Part shown: positions 1-64,000 of the stretch, in pieces
Layout of the letters: every line of letters starts with the position of its first letter
Numbering within the stretch: the first letter of the stretch is position 1
Program-made: the position numbers and the translations under genes
The notes under the pieces: model-generated
What the model was told of the DNA's origin: nothing
Seen by the model: only the letters and a program-made list of their open reading frames with translations
Databases searched by the model: none
NCBI RefSeq assembly: GCF_907164915.1
Contig: NC_061862.1
Coordinates: 7,551,505 to 7,615,504 of the forward strand
Origin: Impatiens glandulifera
Lineage: Eukaryota > Streptophyta > Magnoliopsida > Ericales > Balsaminaceae
Length of the DNA stretch: 64,000 nt
Reading direction: 5' to 3'

Positions 1-173
1 TAGGATTCAGGACAAACATATGATGGCGCTTCGCGAACTTTTGAGAGAGATGAGAGTCAGTAATTGAGAAATTCTTTGGATATGTCTTAGGGAACTCCGC
101 AACCCTTCGTTTCATCAGGTAACAAATTGCATCTATCTCCTGCGAAAAAACTATTGATTAAGCAATAGCAAGG

Positions 174-354
174 GTGGTGCATTGTGCGTGGGGAGAGTGC
201 GTGGGGTTGGGCATGGGAGTGGTGCGTTGTGTGTGGGGTGAAAGGGTGGTGCGTGGGGTTGGGCGTGGGGTTAGGCGTGGACTTGTGTGTGGGGGTGGTG
301 CGTTGTGCGTTGGGAGAGTGCGTGGGGTGCAAGGGTGGTGCGTGGGGCGCAAGT
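174..354. repeat. G-rich minisatellite inside the Ulp1 intron of copy U3
   Basis: Irregular tandem repeat of units such as GTGGGGTTGGGCGTGGGAG and GTGGTGCGTTGTGCGTGGGG, almost filling the 140-395 intron. The + strand is G/T-rich with almost no A or C apart from GCG. Open frames across it are repeat artefacts. The same motif fills the equivalent intron of copy U2 (17309-17455). Confidence 0.9.
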
Positions 355-1138
355 CCAAAGATACTTACACAAAAATAATGAACAAAAATACTTACCATAT
401 CGTGTAACCATTTTTGAGGCGTGAGAAATCTGTTAAATAAAGAACAATTTGTTTCGCAAGTACTCAAATTCTTGAAGTCTTTATCCTTACTCTTCAACCA
501 TTTCTTCAATTCCTTCATCTTTTCCTCGTCATATTGTAACATAGGATTAACCGTAACCGGATCATTAAGTTTAAACCCTTTCCCACTAGGGTCGGTGTAG
601 TCCTCCAATTTTTTCGACTTCTTTCTCCGAAATGATTTTCCTCTAAATTGTGAAGGAGACATTTCTTTCACATTATCCTCCTTATTCTCCACAATCTTCT
701 CCTTCTTCTTCTCCACAATCTCCTCCTTCTTCTTCTCCACAATCATCTCATTCTCCACAATCTCCTCCACCTCTGTAGTCTTCTCCTCCTCCACCTCTGC
801 AGTCTTCTCCTCCACCTCTACAATATTCTCCCCCTCTGTTTTCTCCACCTCCACCTCTGCAGTCTTCTCCTCCTCCTTATTCTCTTTAGTCTTCTTATTA
901 GTCTTCTCATCCTCCTTCTCAATAATCTCTATAGTCTTCTCCTCAATTTTCTCAACAATCTTCTCATTCTTATTCTCCTCGGTCTTCTTCTCAGTCTTAT
1001 CCTTAGTCTTCTCCTCCTCCTCCTCAATATTCTAATCAAATTGCAATTTGCGTGGGGCTTGGGGTGTGGGCTCCTCATCCTCTTCCTCCTCTTCCTCCTC
1101 CACAATAAAAAATCAGATTAATATACATTTAGGCTAGG

Positions 1139-1415
1139 TCGTGGGTGGTGCGTGTGGATAGTGTGTAGTGCGTGTGTGGTGCATGGGGATAGTGTGTGGG
1201 TGGTGCGTTGTGCGTGGGGATAGTGTGTGGGTGGTGCATTATGCGTGGGGAGAGTGTGTGGGGTTGGGCGTGGGAGTGGTGCGTTGTGCGTGGGTGGTGT
1301 GTTGTGCGTTGGCGTTGTGCCTGGGTGGTGCGTTGTGTGTGGGTGGTGCGTTGTGCGTGGGTGGTGTGTGGGTGGTGTTTTGTGTGTGGGGGTGGTGCGT
1401 GGTACGCAAATCTAC
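1139..1415. repeat. G-rich minisatellite, second array of copy U3
   Basis: About a dozen copies of a GTGGTGCGTTGTGCGTGGGT-like unit, at the position corresponding to 18328-18590 in copy U2. It separates the Glu-rich part of the gene from a Lys-rich coil (KKELAMKKRKDEMAKRK, - strand, about 1490-1415), so it probably lies in an intron. Confidence 0.88.
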
Positions 1416-1496
1416 CTTCCTCTTGGCCATTTCATCCTTCCTCTTCTTCATGGCCAACTCCTTCTTGGCCAACTCCTTCTTCTTGGCCAACTGTAT

Positions 1497-1541
1497 GAGA
1501 AATTTGATTAAATAACCTCAAAGATGAGGTTATTTGATCTG
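1497..1541 (+). repeat. Left terminal inverted repeat of MULE 1
   Basis: Begins GAGAAATTTGATTAAATAAC and ends TTATTTGATCTG. It is the reverse complement of 10749-10793 apart from the second base. It contains its own inverted repeat (AAATAACCTC / GAGGTTATTT), so each end can fold alone. Confidence 0.92.
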
Positions 1542-1605
1542 GTGGTGGCTTTTTATTTTTTTTTGCGCTCGTGGTTCTATATTTTTTTATACGATTTTGC
1601 CCTTA

Positions 1606-1637
1606 TCGCGAAACGCTAAGTGACTTAGCGTTTCGTG
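1606..1637. promoter_or_regulatory. Left subterminal palindrome built from the element's motif
   Basis: Two head-to-head copies of the motif, CGAAACGCTAAG and CTTAGCGTTTCG, separated by TGA. The same palindrome lies at 10651-10681 near the other end. Placement about 110 bp from each terminus would suit a transposase or accessory-protein binding site; that role is inference. Confidence 0.7.
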
Positions 1638-1654
1638 AAGTGGATTAGGGTTAG

Positions 1655-1662
1655 TATAAATA
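1655..1662 (+). promoter_or_regulatory. Putative TATA box for the left gene of MULE 1
   Basis: TATAAATA lies about 110 bp inside the left end, directly after the subterminal palindrome. It is followed by a pyrimidine-rich leader and a GC-rich tract (1720-1775). It points toward the DUF1985/Ulp1 gene starting at 3582, which implies a long 5' leader, probably with introns. Confidence 0.5.
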
Positions 1663-2261
1663 CTCTAATATTTTCATTTCCTTAGATTTATTTCTCTCTC
1701 TTCACATGTTCTCTCTTTCACGGCGGCCGGCGGCGATGACGGCGACGGATGTTGCGGGCGGGGCGGCGGTTCAATTCATACAGATCTATACAGATTTACA
1801 AGATCTTTTAACCTAATCCATTTATGTTTTTATCTATACAGATTTACAAGATCTATATAGAACTAACCCTAAATCTATTTTGCATGCAGGTTTCCGATTC
1901 TAGGGTTTAGGGTATGCAGGTCTCCGATTCTAAGGATTTGAAGGTCGAGGAAGATGTTCATTTCAAAATCTAATTCGAGTTATGTTCATGTCTACATTTT
2001 CTTCATTTCAAAAACTTTTTCATATTTCGTTCTGGTTCATATTTGGTCATATTTGTGGATTCTTATTTGTTATATGGTTCATATTGGTTAATGTTTGAGC
2101 ATTTCGTTAGGTTATTATTTGTTATTGGTTCATATTTGCAGAAAATCTCTGATTAGATCGTATGTGTTTCCGTTTCAGATTTGCTAAACGTTTCGCTACG
2201 GACTTACCGTTTCGCTAAGTAGTACCTCGCGATTCTCTAAGTGTCAAGATTTTTTGTTATA

Positions 2262-2660
2262 GTTAATCATGAACTTCATTTGACAATGTATCTACATCAC
2301 TTCATGGTTATGAAGAGAAGTTGTGTTAGCAAAACAAACCTTATCTTTTTACATTAATGGAAACATGTAGATTCTTTAAAAAAGGCCTTTGAAGAATCCA
2401 TCATTGAGCTCCAGATAAGCAAAGATTGGCTGACTTTGATTTCGTTAGTCATTAAGCTAAAGAAATAAATTTCAAACAATTTTCTCTTAGCTGGAGCTCA
2501 ATGATAATTTCTTCAAAGGCCTTTTTTGAAGAATCTAAATGTTTCAATGTAAAATTATAAGGTTTGTTTTGTTAACACATCTTCTTTTCAAAACCATGAC
2601 TTTGTTATTGATACCTTGTCAAACGAGATAGATTACCAATAAAAAATTTTGTACTTCACG
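2262..2660. repeat. Long imperfect inverted repeat (hairpin 1) upstream of the Ulp1 gene
   Basis: Arms of roughly 150-170 bp (about 2262-2414 and 2491-2660) around a 76-bp loop. The innermost 14 bp, TCATTGAGCTCCAG at 2401-2414 and CTGGAGCTCAATGA at 2491-2504, pair exactly. Outward blocks also match, including AAGGCCTTTGAAGAA and AAAACAAACCTTAT, with scattered mismatches and small gaps. Confidence 0.85.
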
Positions 2661-2675
2661 ATTCGCTTAGTACTA

Positions 2676-2773
2676 CGAGCTCCAGCTAGGAGAATGGTTT
2701 GAATTCGATTTCGTTATTAAACAAATATACTAGCGAAAATGTATTCAAACCATCTTCTCTTAGCTGGAGCTCG
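2676..2773. repeat. Short inverted repeat (hairpin 2)
   Basis: Arms at 2676-2704 and 2743-2773 (CGAGCTCCAGCT / AGCTGGAGCTCG, then the AATGGTTTGAAT block) with a ~38-bp loop. The GAGCTCCAG core is shared with hairpin 1. The size and mismatch pattern resemble a miRNA-like foldback; whether it is processed is unknown. Confidence 0.8.
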
Positions 2774-2778
2774 TTGAC

Positions 2779-2833
2779 CTCGCGATTCGCTAAGTACCTC
2801 GCGATTCGCTAAGTACCTCCCTACTCGCTACGG
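2779..2833. repeat. TTCGCTAAGT motif cluster, upstream region
   Basis: Two perfect CGCGATTCGCTAAGTACCT units and a decayed third. A smaller cluster lies at 2188-2244 and a lone copy at 2656-2674. Confidence 0.85.
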
Positions 2834-3178
2834 AAGTTGAAGAGACGCGCGTACGCACACGCGCTATACCTTATATATTAAAAAATTTCAGAACATTTCA
2901 TTTCAACCGCCCGACTCTCTCTATCTCTCTAACCCATTGTCTCTTCACTGAATCTTGTCAAGGCCGATCATTTCTGCTTTCTTCTCGTTCGTCATTAAGG
3001 TTGGTTCATTCTTCTCTCTGCCGATCATTTTCTACTTTTTTGTTTATGAGTTTCGGTTTTTGCATGTTAAGTGTAAATGCATGTTAAGTGTTTCTTGTCT
3101 TTTTCCTTGTTTTTATTAGTTTATGAAATGTATGGTCCATTTTTGCTGTCTTCTGTTCAGTATATTTTTTCGCCATTA

Positions 3179-3254
3179 GGGTTTCGCTAGGTACCTCCCG
3201 ATTCGCTAAATACCTCCCGATTCGCTAAGTACCTAGCGATTCGCTAAATACCTA
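3179..3254. repeat. TTCGCTAAGT motif cluster, four units
   Basis: Four units of about 19 bp (YCGATTCGCTAARTACCTM), all in + orientation, in the leader of the Ulp1 gene. Confidence 0.88.
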
Positions 3255-3418
3255 CTAGTGGCCGATCATTTTCTGGTTTTTTGTTTATGGATTTTGGTCT
3301 TTGCATGTTAAGTTTTAGTGTTTGTTTCAGATTTTTTGTTTAGGGTTTTTGCATGTTAAGTTTTAGTGTTTGTTTCTGATTAGTTATGTATGGTTAATGT
3401 TGTCTTATGTTCAGTTAA

Positions 3419-3532
3419 CGATTTCGCTAGGTACCTCTCGATTCGCTAAGTACCTTCCGATTCGCTAAGTACGTAGCGATTCGCTAAGTACCTAGAGATT
3501 CGCTAAGTACCTCCCGATTCGCTAAGTACTTA
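3419..3532. repeat. TTCGCTAAGT motif cluster, six units
   Basis: Six ~19-bp units ending about 50 bp before the predicted start codon at 3582. Unit ends differ (CTC, CTT, GTA, CTA) while TTCGCTA(A/G)GTAC is kept. Confidence 0.9.
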
Positions 3533-5300
3533 TGATGTTGTGTTTGTTTTTACATTTTTTATGATGTTGTTCCTTTTGTAGATGACAGAAACAACAGTTA
3601 CTGAGTTTCCTGGTCGGATTTCGTGGAAAAGTGCCCTCACCCTGAAGAAGATTGTTAATAAGTTCGAGGAAATGGATCTTTTTGAGAATGTTTACAATAC
3701 CCAGTTCAGATCATTATTCACAGCCCCCCTCTTGCAGTTCTCAAGAACTATTGTACATCATATGTTGATGAGGAGGGTAAGCTCAAACTCCAAGGAGATA
3801 ACTTTCATAGTGAATGGGCAAAAGCTTGTATTTGGTATGAAGGAGTATGCGTTGGTTACCGGCCTAAGTTTCGGCATTTTTCCTGAGCTGGACCAAGAAA
3901 AATTGCGTGGTTGTCCACCTCTCTCGGTGAAATATTTTAAAGGGAGCATGAGTATGAAAATGTGCGAGTTGGAGAAAGCTTTTTTCAAATGCAAAGACAA
4001 GGAAGATGCATTCAAGATGGGGCTGGTATGCCTGATTTGACAGTACCTATTCACATTTGACCCAAAAAGAGTTATATTTCCAAAAATACTCCACATGGTG
4101 GAAGATAAGGACACTTTCCTCCAATATCCATGGGGGAAGGTCACCTTTAGAGCCACCCTCAAGGGTTTAAACAAGAACATGAAACATCTCAGTAGCTCAT
4201 ATTTTGAGAAGAAGGAGAAGGCCGAAGATCCTTATGCTCCTTTTGCATATAACATATATGGGTTCGCATTGGCACTTCAAGTGTGGACGTATGAGGTCAT
4301 AAAAAACTTTATCCCTAAATTCGCCAGAAGGAATCAGATTAATGACCCTCTACGCCCAAGGTTGTTACTCTATCATTCCAACAGGAAAAACACCTCGATC
4401 GAGGTAAAGACTGCCCTTGAGACCACAGATGTGACTGAGATGGAAGAGTCCTCTATGGAGAAGAGGTTATACAGTAGTGAGGAATTTGAACAAATCGACG
4501 AGACAAGTGATGATTTTTTTGAGGGATTTACTGATGGAAAGGTAATAAAAGATGATTTTGATGAAGATGAAGAAAGTGAACATAAAGAATGTACTCCCAA
4601 TCCCCCCAAACCTGCCACCAGGAAGAGAAAGGCTGAAGCTACTCTTAAAGAAGCAGTCAACTTGAAGAAGAAGCTTGCTTATGAATCGTTTCCAGCCCGC
4701 ATTCTTACTCCCCCCTCAGCGACCTCAAGTCCTCGGGCTCAGACACCTCCTCCTCGGGCTTAGACACCTTCTCCTCGGGCTCCAACACCTTCTGTTGGAT
4801 GTAAATGTAATGAGCTGAAGGAGGAGCTGAAAATAGAGTTGAAAGAGGAGCTGAAAGAGCTGAAAACAGAGCTCATCAAAGAGCTGAAAATCACAATCAA
4901 AGAAACTCAACAAACTCACCTTGAGTCGTTCAAGAAGATGGTTTTTAGTATGTCCCAACAGTTGTTAGATAAATCCAACAAAAAGATGTCCATATTATTA
5001 ACAAGATTAGATGATATGGAGGAGAATATAAAGAAGAAGAAGAGTAAGAAGAAGGATTCTAAGAAGGATGTGAAGGTCGAAGAGGATAAGACTACCGAGG
5101 TATGGAGATATTGAATTTTGCACTTTACATTTCATTTCTCTAAGTACATATCTGATTTAACCAGTACCTATTTTGCAGGTTAAGGATTCTAAGAAGGATG
5201 TCGAAGTTGAGAAGAGCAAGGTTGAATAGAAGGAGGAGAAGACAGAGGTATTAGTTAAGTACATATTGATTTTTACACTCAGCAAAATGCTGAGTACTAA

Positions 5301-5580
5301 TCGTTTCGCCAAGTACTTATCGTTTCGCCAAGTACTTGTCGTTTCGTTAAGTTAGTACTCTGCATTTCGCCAAGTACTTGTCGTTTCGCTAAGTTAGTAC
5401 TCTGCGTTTCGCCAAGTACTTGTCGTTTCGCCAAGTACTTGTCGTTTCGCCAAGTACTCTGCGTTTCGCCAAGTACTTATCGTTTCGCCAAGTACTTATC
5501 GTTTCGCCAAGTACTTATCGTTTCGCCAAGTACTTATCGTTTTGCTAAGTACCACTAGCTAAGTTCATTCGCCAAGTACT
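5301..5580. repeat. TTTCGCCAAGTAC minisatellite filling intron 2 of U1
   Basis: Fourteen units, mostly 19 bp (CGTTTCGCCAAGTACTTAT), some extended to 23 bp by a TTAG insertion. All are in one orientation, between the donor at 5248 and the acceptor ending at 5605. Most units here read GCCAAG rather than the GCTAAG of the other clusters, a sign of local homogenisation. Confidence 0.92.
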
Positions 5581-6337
5581 GACCAGAATGTTGGCTATTT
5601 TATAGGAGATGATAGCGATGCAGGGGACTGTGGGGGATGATGAGAAGGTGAATGATGGGAAGAAAGATGATGTGGCTGGTGGGGATGATGTTGCTAAGGT
5701 GGAGGATGATGAGAAGGTGGATGATGTTGCTAAGGTGGAGGACGTAAAGGTGGAGGACGTAAAGGTGGAGGATGATGTTGCTAAGATGGAGGACGTAAAG
5801 GTGGAGGATGATGTAAAGGAGGAGGACGATGAGAAGGTGAAGGACAATGAGAAGGTGGAGGACGATGAGAAGCTGAATGGTGTGGCTAAGGTGGATGATG
5901 TGGGTGAAGGATCTGAAAGTGAAGGTGAAGGATGAGGAGAGTGTGGGTGTGGATGTGAAGGCACAGACAAATGAGGAAATTATGGGAGGAGATGACAATG
6001 ATGACAATGATGATTTCCAATTATACGATACTCCTCCTAAAGGAAATTATGGGAGGAGAGTGAGGAAGCCGAAAAAAGATGACTCGTACACCAACTCTTC
6101 TTTGTCAAAAGTGCCCAGGACAAAGGATCCAATGAAAGTGAATCACCTTCAAAAATTTGAAGATGAGCTATTGGATAAAGTAAAAGCGTGGTTGGTTGAT
6201 CCAGAAACCGATAATGAGACAAAGGATGTACATCTTTGCCAAGCAAAGAAGGATATGTTTGTTAGAGTTATAACAAGGTTGACATGGCTTGAAGACATTG
6301 TAAGTCGTGCAAATCAATTCGTTATTCATGAATACTC

Positions 6338-6450
6338 ATCGTTTCGCCAAGTACTTATCGTTTCGCTGAGTACTTAGCGTTTCTCTACGGACTCATCGAT
6401 TCGCTAAGTACTCAGCGATTCGCTAGGACTCATCGTTTCGCTTAATATTT
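6338..6450. repeat. TTTCGCTAAGT cluster in intron 3 of U1
   Basis: Six units inside the 6300-6504 intron that splits the acidic region from the Ulp1 catalytic exon. The equivalent intron of U2 and U3 holds a G-rich minisatellite instead. Confidence 0.9.
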
Positions 6451-7176
6451 AGTCAATGTTGTTTGATATATACTGAATGTATGTTGTATACTCCCATTGT
6501 GCAGGAAATTGATGCATTCTGCCATATATTGCGGAAAAGGATTTTCGACTATCCCAAGACATATAAAAATTCACATGTGACAATAGGGGATTGCGTATTG
6601 TCGGATAGAATCAAGCGAGAGCACATGGTTTTTATTAAGGATCCTGCAAACTATCCAGTCGCCGAATTCAAAGACTATTACATGGGTGCACCACATAGAT
6701 ATATGCCCGAATGGTCAACAATTGACGATGTCTACATGCCTGTCAACATTAACCAGAGACACTAGATTTTGTGTGTAGCACGTCTTCAAAAGTACCGCAT
6801 TGACGTGTACGACTGTGATGCCTATCTTTATAAGAATCTGGATCCTTATTTGAAACCGTTCTACGACATGATTCCACATATATTTGCAAAGACAATCACT
6901 CCTAGTGAGAGGGTAAGGTATCCTAAATTCAACTTCGAAACCCCCATCCAACCAATGACGTACAAACGGTTACCACACCCCAAAGTGAAAACCGCAGCAG
7001 CTAAAGTTGGAGAAGTCCCACGGGCAACCGAGAGCAGGGACTGTGGGGTATTCACGCTAATGTATATGGAACACTTGACCGTTAACCAAGCCTTGCACAA
7101 TGTGACCTCAGATAACATGGAGTTTTTTAGGCAGAAGATGGCGGTCAGGTTATTCCATCAGATTATCGAACCTTAG

Positions 7177-7667
7177 TGTAAACATTATTTTGAAGTAAAT
7201 TGTGTAAATTGGATAAATTATTTTGATGTATTGTAAACCTTGATGAATATTTTTGAAGTTGGATGATAAATTATTTTGATGTATTGTAAACCTTGAGTAC
7301 GCTAACCTATATTGAATTTTGAACTTGAATTGAAGAAAACCTTCAACGTGAAAAACAAGTGTAACCCTTGAATTGACCCTTCAACGTACAAAAAAGACTA
7401 CCTCGAATTGACTCTTCGTTTCGCTAAGTTACGGTCATCGTTTTGCTAAGTACTTATCGTTTCTCTAAGTACTTATCAATTCGCTAAGTACTTATCGATT
7501 CGCTAAGTACTCAACGTTTCGCTAAGTAAGTACTCATCGTTTCGCTAAGTTAGTGCTCATCGTTTCCCTACTCATATACTACAACATAGTTTCTACCTTA
7601 ATTAACAACATAGTATCTTACCAGTACCATAGTTCAATTAACAACATATATTACAACATAGTATCTA
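7177..7667. other. Spacer between the convergent genes of MULE 1, with motif array
   Basis: 3' ends of both genes meet here. 7190-7300 holds a short duplicated AT-rich segment (TTATTTTGATGTATTGTAAAC occurs twice). At 7415-7570 there are eight units of the TTTCGCTAAGT motif. No coding potential. Confidence 0.8.
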
Positions 7668-10488
7668 TCAAGCTAAAGGTTCATATTGTTGAGATGATGA
7701 CTCATGCTGCTTAGATGATGAAGCTCTTGTAGTAGATGGTGCAGGCATCACTACTTTGCATGTTGCCCTATTATGTCCTAGCCCAGCACATGAGCTGCAT
7801 CGTCTCGGGACCTTACGGACTTCACCTTGGGATGACCTACGCTTTGTTTGTGGCATGCCTTTCTTAACCTTGACATTTGGTTTAAGACACGAACGTTGCT
7901 TGATATGTTCGGGAACTACCCAATTTTCTTCATCACCAGGAGGATAACATGTCTCCACATATGAATTTATCCAACACTCAGTTGTGTAATACTTGTGTGT
8001 AGGGAAAATATAACGAATTATTAATTGGTTAAACAGATTGAACACGTGAGCTAAATAATACCTTGAACAGAAGTCATAAGAAACCAAATTCCGACTACGG
8101 GCAACAGCCATTGCATGCGTACAAGGAAGACCCGAAACTTCAAATACTCTACAAGTGTAGTTCATGTCTTTCAAATTGACTTTGAAATGGGACTGATTGT
8201 CACGCACATAAAACTCGAATCGGTTAAGCGAATGGACTGTATAGAATCTGGCCTTCTTGAATCCCTCACGTAACACCTTCTCATAATTTGGAGATAAAAC
8301 TTCTTCGTGATTTGACGCTCTTTCTCTTCTATCGTTAAACCAATGTTGTATTGTGAATCTTAAATACTCAGCCATTTCTGAAATATGATACTTTCTGGCT
8401 TCCCTGCTCTGACTATTGAAACTCTCAACATAATTGCTTGTGAGTTGATTGTATCGTTTACCGGGAAAAAATGCTCTACTCCATCTTTGAAACCCAATTT
8501 CTTCCAAATAGGAAGCAATCCTATGATCTTTAATCTTAATCTTGTCAAAAAATCGATTAAATTCGTGGACAGTGTACGCCCTAGAAGCCGAATCAAACTC
8601 CGCATGACACTTATCACTTTTGAATTTGGCCACAATATTCATCTTTATGTGATATGTGCACGCACCGTGGTCTGCTTCTGAGAAAACAGCACACAAGGCA
8701 TCAGCGATGCTTGGGTGTCTGTCGGATACAAAGACGAGATCACCAACTAATCCAATTGCGTCTCTCAGTTTTTGCATAAAATAAGTCCAGGAGTTATTAT
8801 TCTCTGAATCAACAACGCCGAATGCGACAGGATATAGTTTCTCATTCGCATCCAATGCAATAGCCACCAATAATTGACCACCCACCTTGTGCTTAAGAAA
8901 ACTAGCATCAACACATAATACAGGACGAAAAAAGGATTTGAAACCCCTAATTGAGAGGCCTAGGGACATGAACATATACTTGAAATGGCCGAGCTCGTCT
9001 GTCTGGATGTCGGTTATGGTACCAGGATTACACTTCTCCAACATGTAAAGGTATGATGGTAGTATTCCATAGGAATCCTCTACCGTTCCTCGCACCGCTA
9101 TTAAAGCATTTTCCCTTGCCCTCCATGCCTTATTATAAGTCAAAAATATCCCATAAGTTGACTGCATGTCTTCAATTATTTTCTTAGGCAAATGATTATG
9201 ATGATGGTCCATGTACTTGCTCTTCACGCACTGCCCAATAACCCATACTGGTGTTTGCATTTTTTCTTGGGCCTCGACAAAACTGAGCATTAGTGTTGTT
9301 GCTCAAATATACGGATCTCAAACATCTCAGAAAACTTACCTTTCACAGCCCGCAAGCTCCACTTGCACGTCTCATCCAAACATTTGAGTTCCCAAAGATG
9401 TTTTCTTGACTTCTCCACTTTGAAATCGAAATGATTGGTTATCGCATATTTATATAGAGCAAGTTGAAGTTCTTTTTTATTTTCAAACAACGAACCGACT
9501 TCCAATACGGTTTCACTAGTTAATGCCATCGCAAATGAGGGATCTGACGGTGATGTGTCTGTCGGGTCTGTCGATGGTGTACCCATTGAAGATCGTCTTG
9601 CACTATATGGTGTACCCATTGATGATCTTCTTGCACTAGATGGTGTACCCATTGATGCCTTTCTTGCACTAGTTGGTGTACCCAATGATGATCTTCTTGC
9701 ACTTGGTTGTATAGGTATTGATGTTTTTTCACCAGTATTAACATGCAAGTCCTGAGTAAGTGGGATGTGAGGCAAAGAGCTTTCTCCGGCTTCATTTTGA
9801 CTTTCAACAAAGAATTCCGAGGGTACAACGGGTGGTACAAATTTTTGAGTAAGTTGTGGTGGTAGTATACTTTCTTGAGTTGGGTATATAAGTAGTGATA
9901 TCTTTTCTTTAGTAAATGTTGACTTCTCCACTACAGATACACACAATGGTGACACGGTTCGACCCAAAATCAAGCGTGATAAATATGTGTTCAAATCCCC
10001 GTCATTATCAATAAAAACAGGTTTTGGATTTCTGATATTCGGAATATCGTACTTCACTTGGAGCACTAAATTGTATGTAGATTTCTGCACAGTAAGTCTA
10101 TCGTAGAGTATATCAAGTAATTCAGCATAACGAGTACTTTGGGGTAAATCAAATGTTTTGATTGAAGATGCATCAAAATACAGTATTCCATCAGCATCAA
10201 GTTTCTACTCTCCATTATAGAAAACAAAAACTTCAGCTGCAATAAAAAACATGAATTGATTTAGAAACGGATAATCAATACTTCGCGAATCGCTAGGCTC
10301 TTAGCGAAACGGGAAGACCTTTGCAAATCGTTAGGCACTTAGCGAAACGGGAAGGCCTTCACGAATCGCTAGGCACTTAGCGAAACGGGAAGCAAACCCT
10401 AAACAATCAAAGAAACCAAACATCAATAAAACATGCTTAAAATAAACGTACCTATTGGAACAGTGCTCGTGCTCGTCGTGGAGCCCAT
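7668..10488 (-). pseudogene. mudrA-type MULE transposase, inactivated
   Basis: Short exon 1 (10488-10452, MGSTTSTSTVPI), intron 10451-10237, and a long exon 2 (10236-7668). The split codon rejoins in frame. Domains: an N-terminal region with a Ser-rich repeat (SARRSSMGTP, about 9690-9560); the MuDR DNA-binding domain (about 9520-9300, with KWSLRAVKGKFSEMFEI); the MULE catalytic core with Asp in CVDASF and in VSDRHPSI; the C-x2-H motif (CTYH); a SWIM zinc finger (GLPCTHAMA); and a terminal CCHC knuckle (CSSCAGLGHNRATC). Full length would be near 860 residues, normal for the family. Lesions: TAG at 10207-10205, TAA at 9292-9290, and a one-base shift in an A-run near 9270-9262. The two large open frames touch as TAATG, but that is the result of the lesions. 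Confidence 0.93.
10281..10392. repeat. Inverted motif pairs in the transposase intron
   Basis: Three ~37-bp units inside the 10451-10237 intron. Each pairs a GCGAATCGCTAGG-type copy with an oppositely oriented CTTAGCGAAACGG copy. The arrangement repeats the head-to-head geometry of the subterminal palindromes. Confidence 0.88.
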
Positions 10489-10650
10489 AGTGTATTTAGA
10501 CCCGTCACCGCCGAGATCGCCGCCGCCGGAGTTTAGAGAGAAGGAGGAGAAGAGCGGGAAGAGAGAGAAGGAAAAGAAAAGAAATGAAAAAAATGACTGA
10601 GGTTATATTAGATAGTAAGGGTAATCTGGACATTTCACATATTGTCACTT

Positions 10651-10681
10651 CGCGAAACGCTAAGTCACTTAACGTTTCGCG
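10651..10681. promoter_or_regulatory. Right subterminal palindrome of MULE 1
   Basis: CGCGAAACGCTAAGTCACTT followed by AACGTTTCGCG, the counterpart of 1606-1637. It lies about 110 bp from the right end and roughly 165 bp upstream of the transposase start codon. Confidence 0.7.
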
Positions 10682-10748
10682 ACAAGGGCAATTTCGTCCA
10701 AAAAAAAATAAAAACTCCACGAGCGCAATAAAATTATCAACTTACTAT

Positions 10749-10793
10749 CAGATCAAATAACCTCATCTTTGAGGTTATTTAATCAAATTTCCC
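10749..10793 (-). repeat. Right terminal inverted repeat of MULE 1
   Basis: Reverse complement of 1497-1541 with one difference (GGGAAATTT versus GAGAAATTT at the tip). Confidence 0.92.
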
Positions 10794-12690
10794 GTTTCGG
10801 CGGCCTGCTTCTCCTATGGAGATAGTTCGGAAAATATTCGTCTATTTCTTTTACAAAATATATAACAAAACTGGCCCTTAAACTATACACATTTGCCTGT
10901 TTTCCATCCTAAACTTTCTTCTCTGTTTTCCATCCATTTTAAATTTTTAACCCTAAACTAGTTCATGTACTTTCTTTTGAGTGATGTGTATTTTTTTTTA
11001 TAGGCCTTTTTCTTTTATGTTGGTATGGTTTGGATTATTAAAAAAATAACCTAAATAAAATTAAATATCATTTAACTTCACTTTAATCTATCACATCACT
11101 CAAACCATTAACTAAAATAATAAAATATTTTATATTTTAAATTATTATTTTATATTTTATTTATATATATCAATACTCTTTAAATCTTTTTATAAAAAAT
11201 AATCATCACCTTCTCATAATCATTCTTTTTTTTCTACCTCTTTATTTTCAAATAAACCCATTTGAACAAACTCATAATTTTATTTTATCGCAATCTTAAT
11301 ATATTTAAAAAATATTTTATCGATTTAATGAAAATTTTAAATCAAGTAAAAGATATTGTGGATTATTTAAACCTTTACTAAATAAAGGTGGGCCTGTAAA
11401 ACTTAAGGGGTGAGTTTATATAAAAGTGATCCATTTTATTTAATAGAATCCAATGGCCACGATCTATTCAGTTTATCCAACGGCCCAAAATTCACCACCA
11501 TCGATTTATAAGGGCAAACCCTAGCCATCTTCATCTCTAGTGCTAATAATAAGATTATTGGATCGTACAGCCTCTAGATAGATAGATGAATCATACATAT
11601 TGTCTGAAAATTGGTTGATTTCATATATATATATATATATGTAAGTGACAAATAACAGTTTCACATGATTTCATTCGCTAAATTATGCCCATATTTGTTA
11701 GATTCTTTCTTTCTCTGTTTTTTGAATTCACATTATCAATCCTAAATTGTATACAAAAACAGTCAACTGGTAGAAGAATAAATAAATATTTAGACATTCC
11801 AATTTTAATTAATTATTTGTTTAATATTCAGCCATAAGTCCAACAATCATCCCCCCAATCAATTAGTTTTTTTTAACATTTAGACATAGTAAAATAATAT
11901 AATATAAATAATTAAATTAAAGAAACTAAGAAAACCTATCCGTCAATCTGACTGAAAGAAAAAAATAAAATATTTAATTATATCTCATAAGATTTTTTTC
12001 GTAGTACAGAAATATTATTTGACAGAAAAGCTTTTGTTGTGTTAATATAAATTAAGCTAAAATCATTATCAACTCTAGCTTATTACTTTTTTTTTATTAT
12101 TGTTATACAGTTTAAATAATATTTATTTGAAACAATTATTATTATTTTTATATTCTAACAACTATCTATTTAAAATTTCTCATAATTAGTATTTTTTTTT
12201 ACCCCTTTAAAACAACCCTTGCGTTTGAAATTGAATTTAAGAAGTTTACAAAAATGAGTAAAAAGACAACAAAAAAAAATGTGATTATAAATTATGAATA
12301 AAAGCAAATATCAACAACAAAAATGACTATATGAGCAACAGATGAAGTTGCTCTAATGTTTAATGAAATAATGGGCAGAGGTGTATTTCCTCTAATGTCT
12401 AATGTTTAATGAACACTGATACTTTTCGCATTCATTTTATAATATGTTTATTAAAATAAAAATATTCTTTAATTATTTATTTAAATCACACAACAAATTT
12501 TTGAGAGTTTATACTAGTACGAAGAGATACATAATGCACATTTCTCGAGACATTCATCATTTAATTTAATTGACAAGTGATATTGTTTCTAATCTTTATG
12601 GTTTGTGTTTCTATCCATACGAGCAACAGTATAATCTTATATGAAAAGAGAATATATATATATAAATGAATTTTAATGGCATTATCTAAG
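10794..12690. other. AT-rich noncoding stretch
   Basis: No coding sequence recognised. It holds long A/T tracts, a short (TA)n run near 11620-11640 and an AT-rich stretch with a stray satellite-like phrase (tgtgtttctatccatacgagcaaca, about 12603-12627). The last 300 bp resemble the diverged ~240-bp repeat seen at 50350-51000. Confidence 0.6.
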
Positions 12691-12995
12691 TAAAGAAATT
12701 ACCTTTATGGTAAGCATTTTCATTATCAGGATAAAAAATTTGAAGTTTCTTATGGAGAAAAATATCACTATAGTCCTGCAACAAACATGGTTATCAGAGT
12801 TATTTGGATTCAACTATACCATAATGTACAATAGGGGAATGATAAATGTTGTGACCCGAGAAGGTACATGAAGTAGTATAAATAGATAGGCAAATATGAT
12901 GTAATAATTTCTAATTTCTTTCTAATGGAATGGGCTCAGCCCCTCCGTTCTTATTCTCAATCTATCTCGTCTATATTTATTCTCTTCTATCATAA
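12690..12995 (+). mobile_element. Gypsy fragment: RNase H end joined to LTR-like sequence
   Basis: Matches the 14095-14410 copy almost base for base. It starts in the RNase H region (YLYGKHFHYQ-like), runs to the MYNRGMINVV-type end, then jumps to a promoter-like segment (GTATAAATAGATAGG) and a CTCAGCCCCTCCG block that recurs near 14350 and 46200. That block looks like the downstream part of this family's LTR. Confidence 0.6.
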
Positions 12996-13017
12996 TTCTC
13001 ATGGCAGCCAAATGTGG

Positions 13018-13190
13018 GGGTAACGAATTTAGACAAAGAATGAAGAGATTGTGATTTAGACAAAGAATGAAGAGATTGTGAGAGGTTAGGCATCCAAATG
13101 TGTTATCAGCCATGGAGCAAGAGTATGGGACTTGAGCAGGCTGAACATGGCAGCCTCCATTGGAGATGTTCATTAGAAGAGAGCTTCACC
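13018..13190 (+). pseudogene. Captured receptor-like kinase fragment (short copy)
   Basis: Encodes FRQRMKRL twice in tandem (a 28-bp duplication), then VRHPNVLSAMEQE and PPLEMFIRREL. It is the same host-gene fragment as in 56062-56640, here reduced to the part nearest the Gypsy junction. The kinase is out of frame after stop codons. It is directly followed by Gypsy reverse transcriptase sequence. Confidence 0.6.
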
Positions 13191-14415
13191 GAGAAAGGGG
13201 CTTTAGTAGTAGAGATAAAGAGTGTTTATAAGAAACAATAAAGTTTATTTGCTTCTCCGGTTATCCTAGTTAAGAAAAAAAGATGGAACATGGATGTTTT
13301 GTGTAGACTACATACAACTAAATGAAATCACAATCAAGGATAACTAGATAAGTACCCTTACATGTACTAGTGGACGATTTACTAAATGAGCTTCATGAAA
13401 CAATGATTTTCATCAACCGCGACTTATGTGCGTATTATCATCAAATAATGGTAAGAGAAGATGACATTCACAAGACTTTTTTCAGAATGAGTGTATGAAT
13501 TCAGAATAATGACATTCGGATTATCAAATTCAACTGCAACATTCTAAGTATTTATAATTGAAATATTTTTTAGAATGGCCAATGAAAGGTATTATTAGTA
13601 TGTTTTTTATGATATTCTTATATACAGTTCTAATATGAAACTACATCTAAGGTATTTTGAGAAAATTATGAAAATTCTAAAAAAAACAGTCTATTGATAA
13701 ATTGATCAAAATGCTTATTTGTATTAAAGAAGCATGAATATCTAGGTCATTTCTTGGGCATCAAAGCATTAAGAGGCTATTTTGGGTAGGGTATTATCGA
13801 AGATTCGTATGCAGCTTGGAACTATTAACAAACCATTACATGGTTTTACTCAAGAATGGTATGTTTAAATGGACTGAAGATGCAGAGAAGACATTTAAAA
13901 CTTTGAAAAAGGCTCTAACCACCACTCCGATAGTAGTATTACCTGATTTTTCGATTGACCTCAAAGTAGAAAAAGATGTCAGCATTGGCGCAGTATTGAT
14001 GTAGAAAAGAATACCCATCGCATATCTAGGCAAATCACTGGCTAAGACACATTATGATTGTCTACCTACGAGAAGAAACAGTATTAATGTCATTATCTAA
14101 GTAAAGAAATTACCTTTATGGTAAGCATTTTCATTACCAGGATAAAAAGTTTGAAGTTTTTGATGGAGAAAAATATCACTACAGTCTTGCAACAAACATG
14201 GTTATTAGAGTTATTTGGATTCAACTATACCATAATGTACAATAGGGGAATGACAAACGTTGTGACCTGGGAAGGTACATGAAGTAGTATAAATAGATAG
14301 GCAAATATGATGTAATAATTTCTAATTTCTTTCTAATGGAATGTGTCTCAGCCCCTCCGTTTTTATTCTCAATCTATCTCGTCTATATTTATTCTCTTCT
14401 ATCATAATTCTCCCT
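13191..14415 (+). pseudogene. Decayed Gypsy reverse transcriptase / RNase H (copy with RLK fragment)
   Basis: The RT starts near 13260 (SPVILVKKK), followed by remnants of the QLNEITIKD, YHQI and MTFGLSN motifs and then RNase H (13816-14060, FKWTEDAEKTFKTLKKAL). It shares with the copies at 44.3, 52.3, 54.3 and 56.7 kb a TAA in the ATFQ motif and a TAT codon where the first Asp of the catalytic YxDD box should be, and with those at 45.0 and 57.4 kb a TAG after GAVLM. It ends in LTR-like sequence at 14258-14415. Not functional. Confidence 0.8.
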
Positions 14416-15919
14416 CCTTGCTAATACTGGTTACTATTAAAGATTTTGTTTAGTTTGTGCCCTCTTTGTAGATCGGGACACAACAACAGACTTAGTAGAA
14501 TATACAAGAACAATCACATCAATTTGGCCAAGTGAAGTACAAGGATCGTACAGAGAGATGAAGAAAAAAAAAATTTATTATACAAGTAATAAGACAATAT
14601 CATCAAATATAAAAACAGCACCAAATAAGGGAAGCTATGAGAATAAATTTTAACCATTCTTACTAACAGCGGCGGCGCATAGGAAGACATTCGGATATGA
14701 TTTAATATGTAATCAAGATTGTAACATGGAAAATAAAAATCATTCAAACAATAAAAAAATAAAACGTATCTGTGATTTTTTATTTTAAAATTAACAAAGA
14801 TCATCTCTGTATTGCTTGTTATTGGGATCCACAATGATTGAATCAGATTCTATAAATGTTGCAGAAGAGGGAAACTTGTGAAGAAAAAATCGAAGGAGAC
14901 ACTAACAATTGAATCAGATTCTATAAATTGAAGGAGACAATAACGATAACGATGGAATCAGATTCTAAAAATTGAAGGAGACACTAACGATAACGATTGA
15001 ATCAAATCCTATAAATTTAATTGAAAGAAGAAAAAGACGGATCGCCTTACTTGTCGAGAATCGCAGAAAAGTGCAATTGGTCATTCAAGGACGATAGAAG
15101 AAAAAATGGAATCAAACACCACATGCATGTTGAATCAAGTCTTCTAACTCAAAATCTCCATTGGAGTCCAACTGCGAGAAAAGAAAAATTAATATGAAAG
15201 ATACAAACAACGGCTTCCTTGTATTTATAGTTTTAAAATATAGAACACGTGGCGTAGGATTCACGTGCCGGTTATTCGAGGAGGAGGCGATGAATCATTT
15301 TATTTATCCTAAAATTTTTTATTTTAACCCCCTTAATAGTTAAAACTTAACTTTTACCGTTTAAAGGAAATATTTTATTCATAAATTTATATTAAACTTT
15401 TAACCTATATTTTCTTTTCTTGATAAAACTGTTAAAATCATACATTAGTTTCACTTCATGACACATCTCCAAATGTTATATGTTATTTTATTTTTGTATT
15501 AAGGGTATGCGGTTCGGTTTTGTCGGTTTATTAACCAAAATACATATCTAAATCGTTATCGTCGGTTTATTAAATTTCAACTGTCGATTTGATCGGTTCT
15601 ATTTGAACGGTTAGAAGATCGGTTCTGTCGGTTTAATCCATTGACGAATTTGTTAAAAAAAATTTAAAGAATATATAAATATTAAGAATAAGGTCCGAAA
15701 ACATAATTTAATAATTTCTAACATAATTTCGAAAACACGAATGTATTCTAATAAGATATTTTTTATTAAACATCACACTCTTAGTGTGAGTCAACAATTT
15801 TTAAAATTAAATTTCTTCACTACTAATAATAGTTAATATCATTGATAATCTAATAACAATTCTTTACGTTTATGGTATTATCTTATTATTATTAATTGTA
15901 GTAATATGTCGGTTTAATG
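14416..15919. other. Noncoding stretch with small repeats
   Basis: 14570-14830 is similar to 54940-55290, so this piece travelled with the Gypsy family or was duplicated with it. 14845-15015 holds about three ~50-bp tandem units with the phrases GAATCAGATTCTATAAATT and GAAGGAGACACTAACGATAA. 15505-15640 is a CGGTT-rich low-complexity tract. I recognise no gene. Confidence 0.5.
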
Positions 15920-16481
15920 TTATTAACTATGAGCAGGTTCCTGAATTCCCAACTAATAAAATCCAAAGAGAAGAGGTTCCTGAATTCCCTATATTTGAGC
16001 AGGATGTCTTACAAAGTCAAAATGACAAACACCATGCAGATGAAGAACAACAAGTCCCATGTTTGCGTCCGGGTGAATTGGTTGCTAGTACCCCTCCTTT
16101 TGTACCCTGACCACCCATCACTTCCCCTATGAGGAAAACATCCAGTCATGTTGAGTTGCTTGATTCATTTGAACTAGTCTAGGTTGAAACACATGCTCAA
16201 TTAACCCTTGAAAGCGAATTGGAAGTGGGTACGTTTTTTGAGGACAAAAAAGAACTTCAATTGAGGGTGCATAGATATGCGATGGCTAATCATTTTGAAT
16301 TCAAAGTCGAAAAGTAAACAAAAGATCTTTGGTTTGTGAAATATGTGAATGAGAACTGCAAGTGGAGATTGCGTGCTGTGAAAGAAAAATTCCAGAAGAT
16401 GTTTGAGATTCGAAAATTAGTAAATGAACACGCATGCTCAATTTTGACGAAGCAAGAGAATGTGAGGCAAGCACAATCATG
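15920..16481 (+). pseudogene. Truncated MULE transposase, N-terminal and DNA-binding part
   Basis: Encodes the MuDR DNA-binding domain (ELEVGTFFEDKKELQL, then NENCKWRLRAVKEKFQKMFEI and HACSILTKQENVRQAQSW), homologous to the transposase of MULE 1. Stops interrupt it (for example TAA after KVEK near 16315). Similarity ends at 16481 in a G-rich minisatellite; the catalytic core, SWIM finger and zinc knuckle are missing. It converges with the Ulp1 gene at 16644-19915, the same layout as MULE 1 but inverted, so these are the remains of one sister element. Confidence 0.85.
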
Positions 16482-16525
16482 GGCTTGGGCGTGGTGCTGG
16501 GCGTGGGCTTGGGCGTGGTGTTTTA
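16479..16525. repeat. G-rich motif at the deletion point of the second MULE
   Basis: GGGCTTGGGCGTGGTGCTGG and relatives, the same motif as in the introns of copies U2 and U3. It sits where transposase coding breaks off and about 120 bp before the end of the convergent Ulp1 gene. Confidence 0.75.
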
Positions 16526-17308
16526 TTTTTGAACAATATTGATTGTATTGGAATGCTTCTTTACAATTTATATTTCATAACAAATATTTCATAACAAAAT
16601 GTAATTTTATTCATAACAAAAATTTATATCTATTCAATTTAGATTAGGGGTCTACAATTTGGTGGAATAACCTTACTGCTCATTTCTTTCTCCTAAAAGT
16701 CATTTGTTTGGTGACCACATTTGATACATCCAATGAGGTAGTAAGATATTCCAAATGCATAATAGTAAAAACACCATAGTCCCCACTTTTAGTTGTCTTT
16801 GGGACTGTTGGGTGTGGTATTATGGAATATGGCATCTTCTCCAAGTTGAACCGCAGAATCCTGGCCTTTTCCACCAAGGTGAATCCAAATTCAAGCAAGT
16901 ATGGCATCATTTCACACATTGGTTTCATGAAGTCGTCATATACATCCTTTGGGAAGATTTTTTGTTCGCAGTCATATACGTATATGCATCATTCTTGTAG
17001 ATGAATCTAGCACAAAACCCAGTGCTTCTGCTTCAGGTTAATAGGCACATATATCATATCAACAAGATTCCAATGATACAAATGTCTTTCTTCATCACCA
17101 ATTACATATTCCATGAAATCATCGAACTTGAAGCCTGCAAGATTCGGGACAAACATATGATGGCGCTTCGCGAACTTTTGAGAGAGATGAGAGTCAGTAA
17201 TTGAGAAATTCTTTGGATATGTCTTAGGGAACTCTGCAACCCTTCGTTTCATTAGGTAACAGATTGCATCTATCTCCTGTGAAAAAACTATTGATTAAGA
17301 AAGAGCAA

Positions 17309-17455
17309 GGGTGGTGCATTGTACGTGGGGAGAGTGCATGGGGTTGGGCGTGGGAGTGGTGCGTTGTGTGTGGGGTGCAAGGGTGTTGCGTGGGGTTGGG
17401 CGTGGACTTGTGTGTGGGGGTGGTGCGTTGTGCGTGGGGAGAGTGCGTGGGGCGC
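17309..17455. repeat. G-rich minisatellite in the Ulp1 intron of U2
   Basis: Counterpart of 174-354 with fewer units; fills the 17277-17500 intron. Confidence 0.9.
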
Positions 17456-18327
17456 AAGTCCAAAGATACTTACACAAAAATAATGAACAAAAATACTTAC
17501 CATATCGTGTAACCATTTTTGAGGCGTGAGAAATCTGTTAAATAAAGAACAATCTGTTTCGTAAGTACTCAAATTCTTGAAGTCTTTATCCTTACTCTTC
17601 AACTATTTCTTCAATTCCTTCATCTTTTCCTCGTCATATTGTAACATAGGATTAACTGTAACCAGATCATTAAGTTTAAACCCTTTCTCACTAGGGTCGG
17701 TGTAGTCCTCCAATTTTTTCGACTTCTTTCTCCGAAATGATTTTCCTCTAAATTGTGAAGGAGACATTTCTTTCACATTATCCTCCTTATTCTCCACAAT
17801 CTCCTCCTTCTTCTTCTCCACAATCTCCTCCTTTTTCTTCTCCACAATCATCTCCTTCTCCACAATCTCCTCCACCTCTGTAGTCTTCTCCTCCTCCACC
17901 TCTGCAGTCTTCTCCTCCACCTCTGCAATATTCTCCTCCTCCACCTCTGCAGTTTTCTCCTCCACCTCTGCAATATTCTCCTCCTCCACCTCTGTTTTCT
18001 CCTCCTCCACCTCTGCAGTCTTCTCCTCCTCCTTATTCTCTTCAGTCTTCTTCTCAGTCTTCTCATCCTCCTTCTCAATAATATCTGTAGTCTTCTCCTC
18101 AATTTTCTCAACAATCTCCTCCTTCTTATCCTCCTCAGTCTTCTCCTTAGTCTTCTCCTCCTCCTCCTCAATATTCTAATCAAATTGCAATTTGCATGGG
18201 GCGTGGGGCTTGGGGTGTGGGCTCCACATCCTCATCATCTTCCTCCTTTCCTCCTCTTCCTCCTCCTCCTCCTCTTCCTCCTCCACCCGCACAATAAAAA
18301 ATCAGATTAATATACATTTAGGCTAGG

Positions 18328-18590
18328 TCGTGGGTGGTGTGTGGGGATAGTGTGTAGTGCGTGTGTGGTGCATGGGGATAGTGTGTGGGTGGTGCATTGT
18401 GCGTGGGGAGAGTGTGTGGGGTTGGGCGTGGGAGTGGTGCGTTGTGCATGGGAATAGTGCGTGGGTGGTGTGTTGTGCGTTGGCGTTGTGCATGGGTGGT
18501 GCGTTGTGCATGGGCGTTGTGTGGGTGGTGCGTTGTGCGTGGGTGGTGTGTGGGTGGTGTTTTGTGCGTGGGGGTGGTGCGTGGTACGCA
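18328..18590. repeat. G-rich minisatellite, second array of U2
   Basis: About 12 irregular units of GTGGTGCGTTGTGCGTGGG type, counterpart of 1139-1415. Unit number and order differ between the two copies. A further short G-rich piece lies at 18194-18222. Confidence 0.88.
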
Positions 18591-19915
18591 AATCTACCTT
18601 CCTCTTGGCCATTTCATCCTTCCTCTTCTTCATGGCCAACTCCTTCTTCTTGGCCAACTCGTCATCCTTCCTCTTCTTGGCCAACTTCATCAGCCTCTCC
18701 TTCCTCTCATCCTTCTTTCTCTTAATCTCATCAACCTCATCATGCTTCCTCTTCTTCATCTCCTCATCCTGCTTCCTCTCCTCATCATTCTTCCTCTTGT
18801 TCATCACCTCATCATTCTTCCTCTTCGTCCCCTTCTCAGTATCAAGTGCAGCAGTACCTGCCTCTTCTTTTTATTCTCCTCCACTATTCTTTTGTTCATT
18901 TATTTCCCCCAATAATGTGATTATAAGTTATTGATTCTCCTTAATGAGCTTGATTTCAGTTTTAATCTCATTTACATCCTTTGTCAGTTCATCAAGTTTA
19001 GCATCAGTATGGGCTTGAGACACTCGATTGGGTGCACAAGATGTAAAATTGTCTTTATCAATTTGAGGAGTCGTCGCAGAAGGGACTTGCTGAGAGTTGT
19101 CTTGGCTAGTTTCATCGTTAACTTCAGGGAGCTGGGGACTAATAAGTCTCTTCTTCTTGGCTGACAGTTTGGGAGTCCTTTCATCTTTTTCATCTTCCTC
19201 ACAACCTTCAATCTTTCTCCTTCTCCCATCCAATTCAAAGAATTCATTATAAACGTTGCCTCTCATATCTTCAAAGCTAGAGTACTTCCGCTTCTCCTCC
19301 TTAGACTCATCAATTTTGCTTAGAACATTGCACTTCTAGAGGGCTGTGAATACCTCCTATAGAGGATAATTCTTGTAGGATGTATAGAGCACTATCCTTG
19401 GATTTGTAGGATCTTGCTGTGTCCTTTTAGCAAATTTGGGGACGAATGTATTAATAAGCTCAAAGGCCTACGCTTGGGAGGCTAGTGCGAACCCATGTAA
19501 AGTATAAGCGACATCACAGACGCTTTTCTTGTCCCAAGTTTTCTTCTTGGCGAGATATAACACACGGAGGTGTTTCATATCTTTGTCAATACCCTGTAGG
19601 GTTTCTATGAATGACACATTTCCCCATGGAAATTGGAGGAACATCTCCATGTCCTCCACCATTGGAAAGATTCTGAAACTTACATTCCTCCTATTATCAG
19701 ATGCGAACAGATACTGGTAAATGAGGAATATGAGCCCCATCTTCCATGAATCCTCCTTATCAGAGCATTCAACGAAAATGGCTTCAAGCTCTTTCAATCT
19801 AACATTCATTTTACCCTTAAAATATTTGCGAATAAGGGGTGGACATTCTTCAACCTCCAAGTTTTCCACCAAATGAAATCTACCAAAGTTGAGGTAAAAC
19901 TGGTTGATATACTTC

Positions 19916-21090
19916 AGGTGATGATTTTGTTTCATTTAGGGATTCTGCTAGCTTTCTGTACTCAATGACCATGTCATTTAGTGCAGCTATCAGTTCTTCC
20001 CTTGAAAATCTTTCAGAAGAGAAATCAAATACCTCAGTTTCCTGAGTCTGTTCTTCATCTTCTCTTTCCATGAAGCAAGCCACTTCTTCGTCATCACTAT
20101 CACTGGATGAGAAGTAAGAGTCATGTATGCTTTGTCTGTTCTTTCCATCTCCTGCTATTAGAGCCTTCAGCTCCTTTTCATCATCCTTCTTATCTACACG
20201 CTTAGGTTTCCTGCATTTCGATTGGTAATGACCTGCAATACCACAATTATAACATTTTACATTAGCCTTTTATTTCTTATTATCATTAGAATTTGAAGAG
20301 CTTGAGTTAGGGTTGCTCTTCTTTATGAAGTCGTCAAACTTCTTCACGAAGAGAGACATGACATCGCTGCTCAGTTGTTGTGCTTCCATCTTCACATCAG
20401 TAGCTACAAGTGGCTCTTCAGTAGTCACCAGAGCTTTGGCAATGATAATGGATGTGGATTGATCTTCCTCAATCCTACAGTTCAGCTCGAACTCATAGGC
20501 CTTGAGATCAGCAAACAGGTCGAAGAGAGAGATCTTTTTGAGATCTTTGGATTCCCTCATAACCATCGTCTTTATGTCTCATTCCCTCGGAAGAGCACGC
20601 ATGACCTTAATAGCAAGCTCCCTGTTGCTATAGGTCTTGCCAAGGATAAATAAGGAGGAGGCAATCTTGTTGAATCTGGTGTCGAACTCGTTCATTGTTT
20701 CACTAGGGCGCATCTTGAAACTGTAACACTGTTGAGTGGCAACCATGATCTTGTTTTCCTTGATTTGCTCGTTGCCCTCATACAGTTGGGTGAGTCTGAC
20801 CCAGACCTCTTTAGCAGTATCACACTTGATAATGTAATTGAACATGCTTTCATCGAGAGATCTGTACAGAACATCAAGAGCCATGTTGTTGAGGTTGTTC
20901 TACCTCTTTTCTTCACTGTCCATTTGGATTTCTCCTTATCGATCTTGATAGGACCCTCTATGATTACATTCCACATGTCGTCATGAAAAGAAGAAAGATG
21001 AGCACGAACTCTCTTCTTCCATACGATATAGTTTTCTCGAGAGAAGGTTGGAATGGCGGTTGCACTGGCATCTTTGGTTATGGTCGACAT
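19916..21090 (-). pseudogene. Copia gag (element C), truncated
   Basis: The frame opens at 21090 (MSTITKDASATAIPTFSREN). A UBN2-type gag domain follows (LYEGNEQIKENK, FNKIASSLFILGKTY) after a frameshift near 20890, then a CCHC knuckle (CYNCGIAGHYQSKC, about 20255-20215) and an acidic Ser/Asp stretch. The frame continues past stops near 20580 and 20270. Protease, integrase and RT are absent: the sequence breaks at about 19915 into the DUF1985 exon of U2. Orientation, PBS and LTR (21136-22620) agree. The gag type resembles large plant Copia elements of the SIRE/Maximus kind, but without pol this is uncertain. Confidence 0.85.
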
Positions 21091-21120
21091 TCTTTAGGAA
21101 AAGTTTGAGAATAGAAACAA

Positions 21121-21133
21121 AGCTCTGATACCA
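21121..21133 (-). other. Primer-binding site of Copia C
   Basis: TGGTATCAGAGCT on the - strand, complementary to the 3' end of initiator tRNA-Met, two bases inside the LTR end. The usual plant LTR-retrotransposon PBS. Confidence 0.9.
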
Positions 21134-21135
21134 AT

Positions 21136-22620
21136 TGATAGGATCGGTTTTATCAATAGAGACGGGGGTCTGGCGATTGATGAAGGCTTAGGAAAAACGG
21201 TTTGAAAGAAATCTTATTAAGGATTTAATTCACTTTCTATTCTACGCAAACTCTTGTAAACACTTGAAACTGAATCAAGTGCGGAAATGTTTACTTAGGT
21301 TTGAAGCTTAGGATCAAGAATGAGAAGATGACAGAAAGAAACAACAACACTTTGTTTATGGATGTTCGGAGCAAACTCTTCTACGTCACCCCTTCTTCCA
21401 ACCACCGGAAGGATTCACTATAATATTATTTGAATCAAATACAGTTTGCACAAATAGCTCACTGTTGAACAGAACAGACTCTGTTCAACTTATAATATGA
21501 TGAATATCACTCAACTAAAACGATGCTTTGATTCTAACTCTCTCTTGACTAACACACAGTAAATCAGGAAAACAGCTAACAGTTTGAATATTCAAAAGCT
21601 TGATTTCTCAGTAATTTCAGAGATTCTTCTTAGAATGCGAGCGAGAGAGATCGAGAGATTGTTCGTTGTCCTTTAGATTTTTTAAATAAGGAACAGGTAC
21701 TAACGGTTGAATCTTCATGATGACACGTGGCGAGCTTCCATTGGAACGCCTCCATAGTACACAACAGACTCTGAATACAAGGATCATGGCCGTACACAAT
21801 AGGTAGTGCGCCGGATATTCTTCAGAGATATACCTGCAAAAGAAATAATCTGAAGAATATTCGCTTACGTGGCATTGGTTGATTGGTTGTAGTTGGCTGT
21901 TGTACTGATCTTCACTAGAAAGTGGAGCAGGAGTAGCGTACAGCTAGAGCACGTAAGTAGACGGGTGCTAGTTTCAAGCAACTACTTAAGCATTGAATTA
22001 GACGTATTTCAATTAGACGACATCGTCTAATGAAATCAGACGTCCTCATCTAATAACAGGATCCATTAGACCACCTGGACTAATGAGATTAGACTATACG
22101 TCTAATTACAATCACTTTAGACTAATCTGAAGGAGTTAGACTACACGTCTAACTTTCATTAGTTAGATTGCACGTCTAACTTTCTCTTTCTATTAGACTG
22201 CACGTCTAATTACGAGTCCACTTCAGAATAGTCTGAAGGAGTTAGACTGCACGTCTAACTTTCACTAGTTAGACTACACGTCTAACACCGCTCAATTAGA
22301 CTACACGTCTAACTTCGCTCTCCATTAGACTGCACGTCTAACTCCACGAGTTAGACTGCACGTCTAATTTCACTAGTTAGATTGCACGTCCAACACCGCT
22401 TAGTTAGACTACACGTCTAAATTCGCTAGTTAAACTGCACGTCTAACTTCGTGCATCTAAAGTCAAATCAGACTAATGAACCTCATTAGGACCAAGTCAA
22501 ATGTAATCTGATTTCGATACACCTGCATAAAAAACAATTAAATGCATAGATATCCATTCATCATCAAAATTCCAATAGTCAAACTATTTCAACACTTAGT
22601 CAAAATAATTTGACTCAACA
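21136..22620 (-). mobile_element. LTR of Copia C (single, 1.49 kb)
   Basis: Bounded by TGTTGAGTCAAATT (at 22620, - strand) and CCTATCA (at 21136), i.e. TG...CA ends, with the PBS directly adjacent. No second LTR is present in the window. It contains a palindromic minisatellite at 22000-22470. Confidence 0.8.
22000..22470. repeat. Palindromic TTAGAC..GTCTAA minisatellite in the Copia C LTR
   Basis: About a dozen units of GTTAGACTGCACGTCTAAC type, each a near-perfect palindrome (TTAGAC / GTCTAA around TGCAC or TACAC), separated by 6-25 bp of variable spacer. Confidence 0.9.
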
Positions 22621-23469
22621 GAATTCACGTCTCGATAAAAAAAATTAGAAATAAAGATGATCACATTACACTTCGAAATGCATTGATTGATCATTTTTGG
22701 GAGGAATACACCAATTTCAACATTTGAAAATTATCTCATTTTTATTTGTACGTTTTTTTTTATTCAATATCAGATGTATTTTTTAGATTGTGTATTGTAA
22801 TTTTAGATTTTTAATGAATTTTTATTTATAAAATTTTTATGTATAATTTACTATTATATAATTAATTTACAATTAAATTTAAAATAATACTGTGTTGTAA
22901 TTTGTAACATTGTAAAATATATGGGTGATATTAAAAAGTTATAAAAGTTGATATAAGGAAAAATATTATAAAAATATTTTTTTGGATTTGAGAATGAGTT
23001 TTTCGGTTAGAAAATAATTAATGTTTGATGTGACATTTTGAACAAAATGGGTTTGAAAATGGAGTTTTCGGTTGAAGATGGTCTAAAAATTAAATAATCC
23101 GACCAAAAATATAACCAACTCCCCTATGATGACACACTCTTATTTTAAATAATGTTTTACTTAATTATTTTAATGTCTTCGTGGATGACTATATATATCA
23201 TCTAACATATTCTCTTATTTTAGCAGGTTTTGGATATTTGTACTATTGTACGATTATGCTTTCTTACTTATTACGAATATGCCTTGAGTCTTTAATATTT
23301 CATTTTATCTTTATTGTTCATTTGTTTCTAATCTTAATCTTCTATTCTTCTTTATTCTCATCTACATTCTTCTATCTAGTTACATTTACTTATCTCTAAT
23401 TATCAAAACACTACAATTGCTATCAAATTATCAAAATACTTCACTTGGTATGAAATCATCTCTTTCCTA
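22621..23469. other. AT-rich stretch, no gene seen
   Basis: Long A/T runs. 23090-23130 shares a phrase (AATAATCCGACCAAAAATAT) with 27280-27310 and the repeats near 27.5 and 40.6 kb, so part is a dispersed repeat. Confidence 0.5.
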
Positions 23470-23926
23470 ATGACAAATACAAGATCAATGAATTCAAAAG
23501 AGGGTGGGGATAAAATTCTAGAGCGGCTGGAGGCAAACAAAGAAATGACCAAGAATTGAAGAAATGGATCAAGGCTATGGAAAATGAGCAGTTGAAAAAC
23601 TCGTCGAATCTTAGTGAAATCTCTAAGAACATGGTGAATTTGAATGAAACAATGTAGCTCTTTCTAAAACAGCGATCAACGGAATGTTCTAATGATAATG
23701 TTAGTGAAGGTCCAATAACACAGATACCAAGTGAAGGTGTGCTCAAAAGTTCAAGAAATGAGATGCCAAGGGGATCAAAACCTACTTCTTCGGGGATTCT
23801 GTCAACGCCATTATTACATGATACATTTTCGAGATAGTCTAACCGAACTCAAGATGGTTCTATACCAAAATGACCCAAGATGGAGTTTCCTCATTTTGAT
23901 GATATTAATCTCAAGGACTGTATAAC

Positions 23927-24900
23927 CAGGGGCGGAGCCAGGATGAAAAATTACCTGGGGCTGACTCCAACTTGCATCTCAGATTTAACTTTCCATGTTC
24001 CGCTTTTTTTTCAATAAAATTTTCACGATTATTAGAAGATGGAAACTCGTCATGCCCTCTCAATGCACACGTTTGCAAAGTGAGCCACCGAGTACTTTCA
24101 ATAGTTGCTGTAAGCCGTAATCTGTTATTTTGTTTTTCATCTGAAAACTATGCATTTAGTACTTTGTCAATATGACAAGGATATTCATTAGATTATTAAG
24201 ATATTCAACTGCTCTATTATGTGGTGAAATATTATATTCTATATGCATAACAAAAGGGCATCTATCATCATCATTAACTCGCTTTCAATATTTGAATCCA
24301 TCTATTGTAGATGTAGGTTTTGGGTTGCTTATGTTAAAACAAGAAACATGGAAAAGAAAAAGCAGCATCTTTCAAAGGAGAGTATTCTAACCAAGTAAAT
24401 TTATTAAACCAATGACTTTGAAACCGTCGATTTTGATTTTCAAATTTGGTCGATGGGTACTCATCCTTAATAGGTTGATATGACCCCATCTTGATATAAG
24501 TTCGTCTAATTTCATCCATTTGATTAAAAGGATATTTTCATATCGGAACACGTAATGTTGGATCAAGTTTAAGAGAACTTACATCAACATTAATTCTAGG
24601 AGATTTGTTAAATTTTTGAGTAGAGATATCAAATTCTTTATTTTAACTTGTTTATTAATAATATTAATTTATATTTTTTCTTATAAATTTTTTAAAATTA
24701 AAAAATATAAAACACTATTATTATTATTATCTCAAAGATGAGGCCAGGGTTTGATCACCTGACCTCAGATTCACATTTAAATAACATAGCCAACTGAACT
24801 AAGACTCATTTGTCAAACACATATATAAAAATATTTCTTTTAGCATTTTAATTTAGGTGGGGCTGGAGCCCACCCTAGCCCATGGGTGGCTCCGCCCATG
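23927..24900. mobile_element. hAT element, 974 bp, with 8-bp target duplication
   Basis: Ends CAGGGGCGGAGCCA and (reverse complement) CATGGGCGGAGCCA. An exact 8-bp duplication TGTATAAC flanks it (23919-23926 and 24901-24908), which is diagnostic of hAT. The interior has only short open frames and no recognisable transposase, so it is non-autonomous. It interrupts the gag of Gypsy D. Confidence 0.92.
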
Positions 24901-24927
24901 TGTATAACCAAGGTTACTAGATTTTTT

Positions 24928-25089
24928 TTATCCCCTCTTTTAGTCTAGCGGTAATAAGAGGTGGATATTAACTCTAAGTTTCTGAGTTCAATCTCATTAG
25001 GCGGCAAGTTCTGCGTTTATTTAAATGGTTAAGTGTGTTTGCGGGCTATATATTTAATTCATTGTCTAATTTTTTTTTTCCAAAAAAAT
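24928..25089 (+). mobile_element. tRNA-derived SINE with 15-bp target duplication
   Basis: A 162-bp insertion flanked by GTTACTAGATTTTTT at 24913-24927 and 25090-25104. The body has an A-box-like TAGTCTAGCGG and a B-box-like GAGTTCAATCTC about 35 bp apart, the pol III promoter layout of plant SINEs, and ends in T/A-rich sequence. Removing it restores the gag frame. Confidence 0.8.
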
Positions 25090-26440
25090 GTTACTAGATT
25101 TTTTGAGAATTACAAGGTGGAATATGTTGCTTACTATTTGAAAAGCACTGTGGAATTTAACCAATTAAGTGAAGGGAGAACTCAAAGATTATATTCTGAT
25201 TTGTCAGGAATGGAGAGACAACTCTTCGAGATATATACCAGATTAACAATATTATATTCAAAATTTCATTGGGGATTGAGAGAATAATTGAAAGTTGTGG
25301 CGTCTTTACTTCAACAAACTACATTGGATCAAAAAATGAAGCTATATAGAATACATGAATAAAATATTGAAGAGGCCAACAAGTAGATGAAAGGAAATTA
25401 CTCATAGACAATGCAGTTAAGATCTCTGACTACGAGCCAAAAGAATATATTGGAAAATCTGCTTGGTAGAACGAAAAGAATGAATTAGTTCAGGTAAACA
25501 CTCAATCGAATAAATGGACTGTGTATCAAGCACATAGGGAAAATTGCTTATGTTTCAAGTGTAGAGAAAAATTTACAAAATAACATAGGTGTAAAGTGAC
25601 GCAATTCTGTATTGTGGAAGGTATTGATGAAGAAATGAAAGAAATATTCGCAAAAATAGAGGAAATTGAACCCGAGGAAACTCAGAAGGAAGATATTTGT
25701 ACAATCAAATGACAAAAGATTCGTTCGTGACTTTAGTAGAATCAACAAGCTGTTAACAAAAATGTTACAAAATTGAGAGTTTTCATGGTCTGAAGAAGCT
25801 CTACAATCTTTTCAAAAATCTGAAAACAACGTTGATGAAAACTCCGGTCCTTGCTCTTCCTGATTTTTCGTTACTATTGGTGGCCGAACCAATGCTAGCT
25901 ATGCTGGTATTAGAGCAATATTATCTCAATTGGGGAGACCAATAACTTTTCTGATCATGACTCTTTTTAAGCCTCATCTAGGCCGGTTAACGTATGAAAA
26001 AGAAATGCAAACAATTATCATGGCAGTGGGGAAATGGAGACCTTACTTATATGACAATCACTATATCATCCAAACGGATTATCAAAATCTCAAGTTTTAT
26101 TTGAATAAAGAATCACAACGGTCCTACAACAAAATGATCAACGAAATTATTAGGCTTCAATTACACTATCGAATATCAAAAATGAAGTACCAACAATTTA
26201 GATTCACCAAAAATGGCAGCCAAATATTACAGACCTTTCAACATAATTCAGAAAATCAGTAAAGTTGCATATAAGTTGGAACTTTCCGCAACAAGTCAGA
26301 TTCAGCCTGTTTTTCATACATCACTATTAAGGCCGAAAATTGTACCGACAATCATTGTTCAAACGGCTTCTCCTCCGGCGGCGAATGACAACTCGATACT
26401 CTTAGGGCCAACAAAATTTTTAGAAAGACGAGTAATGTGA

Positions 26441-26804
26441 TAAGAGGGAATATGATAGTCTAAGTTCTAGTTCATTGGTTACACCATTTCTTAATATACA
26501 ATTCAAAATTAATATCAACAATGACAGTTTGACCAAGCAATAGGCGCCAGATTTAGGCTATAGTCTGAAAGGGGAAAAATAAAGAAAACGTTTATTTGTA
26601 TCTCCTGCCCCAATTTTTCTTAAAATTGACATTTTTTTCAAGATAACTAAAAATAACAGATTTTGCACCAATGAAGGTAGGTGGGTGAATCAAGAAGTTA
26701 CAAAAACAAGATATAAAGACTTAAGAAGGAAAGGAATGTAAGTTAATCTTTGCAAAGTTTTCAAACAATATTTCTTATTTCACAATTGAAATTTTATCAT
26801 TAAT
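26441..26804. other. 3' flank of Gypsy D with a partial tRNA copy
   Basis: 26523-26574 (GACAGTTTGACC, then CCAGATTTAGGC) matches the 5' two thirds of the tRNA-Leu at 26805-26884, with D-arm damage and no T arm. The rest is AT-rich with no gene. Confidence 0.7.
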
Positions 26805-26847
26805 GTCAGTTTGGCCGAGTGGTCTAAGGCTCCAGATTTAGGCTCTA

Positions 26848-26884
<37 letters not shown>
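26805..26884 (+). tRNA. tRNA-Leu, anticodon UAG
   Basis: 80 nt. D arm GCC..GGC, anticodon loop TTTAGGC (anticodon TAG), a long variable arm typical of class II tRNAs, a perfect T arm (GTGGG/CCCAC with TTCAAAT) and discriminator A. A T-run terminator follows at 26892. The acceptor pair 2:71 (T-T) and one anticodon-stem pair (C-A) are mismatched, so it may be a decaying copy. No intron. Confidence 0.8.
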
Positions 26885-27004
26885 TATTGTTATTTTTTTG
26901 CTAATCGATAGTCTTAATGTGTAATAATATTTAGATAAGAACATATATATACTTTAAAAAGGTTCTATATAGCAACTAATTAATGTATATTTCACTTTGC
27001 CTTT

Positions 27005-27790
27005 CAGTTTCAATTAATATGAACATAATGTTGTGTTATTATATATTTGTATTTGTATATAAACTCTATTAATAAAGAAAGAGAATGATATATCCATACT
27101 CCAATAGAGGTGAAATTAATAATTCAACAAATTAATTCCTCAAAACCTAGTTATAAGTAACAAGATTACGACACATTGTAATTGTACCATATACTAGCTA
27201 GTCGCTACTACAATTTTATCAAAAAAGGCATACTAAATTCCAAATGGATGATTTACAGTTTGAATGTATGAACTATGGAAATCAAATAATCCGACCAAAA
27301 ATATAAGCAATTCCCATATGCAACAAACCCTCCTCCTCCCTTTCGTTTCTCTCCACTCTTGTCCGATCTTCTTTTCATGTCTGCATCATAGCGCGGTTAT
27401 AAGTAACAAGACTACAACACATTGTAATTGTACCATATACTAGCTAGTTTCTACTACCAATTTATTTAAAAAGCATACTAAATTCCAAATAGATGATCTA
27501 CAGTTTGAATGTATGAATTATGGAAATCAAATAATCCAACCAAAAATATAACCAATTCCCCTATGCAACAAACCCTCCTCCTCCCTTTCATTTCTCTCCA
27601 CTCTTGTCGGATCTTCTTTCCATGTCTACATCATAGTGCGCAGAATCCAAAGTCTACACCAAAATGTTAAATTATAAGGCACTGTTTGATCTACGATGCC
27701 AAATAATCTTCTTTAATTAGGTTCTTTGGGTAATGGTATAAATATAAAACGAATTTTTAGGTAGATAATTCATTGACAAGTCTGAATTTT
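27005..27790. repeat. Dispersed repeat with internal tandem duplication
   Basis: Similar to 40367-40885 in the same orientation. A ~250-bp part is duplicated in tandem here (27150-27390 and 27398-27640, each with ACACATTGTAATTGTACCAT and CCTCCTCCTCCCTTTC). It ends with a MITE-like segment (GGCACTGTTTGATCTAC...). No coding frame found. Confidence 0.75.
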
Positions 27791-28052
27791 TTCCCATCGG
27801 TAACGTTCATAACACTCAGTCATTGGTTAAAATTTTGGGGTTCAGAATTAGTTCTCTCCCATCAAAGTATATCAGCTTCCCTTCAGTGCCAAATTCAGTT
27901 TCAAGGATATTTGGAATACTATCATCGAAAAAATGAGAAATAGGTTGCCACATTGGAAGAACAAACTTCTTTCTAAAGGTGGTATGTTGGTCCTCATTAA
28001 GAACTCCCTCGCCACAATCCCAACATTCATTATGTCACTCTTCCCTATCACT

Positions 28053-28599
28053 TGTCACAGGATCAGTCTTTTTACTAACGATCCGTGCGGCACTAGTTAC
28101 GATCTTCGGAAGAACGAGTAACTAGTCAGCCTTACTCGACGCAACACTCGGCGTTTAATAGAATTGACACAAGAAATCTAGAGAGAGAGTAACTCTTACA
28201 AAGAATAATATTATATTACTCGAATACTTGGTGATTTACAATGTAATACCTCACAGGTATTTATAGGACTAATTCTAGCTATTACATTAATGACACGCTA
28301 ATTTAGGGCATTCCTTATAAGTGTCAATCAGTGATGCACTAATTTAGGGATTCCTTCTAATTGTCAATCAATGATGGACTAATCAAGGACATTCCTTTTA
28401 AGTATTAATTAGTGATGCGATAATCAAGGACATGCCTTTCAACTCTCAATTAGTGATGCGTTAATCAAGCACCTGGCTTCCAGCTAGAATATTCCTTGCG
28501 TTGTGCTTAAGCCTTCTCCTCTTCTTGGGCCAGGAATATTGGGTCGTGACATTCTCCTTAAGCCTCCTCTTCTTGGGCCAAGAAGATTGGGCCGTGACA
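28053..28599 (-). mobile_element. Solo LTR, 547 bp, inside the LINE
   Basis: Ends TGTCAC...GTGACA, flanked by a CACT duplication (28049-28052 and 28600-28603). Removing it restores the LINE reading frame. On the - strand there is a TATA-like CCTATAAATACC (about 28268-28257), so it is probably a - strand LTR left by LTR-LTR recombination. A short segment with TCAATNAGTGATGC is repeated four times (28320-28460). Confidence 0.85.
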
Positions 28600-29326
28600 C
28601 ACTGCATTGGTGACCAGAAAAATGGACACAATCATTAGGAATTTCCTCTAGCGCAACTCTAACTCATCTAAAATCACACATTTGGTGAGACGTGACACAA
28701 CGAAGCTTGACGTATTGACGACGAACTCAGAATCAAGGACTTCTCCCTTTTCAACACTTTACTTCTTTGTAAATGGTGGTGGAGATTTTTCAATGAAAAC
28801 ACAAGTCTTTGGAAGAAAGAAATCATCGCCAAGTACGGACTTCGAGATAAAAAATGAATGTCTCTTTATGGGTAGAAGCCTATGGGGCCGTATCTGTAAA
28901 ACATGGGAGAAGTTACCCCCTTCTCATTTTTACGGTTGGTAATGGTAAAAAAATCGATTTTATGAATGATTCGTGGCACCCCAACGGAAAATTGTTAGAC
29001 TCTTATCGGGATCTTTTAAGAGCTCTAGTAAAAAAGAGGCTAAAGTGACAAATTCTTTGAAGAATTCTTTTAAATAGACGACTTTTCACCAAAGAGGATG
29101 GGAGACGAGATCTCCTCATAAATGTTCTTACCAATATTTCGATTGACCTAAACACTATTGACAAGTTTTCTTTGTCTGGCTCTCCCGATTTTAAAACTAG
29201 CTACATTTATCAGGCGTCTCTCCAAAAAACTCTATCTCGATTTTTTTGGAAAGGGTGTGGAAATAAAAAAATTCCATCAAAAATCTCGTTTTTTGGCTGG
29301 GAAACTATCAATGGAGCAGTCTTGAC

Positions 29327-30113
29327 TAGGGATGGCAATAGGTATCATACCCGCCGGATAGTGAAGTACCTATCCCAGAACTTGATTTTTATTTTATTAT
29401 CCGACCCCAACCTCGAACCCAACGTGTATCTCTATTTGTATCCCCATCCCCGATTCGTCGGGTACCTGATCTCCGACGGGTACCCCATTACCCGATGAAA
29501 ATATGAATTTATATTTATTGTTTTCGAAATAATAAAAACACAAATAAAAATATTATTTACTTGCATCATTATATTGTAGGAGTTCAACAAAACATAACAA
29601 CTTTGTTGTTATTATTACTTGAAGTTCAACAAAAACTAGAGAAAAGTTGGTTGAATGAATGTTAAGCTTGAAAACAAAAATTAGAGAGAAGTGAAAGAAA
29701 ATTGAATGAATATTAAACTTGAAAATAAGAAGTGTAAAAGTGAGTAGAGAGATAAAATATTTTGTTATTAATTAAATGAAAGATTAAAAGTCATGGGAAA
29801 GAGAAATTGAAATGATGATGTGGTGGAGTGTGGATATGTGTAAATAAATAATATATTTATTGTAAATTTATAATGATTGTAATGATGTGTAATTTGAAAA
29901 GATATTTTAAACTTTAACAAATATATATATATATTAATATTTCGAATATTGGGTATTGAGTTTAGGTTTCACAAACTCCCCATCCCCGACTTTTAACCTT
30001 ACCGGGTAATCGTTTTCATTCCTCATCCCGACCCGACCCCGATTTTAAATACCCAAACCCGACCATCGGGTACCCATGGGTATCGGATATATAAGTACCC
30101 CATGCCATCCCTA
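29327..30113. mobile_element. hAT MITE, 787 bp, inside the LINE
   Basis: Ends TAGGGATGGCAAT and CATGCCATCCCTA, flanked by an exact 8-bp duplication GTCTTGAC (29319-29326 and 30114-30121). The subterminal parts are rich in CCCGAC/GGGTA words (for example GGGTACC). No transposase. Confidence 0.92.
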
Positions 30114-30659
30114 GTCTTGACATCTAACAAACTGGAAAAAAAATCATCTCGCTAGATGATGCAATATTTGTTTAAAGAGTAAAGAATCCATTGATCACAT
30201 TCTTCTTTATTGTAACCTTGCCAAGAGCATGTGGGCTCTTCTATAGAACCTCTTTCAATTTCAATGGGATACACCATTAAAAGTCGCCGAATTTTGGGTT
30301 AAATTGATTGAATTGTGTTATAGCAACAAAATCGTGGACGACTGAAAACTAATTCCCCTCATCATATGGTGGATAATATGGAAAGAAAGAAATAAAAGAG
30401 TTTTTGAAGAAAAAAATTATGGATATAAGCGTCTAAAAGGATTATTGTTACACGCGTTCGCCTCAATCCGAAAAAGAGGGGCTTATACGGGATTCTAATT
30501 TTTCGATCTTATTAGCATTTAAAATTCTTATGTTGTTTTCTTATTTATTGTTTTATTTTTTTCATTCCCCTTTGTAACGTTTGAACGCATATTGCGCTCT
30601 TTTTAATAAAAGTTGACCTTTTAAAAAATAAATAAATATATTTTGTCTATCAACACTAC

Positions 30660-31492
30660 CCCTTCAGTATTGGTTCTCCCCAAAGTAACTAGTATAGTGA
30701 GGGCAACAACACACGATGTTAACATTTCTCAAAAGAGGACCGACAATAAATTTGAAGAGAATTTGAAGATATTATGAGTTTCACAAATACCGCCCAAGCA
30801 TGACTTGAAATGGTGATTCTAGAATCTCAATCAACCCAAAATTTTTTATATGAAACAAGATAATCTAATGGAATATGAAAGGTTTGAATAACCCTTGGAA
30901 AAAAAGTTTCGTTGTTTTCACTTTCATTAACTCTTATAATGGAAATTTAAACTAAATCTTTGTTGTTTGAAACACTGATCTCTTTCTAGTGGAAGAAACT
31001 ATTTTTGGAAAATTTTCAATAACTATTAAGTTCAAGTGCATCAGTAAAAGAAACATCTGAGCATTCAGTGTTGTTTATGTTCCGGTTGACTATAACAAAA
31101 AGTCTACTTTTATTCAGGAGCTATATGATTACAAAAAAAATGGCCCATACCTTTGTATTTTTTGGCGATTTCAACCTGGATAGGGCGTCAAGAGAAAAAA
31201 ACTCAAAGAGTTTCACAAGGGAGATTTATTTATTCAACATATTCATTGACGAATCGCTTCATATTGACTCTCTTCTTGAGGGTGCCAAATTTACAAAAGA
31301 AAAGTGAGATAAAAAATGAAAATATGTCACGCATCGATAGATTTTTTACAACTCATAATGGGAGAACCTTTACACCAAACAAACTAATATGCTTGAATGA
31401 GACATCTTTCTGACCACAAACCCCTTTTCCTAAACTCCGGCCAAACCTCCCAGCCAAAACCACCTTTCAGATTTGAAAACGTTATTCTCTCG
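30660..31492 (+). mobile_element. LINE 2, endonuclease fragment, left part
   Basis: Encodes the C-terminal half of an APE-type endonuclease with stops and frameshifts: FFGDFNLDRASREKNSKSF, DSLLEGAKFT, SRIDRFF, a SDHKP-type motif near 31400, then PFRFEN. Copia A interrupts it at 31492. The rest of LINE 2 resumes at 39923 and ends near 40180. Confidence 0.75.
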
Positions 31493-31827
31493 TGTTGATA
31501 TTGAGTTGATGGGTCATGCCCAATTTAAATAAAGTGTCCAAGCCTTAAGATTTTTAGGGAAGTTGGGACAAGTTACTCATATAAATAGATAAGTAATTCA
31601 CACAAGTGAGAGATATGATATAAGTGTGAGTGATATGAAAAGAACAAGTGTGTGTAATTGAAATGTTTGATTTAGTGGAATCGAGTTTCTAATAGAGCTC
31701 GACGGAGACGTAGACCAATTTTTGGGTCGAACTTCGATATCAAATATTGTGTTGTTGTATTCTCTTTATGATTGATTGTTGTTAAATAACTTAGTTTTTT
31801 TATTGATCAAGGGAGAATTTCCCTGCA
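31493..31827 (+). mobile_element. 5' LTR of Copia A
   Basis: 335 bp, TGTTGATATTG...CCCTGCA, followed by a PBS (ATGGTATCAAAGCTC). Preceded by TCTCG (31488-31492), which recurs directly after the 3' LTR (39923-39927), a perfect 5-bp target duplication. Confidence 0.92.
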
Positions 31828-34068
31828 ATGGTATCAAAGCTCGGTTTGAGCAAGATTCAGATCAATCTTGAGGGATTTTAGAAAGGTCTTTAACGCTGGC
31901 TAATGATATGGAGGAGAAAGTTGACAAGGTTCAATAAATAACAAGCAAGAGATCAACACAGAAATTTGCACATTGGGAATTCTAGTGGCAGCCAATCTCA
32001 AGCATGAAGACTGCGATTGACAAGTTCGATGGCAATGAAGATTTTGCATCTGGAAGCGAAAAATTAGGGCTCTCTTGGCACAACAACATCTTTTGCAAAC
32101 CCTAGAAGAATCAGTCTTATGGACACCAGAGATTAGTAAATATCAAAAGAGTGAATGATAGAGACATCAATTGACATGATCATTTTTCATCTCTCAGATT
32201 CTGTGATCTGATTGATAGAAAATGAGAAGCTTCTGTCATCAATGTAGAGGCGCTTAAATGAGTTGTTTCAATATGAGTCTTTGAACAATAAGATTTACTT
32301 GAAGGAGAGGTTGTTCAGTTATAAGATGATGTCAGAAAAAACTTTTATTCAAAATCTTGATGAGTTCTTGAAACTCAATATTGAGTTAGAAAACTCAAGC
32401 GATAACGAAGCAATGAACAATGAAAACTAGACAATAATCATCCTCAACTCTCTTCCAGAATCCTATAAGGAAGTCCGTAATGCAATCAAGTATTGACGAA
32501 CAAGTATCACTCTTGAAGATGTGATTTCAGCATTGAAATCGAGAGAGTTGGAATTAAGGATAGACAAGAAAGCGAGCTCGAATGGAGAGAATTACATGGT
32601 CAAAGGGAAAAAACTTTTACAAAAGGTAACCTCGCACCAACAACAAATCGAAAGAGAATAAAAGTAAAATATAGTAATCAGAATCCACAGAAACAAGAAA
32701 GTTCTATCATTGTGGTAAGGTTGGTCATCTTCGAAACCACTACTATATTTGGCTGAAAGATATTAAGAAAAAGCAAGTGAAGATTAAAGAATTTGCGAAT
32801 TATGGTGATGGATATGATAGTAGAGAGGTCCTAATGACGTCAATGGAAGATGCTAGAGGGACCGGGTTCTTGATTCTAGTTGTATTTTCTTACATAAAAT
32901 ATTGGATTTCTAATTTTCAGAATTTGAGTGGTTGCAATGTGCCAATGGAAAATAGCAATGCATGTTAAGTAGAAGGTATTTGAGATGTTAGTATAAAAAT
33001 GTTCGATGATGTTGTGAGGGTCCTGAAACAAGTCAAGTTCGTGCCTCATTTGTCATAAATCAAATAGTATCTGTGAAGATGAAGATCATAAAGAAAAAAG
33101 GGTAGTGATTCAAGACATCAAGCAAGAAGGGTGAAGCTGCAATGACAACAACATATTTGGTGAATCGATGTCCATCGACAGTAATTGAGTTCAAAACTCC
33201 TGAAAAATGTGGACTGTTAAGCCTCCGGATCTGTCTCATCTTAGACCATTTGGATGCAAGCTCATCTAAAAGAAGGTAAGTCAGAGCCAAAACTTTTAAG
33301 TGTACCCTTAAGGAGTGAAATGTTATATATTGTGGTTGAGATAGTCTGGTGGTTTTGATACCATAATCAGTAGAGACATACTATTCAATGAAGATGAGTT
33401 TGCGTGTCTCTCTCACAATCACTTTAGTATTAATCATGGTGACTCGGGTATAAGCGAACAATGGACAAATGCATATTCAATTTTATTAATATTTCAGCAA
33501 GTTAGTAGTATTGGCCAAATGAAGAGTAATACATGAGATCATTGTCAAGTGCAGCCATTGGTTTCAGATCAAGACATTGAAATAGTTGTTGATAATAATA
33601 TGGAGTTTACTTGTACAAATGTTGAACATGTTGTGGCACAAGACGAAAAAGTTACAAATCAATTGGAAGCTAGTTATCAATTCACAAGAGACATGGAAAA
33701 TAGACAATCAAAACCCACCCAGAGGTATGGGTTCTCAATTTATACCGATATGTTGACATGTGCGTTTATGACAACAGTTGAGTTAGAGAAAACTGAGTCG
33801 GAAGATTTCAAAAAGGCTTTGAGTTCTAGTGACAGATCCAAGTGGATAGAAGTTATGAAGGAAGAAATGAATTCTCTTTTATAAGAATTCAACTTGGGAT
33901 ATTGTTCCGAGACATGTCAAATAATCTGTGATCAAGTGAAAATAGATATATAAGATAAAGAAGGTATTTCGATTCAAAATAGGTTCAAGTACAAAACAAG
34001 ATTAGTTGCTAAGGGGTTCTCTCAAAAAGAAGGAGTAGACTATAATGAGATATTCTCACTAGTTGTGT
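31828..34068 (+). pseudogene. Copia A gag-pol remnants, left part
   Basis: A gag region (about 31915-32680, KFDGNEDF near its start), then a damaged zinc knuckle (YHCGKVGHLRNHYY: the first and last Cys of CCHC are changed) at 32705-32755. It then jumps past protease and the integrase core to the integrase C-terminal region (33140-33290, LVNRCPSTVIEFKTPEK) and the RT N-terminus (33549-34068, KWIEVMKEEMNSLL). Stops throughout. The last 322 bp are duplicated after Copia B. Confidence 0.8.
33747..34068 (+). repeat. 322-bp direct repeat, left copy, next to Copia B
   Basis: Identical to 38951-39272 except for three substitutions. It lies immediately left of the 5' LTR of Copia B and belongs to Copia A's RT. 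Confidence 0.97.
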
Positions 34069-34299
34069 TGGAAATAATGAATGAGTCATCATTGGGTAAC
34101 GTATAAGTGGCTTGGGGAATATAAATATTTCCACCTTGGTTAATGTCTAAGTCAAACATTGGAAGTGGAGTAGTGGTTTGAGTAATGTAAAGGTTCCTAG
34201 GGAAGTGTAAATGTTTCTTGTTTCTTGTATATAAATAGGGTTCTCCCCCTCTCATGTAATCAATATAAAATATATAATATATTACAACTTTTCTCTACA
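34069..34299 (+). mobile_element. 5' LTR of Copia B
   Basis: 231 bp, TGGAAATAATG...TCTCTACA. Contains TATATAAATAGG as TATA box about 75 bp before its end. It differs from the 3' LTR at roughly 8-10 positions. Confidence 0.95.
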
Positions 34300-34314
34300 T
34301 GGTATCGGAGCGGG
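34300..34314 (+). other. Primer-binding site of Copia B
   Basis: TGGTATCGGAGCGGG directly after the LTR; an iMet-tRNA-type PBS. Confidence 0.88.
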
Positions 34315-34416
34315 TACTTGTGTCTTGACTCTCTTTCAGCACTATCTTTACTTTCTCATATTCCTTTTTAGCACTGTTGTGCTGTTTAGTTTGAAATTTC
34401 AGAGTATTCTCTGCTT

Positions 34417-35530
34417 TTGTTAAACACGACAATGACCACTTTCAGGAGCAATTTTTTTTATGGGCACTCAACCGGGAGGATGACCTCGGTTCTTTTGAAT
34501 GAAAAGAACTACATCACTTGGGCGCGGTCAACAACTATTTTTCTCAAAGGGAAGCTCAAATTTGGCCATATTTTTGGGATATCAACGAAACCAACCATAT
34601 CAGAGAAATCCACTAAGGAAGATCAGAAAAGGGCCGAGGAATGGGAAGCCCATGACTATCAAATCATGAGTTGGCTTCTAAATTCCATGGAGCCGAGAAT
34701 TTCCGAATTTTTCTTAGGCAAAAATTCAGCAAAAGAAATTTGGGATTCGGTCAAGAAAAGATATGGAAATACTCAAAATTATGCTCACATATATCAACTG
34801 AAATCTAAAATCCAGTCCCTCAAAAAGGGATCGAAGTCGGTTACCGAAATTTTTGGTGAGTTAACTAGAAGACGAAAAGAACTCATGATGTACTTACCTC
34901 GTACCAACGATGAGAATATCTTGCAAGAGCGAGATGAATAAGAAGGGATATACCAGTTGCTTGTCTCCCTCGATCTGAGTTGGGACGCCATCCGTGCTCA
35001 AATCCTCATGACGTCTACTCTTCTAGATTTCGATGATGTTGTCTCAAGGCTACAACAAGAGGAGACACGGAGAAGCACCATGGGAGGTGAGGGGCAAACA
35101 ACAGGTGAAAATCAAGCATTTTTTGGTCACAAATCCCAAAATTTTCAACGAACCAGCAATCTCTTCTGTAATCATTGTAAGAAACAGGGTCATGCTAAGG
35201 AGTTTTGCTTCAAACTCTATCCTCATCTTCGTGCGGCAAAGAAGAATGGCGAAGAAAAAGGTAGAAATTTTAATGGGATAAACCCGAAAGGATTTCTCGC
35301 TCAAAACAATGGAGGAGAAAGCAATGATCAAATGGGCTAGAAAACTAGACCAACTACTGGACAACACAACTTTAACATATCAGCAGGGTCAAACAATCAA
35401 ACAGATTTCAATAATCTTTTTGATCAGTTTACCAAATTCATGCAAACACAAGAGGCTCGGTCCACATCCAAAGTGGACCCAGGTATATTTTCAAAATATT
35501 TTACATATTTTTGCAAAAATTCTAATTATT
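34417..35530 (+). pseudogene. Copia B gag
   Basis: One continuous frame apart from stops at 34939-34941 (TAA) and 35338-35340 (TAG). The N-terminal part has LNEKNYITWARSTTIFLKGK and the UBN2 gag core (YAHIYQLKSKIQSLKKG). A zinc knuckle follows, CNHCKKQGHAKEFCFKLYP (35167-35223). The frame continues into protease at about 35530, so gag and pol were one polyprotein, as is usual for Copia. Confidence 0.9.
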
Positions 35531-38500
35531 GGGTAGTTGATTCAGGAGCATCAGATCATATGACTGGAAATAAAAATATTTTTTTTGGATTTTTTCATTA
35601 AAAATTCACAACAAAGTGTTAAAACAGCTAATGATTCAAATATGCCTATCTTAAGAACTGAGTCTATCAGAGTATTTTCAAAAAATGTTGATAATGTTCT
35701 TTATGTTCCACAATTATCTCCTAACTTATTATCTGTTAGCAAAATAACTAAAGATCTTAAATGTCTTGTTATTTTTTCTAATGAATGTGTTGTGTTTCAG
35801 GACAAGTTGACAGGAATGAAGATTGGTGAAGGACAACTTGTAAACGATATTTATATTGTTGATCTTTCTAGATGTGCTTTCAATTCATACACTAATTTTG
35901 AGCAAGATTTATGGCATCAAAGGCTAGGACATCCTTCTAATAAAGTTGTAAAATATCTTTTTCGAATAGATAATTTTTGTTCAAATTGTGATATTTGTCA
36001 ATTTTCAAAACAAACCAAACTTCCTTTTCCCATCTCTATAAATAAAATCAAATCTCCTCTCGAATTGATACATTCAGATGTATGGGGTCATGCACCTATC
36101 GATTCGTATAATAATTTTAGATATTATGTTAGCTTCATCGATGATTTCTCAAGAACAACTTGGATTTATCTTTTAACTTCAAAAGTGGAAGTGTATGAAA
36201 AAATTTTGGAATTTAATTCATTTGCAGAAAATCATTTTAATGCAACAATTAAAAACTTTCGATCTGATAATGGTACTGAATACATTAACTCAAAATTTTC
36301 AAACTTCTTTAAATCAAAGGGCATTGTTCATCAAAAAACTTGTCCTCATACACCTGCCCAAAATGGAGTTGCTGAACGAAAAAATAGACACCTTCTTGAG
36401 GTAACCTGAGCTTTACTTTTCCAGTCTAATGTCCCTAAGAGATTTTGGTCTGATGCCCTTCTCGTTGCGGTTCACCTTATAAACAGAATTCCTACCTCTG
36501 TATTGAATGGAAAAGCTCCACTCAATGTCGTAAATAACAAAGAAATCTCTTATGAACATTTGCGTGTTTTCGGTTGCACATGTTTTGTTCACACTAGTCG
36601 CACCGATAAACTTAGTACAACTTCCATTAAAGCTTTGTTTCTTGGATATCCAACGACTCAGAAAGGGTACAAATGTTATGATTTTGAAACTAATAAAATT
36701 TACATATCTAGAAATGTTATATTTAGAGAGCATGAGCCATTTTTCAAAGAAAAAATTACTGATTATGATTCTTTTAACGATTTTATCCCTACTCTTAACC
36801 CTTTTACAGATGTAACTACAGGAAATGAAGCATTAAGGTCATGCTCATGCTCAGGGGGAGATGAGGTACCAAGGACCAAAGATAACATGGAATCTGATAT
36901 CATCTCAGGGGTAGAATTAAAGAGTTCAACCTATTCAAGAGAAAATCAGGAGTCACATGGTTCGGAAAATCCATAAAAACAAGAAAGACAACCTATTTTA
37001 GAAGAAGTTCGTGAAAACCTATCAGGATATGAGGGTGTAAGGAGGTCCGTGCGTCCTAGACGACCACCTGCAAAACTTGATGACTATATTTCTTATAAGG
37101 TATCCTACCCTATTCAACAATTTTTATCTTATGAAAAAATTTCTCCAACACATTTTTATTTTTTAACTTGTTTAGATAACATTGAGCCTAAAAATTTTCA
37201 AGAAGTTGTTTCTAATCCTCTATGGCAACAAGCTATGGGTGAGGAACTAGAAGCATTTGAAAAAAATCATACTTGGGATATTGTTGTTCCTCATATAGGA
37301 AAAAGACATGTCGGCTGTAAATGGGTATATAAAATAAAATATGATAGTAATGGTAAAATAGATAGATACAAGGCACGTCTTGTAGTAAAGAGATATACTC
37401 AAACATATGGTATAGATTATGAGGAAACATTTACCCCCGTAGCCAAAATGAACACGGTTAGAATTCTTTTATCGATTGACACTAATAAAAATTGGAATAT
37501 TTTTCAAATGGATGTAAAAAATGCTTTTCTCCAGGGTGATTTAGAGGAGGAAGTGTATATGGATCTTCCCCCAGGTTACAAAGACAACTTGAGTTCTAAA
37601 CTTGTTTGTAAACTTAATAAAGCTATATATGGATTAAAACAATCTCCCCGTGCTTGGTATGCTAAATTAAGTAATGCTCTTCTTTAAAATGGATTCACAA
37701 AAAGTACGGCAGATTCCTCCCTATTTATTAAAAAATTCTCTCTTTTTGTTCTTATATATGTTGATGATATTATAATTACTGGGAACAATGACGAAGAAAT
37801 AAATAAAGTTAAAAAGTATTTACAAAAAACTGTTGATATCAAAGACTTAAGTATTCTTAAATATTTTCTTAGAGTAGAGATAGCCCATTCACAAAAAGGG
37901 TTATTCTTGTCTCAAAGAAAATATACTTTAGATTTATTAAATGAAACAGGGAAGTTGGGATTAAAGCCAACTTATACTCTAATGGACACCACTACTAAAC
38001 TTAATTCTGAAGATGGTGAGTTGTTAGTGGATATTGGCAGGTATCAAAGGTTAGTTGGCAAACTTATATATTTAACTGTCACTAGACCATATATTACTTT
38101 TTCTGTTAGTGTAGTGAGCCAGTTTATGCATGCTCCACGAACAAGTCATCTAAAAACAATCGAAAGAATACTTCGATATCTCAAGGCTACTCCGGGGCAA
38201 GGAATCTGGCTTAAAAGAAATCAGTGCTTAAACATCATTGGATACTCGGATGCAGACTGGGATGAAGTTCTGATAGAAAATCAACCAGTGGATTCTGTAC
38301 ATTTGTTGGCGGGAATTTAATCACTTGGCGCAGCAAGAAGCAAAACGTGGTTGCAAGATCCAGCGCTGAAGCAGAATACCGGGCTATGGCTACTATAGCT
38401 AGCGAACTTATTTGGATTAAGCATCTACTCCAAGATATGGGGATATCTCATAGTGAACCGATGAAAATATATTGCGACAACCAAGAAGCACGACATATCG

Positions 38501-38736
38501 CATCTAATCCCGTTTTTCATGAACGAACGAAACATATTGAAGTTGATTGTCACTTTATCAGGGAGAAAGTACAATCTGGAAAAATTGAAACACCTTACGT
38601 AATGAGTAAGAACCAGTTGGCCGACATCTTCACGAAGTCTCTAGATAGAACCTCCTTCGACCACATTCTTGACAAGTTAGGAGTTTTCAATCTATTCACT
38701 CCTAACTTGAGGGGGAGTATTGAAAATAATGAATGA
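35531..38736 (+). pseudogene. Copia B pol: protease, integrase, RT, RNase H
   Basis: Protease has the active-site DSGASDHM (35539). After a frameshift in a T-run near 35580, integrase follows: HHCC zinc finger (WHQRLGHP ... CDICQFSKQ), catalytic Asp in HSDVWG and RSDNGTEY and Glu in GVAERKNR. RT (37190-38000) carries the YVDD box near 37757. RNase H (38240-38700) carries SSAEAEYRAMA. Lesions: stops at 36407-36409, 36973-36978 and 37685-37687, and a double frameshift around 38250-38330. Domain order (INT before RT) is diagnostic of Copia. Few lesions over 3.2 kb indicate a fairly recent copy. Confidence 0.93.
38706..38720 (+). other. Polypurine tract of Copia B
   Basis: TTGAGGGGGAGTA directly before the 3' LTR, the typical plant Copia second-strand primer site. 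Confidence 0.85.
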
Positions 38737-38950
38737 GTCATCATTGGGTAACGTATAAGTGGCTTGGGGAATATAAATATTTCCACCTTGGTTAATGTCT
38801 AAGTCAAACATTGGAAGTGGAGTAGTGGTTTGAGTAATGTAAAGGTTCCTAGGGAAGTGTAAAGGTTTCTCGTATATTGTATATAAATAGGGTTCTCCCC
38901 TCTCATGTAATTAATATAAAATATATAATATATCACAACTTTTCTCTACA
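38721..38950 (+). mobile_element. 3' LTR of Copia B
   Basis: 230 bp, TGAAAATAATG...TCTCTACA, near-identical to 34069-34299. Confidence 0.95.
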
Positions 38951-39272
38951 GATATGTTGACATGTGCGTTTATGACAACAGTTGAGTTAGAGAAAACTGA
39001 GTCGGAAGATTTCAAAAAGGCTTTGAGTTCTAGTGACAGATCCAAGTGGATAGAAGTTATGAAGGAAGAAATGAATTCTCTTTTATAAGAATTCAACTTG
39101 GGATATTGTTCCGAGACATGTCAAATAATCTGTGATCAAGTGAAAATAGATATATAAGATAAAGAAGGTATTTCGATTCAAAATAGGTTCAAGTACAAAA
39201 TAAGATTAGTTGCTAAGGGATTCTCTCAAAAAGAAGGAGTAGACTATAATGAGATCTTCTCACTAGTTGTGT
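38951..39272 (+). repeat. 322-bp direct repeat, right copy, next to Copia B
   Basis: Starts at the first base after the 3' LTR of Copia B and repeats 33747-34068 (differences: C/T, G/A and A/C near its right end). Copia A's RT then continues from 39273 without a gap. Confidence 0.97.
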
Positions 39273-39658
39273 CAAGTACAAAACCATTTGAATCATGCTC
39301 TCGCTAGTAACTCAGTTCGATTTTGAGCTAGAACATATGGATGTTAAAAGTGTGTTTCTTCATGGAAATTTAAAGGAAACCATCTTCATGGAGCAGTCAG
39401 AAGGGTTCAAAGTTCAGCAAGAGAAAAATATGGTGTGTTTGTTTAGGAAGTCATTGTATGAACTCAAATAATCACCGAGGCAGTGGTATTTATGGTTTGA
39501 TGCGTTTATTACTCAACAAGGCTTCATGATGAGCAACTATGATACTTGTTTATATGGAAGTATACTTGAAGTTGATTATCTTCTGCTGTATGTAGATGAT
39601 ATGATACTAATCAACAAAGAAACTTCGAGTGTAAAAAAAAGTTGAAGACTGTTCTATG
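39273..39658 (+). pseudogene. Copia A RT, right part
   Basis: Encodes MDVKSVFLHGNLKETIFMEQ, SPRQWYLWFDAF and YVDDMILIN (RT catalytic box), with stops. At about 39640-39658 the sequence jumps into the middle of the 3' LTR, so RNase H and the LTR start are deleted. Confidence 0.85.
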
Positions 39659-39922
39659 TTCCAAGTTACTTATATAAATAGATAAGTAATTCACACTAGT
39701 GAGAGATATGATATAAGTGTGAGTGATATGAAAAGAATAAGTGTGTAATTGAAACATTTGATTGTGATAGTGGAATCGAGTTCCTAACAAAGGTCGACGG
39801 AGACGTAGACCAATTTTTAGGTTGAACTCCGATATCAAATCTTGTGTTGTTGTATTCTCTTTGTGATTGCTTGTTGTTAAATAACGCATTTCTTTGATTG
39901 ATCAAGGGAGAATTTCCCTACA
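39659..39922 (+). mobile_element. 3' LTR of Copia A, 5'-truncated
   Basis: Matches 31565-31827. Ends CCCTACA, followed by the TCTCG target duplication (39923-39927). Confidence 0.9.
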
Positions 39923-40180
39923 TCTCGGATCATAATTTCATGTCGGATGTATGAAAGTGGTGAGTAGATCACACGTCGGTTGTGGGAAGACTATCGTTTA
40001 TCCTTCTTTTAAACTTAAAAATCTCAATTTTTTTTATTAAAGAATGAAGGTGAGTAAACGTTCTAACATTAATATTCTCAAGCAGTCTGTCTATTTAAAG
40101 TTAAACTTTGAACACAATTTTACATTTGAATGCATCTTGCATTCTTTTTAAAAAAAGTTAACCCTTTTTTAAAAAAAAAC
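39923..40180 (+). mobile_element. LINE 2, right part and 3' tail
   Basis: Resumes after Copia A and ends TTGAATGCATCTTGCATTC, AAAAAAAGTTAACC, A-rich, similar to the tail of the first LINE (30590-30650). RT is missing, so LINE 2 was internally deleted. Confidence 0.65.
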
Positions 40181-40366
40181 TAATGTTTCTCAATCAATTG
40201 ATAAAATCGACAGGTTAGAGGAAGAACGAGATCAACCTTCAAATCTCTAACAACATATTTTAAACCTCTAACATATTCTTCCTAATGGAAAAACTCAATT
40301 TTCTTTATAAATGAGAATAAGACGCAAGACAAAAGTCATGATGTAAGTGGTTTAAAGAGATGGATT

Positions 40367-40885
40367 TTCAATTAATATGAACATATTGTTGTGTTAATAT
40401 AAATTTTTATTTGCGTATAAAGAAAGAGAATGATATATCCATACTCCAAAAGAGGTGAAATTAATAATTCCACAAATTAATTCCTCGAAACCTAATTATA
40501 AGTAACAAGACTACGGCATATTGTAATTGTACCATATACAAGCTAGTTGTTACTACCATTTTATCCAAAAAAAAGCCTACTAAATTCCAAATAGATGATT
40601 TATAGTTTGAATGTATGAACTATAGAAATCAAATAATCCAACAAAAAATATAACCAATTCCTCTATGCAACAAACCATTCTTCTCCCTTTCGTTTATCTC
40701 CACTCTTGTCTGATCTCCTTTCCATGTCTGCATCATAGTGTGCAGCATCCAGAGTCTACACCAATATGGTAAATAATAAGGCCCTGTTTGATCTACGGTG
40801 TGAAATAATCTTCTTTAATCAGGTTATTTGGGTATGGGTATAAATATATACCCAATTTTTTTGGTAGATAATCCTTTGACGAGTA
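40367..40885. repeat. Second copy of the 27.0-27.8 kb dispersed repeat
   Basis: Same orientation as 27005-27790, lacking that copy's internal tandem duplication. Shared phrases include AGAATGATATATCCATACTC and CTGTTTGATCTACG. Confidence 0.75.
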
Positions 40886-41022
40886 GATTGTTTACTGTAA
40901 ATTGAATTATTTGAAATTAATTCAGGCTTCACGATTTGGCAATATTACATATATTTTTTTCATCAAACAAGGTTACTATCCAAATAATCTTAACTAATAA
41001 CCCTATATATCAAACAAGGCCC
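40780..41022. mobile_element. Putative MITE
   Basis: GGCCCTGTTTGATC at 40781 and, inverted, ATATCAAACAAGGCCC ending at 41022. The terminal repeats match over about 14 bp with one gap. No clear target duplication. The left part is shared with 27690-27790. Confidence 0.45.
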
Positions 41023-41449
41023 AAGAAAAAACATGCTAATTCAATTGAAGAACAAAACATAACTCAAAAAGATATTTTGTTTAGAAAAAATGCTCATAAT
41101 ACACTAATCAAGTAAGTGTAATAAGCAAAAGCCAAACAGTCTTGTGATTGAAAAACACAAAGTATCAAATTTCAGAAAAACAAAGTTATAATAATTTCTC
41201 CTGTTAATAATAATAATCCATAAACCTCCACAATTGCTAAAATGCTAAACTACAACCATAGTTAGTAGCTTTAAATCTTTGCCTCCTCCTCCTTAGATCT
41301 ATCAATTCATCCTAAAACACTATCAAATATTCCATTTTTCAAATAATCTTAGTAACCCTAATTAATACCTATAACAATTCTCAAACAAAGATTATACACT
41401 AATAAATAATCAAGGGTGGGTAGTAGTATGTATAATATAATACCTGTGC
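41023..41449. other. AT-rich stretch, no gene seen
   Basis: No recognisable element or coding frame. It lies directly downstream (3') of the SPT16 pseudogene and could include its former 3' UTR. Confidence 0.5.
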
Positions 41450-42274
41450 TTATCTGAATTTGGGTCTTTTCGCCATCCCGCCTCCATGATGATGATTATT
41501 AGTATCATTCCTCCGTGTCCTCTCCTCTTCTTCACTATCAGACTCCTCCTCCGCCCCTTTCTCTCTATCGGCTTTACTCGCTTCTTCCTCCGATCCCTCG
41601 TCGGAGTCCTCTTCCTCTTTGTCGTCAGACTCCACCAACAACAATTCCTCACTATCATCCTCATCTTCGGATTCCGACTGCCCATCATCCGATTCATATC
41701 CGTGGTGGGAGGACTCCTGGGAGTTGTCCGAATCCGAAACTAAATCCTCCATGTTAAGAAGCTCCCACCGGCCGTCCTCTATAAACATGTTATGAAACTC
41801 CCACCAGCCGTCCTCTATAAACTGGAGACCTTGAAACTGCGGCTGTCCCCACAGCACGTTCGTTCGGTTAACAAAGTTTTGGAAGTCGGTGTTGATTCTA
41901 ATCTTACTGCTCCACAGTTTCTTCACGAGTTCAATCACTTGGACAGAGAACTGAAAGTCTTTCGTCTTCTTGTTTCCCAACCCGACATGAAACGGGACCA
42001 TGCTGCCTAGAATCGGTAACAGGATCGCTTCGTTCTTCTGGTCGATCTAAATCGTGAAATCCTTCGGACGAGGCGGAATATCGTTCACGTTCTTGTAAGA
42101 AACCAACTCACCCAAGCCAAACCTGACTCCCGCGGCCAGCCTCCTGGCAGTTTCCTCGTTCTTCTGACGCACAAGTTTGGCTTGATGATGCCTTCGTAAT
42201 TCCTCTTTCGACATCTTCGTAATGCCTACCTGAGAGTCGCCTCCGAAGGTAACGATGATTGGGATACGAAACAC
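41450..42274 (-). pseudogene. SPT16: FACT subunit SPT16 pseudogene (C-terminal part, internally deleted)
   Basis: SPT16 is the large subunit of the histone chaperone FACT. From 42274 the frame gives KMSKEELRRHHQAKL, RQKNEETARRLA, YKNVNDIPPRPKD, then TAG at 42049-42047, IDQKNEAILLPILGSMVPFHV. It skips most of the middle domain to GLGNKKTKDFQF, then FQNFVNRTNVLWGQPQFQG, another skip, FIEDG.WE.. repeated twice in tandem (about 41825-41755), and the long acidic C-terminal tail (SEDEDDSEELLLVESDD). These blocks match plant SPT16 in the right order, with two large deletions. A separate exon-like block may lie at 42358-42440. The TAG replaces a codon that is Gln in SPT16 as I recall it. Confidence 0.85.
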
Positions 42275-43039
42275 ACAATTACATTCATATGAGAAATGAT
42301 CAAATCGATAAAAACTAAGGATAAGAAGATCGAGAAAACAAATAGATGAATCATTACCAGTTGAGTAGTTTCGAGGAGGCTCCGTGAAAGAGTTTAAAAT
42401 TCGTCAGAGAAGCGATCTTGATCACCCGCGAAAAGAAGAAGATGAAAGGGAGATAAATAGATTTATCCTGGAAATTTGATCAAATGACCCTCAAAAATAA
42501 CCTTAATAATTTAAATTTTTATATTTAAACTTTTTTTTTTAAATTTGGACAATTTTACCCTTTTCATTATTTATTTTTTTAATCTTTTTCCTTCCTCATT
42601 TTACATTTCCCAATCCCACCAACCCACTTTCTCTCTTCTCCTTTACCCTGCGACCCAATGCCACTTCCATCAGCATCACCTGCCATCACTCCGCAACGCC
42701 GGTCACCAGCAACGCCGGAGGACGACGAGATCAAACAGCATCGCCGTGTAGACCTGACCGGCAGCATCGTCTTCAAAATGGATATGTTCATTTCTTTCAT
42801 TCTCAATTTAGCTGAAGAACACTCTATATGTTTGGTACGTTTGAAATATTGTGTCATACGTTTGAAATCTATCAAAATGGGTATGTTTACTGAACGACCC
42901 ACGACTCACGCACAACGACCCACGCACCACGCAAAATGGATATGTTTACTGATTTTTCAGGTTGATCTCAAAATAGAAAATGATGCCAACATTCAGTCAA
43001 CCTACTTAATTCAAAAAATTCAAGATACAACGGTTGCAA
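42275..43039. other. Mixed noncoding segment
   Basis: 42358-42440 may be the leader of the SPT16 locus. 42655-42775 is a GC-richer stretch of unknown origin. 42896-42941 carries a G-rich motif (on the - strand GCGTGGTGCGTGGGTCG) like that of the second MULE family. 42955-42995 is a scrap of Gypsy RNase H (VDLKIENDAN). Confidence 0.5.
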
Positions 43040-45300
43040 ATAAATTTGACATGTTACATAAAAGATTCAAAATATCAACATCTAACCGAATTCAAAATTG
43101 TGTCACAAGATTGTAACACTGCAACAAGATATTGTGAAACAGTTTGATTTCATACAATAAGATACAACGAGAGAACAACAACACTCAACTTGAAGACTAA
43201 AATCAATGCAGTCACAATTTTTGGCAAATCTAGCAACAAAATTGAATCAAGAAACATACATGTCATCAAAATCAAGAAAGAACTAAAATGAGCGTCATCA
43301 TCGACTTCAGCCCGAAAAGAGAACGTAGATGGAGATGAAATATTTTGCCGACCAGATGTAAATCTAACAAACAACAACCAACAATAACACAATAACATAA
43401 GACATAGTTTAAATTGGTAGGCACACAAACAACAATAAGCTTATTTTAAAGAATCCTAGAATTGATCGAGATAGGTTTGATGGAACTAATTCGACAGGGG
43501 TTAGGAGGGCGTGCCAGTTTTTCGGAAATTTCACAATCGAAGATAGTGACAAGTTGAATTATGCTATATATTTTTTACGGGCCGAGTTAGAATATGGGCG
43601 ACTAATTGTTTGATGGACCACACAATTTCGACATGGAGGGATGTATTTACAATGAAGTTCTATTAGCATTCCAACCAATAACTCTATACAACAAATTTTG
43701 GGGCAACTCAAAAAAAGTAAAGTTCTTATTTTGATTGATAGCGTTTATAGACGAAGGAAACACACACCAATTGGGTTGGGTTTTGACCTACGAGAAAATA
43801 ATCCGTTAGTAGTTACCATTGCAAATGAAGGTATTTTATATAGGATCGTGCAGAGGAAAATTAATTTACACTCAAGGTATGGACATTCAAATTAGGAGTC
43901 TGCAACATAGTTTAGGGGTTGATTGAATGACAAAGTTTAAACAAGTAAGCTAGAATTATCCAAAGCAATGAATGAAGACAAAGATCAATGGTTTAAAAAT
44001 ACGTTTCTACGGGATTAAGGATAAGATAACTTTCAATTTGATGTGTGTCGAGTCAGTGAGCAAAAAGCCAATAAAAAGGATTGGTTGTTTTGTGGGACAA
44101 ATATACCACATAAAAAATTAAGAAATCGTCTTCAAACAGAACAAACTGATCATAGAAGGACAACTAGAATTGTCCATTCAAAAGGTAATTGAAAAGTACC
44201 GCAATGTTTTCAAAGAACCAAGCCAGTTGCCTGCCTCCAATTCTATTAACTGGTCATTCTATTAATCTCAAACGATTCCACCAAATTTGAGACTATACCT
44301 TTATCCCTTTATTTGTTTATCATGTTATCTTAGTTAAGAAAAATGATGGAATATGGATGTTTTGTGTAGACTACATACAACTAAATGAAATCAGAATCAA
44401 GGATAAGTACCATATACATGTAGTGGACGTGTTACTGTATCAACTTTATGAAGCAACATTTTTCATCAACCTCGACGTATGTGTGAATTATCATCAAATA
44501 AGGGTCAAAGAAGAGGACATTCACAACACTATTTTCAGAACTCATTCTAGATTATATGAATTCAGAGCGATGGCATTCGAATTATCAAATGTACCTGCAA
44601 CATTCTAAGTATTAATAATTGAAATATTTTCGAGAATGGCTAAGAAAATATTTTATTAGTATTTTTTTATGATATTATTTTATACAGTTATATTATGGAA
44701 TTACATCTAAGGTATTTTGATGAAGTTATGAAAATTCTAAAAAAAATAGTCTATTGTTAAAATGATCAAAATGCTTATTTGGATTAATGAAGTAGGAACA
44801 TCTAGGTTATTTTTCTTGGGCAGGTCATTATCGAAGATTCTTATGCAACTTTGGAACTATTAACAAACTATTACATGGATTTACACAAGAATGATATGTT
44901 TAAATGGACTGAAAACGCAGAGAAGATATTTAAAACTTTGAAAGAGGCTCTTACTACCACTCCGATATTAGTTTACCTGATTTTTCGGTTGATCTCAAAA
45001 TAGAAACAGATGCCTGCATTGGCGCGGTATTGATGTAGAAAGAAATACTCATCGCATATCTGAGAAAATCACTATCTAAGAGACATTTATGTTTTTATAC
45101 ATATGAGAATAAACTGTTGGCAGTATCTAAGTGAAGATATTACCTTTATGTTAGGCATTTTCATTATCAAGATAAAATGTTCTGATGAAGAAAAATATTA
45201 CTACAGTCCTTCAACAAACATGGTTATCAAAGTTATTGAAATTTAATTATATCATAATGTACAATAGGGGAAAAACAAATGTTGTGACCTAGGAAGGTAC
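43040..45300 (+). pseudogene. Decayed Gypsy copy I
   Basis: Begins with the shared leader block (TTTGACATGTTACATAAAA), then gag (from about 43452, RFDGTNS, FFGNFTIEDSDKLNYAIYFLRAELE), a protease remnant (LILIDS, 43725; the active-site SGSTHS is deleted), RT (44320-44610, MFCVDYIQLNEIRIKDKY, YHQIRVKEEDIHN) and RNase H (44890-45290). The shared TAA in ATFQ, TAT in the YxDD box and TAG after ARY..LM are present. Confidence 0.82.
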
Positions 45301-46290
45301 ATAAAGTCAGCAATGCATAAACACGAGAGATTCAACTTCATAAGAGATTATAAAAGATGTTAGTACTGTAAAAGATTATAGAAGTAGTACTAGTTAAAGT
45401 TGTTAGCAGTTGATAGATAGTTAGATAATCAACCGTCTATATATGAGTAGTATAAATAGATAGACAAATATAATGTAATAATTTATGTTTTCTTTTTTTG
45501 GAAAATGACTTATTGTCATTTACTAAAACCCCAAAGAGATATAAGAGTTCAATCCAAACAAGACAACCCTTGCCCTAATAAAGAAGCTTTTATTAGTAAT
45601 TTTTATGATATTTTTTATATACAGTTCTAATATGGAACTACATAACAAGGTATATTGAGGATGTTTTGAACATTCTATAAAATAGTCAATTGGTAAAGCG
45701 ATCAAAATGCTTATTTGAATTAAAGAAACAAGAATATCTAGGTCATTTTTTGGGCATCAAAGCATTAAGTGGCTTTCTTGGGCATCAAAGCATAATGTAC
45801 AATAGGGGAAAGACAAATTTTGTGACCCGGGAAGGTACATGAATTCAACAATACATATACACGAAAGATTCAGCCTCATAGAAGATTATAAAAGTTGTTA
45901 GTAGTGTAAAAGATTATTGAAGTAGTTACTAATTGTTTATGAGTGTCCATACATGAATAGTATAAATAGATAAGGCAAATATGATGTAATAATTTCTGAA
46001 TTTTTGTTTGTTTTGGGAAATGACTTATTGTCATTTAATAAAACCCAAAAAAAGGAAAAGAGATACAAGGGTTCAATCAAGACAAGGCAGCTTTTTCCTT
46101 GAGATAAAAGAGTCATCAACAAAACAAAGATATATCCTAATGACAACAAAAACAATAACAAACCGTAATAATTTTTGATTTCTTCCTAATGGAATGGGGC
46201 TCAGCACCTTCGTTCTTCTGCTCCCCATTTCTGATTCAATCTGTCTCGTCTCTATTCCTTATCTTCTATTATAATTCTCTCTCCTTGCAT
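45301..46290 (+). mobile_element. Gypsy LTR-like segments, duplicated, with a retroposon
   Basis: Two copies of an LTR-like block (45301-45480 and 45820-46290; shared GTATAAATAGATAGACAA) flank a 225-bp RT scrap (45590-45815). The second copy holds a 169-bp insertion (45996-46164) with a 10-bp duplication GTAATAATTT. On the - strand it ends like a LINE 3' tail (TATCTCTTTT...TTTATTAAATGAC). A related piece of the same insertion is at 45495-45590 in the first copy. Confidence 0.65.
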
Positions 46291-47030
46291 GTCAATGAAG
46301 TTTGTTTACATTTAACATTTTTTAGAACGAAGAGTCAAGTAGAACAATTCGATACACATGGTAGACTGGTTCTAATAGTAGTGTCATCCAAACATCTTCC
46401 AGCTGTAAGTAGAAAGCTTAGACTAGCCATTATTATTTCATAATTGTATTGAAGATTCTCATTTTTCAAGTTCTGCTCAGGTTGCTTTCGTTAGCGTGGT
46501 ACCTTAACCATTACAGACGATCTGACTAGCACTTTCTTTAGCATTCATACTTGCATTTAGATAATTTCTACCCCAATGGGACAAACTCCAACAGCTATAT
46601 TGAAGATATAATTTGTATGACAACAGTAACAACATTATTTTGTACAATCGTATCTATTTTAACATTTAGATAAAAGTTCTTCCACACTAGTTTTTGTCTT
46701 ATCTACCTTAATGCCAGGGGATTCTCATTACCATAAGTATGATCTATACCAAGATTATTGCTAGAATGCATAGAAATCATACCTTGATTGACATCATTTA
46801 TCCTGGATCTCGGATCCTTTATAAATCCTGTTATTACGAGAAACATTAATCATTTTTAGATCGCCCTTGCAACAAAATCGGCCACTAGCATCGTCCAAGG
46901 AAGAGAGAAACTTCATTGTCATGAGCCGTTATTGAAAAGAGATTACGCATATATAAAATTTTGTCAAACATTTTTTTCAATAATTTTATATTCAACATTT
47001 TTCTATATCCAAAATTTTAATTTATAAAGG
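46291..47030. other. Noncoding stretch, no element recognised
   Basis: No convincing coding frame or terminal repeats; moderately AT-rich. Confidence 0.45.
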
Positions 47031-47720
47031 CAACATAATGAGTGAATCCGCCTCATTTGTTTTTGTCACCGCAATGACAACAAAATAAGCTTATATGATT
47101 TTCTTATAAAATAGTAGACCAAATAATTAAGAGAATATGCAGAAAAATGAAATATTTCTATAATTTTAAACTAAAACTATATTTCTATTTCTCAAATTTC
47201 AAGCAACCCAAAAATATTTCTAATTCCCAAACTAATACAATTCACGAAAATATAAATCACTATAAAACTAACATTAATAAATGATATTATTCTCATTATT
47301 TTTGTACTTTTGTGTTTCTATCCACGCCGAACAACAAAATATATTAAATATTATTTTTATGACAAAAGAAACTAAACAAGAAAATATGCATAAATAAAGT
47401 GATATTTTTTAAAAATAAACTCAACCTTAATAATTTAATCATTTAATACTTAATATTTTTTAAATCCAAATTCACAATTTAAGTGATATTGCCTTATAAT
47501 AAACAAAGATAATAAGTATAACTGAATTATTCTGAAATACAATGAGTTAAATTATTTGATATTTAATATATTTCACAAATTTAAAATCTCAATATTATAG
47601 AACCACTTAATTAAGTGATGTTGTCTCATAATTTTCAAAATATTTTTTTGTGTTTAATATCGGACAGCAAAATAGGCTTAACAAATTAATTATGAAAAAA
47701 GTAGATAAATTATTTTGAGA
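47030..47720. repeat. Diverged left edge of the satellite array
   Basis: Two to three strongly diverged, longer monomers (about 200-240 bp), recognised by GAGAATATGCAGAAA, ACAACAAAATA and ATTTCTCAA..AAA phrases. Confidence 0.65.
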
Positions 47721-50345
47721 ATATGAATAAATGAAAATGAAGTATTCTCAAACATAATGTTTCTTAAATTGCAAGTTTAATTTTATTTCTCAAGTCATAA
47801 ATCGAAAGCAACAAAAATCTCATACAACTAACATTAGTAAAATGCCCCCAATTCCTTTTGAACTTTTCTTTGTGGTTTTATCCATAAGGGTCAACTAGTC
47901 TGAGAATATGCACAAATGAAATGAAGTATTCTCAAACATAATTTTCTTTAATTTAAAACTTGATTATATTTCTCAAGTAAAAAATCGAAAGCCACGAAAA
48001 TCTCATAACTAGACAATTAACATTAGTAAAATGCCCCAATTCCTTTTCAACTTTTCTTTGTGGTTTTATCCATAAGGGTCAACTAGTTTGAGAATATGCA
48101 TAAATGAAATGAAGTATTCTCAAACATAGTTTTTCTTAAATTGCAAGTTTAATTATATTTCTCGAGTCACAAATAGAAAGCCACGAAAATCTCATAACTA
48201 ACATTAGTAGAATGCCCCCAATTTCTTTTGAACTTTTTCTTATTGGTTTTATCTATAAGGGTCAGCTAGTCTGAGAATATGCATAAATGAAATGAAGTTT
48301 CTCAAACATAGTATTTCTTTAATTTCAAACTTCATTATATTTCTCAAGTCACCAATCGAAAGCCACGAAAATCTCATAACTAGACAATTAACATTAGTAA
48401 AATGTCCCAATTTCTTTTGAACTTTTCTTTGTGGTTTTATCCATAAGGGTCAACTAGTCTGAGAATATGCATAAATGAAATGAAGTATTCTCAAACATAA
48501 TTTTCTTTAATTTAAAACTTGATTATATATTTCTCAAGTAAAAAATCGAAAGCCACGAAAATGTCATAACTAGACAATTAACATTAGTAAAATGCCCCAA
48601 TTCCTTTTCAACTTTTCTTTGTGGTTTTATCCATAAGGGTCAACTAGTTTGAGAATATGCATAAATGAAATGAAGTATTCTCAAACATAGTTTTTCTTAA
48701 ATTGTAAGTTTAATTATATTTCTCGAGTCACAAATAGAAAGCCACGAAAATCTCATAACTAACATTAGTAGAATGCCCCCAATTTCTTTTGAACTTTTTC
48801 TTATTGGTTTTATCTAAACGGGTCAGCTAGTATGAGAATATGCATAAATGAAATGAAGTTTCTCAAACATAGTATTTCTTTAATTGCAAACTTGATTATA
48901 TTTCTCAAGTCACCAATCGAAAGCCACGAAAATCTCATAACTAGACAATTAACATTAGTAAAATGTCCCAATTTCTTTTGAACTTTTCTTTGTGGTTTTA
49001 TCCATAAGGATCAACTAGTATGAGAATATGCATAAATGAAATGAAGTATTCTCAAACATAATTTTCTTTAATTTAAAACTTGATTATATATTTCTCAAGT
49101 AAAAAATCGAAAGCCACGAAAATGTCATAACTAGACAATTAACATTAGTAAAATGCCCCAATTCCTTTTCAACTTTTCTTTGTGGTTTTATCCATAAGGG
49201 TCAACTAGTTTGAGAATATGCATAAATGAAATGAAGTATTCTCAAACATAGTTTTTCTTAAATTGTAAGTTTAATTATATTTCTCGAGTCAGAAATAGAA
49301 AGCCACGAAAATCTCATAACTAGACAACTAACATTAGTAGAATGCCCCCAATTTCTTTTGAACTTTTTCTTTGTGGTTTTATCTATAAGGGTCAACTAGT
49401 TTGAGAATATGCATAAATGAAATGAAGTTTCTCAAACATAGTATTCCTTTAATTGCAAACTTGATTATATTTCTCAAGTCACCAATCGAAAGCCACGAAA
49501 ATCTCATAACTAGACAATTAACATTAGTAAAATGTCCCAATTTTTTTGAACTTTTCTTTGTGGTTTTATCCATAAGGGTCAACTAGTCTGAGAATATGCA
49601 TAAATGAAATTAAGTATTCTCAAACATAATTTTCTTTAATTTAAAACTTGATTATATTTCTCAAGTAAAAAATCGAAAGCCACGAAAATCTCATAACTAG
49701 ACAATTAACATTAGTAAAATGCCCCAATTCCTTTTCAACTTTTCTTTGTGGTTTTATCCATAAGGGTCAACTAGTTTGAGAATATGCATAAATGAAATGA
49801 AGTATTCTCAAACATAGTTTTTCTTAAATTGTAAGTTTAATTATATTTCTCGAGTCAGAAATAGAAAGCCACGAAAATCTCATAACTAGACAACTAACAT
49901 TAGTAGAATGCCCCCAATTTCTTTTGAACTTTTTCTTTGTGGTTTTATCTATAAGGGTCAACTAGTCTGAGAATATGCATAAATGAAATGAAGTTTCTCA
50001 AACATAGTATTCCTTTAATTGCAAACTTGATTATATTTCTCAAGTCACCAATCGAAAGCCACGAAAATCTCATAACTAGACAATTAACATTAGTAAAATA
50101 TCCCAATTTTTTTTGAACTTTTCTTTGTGGTTCTATCCATAAGGGTCAACTATTATGAGAATATTCATAAATGAAATGAAGTAATCTCAAACATGATGTT
50201 TCTTTAATTACAAAATTGATTATATTTCTCAAATCACAAGTAAAAAGCCACGAAAATATCATAACTAGACAAGTAACATTAGTAAAATGCCCCAATTCGT
50301 TTTGAACTTTTCTTTATAGTTTTATCCATAAAGGTCAATAAAATA
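47721..50345. repeat. ~187-bp satellite with three-monomer higher-order repeat
   Basis: About 14 head-to-tail monomers marked by GAGAATATGCATAAATGAAA. Three types alternate in fixed order: A (AACATAATTTTCTTTAATTT), B (AACATAGTTTTTCTTAAATT) and C (AACATAGTATTTCTTTAATT). The A marker recurs at 47935, 48494, 49055 and 49623, so the A-B-C unit is about 559-568 bp and is present four times. Monomers one HOR apart are nearly identical; neighbours differ more. No coding content. Confidence 0.95.
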
Positions 50346-51010
50346 GACTTGTCAAATTATTTTTAAAAGACTTAAGCAACTAGGTAAAAGAATATCAAAT
50401 ATTATCACAAAATCAAATACTATCGAGTCAACTTTTAAAGTTATATCGCCCCATGTTTTTTTAAATGATGTTTTTGTGTCTATACTCGCAAAGGACAACA
50501 AAATATATTTATAAAATTAATTTTCAAAAAGATAGACTAACTAGTCAAGAAAATAGGTAGAAATGAAGTATTCTCTAATATAATACACTTCTATCATTTG
50601 AAACTGAATACTTCTCTAAAGTTCAAAATCAGAAGGCATGAAAATACCAATCACTATAAACCAACATTAGTAAGTTATATTGTTTCCATTCTTTTTGAAG
50701 TTTTTTTGTGATTCTATGAGAACAACAAAATATTTTTAACAAATTATTTTAAAGATTAAAACAACTAAGAATGAGAATATGTAGAAATGATGTATTCTCA
50801 ACCATAGTGTTATAATTCTATAAAACAAAATCAAAATACTATAGAGCCAACCTTAATTAAGTGATATCACCACATTCCCCATATTATTAGAAATATTCTC
50901 TGTGTTTGTAATTGCAATAAAAAACAACCAATTAAGTATATAATATTACTTTTTGAAAAAAATAGATCAACTATTCAAGAGAATATGCAGAAATTAAGTA
51001 TTCTCTAACA
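50346..51010. repeat. Diverged right edge of the satellite array
   Basis: Three diverged monomers of 200-240 bp (GAATATGTAGAAATGATGTATTC, shortened; ATTCTCTAACATAAT). The same longer monomer occurs as two copies at 55340-55610 and as a scrap near 12600. Confidence 0.7.
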
Positions 51011-53045
51011 TAATACTTCTGTAATTTGAAATCAAATTGACATGTTACATAAAAAATTCAAGAACATCAACATCTAACCGAATCCAAAATTTTGTCACAA
51101 GACCGTAGCACTACAACAAGATAATGTGAAATTCAACTTGAAGACATCAATGTAGTCACCATTTTTGGCAAATCTAACAGAAAAAATTGAATCAAGAAAC
51201 ATACATGTCAACAAAATCAAGGAAGAACTCAAAGGAGCGTCATCATCGACTTCAGCACGAAAAGAGAACGTAGATGGAGATGAAATATTTTGCCTATCAG
51301 ATGTAAATATAAAAAACAAACAACTATAACAAAAGATAGAAGTTTAAATTAGTAGGACTACAAACAACATGAGCTTATTTTAAAGAATCCTATAATTGAT
51401 CAAGACAAATTTGATAGAACTAATTCAATAGGGTTAGGAGGGCGAACCAACTTTTCGAAAATTTCACAATCGAAGATAGTGACAAGGTGAATTATGCTAT
51501 ATATTTTTTACGGGCCGAGCTGGAACATGGGTTACTAATTATTTGATGGACCACATGGTTTTGACGTGGAGGGATGTATTCACGAATGAAGTTCTATTAA
51601 CGTTTCAACCAATAACTCTATACTAAAAATTTTAGGGCAACTCAAAAAAAGGAAAGATCTTATTTTGATTGATAGTGGGAGTACACATTCGTTGATAGAC
51701 GAAGGAAATGCACACCAATTGGGTTGGGTTTTAACCTACGAGAAAATAATCCGTTAGTATTTACCATTGAAGATGAAGGTTCTTTATATAGGATCGTGCA
51801 AAGGAAAATTAATTTACACTCGAGGTATGGACACTCAAATTGCTGAAATATAGTTTAGGGTTGATTGGATGAGAAAGATTAAACAATTAAGCTGGAAATA
51901 TCCAAAGCAATGAATGAAGACAAGGATCAATGATTTAAAAATACATTTATACGGGACTAAGGATAAGAGAACTTTCAATTTGATGAGTGTGAGTCAGTGA
52001 GCTAAAAACTATTAAGAAAGGATTGGGTTGTTTCGTAGGACAATTATACCATATAGAAATTAAGCAATCTTCATAAAATAGAACAAAGCGATCATAAAAG
52101 GATAACCAGACTTGTCCATTCAAAAGTTAATTGAAAAGTACCTCACTGTTTTCATAGAACCAAACCAGTTGCCTGCCTGTCTCCAATTCAAAAAACTTTT
52201 CAATTCAAAAAACTGATCATTCTAATAATCTCAAACGATTCCACCAAATCTGAGACTATACCTTTATCCCTATTCAAAAAAGGCTTCAGTAGCAGAGATG
52301 AAGTGGGTTGGGTTTATAAGAAACAACACAAGTTTTTTTGTTTATCCGATTATCTTTGTTAAGAATAAGGATGGAACATGGATATTTTGTGTAGAGTACA
52401 TACAACAAAATGAAATCACAATCAAGGATAAGTACCTTATATCTGTAGTGGACGAGTTACTGGATGAGCTCTATGAAGCAACGATTTTCATCAACCTCGA
52501 CATATGTGCGGATTATCATCAAATAAGGGTCAGAGAAGAGGACATTCACAACACTGTTTTCAGAACTCATTCTAGACTGTATGAATTCAAGAGTAATGAC
52601 ATTCGGATTATCAAATTCAACTGCAACATTCTAAGTATTAATAATTGAAATATTTTCGAGTATGGCCAAGGAAAGTTATTATTAGTATTTTTTTATGATA
52701 TTCTTATATACAGTTCTAATATGGAACTACATCTATGGTATTTTGAGAAAGTTATGAAAATTCTTAAAAAACAGTATAATGGTTAGCGATCAAAATGTTT
52801 ATTTGGATTAAAGAAGCGGGAATATCTAGATCATTTCTTAGGCATCAAAGCATTAAGAGGCTTTCATGGCAGGGTATTATCAAAGATTCGTATGCAACTC
52901 AAGAAGGGTATGTCTAAATGGACTGAAAATACAGAGAAGGTATTTAAAACTTTGAAAGAGGCTCTAACCACCACTCCAATTTTATTAAAAACTTTGAAAG
53001 AGGCTCTAATTACCACTCCAATTTTATTATTACCTGATTTTTCAG
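51011..53045 (+). pseudogene. Decayed Gypsy copy II
   Basis: Leader block (51030), gag (51385-51600), a protease remnant with LIDSGSTHSLIDEG (51667-51708, containing the retroviral-type DSG active site), RT (52330-52650, FCVEYIQQNEITIKDKYLISVVDELLDELYEATIFINLDICADYHQI) and a short RNase H. It ends at ACCTGATTTTTCAGGTTGAT and is followed at once by the leader of copy III. Confidence 0.82.
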
Positions 53046-53061
53046 GTTGATTTCAAACAAC

Positions 53062-54895
53062 AGTTGAAAATCAAATTGACATGTTAAATAAAAATTCAAG
53101 AACATCAACATCTAACAGAATCCAAAATTTTGTCACAAGACCGTAGTGCTACAACAAGATAATGTGAAACAAGAACACTCAACTTGAAGACATCAATGTA
53201 GTCACCATTTTTGGAAAATCTAACAGCAAAATTGAATCAAGGAAGAACTCAAAGGAGCGTCATCATCCACTTCAGCACGAAAAGAGAACGTAGATGGAGA
53301 TGAAATATTTTGCCGACCAGATGAAAATCTAACAAACAACCAACTATAACAAAAGATAGAGGTTTAAATTAGTAGGACTACAAACAACATGAAGCTTATT
53401 TTAAAGAATCCTAAAATTGATCAAGACAAATTTGATAGAACTAATTCGACAAGAGTTAGGAGGGCAAACCAGTTTTTCGAAAATTTCACAATCGAAAATA
53501 GTGACAAGGTGAATTATGCTATATATTTTTTACGGGCCCAGCTGGAACATGAGTTACTAATTATTTGATGAACCACAAGGTTTCAACGTGGAGGGATGTA
53601 TTCACGAATGAAGTTCTATTAACGTTTCAACAAATAACTCTATACTAAAAATTTTGGGGCAACTCAAGAAAAGGAAAGATCTAATTTTGATTGATAGTGG
53701 AAGTACTCATTCATTTATAGACGAAGAAAATGCACGTCAATTGGGTTGGGTTTTGACCTACGAGAAAATAATCCATTAGTAGTTACCATTGCAGATGAAG
53801 GTTCTTTATATAGGATCGTGCAAAGGAAAATTAATTTACACTCAAGGTATGGACACTCAAATTGTTGCAACATAGTTTAGAGTTAATTGGATGAGAAAGA
53901 TTAAACAAGTAAGCTGGAAGTATCCAAAGCAATGAATGAAGACAATGATCAATGATCAATTTGATGAGTGTGAGTCAGTGAGCAAAAAGCTATTAAGAAA
54001 GTATCGGGTTGTTTCGTAGGACAAATATAGGACATAGAAATTAAGCAATCTTCATCGAATAGAACAAACCGATCATAAAAGAATAACCAGACTTGTCCAT
54101 TCAAAAGTTAATTGAAAAGTACCTTACTATTTTCATAGAACCAAACCAGCTGCCTGCCTCCAATTCAAAAAAAATCAATTCAAAAAACTGATCATTCTAA
54201 TAATCTCAAACGATTCCACCAAATCTGAGACTATACCTTTATCTCTATTCAGAAAAGGCTTTAGTATAAGAGATAAAGAAAGTTAGGTTTATAAGAAACA
54301 ACACATGTTTATTTGTTTATCTGATTATCCTAGTTAAGAATAAGGATGGAACATTGATATTTTGTGTAGACTACATACAACAAAATGAAATCACAATCAA
54401 GGATAAGTACATTATATATGTAGTGAACGAGTTACTGGATGAGCTTCATGAAGCAACGATTTTCATCAACCTCGACTTATGTGCAGATTATCATCAAATA
54501 AGGGTCAGAGAAGAGGACATCCACAATACTGTTTTCAGAACTCATTCTGGACTGTATAAATTCAGAGTAATGACATTCGAATTATCATATTCAACTACAA
54601 CATTACAACATTCTAAGTATTAATAATTGAAATAATTTCGAGAATGGCCAAGAAAATGTATTATTAGTATTTTTATGATATTCTTATTTACAGTTCTAAT
54701 ATGGAACTACATCTAAGGTATTTTGAGGAAGTTATGAAAATTCTAAAAAAACAGTATATTGGTAGAGCAATGCTTATTTGGATTAAAAAGCAGGAATATC
54801 TTGATCATTTTTTGGGCATCAAAGCATTATGAGGCTTTCTTGGGCAGGGTATTATCGAAGATTCGTATGCAGGTTGGAACTATTAACAAATTATA
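53062..54895 (+). pseudogene. Decayed Gypsy copy III, in tandem with copy II
   Basis: Same order as copy II, offset about 2.04 kb. Gag near 53405, protease LIDSGSTHSFIDEE (53692-53733), RT 54310-54620 (FCVDYIQQNEITIKDKYIIYVV, ADYHQIRVREEDIHN). It breaks in the region before RNase H and has the shared ATTCTAAG stop and TATGAT change. Confidence 0.82.
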
Positions 54896-56061
54896 ACATG
54901 GTTTGGCTCTAGAACAAATTTTATAACCATTATATGGTTTTATAAGAAGACAATATCATAAAATATAAAAATAGGACCTATGCCAATAAATTATAACCAT
55001 TCTTAATAGCAGCAACTGCATGGAATGACATTCGGGTATGCAAGACACATATATGAGAATCAAAACCAACTTACAACTTCTATAGTTTTATCATAAAATT
55101 GAAATAAGACTACCTACTCTACAATAACAATAGTACATGCTTTTGATTTAATATGCAATTAAAATTGTGACATGGAAAATAAAAATCATTCAAACAACAG
55201 AAATTTAAACATATCTGAGTTTTTTATTTTTAAAATTAGCAAAGATCATCTCTGTATTGCTTGTTATTGTAATCCACAATCTCCCTGATGATAATTGCCA
55301 CTGCAACTCTCCCATTAAGGATTAATCCCAGAATAACCATTAAATACATAATTAATATTTGTGTTTGTATCCCCGCAGAAAACAAAGTAGGCTTATCAAA
55401 TTACTTTTGAAAAAGAGCAGAGAAAATAAAATGATTTTATTAATCTTAATATATTTCTCTAGTCCAAAATCACAAGCATTAAAATTCATCCATTTAAAGT
55501 TAACATTAATAAAGTGATTTTTTTTTTAACTTTTCATAGTGCTTGTATCTTCATCGAGCAAGAAAATAGGCTTATCAAGTTACTTTAGATAATAACTTAA
55601 ATAACCATGAAACTTGTAGAATTTAGAGTACCCTTAAATGTCTTTAGGATAAAATTTCAAGAAATTATTGTCTTGAATTTAATGCATCTTATTTAAATAA
55701 CATGTGCGGCTAATTTCATATAACTTATTGTCCATAGTTTCTTGTGTCTTCTTATAATACATATCTTGAACTTTATTAGATATTATATGTTTAACAAATT
55801 AGGTAAGATTTATTATTGGTTAGAAAGAATGGAGAAGTAAAAAAATATTGATTAGATATTAAGTTTTTTCCTTTCCAAGAGATGAATATTGCAGTATGAA
55901 CTTAGTGTAGTACTTAAAATTCAAACAAATTATAACTATGTAGAATGACGGATATCCTGTAAAAGAGTGAGGCTTCTATAATGTTATAACCTAGAAGAGA
56001 CGTGATCTAATTCTACGGACGTGTTCTTACAAGAAAACTAAAGTGAAAAATTATAACTAAA
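54896..56061. other. Noncoding flank of Gypsy copies
   Basis: 54940-55290 is similar to 14570-14830. 55340-55610 holds two diverged monomers of the satellite family. The remainder is AT-rich without recognised genes. Confidence 0.5.
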
Positions 56062-56640
56062 GTGTTATACCAGCATCATGAGGAAGCATTTATGGCAGGA
56101 ATATGTATATCAGGATCAGCATCTGGTTATCTCCTCATAGGACTGGTTATTATCATCTTAAACTTACATAAACTCTGTAAAAGAGGAAACAAACAAGAAC
56201 AGAGAGATGAAAGACGGGCGAAAAGAGCTACCTCTATAAGTGACGACAGTCTCGAAATGAAGCCAAGCAAAACATTGGGCCTTGTGAACGAGAGTGGTGT
56301 GATGATGTCTTCGTCGATGATCAGTATTTCGAGCTTGATTGTGAACGGTTTAAGATTCGAGGATTTGCTTTAGGCCAGGCAGAGCTGTTGGGGAGAGGAA
56401 ACATGGAACCTTTTACACGATGACATGCGATGGCGGAATTGAGTTGGTGGTGAAGAGGGTGAAGGATTGGACAATCAAAGGTAACGACTTTAGACAAAGA
56501 ATGAAGAGATTGTGAGAGATTAGGCATCCAAATGTGTTGTCAGCCATGGAGCAAGAGTCTGAGACTTGAGCAGTAGGCTGAACATGGCAGCCTCCATTGG
56601 AGATGTTCATTAGAAGAGAGCTTCACCGAGAAAGGGCTTT
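56062..56640 (+). pseudogene. Captured LRR receptor-like kinase fragment
   Basis: Open frame 56062-56373 gives a transmembrane segment (GYLLIGLVIIILNLHKLCKR), a basic stop-transfer stretch and a juxtamembrane region ending VNGLRFEDLL. After a stop and a shift, the kinase N-lobe follows (AELLGRGKHGTFY, ELVVKRVKDWTIKGNDFRQRM, IRHPNVLSAME). The blocks match the probable-inactive receptor kinases of the At2g26730/PRK type in order. It ends abruptly at about 56600, where Gypsy RT sequence begins in the same order as at 13190. Confidence 0.7.
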
Positions 56641-57510
56641 AGTGGTAGAGATAAAGAGGGTTGTGTTTATAAGAAACAGTACAAGTTTATTTGTTTCTCC
56701 GGTTATCCTAGTTAAGAAAAAAAGATGGAACATGGATGTTTTGTGTAGACTACATACAACTAAATGAAATCACAATCAAGGATAACTAAATAAGTACCAT
56801 ATACCTGTACTAGTGGAAGCGTTACTAAATGAGCTTCATGAAACAATGATTTTCATCAACCGCGACTTATGTATGTATTATCATCAAATAATGGTAAGAG
56901 AATATGACATTCACAAGAATTTTTTCAGAATGAGTGTATGAATTCAGGTAATGACATTCGGATTATCAAATTCAATTGCAACATTCTAAGTATTAATAAT
57001 TGAAATATTTTCGAGAATGGCCAAGGAAAGATATTATTAGTATTTTTTATGATATTCTTATATACAGTTCTAATATGAAACTACATCTAAGATATTTTGA
57101 GCCTATTGATAAATTGATCAAAATGCTTATTTGGATTAAAGAAATAGAATATCTAGGTCATTTCTTGGGCATCAAAGCATTAAAAGGCTATCTTGGGCAG
57201 GGTATTATCGAAGATTCGTATGCAGCTTGGAACTATTAACAAACCATTACATGGTTTAACCCAAGAATGGTATGTTTAAATGAACTGAAGATGCAGAGAA
57301 GACATTTAAAACTTTGAAAAAGGCTCTAACCACCACTCTGGTAGTAGTATTACCCGATTTTTCGATTGATCTCAAAGTAGAAATAGATGCCAGCATTGGC
57401 GCAGTATTGATGTAGAAAAGAATACCCATCGCGTATCTGAGCAAATCACTGGCTAAGACACATTATGATTCTCTACCTACGAGAAAAAATAATATTAATG
57501 GCATTATCTA
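56641..57510 (+). pseudogene. Decayed Gypsy copy IV
   Basis: RT from 56695 (SPVILVKKK, FCVDYIQLNEITIKD), motif remnants to ATF-stop, then FYDILIYSSNMKLHLRYFE (57040-57100) and RNase H (57270-57490, KTFKTLKKALTTTLVVVLPDFSIDL, GAVLM-stop). Closest to the 13.2-14.1 kb copy, including the RLK junction. Confidence 0.8.
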
Positions 57511-57514
57511 AGTA

Positions 57515-60480
57515 CAACTTTCTCAAATGAAACAGAACATTATACTACAATTTGGGGATATTGATGCAGAAACTAATTCTTATACCAAATAAAAAATCTC
57601 GATCATATCCAAAAAATAATATCAACTTGCCCCAAAAAAACCCTTAAACCAAATAATGTTTTGAGGTGCAATGGAGCGAACCTTCATCCATTTTCCGTCA
57701 AGAAAGAGTTTCATTGATCAACGAATTAAAGAAACATGATTATTGATTGACTCGAATACATTGATTGATCAAACAGGGTAAAAAGTTTGGTAAATTAGGG
57801 TTTGTCTGAGCCATTAATTATTAGAAATGATATGAGATGAGAAGAACTGACCGACCTGAGGATGATGTGGAAGGAATGGTCGTCGGTTGGTGGATTTCAG
57901 TCTCCGATCACACTTCTCCTCTTAACTGGCGTAGAGCTCCGACCGACCTAGAAGAGAGACGTGGAGGAGTGTATTGATACTTTTAATTCTGAATGGTAAC
58001 ATAATAAAGAAAACAAAAAGTTGAACATAAATACTAGTTTTGATAAAGAAATCACTTTCAGTAGTGAGAATACAAAAGCAAGGCATAAATTTATCTGAAA
58101 ATTGACTAGTAAAGGTATGAACCTGAATTGGGGTATGAACCTGAATTGGACTTTTTTCGTGTAATCTTCGCAGATTATCTTCCTCCATTGTTGCCCTTTT
58201 GCTTGGCTGATAGTACATCAAACCCAGACTGCAACTATGAACAGTGCACTCATAGGCTCTCTTAGCGCAACAACAGGATATGAATATGAAAAAGATACAT
58301 TTGTCATTTTGGTAAAAAATCAGAAACAAAACATTCTCAAATGAAGCAGAACATTATACTACAATTTGGAGATATTGAAGAAGAAACTAATTCTTATACC
58401 AAATGAAAAATCTCAATCATATCCAAAAAATAATATCAGTTTGCCCCAAAAAAAACCCTTAAACTAAATAATGTTTTGAGGTGCAATGGGGAGAACCTTC
58501 ATCCATTTTCCGTCAAGAAAGAGTTTCATTGATCAACTAATTAAAGAAACATGATTATTGATGGACTCGAATACATTGATTGATCAAACAGGGTAAGAAA
58601 GTTTGGGAAATTAGGGTTTGTCTGAGTCATTAATTATTAGAAATGAATGAGAAGAACTGATCGACCTGAGGATGAAGTGGAAGGAACAGTCGTCGGGTGG
58701 TGGATTTCACTCTCCGATCACACTTCTCCTCTTAACTGGCGCAGAACTCCGACCAACCGAGAAGAGAGACGCGGAGGATTCGGTGGTGGAGGAGTGTATT
58801 GATACTTTTAATTCTGAATGGTAACATAATAAAGAAAACAAAAAAGTAACATAAAGATTAGTTCTGATAAAGAAACCACTTTCAGTAGTGAGAATACAAA
58901 AGCAATGCATAAATATATCTGAAAATTGACTAGTAAGGGTATGAACCTGAATTGGGGTATGAACCTGAATTGGACTTTTTTCGTGTAATCTTCATACTGG
59001 GTGACAGATATATCTTCCTCTATTTTTGACATTTTGCTTTGCTGCAACTATGAACAGTGCACTCATAGGTTCTCTTAGCGCAGCAACCGGATATGAATAT
59101 GAAAAAGATACATTTGTCATTTTGGTAAAAAATTAGAAACAAAACTTTCTCAAATGAAGAATAACATTATACTACAATTTGGGGATATTGATACTGAAAT
59201 TAATTCTTATACCAAATGATAAATCTCGATCATATCCAAAAAATAATATCAGCTTGCCCCAAAAAAAACCCTTAAACTAAATAATGTTTTGAGGTGCAAT
59301 GGGGCGAACCTTCATCCATTTTCCGTCAAGAAAGAGTTTCATTGATCAACTAATTAAAGAAACATTATTATTGATTGACTCGAATACATTGATTGATCAA
59401 ACAGGGTAAGAAAGTTTGGGAAATTAGGGTTTGTCTGAGCCATTAATAATTAGAAATGAAATGAGAAGAACTGACCGACCTGAGGATGATGTGGAATCAA
59501 TGGTCGTCGGGTGGTGGATTTCACTCTCCGATCACACTTCTCCTCTTAACTGGCGCAGAGCTCCGACGACCAACCGAGAAGAGAGACGCGGAGGATTCAG
59601 TGGTGGAGGAGTGTATTGATACTTTTAATTCTGAATGGTAACATAATAAAGTAAACAAAAAGTTGAACATAAAGACTAGTTTTGTTAAAGAAACCACTTT
59701 CAGTAGTGAGAATACAAAAGCAAGGCATAAATCTATCTGAAAATTGACTAGTAAAAGTATGAACCTGAATTGGGGTATGAACCTGAATTGAACTTTTTTC
59801 GTGTAATCTTCAAACTGGGTGGCAGATGTATCTTCCTCCATTGTTGCCCTTTTGCTCGGCTGATAGTACATCAACCCAGACTACAACTTTGAACAGTGCA
59901 CTCATAGGTTCTCTTAGCGCAGCAGCAGGATATATGAATATGAAAAATATACATTTGTCATTTTGGTAAAAAATCAGAAACAAAACATTCTTAAATGAAG
60001 CAGAACATTATACTACAATTTGGAGATATTGATGAAGAAACTAATTCTTATACCAAATGAAAAATCTCAATCATATCCAAAAAATAATATCAGTTTGCCC
60101 AAAAAAAAACCCTTAAACCAAATAATGTTTTGAGGTACAATGGGGCAAACCTTCATCCATTTTCCGTCAAGAAAGAGTTTCATTGATCAACTAATTAAAG
60201 AAACATGATTATTGATTGACTCGAATACATTATCAAACAGGGTAAGAAAGTTTGGTAAATTAGGGTTTGTCTAAGCCATTAATTATTAGAAATGAAATGA
60301 GAAGAACTGACCGACCTGAGGATGATGTGGAAGGAACGGTCGTCGGGCGGTGGATTTCACTCTCCGATCACACTTCTCCTCTTAACTGGTGCAGAGCTCC
60401 GACCAACCGAGAAGAGAGACGCGGAGAAAAGAGAGATGGGCTTGCTTTTCCGATCGATTTTAATGACTCAATTTTAATGA
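57515..60480. repeat. ~815-bp tandem repeat, about 3.6 units
   Basis: Units start near 57515, 58329, 59143 and 59984; the landmark TATACTACAATTTGG recurs at 57541, 58355, 59168 and 60009 (spacings 814, 813, 841). Each contains AAATAATGTTTTGAGG, a CTCCGATCACACTTCTCC block and TATGAACCTGAATTGG repeated twice. Units differ by small indels. The longest frames (- strand, 59874-59521 for example) are weak and do not match a family I know. The right part resembles 61190-61300, so a host promoter or first exon may be its origin. Confidence 0.88.
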
Positions 60481-61520
60481 CTCGAATTTTAACGACCTGA
60501 TCCGCGCCTGGAAACAAGTCTGTTGGAGGTTGGAATGTTGACATCGGAGGTAGGTGTCGGCACGCTGGAAATCCAGGCGGCTCCTGCACGGCGAAGACGG
60601 AGTTTGTCTCTGTGAAGACCTTCCAACTGTTTTTACCTTCACCGGTATTAGGATCGAGTGCGATTCAACATAGTTTTTGTCCGTGGTGGTGGTGGAACGA
60701 TCTTATGTTATAATTAACTTTGCCAATGAATTCGGATGATCATCGCCTCTCTCTAATTCCGTAAAACTATTGAAAATTAGGAAGATCAATTACAAGTTTC
60801 AGGCATCTAACAAACAAGAAAGGCACATTATCATAAACAGATAAATGTACGATTCTCTCAAGTCTCAATCCAATGCAGATGCAATCAAATATCTCTAGAA
60901 GGCATCGGGATGACAATGCACAATGAACAGCGAAAGTTATGAGGAAAAATATACAGAGAAGAGGAATTGATACCTTATAGAAATCATCACCAACGTTGAT
61001 CAAACCGGAAGATCAGATCAGATCTGCATTATTATCTGCATGATTCAATGGAGATAACAATCATCACAAAAAGGAGATAACAAAAGATGCAAAAACCTAG
61101 AGAAAATGGAAGTACGAAAACAGAGATAAAACGCTTTTCAAAGTTTTCTGCTGCCTAGAACGCGAATACAATTCTTTCTCCTTCTTCTTCCTCTCTCTGT
61201 GTTGACGCGGAGAAAAGAGAGACGCGGAGACGCGGTGGTGGTGGCGTAAACCTGGTGCAGCAGAAAAGAGAGATGGGCAGAGGGTATATTTATACTTTTA
61301 ATTATCGGCTGCGTCACCGTCCGATTAATTAATTCAGTTTATTTAAAGTCCCATTAATTCATTTAAGTCCGATAATATTTTAAAACAAATTATAAACATT
61401 ATATTGTCAAAATTTTAATTAATTTGTTCGAGATGAAATTTATTTAATATAAAATTATAATAATTAAATAATTAAAATTATTATAAGATTGATTTGATTT
61501 TAAAATAATATATAAAATTA
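60481..61520. other. Region with a possible - strand promoter
   Basis: On the - strand a TATA-like AAGTATAAATATACCC lies at about 61296-61281. A purine-rich leader (GAGAGAGGAAGAAGAAGG, about 61202-61185) follows. This could be a promoter now driving into the tandem repeats; no protein-coding exon is recognised. 61330-61520 is AT-rich. Confidence 0.4.
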
Positions 61521-61740
61521 GAGAAATGATTAGGTGAGGGAATTTAATGAGGGAATTTGGTGAGGGAATGACGTGGCATAATCTTATTCGATGAAAAAAT
61601 CAAATAATTTCTCTTTTTTCTCTCTTTCCTCTCTTTCCTCTCACTTTTACATTTTTCAACCAATGAAGATAAATGAAGGTGATGCCACGTCATTCCCTCA
61701 CCAAATTCCCTCACTAAATTCCCTCATTCTATCACTCTTC
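61521..61740. mobile_element. Mutator-type MITE, 220 bp, 9-bp target duplication
   Basis: Long terminal inverted repeats (GAGGGAATTT, GAGGGAATGACGTGGCA and their complement) of 60 bp or more. Exact 9-bp duplication ATAAAATTA at 61512-61520 and 61741-61749. Nine bases fit Mutator-like elements. It lies just beyond the last recognised TFB1 exon. Confidence 0.9.
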
Positions 61741-61777
61741 ATAAAATTATTATAAGAGGATGAGAATTATGTTTTAC

Positions 61778-63945
61778 CCGACCATCAATTGATGGTTTGA
61801 CATCGGCAAGCATCGCACTCTTGAACCCCACCCGTTGTTTCAATATTATTTTTGCATCCCGCTCTAGCAATTTCTGTATTAAATAACAAAATCAAATTCC
61901 ACTTATCACATATATATACTACAATGACTGTTTAGAGCTGCAAATCTGAAATCAACCAGATAAAATTAATGTTATAAGCAACAAAAAAATAACTAAACTT
62001 CTTAAAAAAATGTGCACGACATATCAATTCTGAGTAAAAAAGACATAGCAGTCCTTTTCTGGAGAAGTAACTCTAAGAAAGTTTGTGAATTGAACGATGA
62101 AGCTGTATAAAATAAATGTATCGTGAGAACAAACATACATATTGAACCGAGAAAACTAACCTTTCGTGTAGCCCAAAATTCAGCTTCTGTTAGAACACCC
62201 CCTAGTACAAACTGCTTATGGAGGTTCTGCAATTCACTGTGAAAAATGTAGGTAGACCTTTTAATATATAAAGATACATGTGATTCAAAATCAAGATGAT
62301 ATAAACCTACCATAATTCTGAATACTAGCATATCTTTTAAGAAATCACTAACCAAGAAAATATAGTAAGTGTTATGTAATAACCTCCTCAATGATACAGC
62401 CAATAGTTGCCCATTTCTGGGGCTTCTCAGGCACAAATGTTTCACATGGCTTCTAATCAATCTAATTTTAACTCCTTGTTGTTTTATTATGGTATACAAG
62501 ATATTTCTTCAATTATTGCTTTTAGTTTTAACATAAAAAAAATTCTATCAAAAAGATATTTCTCCTAGATGGATTAAGTATATCAATCCATTTATACTGT
62601 TTATTAAATCTAAAGCAATAAATTCATCTGGTTAGCTAGAATAACCTAACAGAATGATTGTTTTACCAGGTGTTACCAATGAAACTGGAAAATGCAGTAA
62701 CTATTAGTAAAATCTGCATATCAATCTAGTTATAGTTAGAAGATCTAACCAAATGATTATTTTATCAGGTGTTACCAAGGAAACTGTAGTAGCTATTAGT
62801 AAAATTTGCATATCTCGGTTCACATGTGATTTGTTGATATAATAGAACCAGTGCCATAGCATAAAAAATAAATGGTTCATCGTATTGAAGCAAACTTTTT
62901 GTAAGGGTTAAGGATAAGAAGTCAAACCTGTCTTCTTGAAGAAGCTTTATTCGGCGCTCCATCTCTTTAGTGCTTAGTTTCTCACCTGCTGAGTTACAGA
63001 AGCCTTCTCAACCTCAGTCTCCCACTTCCTCCAGTCTTCAAAATTAGTACAAACAATCAATGCTAAAGTAAATGGTTAAATATGAAATTACTAATTAGTA
63101 ATGCTATCTTCTGAACTAATATTAGTAATATTTGCAGATATGTTCTTTAGTTTTTAGATACACACCTACAAAATCTCTGCATGCATCACGATCAGGAAAG
63201 TTTGCAAACTAAAAAATGTAGCTTCCACCCTGTGTAATACATTAGAAAACATCAAACATCTTCTTTAGTCGAAAAGAATGCTAACTCGTATGTTCTGAGA
63301 CAAAAAAAGAATGCTAACTCGTATGAAAGCTCGCATAAAGACATATATTAAACTGTACTTCATCATTGCAGCATAAGTCAAAACTAAAACCATTTGTGAA
63401 CCAATTACTACCTGTTATAAGTTGAAACTCTATATTAAGCCTTTGTGAAGACTTTGGATCATTAGGCTTGAAGACAATCATATCCTGCGTCTGCATGAAA
63501 CTGAAACTGTTAAAAGATACTCCAAAACAATGTAAACAATCTATATACCACAGTCAAGATCCTTAAGTTGAAGAGAATAAAGTCGGGTCCAGTACAGAAA
63601 ATGAAGTAAATAACATTGTAAAACCAAAGAAAATGAAACAATAACTCTTTATCACATAAACTGAAATACTATTTTCAATCTAAAATTGAGTATGCCCATT
63701 AATAATGCTCTGATGTTATAAATTCAAATAACAATCAAGTGTCAATGCAAAGAGATCGTACTAACTTACAAACTAGCTAAATTCAACTAAATGCATTTTC
63801 TAGTTGAATGTAGACAACACAATTAACTCCAATAACATTCGTTGTTATGTAGACTTACCATCGTCAAAACATCAGCAACACCTGGATCTTTAACTTTTGA
63901 CTTATATTTTACAAATTTAGTGAGTGGTCCATTGACCATGGTCAT
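61778..63945 (-). pseudogene. TFB1: TFIIH core subunit TFB1/p62 (GTF2H1-like), partial and broken
   Basis: Exons match plant TFB1 in order: KFVKYKSKVKDPGVADVL (about 63945-63860), DMIVFKPNDPKSSQRLNIEFQL (63496-63414), GGSYIF-stop-FANFPDRDACRDFVG (63231-63167), STKEMERRIKLLQED (about 62985-62937), SELQNLHKQFVLGGVLTEAEFWATRK (62236-62161) and KLLERDAKIILKQRVGFKSAMLADVKPSIDGR (split here only by wording; 61873-61778). GT-AG borders and split codons fit at the last three. The first exons belong to the PH-like domain, the later ones to the BSD region. Problems: TAG at 63211-63209 in the PH domain, a short exon apparently missing between 63414 and 63231, and no downstream exons left of 61778. TFB1 is part of the TFIIH core in transcription and nucleotide-excision repair; this copy looks dead. 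Confidence 0.82.
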
Positions 63946-64000
63946 AATCCAAGATTCAATAACCAATTTGAGAGAAATCAAAATTGAACTTAGCACACCA

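What the first reader, a model, noticed from the sequence alone, without database searches (positions are those of the whole stretch)
1497..10793. A DUF1985/Ulp1 MULE saturated with one short noncoding motif: a candidate VANC-like anti-silencing system
Seen: TTCGC(T/C)AAGT recurs about 45 times in MULE 1, in eight clusters (2188-2244, 2779-2833, 3179-3254, 3419-3532, 5301-5580, 6338-6450, 7415-7570, 10281-10392) plus both subterminal palindromes. All sites are leader, intron, intergenic spacer or terminus; I saw none in exons. Known: in Arabidopsis VANDAL MULEs, VANC proteins (with DUF1985, as I recall) bind short motifs clustered in noncoding parts of their own family and remove DNA methylation. 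Inference: the DUF1985/Ulp1 protein of this family recognised, or was selected with, TTCGCTAAGT. This would extend such a system to Ulp1-carrying MULEs.
Basis: partly seen in the sequence, partly recalled or inferred. Interest (0 to 1): 0.9.

Follow-up and report, generated by a model that had tools for sequence, protein, structure and literature searches.

The report
Transposon carrying its own anti-silencing tags
A broken jumping gene in a plant close to Himalayan balsam carries a relative of a known DNA-binding anti-silencing protein and, in its noncoding parts, dozens of copies of one short DNA word that this protein family probably reads to keep the element from being shut down; such systems are already known from Arabidopsis.

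The parts
1499..1642 (+). left terminal inverted repeat, with terminal hairpin and subterminal palindrome (core CGCTAAGT as inverted pair, about 1607-1637)
   Evidence: 85% identical over 147 columns to 10646-10791 reversed; single-strand DNA fold z -6.5 (1499-1545) and -6.8 (1600-1650)
1643..3581 (+). leader of the DUF1985/Ulp1 gene with motif clusters 2188-2244, 2779-2833, 3179-3254, 3419-3532
   Evidence: 15 sites at up to one mismatch (9 exact) in 1497-3581
3582..5103 (+). first coding exon of the DUF1985 (VANC-like) gene; broken by in-frame stops; 3' limit approximate
   Evidence: Pfam DUF1985 7e-9 in one piece, 1.7e-5 (below the curated cut-off) in the next; tblastn of Impatiens relatives; VANC21 profile match
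5104..5179 (+). intron 1 (one isolated motif site at 5136)
   Evidence: limits by inspection; site
5180..5249 (+). short second exon (tentative)
   Evidence: resemblance to relative P0008 by eye; not in the tblastn hits
5250..5605 (+). intron 2 with the largest array, 5301-5580
   Evidence: 14 sites at up to one mismatch (12 exact); TRF period 19, 13.3 copies
5606..6300 (+). third exon, acidic repetitive region
   Evidence: tblastn of P0002, P0008, P0009, P0020 with a frame change near 5902
6301..6504 (+). intron 3 with array 6338-6450
   Evidence: 3 sites at up to one mismatch (2 exact); relatives resume at 6502-6505
6505..7176 (+). last exon, Ulp1 (C48) protease domain with His, Asp and Cys of the triad, broken by an in-frame stop
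   Evidence: Pfam Peptidase_C48 1.1e-11; SENP1/SENP2 match
7177..7667 (+). intergenic spacer between the convergent genes, array 7415-7570
   Evidence: 7 sites at up to one mismatch (5 exact)
7668..10204 (-). MURA transposase gene, broken by a frame change near 9290-9302
   Evidence: Pfam MULE 1.5e-20, SWIM, DBD_Tnp_Mut; 55 relatives listed
10205..10645 (-). leader of MURA with 38-bp array 10281-10392 (motif on the minus strand, alternating with inverted half-sites)
   Evidence: 4 sites at up to one mismatch (2 exact); TRF
10646..10791 (-). right terminal inverted repeat with palindrome; one further one-mismatch site at 10647
   Evidence: fold z -4.9 for 10640-10690; no target site duplication seen in the flanks
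4..1492 (-). piece of a second DUF1985/Ulp1 MULE family (MULE 2 copy a), next to the left end of MULE 1; noncoding arrays with CCCACGC
   Evidence: 86% identical to 17141-18686; 12 CCCACGC, 0 in inferred exons
16100..20050 (-). MULE 2 copy b: DUF1985 (19468-19935), acidic region, Ulp1 remnant (about 16647-17279), MURA fragment on + strand (about 16200-16453), arrays near 16487-16520, 17305-17465, 18185-18215 and 18325-18595; outer limits approximate
   Evidence: Pfam DUF1985 1.8e-13; Ulp1 by tblastn with P0026 and P0029, which hold Pfam C48; MURA by self-match; 11 CCCACGC, 0 in inferred exons

Best explanation
The element is a decayed, TIR-bearing MULE of the KIU/VANDAL kind (DUF1985 plus Ulp1 gene convergent with MURA). 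Its family's DUF1985 protein is a VANC-type DNA-binding protein. The arrays of CG(A/T)TTCGC(T/C)AAGTAC in noncoding parts are its binding sites. Protein loaded on dense, same-orientation sites would remove DNA methylation from copies of its own family and allow the genes and ends to work, leaving other elements untouched; a second family in the window uses a different protein and a different word. Shown here: motif distribution, homology to VANC21, a different motif in a related family. Inferred: binding of this motif by this protein, demethylation, and any part played by the Ulp1 (deSUMOylase-like) domain. This copy itself is broken, so it could act only as a target in trans.
Confidence: 0.75

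Rival explanations
1. The repeats are transposase (MURA) binding sites: the TIR palindrome core was copied inward, so the arrays serve transposition, or MURA-type anti-silencing, rather than a DUF1985 protein.
For: The 8-bp core CGCTAAGT lies as an inverted pair in the TIRs, and with inverted half-sites in the MURA leader array. TnpA of Spm and MURA of MuDR are named as anti-silencing proteins in PMC10706983 (passage).
Against: 25 of 45 sites lie in introns or the intergenic spacer, up to about 4.4 kb from the nearer end, as direct repeats; in VANDALs the protein mapped to such sites is VANC (PMC5735166). The DUF1985 protein is a VANC21 relative.
Confidence: 0.12
2. Passive minisatellites: a 19-bp unit expanded by slippage and spread by gene conversion; coding sequence excludes it only because insertions there are lost.
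For: Clear tandem repeats with period 19; units within one array look most alike (by eye).
Against: At least nine separate noncoding places; motif positions kept between arrays while spacers vary; one strand throughout the DUF1985-gene side, 40 of 40 sites in 1497-7667; and an independent word in matching places of a second family. Slippage alone does not predict this.
Confidence: 0.08
3. Arrays of sites for a host transcription factor that drives the element, for example an E2F-like site, since TTTCGCCAA resembles one.
For: The C-type motif with its flank reads TTTCGCCAAG; resemblance to E2F sites is recalled, not tested.
Against: 33 of 46 listed units are T-type at position 6, which do not fit the site as I recall it; sites inside introns and after genes; MULE 2 uses an unrelated word.
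Confidence: 0.05

Closest known systems
VANC21 / VANDAL21 (Hiun) and VANC6 / VANDAL6 anti-silencing systems of Arabidopsis (PMC5735166, PMC10398659)
   Same: MULE; DUF1985 protein; short motif as same-orientation tandem repeats in introns, intergenic and terminal noncoding DNA; each family with its own motif; arrays gain and lose units
   Different: Other motifs there (YAGTATTAY; AGTTGTCC/AGTTGTAC); here long TIRs, an Ulp1 domain, a CpG-containing motif, palindromic core copies at the ends; function shown there, only inferred here
KIU / Kaonashi MULEs: Ulp1-carrying VANC genes (passages of PMC13317346 citing Hoen 2006 and Sasaki 2022; passages of PMC2528002)
   Same: VANC gene with Ulp1 domain; Ulp gene in reverse orientation to mudrA in KI-MULEs; reported motif-specific hypomethylation
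   Different: Arabidopsis KI-MULEs are non-TIR; this one has 85% identical TIRs, as some melon and grapevine ULP MULEs do (PMC2528002), and some members of the VANDAL clade have TIRs too (PMC6446971). Host here is close to Impatiens glandulifera (asterids, Ericales)
Impatiens glandulifera proteins with DUF1985 and/or Ulp1 (for example P0002, P0009, P0026, P0029)
   Same: Closest named relatives, 44-92% identical in the matched stretches
   Different: Database gene models, most named 'uncharacterized'; their DNA and motifs were not available

Membership tests
VANC-type anti-silencing system (VANDAL/KIU) | MULE with a mudrA-type transposase | tested here: met
   Pfam MULE, SWIM, DBD_Tnp_Mut
VANC-type anti-silencing system (VANDAL/KIU) | encodes a DUF1985 protein homologous to VANC | tested here: met
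VANC-type anti-silencing system (VANDAL/KIU) | short motif dense in noncoding parts, same orientation, tandem | tested here: met
   45 of 45 sites at up to one mismatch noncoding; 40 on + strand, 5 on - strand in the MURA leader and right end
VANC-type anti-silencing system (VANDAL/KIU) | related families have different motifs | tested here: met
   CCCACGC: 23 in MULE 2, none in MULE 1; TTCGCYAAGT: none in MULE 2; the second word was chosen after seeing the arrays
VANC-type anti-silencing system (VANDAL/KIU) | motif enriched in the family and rare in the rest of the genome | tested here: inconclusive
VANC-type anti-silencing system (VANDAL/KIU) | protein binds the motif and removes methylation in trans | not testable with these tools
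   needs DAP-seq/EMSA and bisulfite sequencing
KIU/Kaonashi MULE | Ulp1 domain in the DUF1985 gene, reverse to mudrA | tested here: met
   Peptidase_C48 at 6766-7176 + strand, MURA on - strand; one gene with DUF1985 by relatives such as P0002 that span both parts
KIU/Kaonashi MULE (Arabidopsis type) | non-TIR element | tested here: not met
   TIRs 1499-1642 / 10646-10791, 85% over 147 columns; ULP MULEs with TIRs are known in melon and grapevine

The most novel reading that the evidence does not exclude
In this lineage the anti-silencing protein and the transposition ends share one DNA word: the CGCTAAGT core, used as direct repeats in noncoding DNA and as inverted pairs in the TIRs, is read by the DUF1985/Ulp1 protein both to strip silencing marks (perhaps by deSUMOylating silencing factors with its Ulp1 domain) and to free or mark the ends for transposition. 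At least two such protein-word pairs would coexist in one genome.
Probability: 0.15. Interest if true: 0.7.

Novelty: new member of a known kind. Interest (0 to 1): 0.42.

Why it matters
It adds a candidate VANC-type anti-silencing system in an asterid host close to Impatiens, with Ulp1 and TIRs, and it offers two protein-motif pairs side by side (48% identical DUF1985 domains, unrelated words) for asking how DUF1985 proteins change specificity, now that VANC21 has been solved on DNA. Such pairs are candidate tools for targeted demethylation. That a reader of raw sequence could predict the system from motif layout is also of use.

Tried and rejected

Other copies in public collections: the array pattern gave 0 hits in viral contigs; the DUF1985 alignment found no confirmed relative in viral contigs or in prokaryote genomes, as expected for a plant element.

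Fold search: Foldseek against PDB gave no match at E <= 0.001 and did not show VANC21 in its 50 best rows; only the second look by VIA-align did. The model is weak. MULE 2 DUF1985 alone had no phmmer match in PDB, nor had the second half of the MULE 1 protein.

CpG between the two MULE 2 copies: transitions in 4 of 50 CpG columns in arrays, 6 of 35 in exons, 2 of 6 in other noncoding; too few and too dependent on the alignment to argue from.

Helical phasing at 10.5 bp: not seen in the five larger clusters. Insertion of MULE 1 into a MULE 2 copy with a target site duplication: the left flank is MULE 2, the right flank does not continue it (by eye; no such match in the self-comparison) and no duplication was seen, so I do not claim a simple insertion. 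An earlier count said that MULE 1 inserted there; I withdraw that.

E2F-like site: considered from memory only. Simple minisatellite: weighed as a rival.

Papers: PMC5735166, parts 1-3 of 6 read, plus passages; PMC10398659, part 1 of 6, plus passages; PMC13317346, PMC2528002, PMC6446971, PMC12312487, PMC12844716, PMC8756742 and PMC10706983, passages only. Sasaki 2022 EMBO J and Fu 2013 are not held; what I say of the first beyond the review is recalled. Hoen 2006 was seen only as a citation.
Full report
What is there. The stretch 1497-10793 is a Mutator-like element. Its ends are inverted repeats (1499-1642 and 10646-10791, 85% identical over 147 columns) with a terminal hairpin (same sequence at both ends; folded for the left end) and a subterminal palindrome at each end. 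On the + strand it carries a gene with DUF1985 (Pfam 7e-9 in one piece and 1.7e-5, below the curated cut-off, in the next) and, at its end, an Ulp1 protease domain (1.1e-11); on the - strand, convergent with it, a MURA transposase (MULE 1.5e-20, DBD_Tnp_Mut 1.1e-12, SWIM). Both genes are broken by stops or frame changes, so this copy is a relic. Of 25 protein relatives found with the DUF1985 part, 21 are named Impatiens glandulifera and 4 have no name, so the host is this species or one near it; that is an inference from names.

The motif. TTCGCYAAGT occurs 30 times exactly in the window, all in the element, and 45 times in the element at up to one mismatch, with 5 elsewhere. Shuffling only the noncoding part of the element gives 0.6 expected at up to one mismatch (60 shuffles, maximum 3). 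Exon limits were drawn from tblastn of the Impatiens relatives; the short second exon is tentative. With them, 0 of 45 lie in exons. Because sites in an array are not independent I also give a cluster-level figure, 0.409^9 = 3e-4. Five sites with exactly two mismatches do lie in coding sequence.

Structure of the arrays. Most sites are tandem units: 26 of 36 neighbouring spacings on the + strand (sites at up to two mismatches) are 19 bp. TRF, which knows nothing of the motif, gives six 19-bp arrays and one 38-bp array whose consensus units all contain the motif. Among the six, the motif varies at one of ten positions (T or C) and the spacer at five of nine; two arrays (5293, 7416) share one spacer. 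The cluster at 2188-2244 was not found by TRF. Weighted by cluster, motif positions hold 1.3-2.0 bits and several flanking positions 0.2-0.35; a CG just upstream and, less, an AC just downstream are also kept. Site choice favours the ten motif columns in that count, so the TRF comparison and the flanking columns are the fairer evidence. In 1497-7667, 40 of 40 sites point the same way as the DUF1985 gene; the 5 on the - strand lie in the MURA leader and right end. The arrays are rich in CpG (observed/expected 1.97) and the coding sequence poor (0.58; other noncoding 1.01; rest of window 0.65). In 44 units, two CpG transitions (C to T) and three transversions at that CpG are seen. This fits arrays that escape methylation, or arrays that are young.

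A second family, a second word. The window holds two pieces of another DUF1985/Ulp1 MULE: 4-1492 and 17141-18686 are 86% identical, and the fuller copy reaches DUF1985 at 19468-19935 (Pfam 1.8e-13) and an Ulp1 remnant seen by tblastn with Impatiens proteins. Its DUF1985 is 48% identical to that of the first family over 141 residues. Its noncoding parts carry arrays with CCCACGC: 25 in the window against a mean of 1.25 in 20 shuffles (maximum 4), 23 of them in these two pieces, 0 in inferred exons, all 23 on the gene-sense strand, none in the first element; TTCGCYAAGT is absent from it. I picked this word after seeing the arrays, and the exon limits are approximate. Between the two copies, gap columns number 87 beside 408 aligned in arrays, 75 beside 872 in exons (in coding repeats, by eye) and 45 beside 134 in other noncoding parts.

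Ulp1. The domain keeps His, Asp and Cys of the triad in the window, by its match to SENP1, and 15 of 21 relatives that show any of the three signatures show all three (32 examined). A working protease is likely in the family. What it does is unknown; removal of SUMO from silencing factors is my guess.

How it most likely works. By analogy with VANC21, which binds same-orientation YAGTATTAY arrays in noncoding DNA and causes methylation loss, and VANC6, which uses other words (PMC5735166, parts 1-3 of 6 read), the family's DUF1985 protein reads TTCGC(T/C)AAGT arrays and clears silencing from its own kin. Binding and demethylation are inferred.

What is known already. Ulp MULEs with TIRs are described in grapevine and melon, and KI-MULEs have the Ulp domain reversed to mudrA (PMC2528002, passages). 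One paper search paired Impatiens with VANC or VANDAL (9 papers listed); none of its titles is about this system in Impatiens. The other searches did not use the plant's name. I rate it a new member of a known kind. Features that set it apart are the TIRs, the shared core between arrays and TIR palindromes, the CpG in the motif, and 19-bp spacing without 10.5-bp phasing in the larger clusters.

Noticed in passing
22089-22446: Twelve units matching TTAGACNNNACGTCTAA with at most 2 mismatches (9 exact), nearly palindromic, 26-49 bp apart, beside a Copia gag-like ORF (20692-21093, minus strand; the Copia label is by eye): another motif array in noncoding DNA, perhaps of a different transposon class (my notebook says eleven, which is a miscount).
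   Followed up: partly
2219-2676: A stretch of the MULE 1 leader is its own inverted repeat (76% identical over 471 alignment columns); transcribed it would fold back and could seed small RNAs.
   Followed up: no
47708-50338: Tandem satellite with a period near 188 bp.
   Followed up: no
12673-14421, 43027-45307, 51029-60426: Large dispersed repeats, roughly 75-95% identical to one another in the self-comparison, not identified.
   Followed up: no
1485-1500 and 10790-10830: MULE 1 abuts a MULE 2 piece on its left only; the right flank does not look like MULE 2 and no target site duplication is visible, suggesting a later rearrangement.
   Followed up: partly
42919-42933: A lone stretch with CCCACGCAC and a second CCACGC far from the MULE 2 copies, perhaps a stray array remnant.
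   Followed up: no
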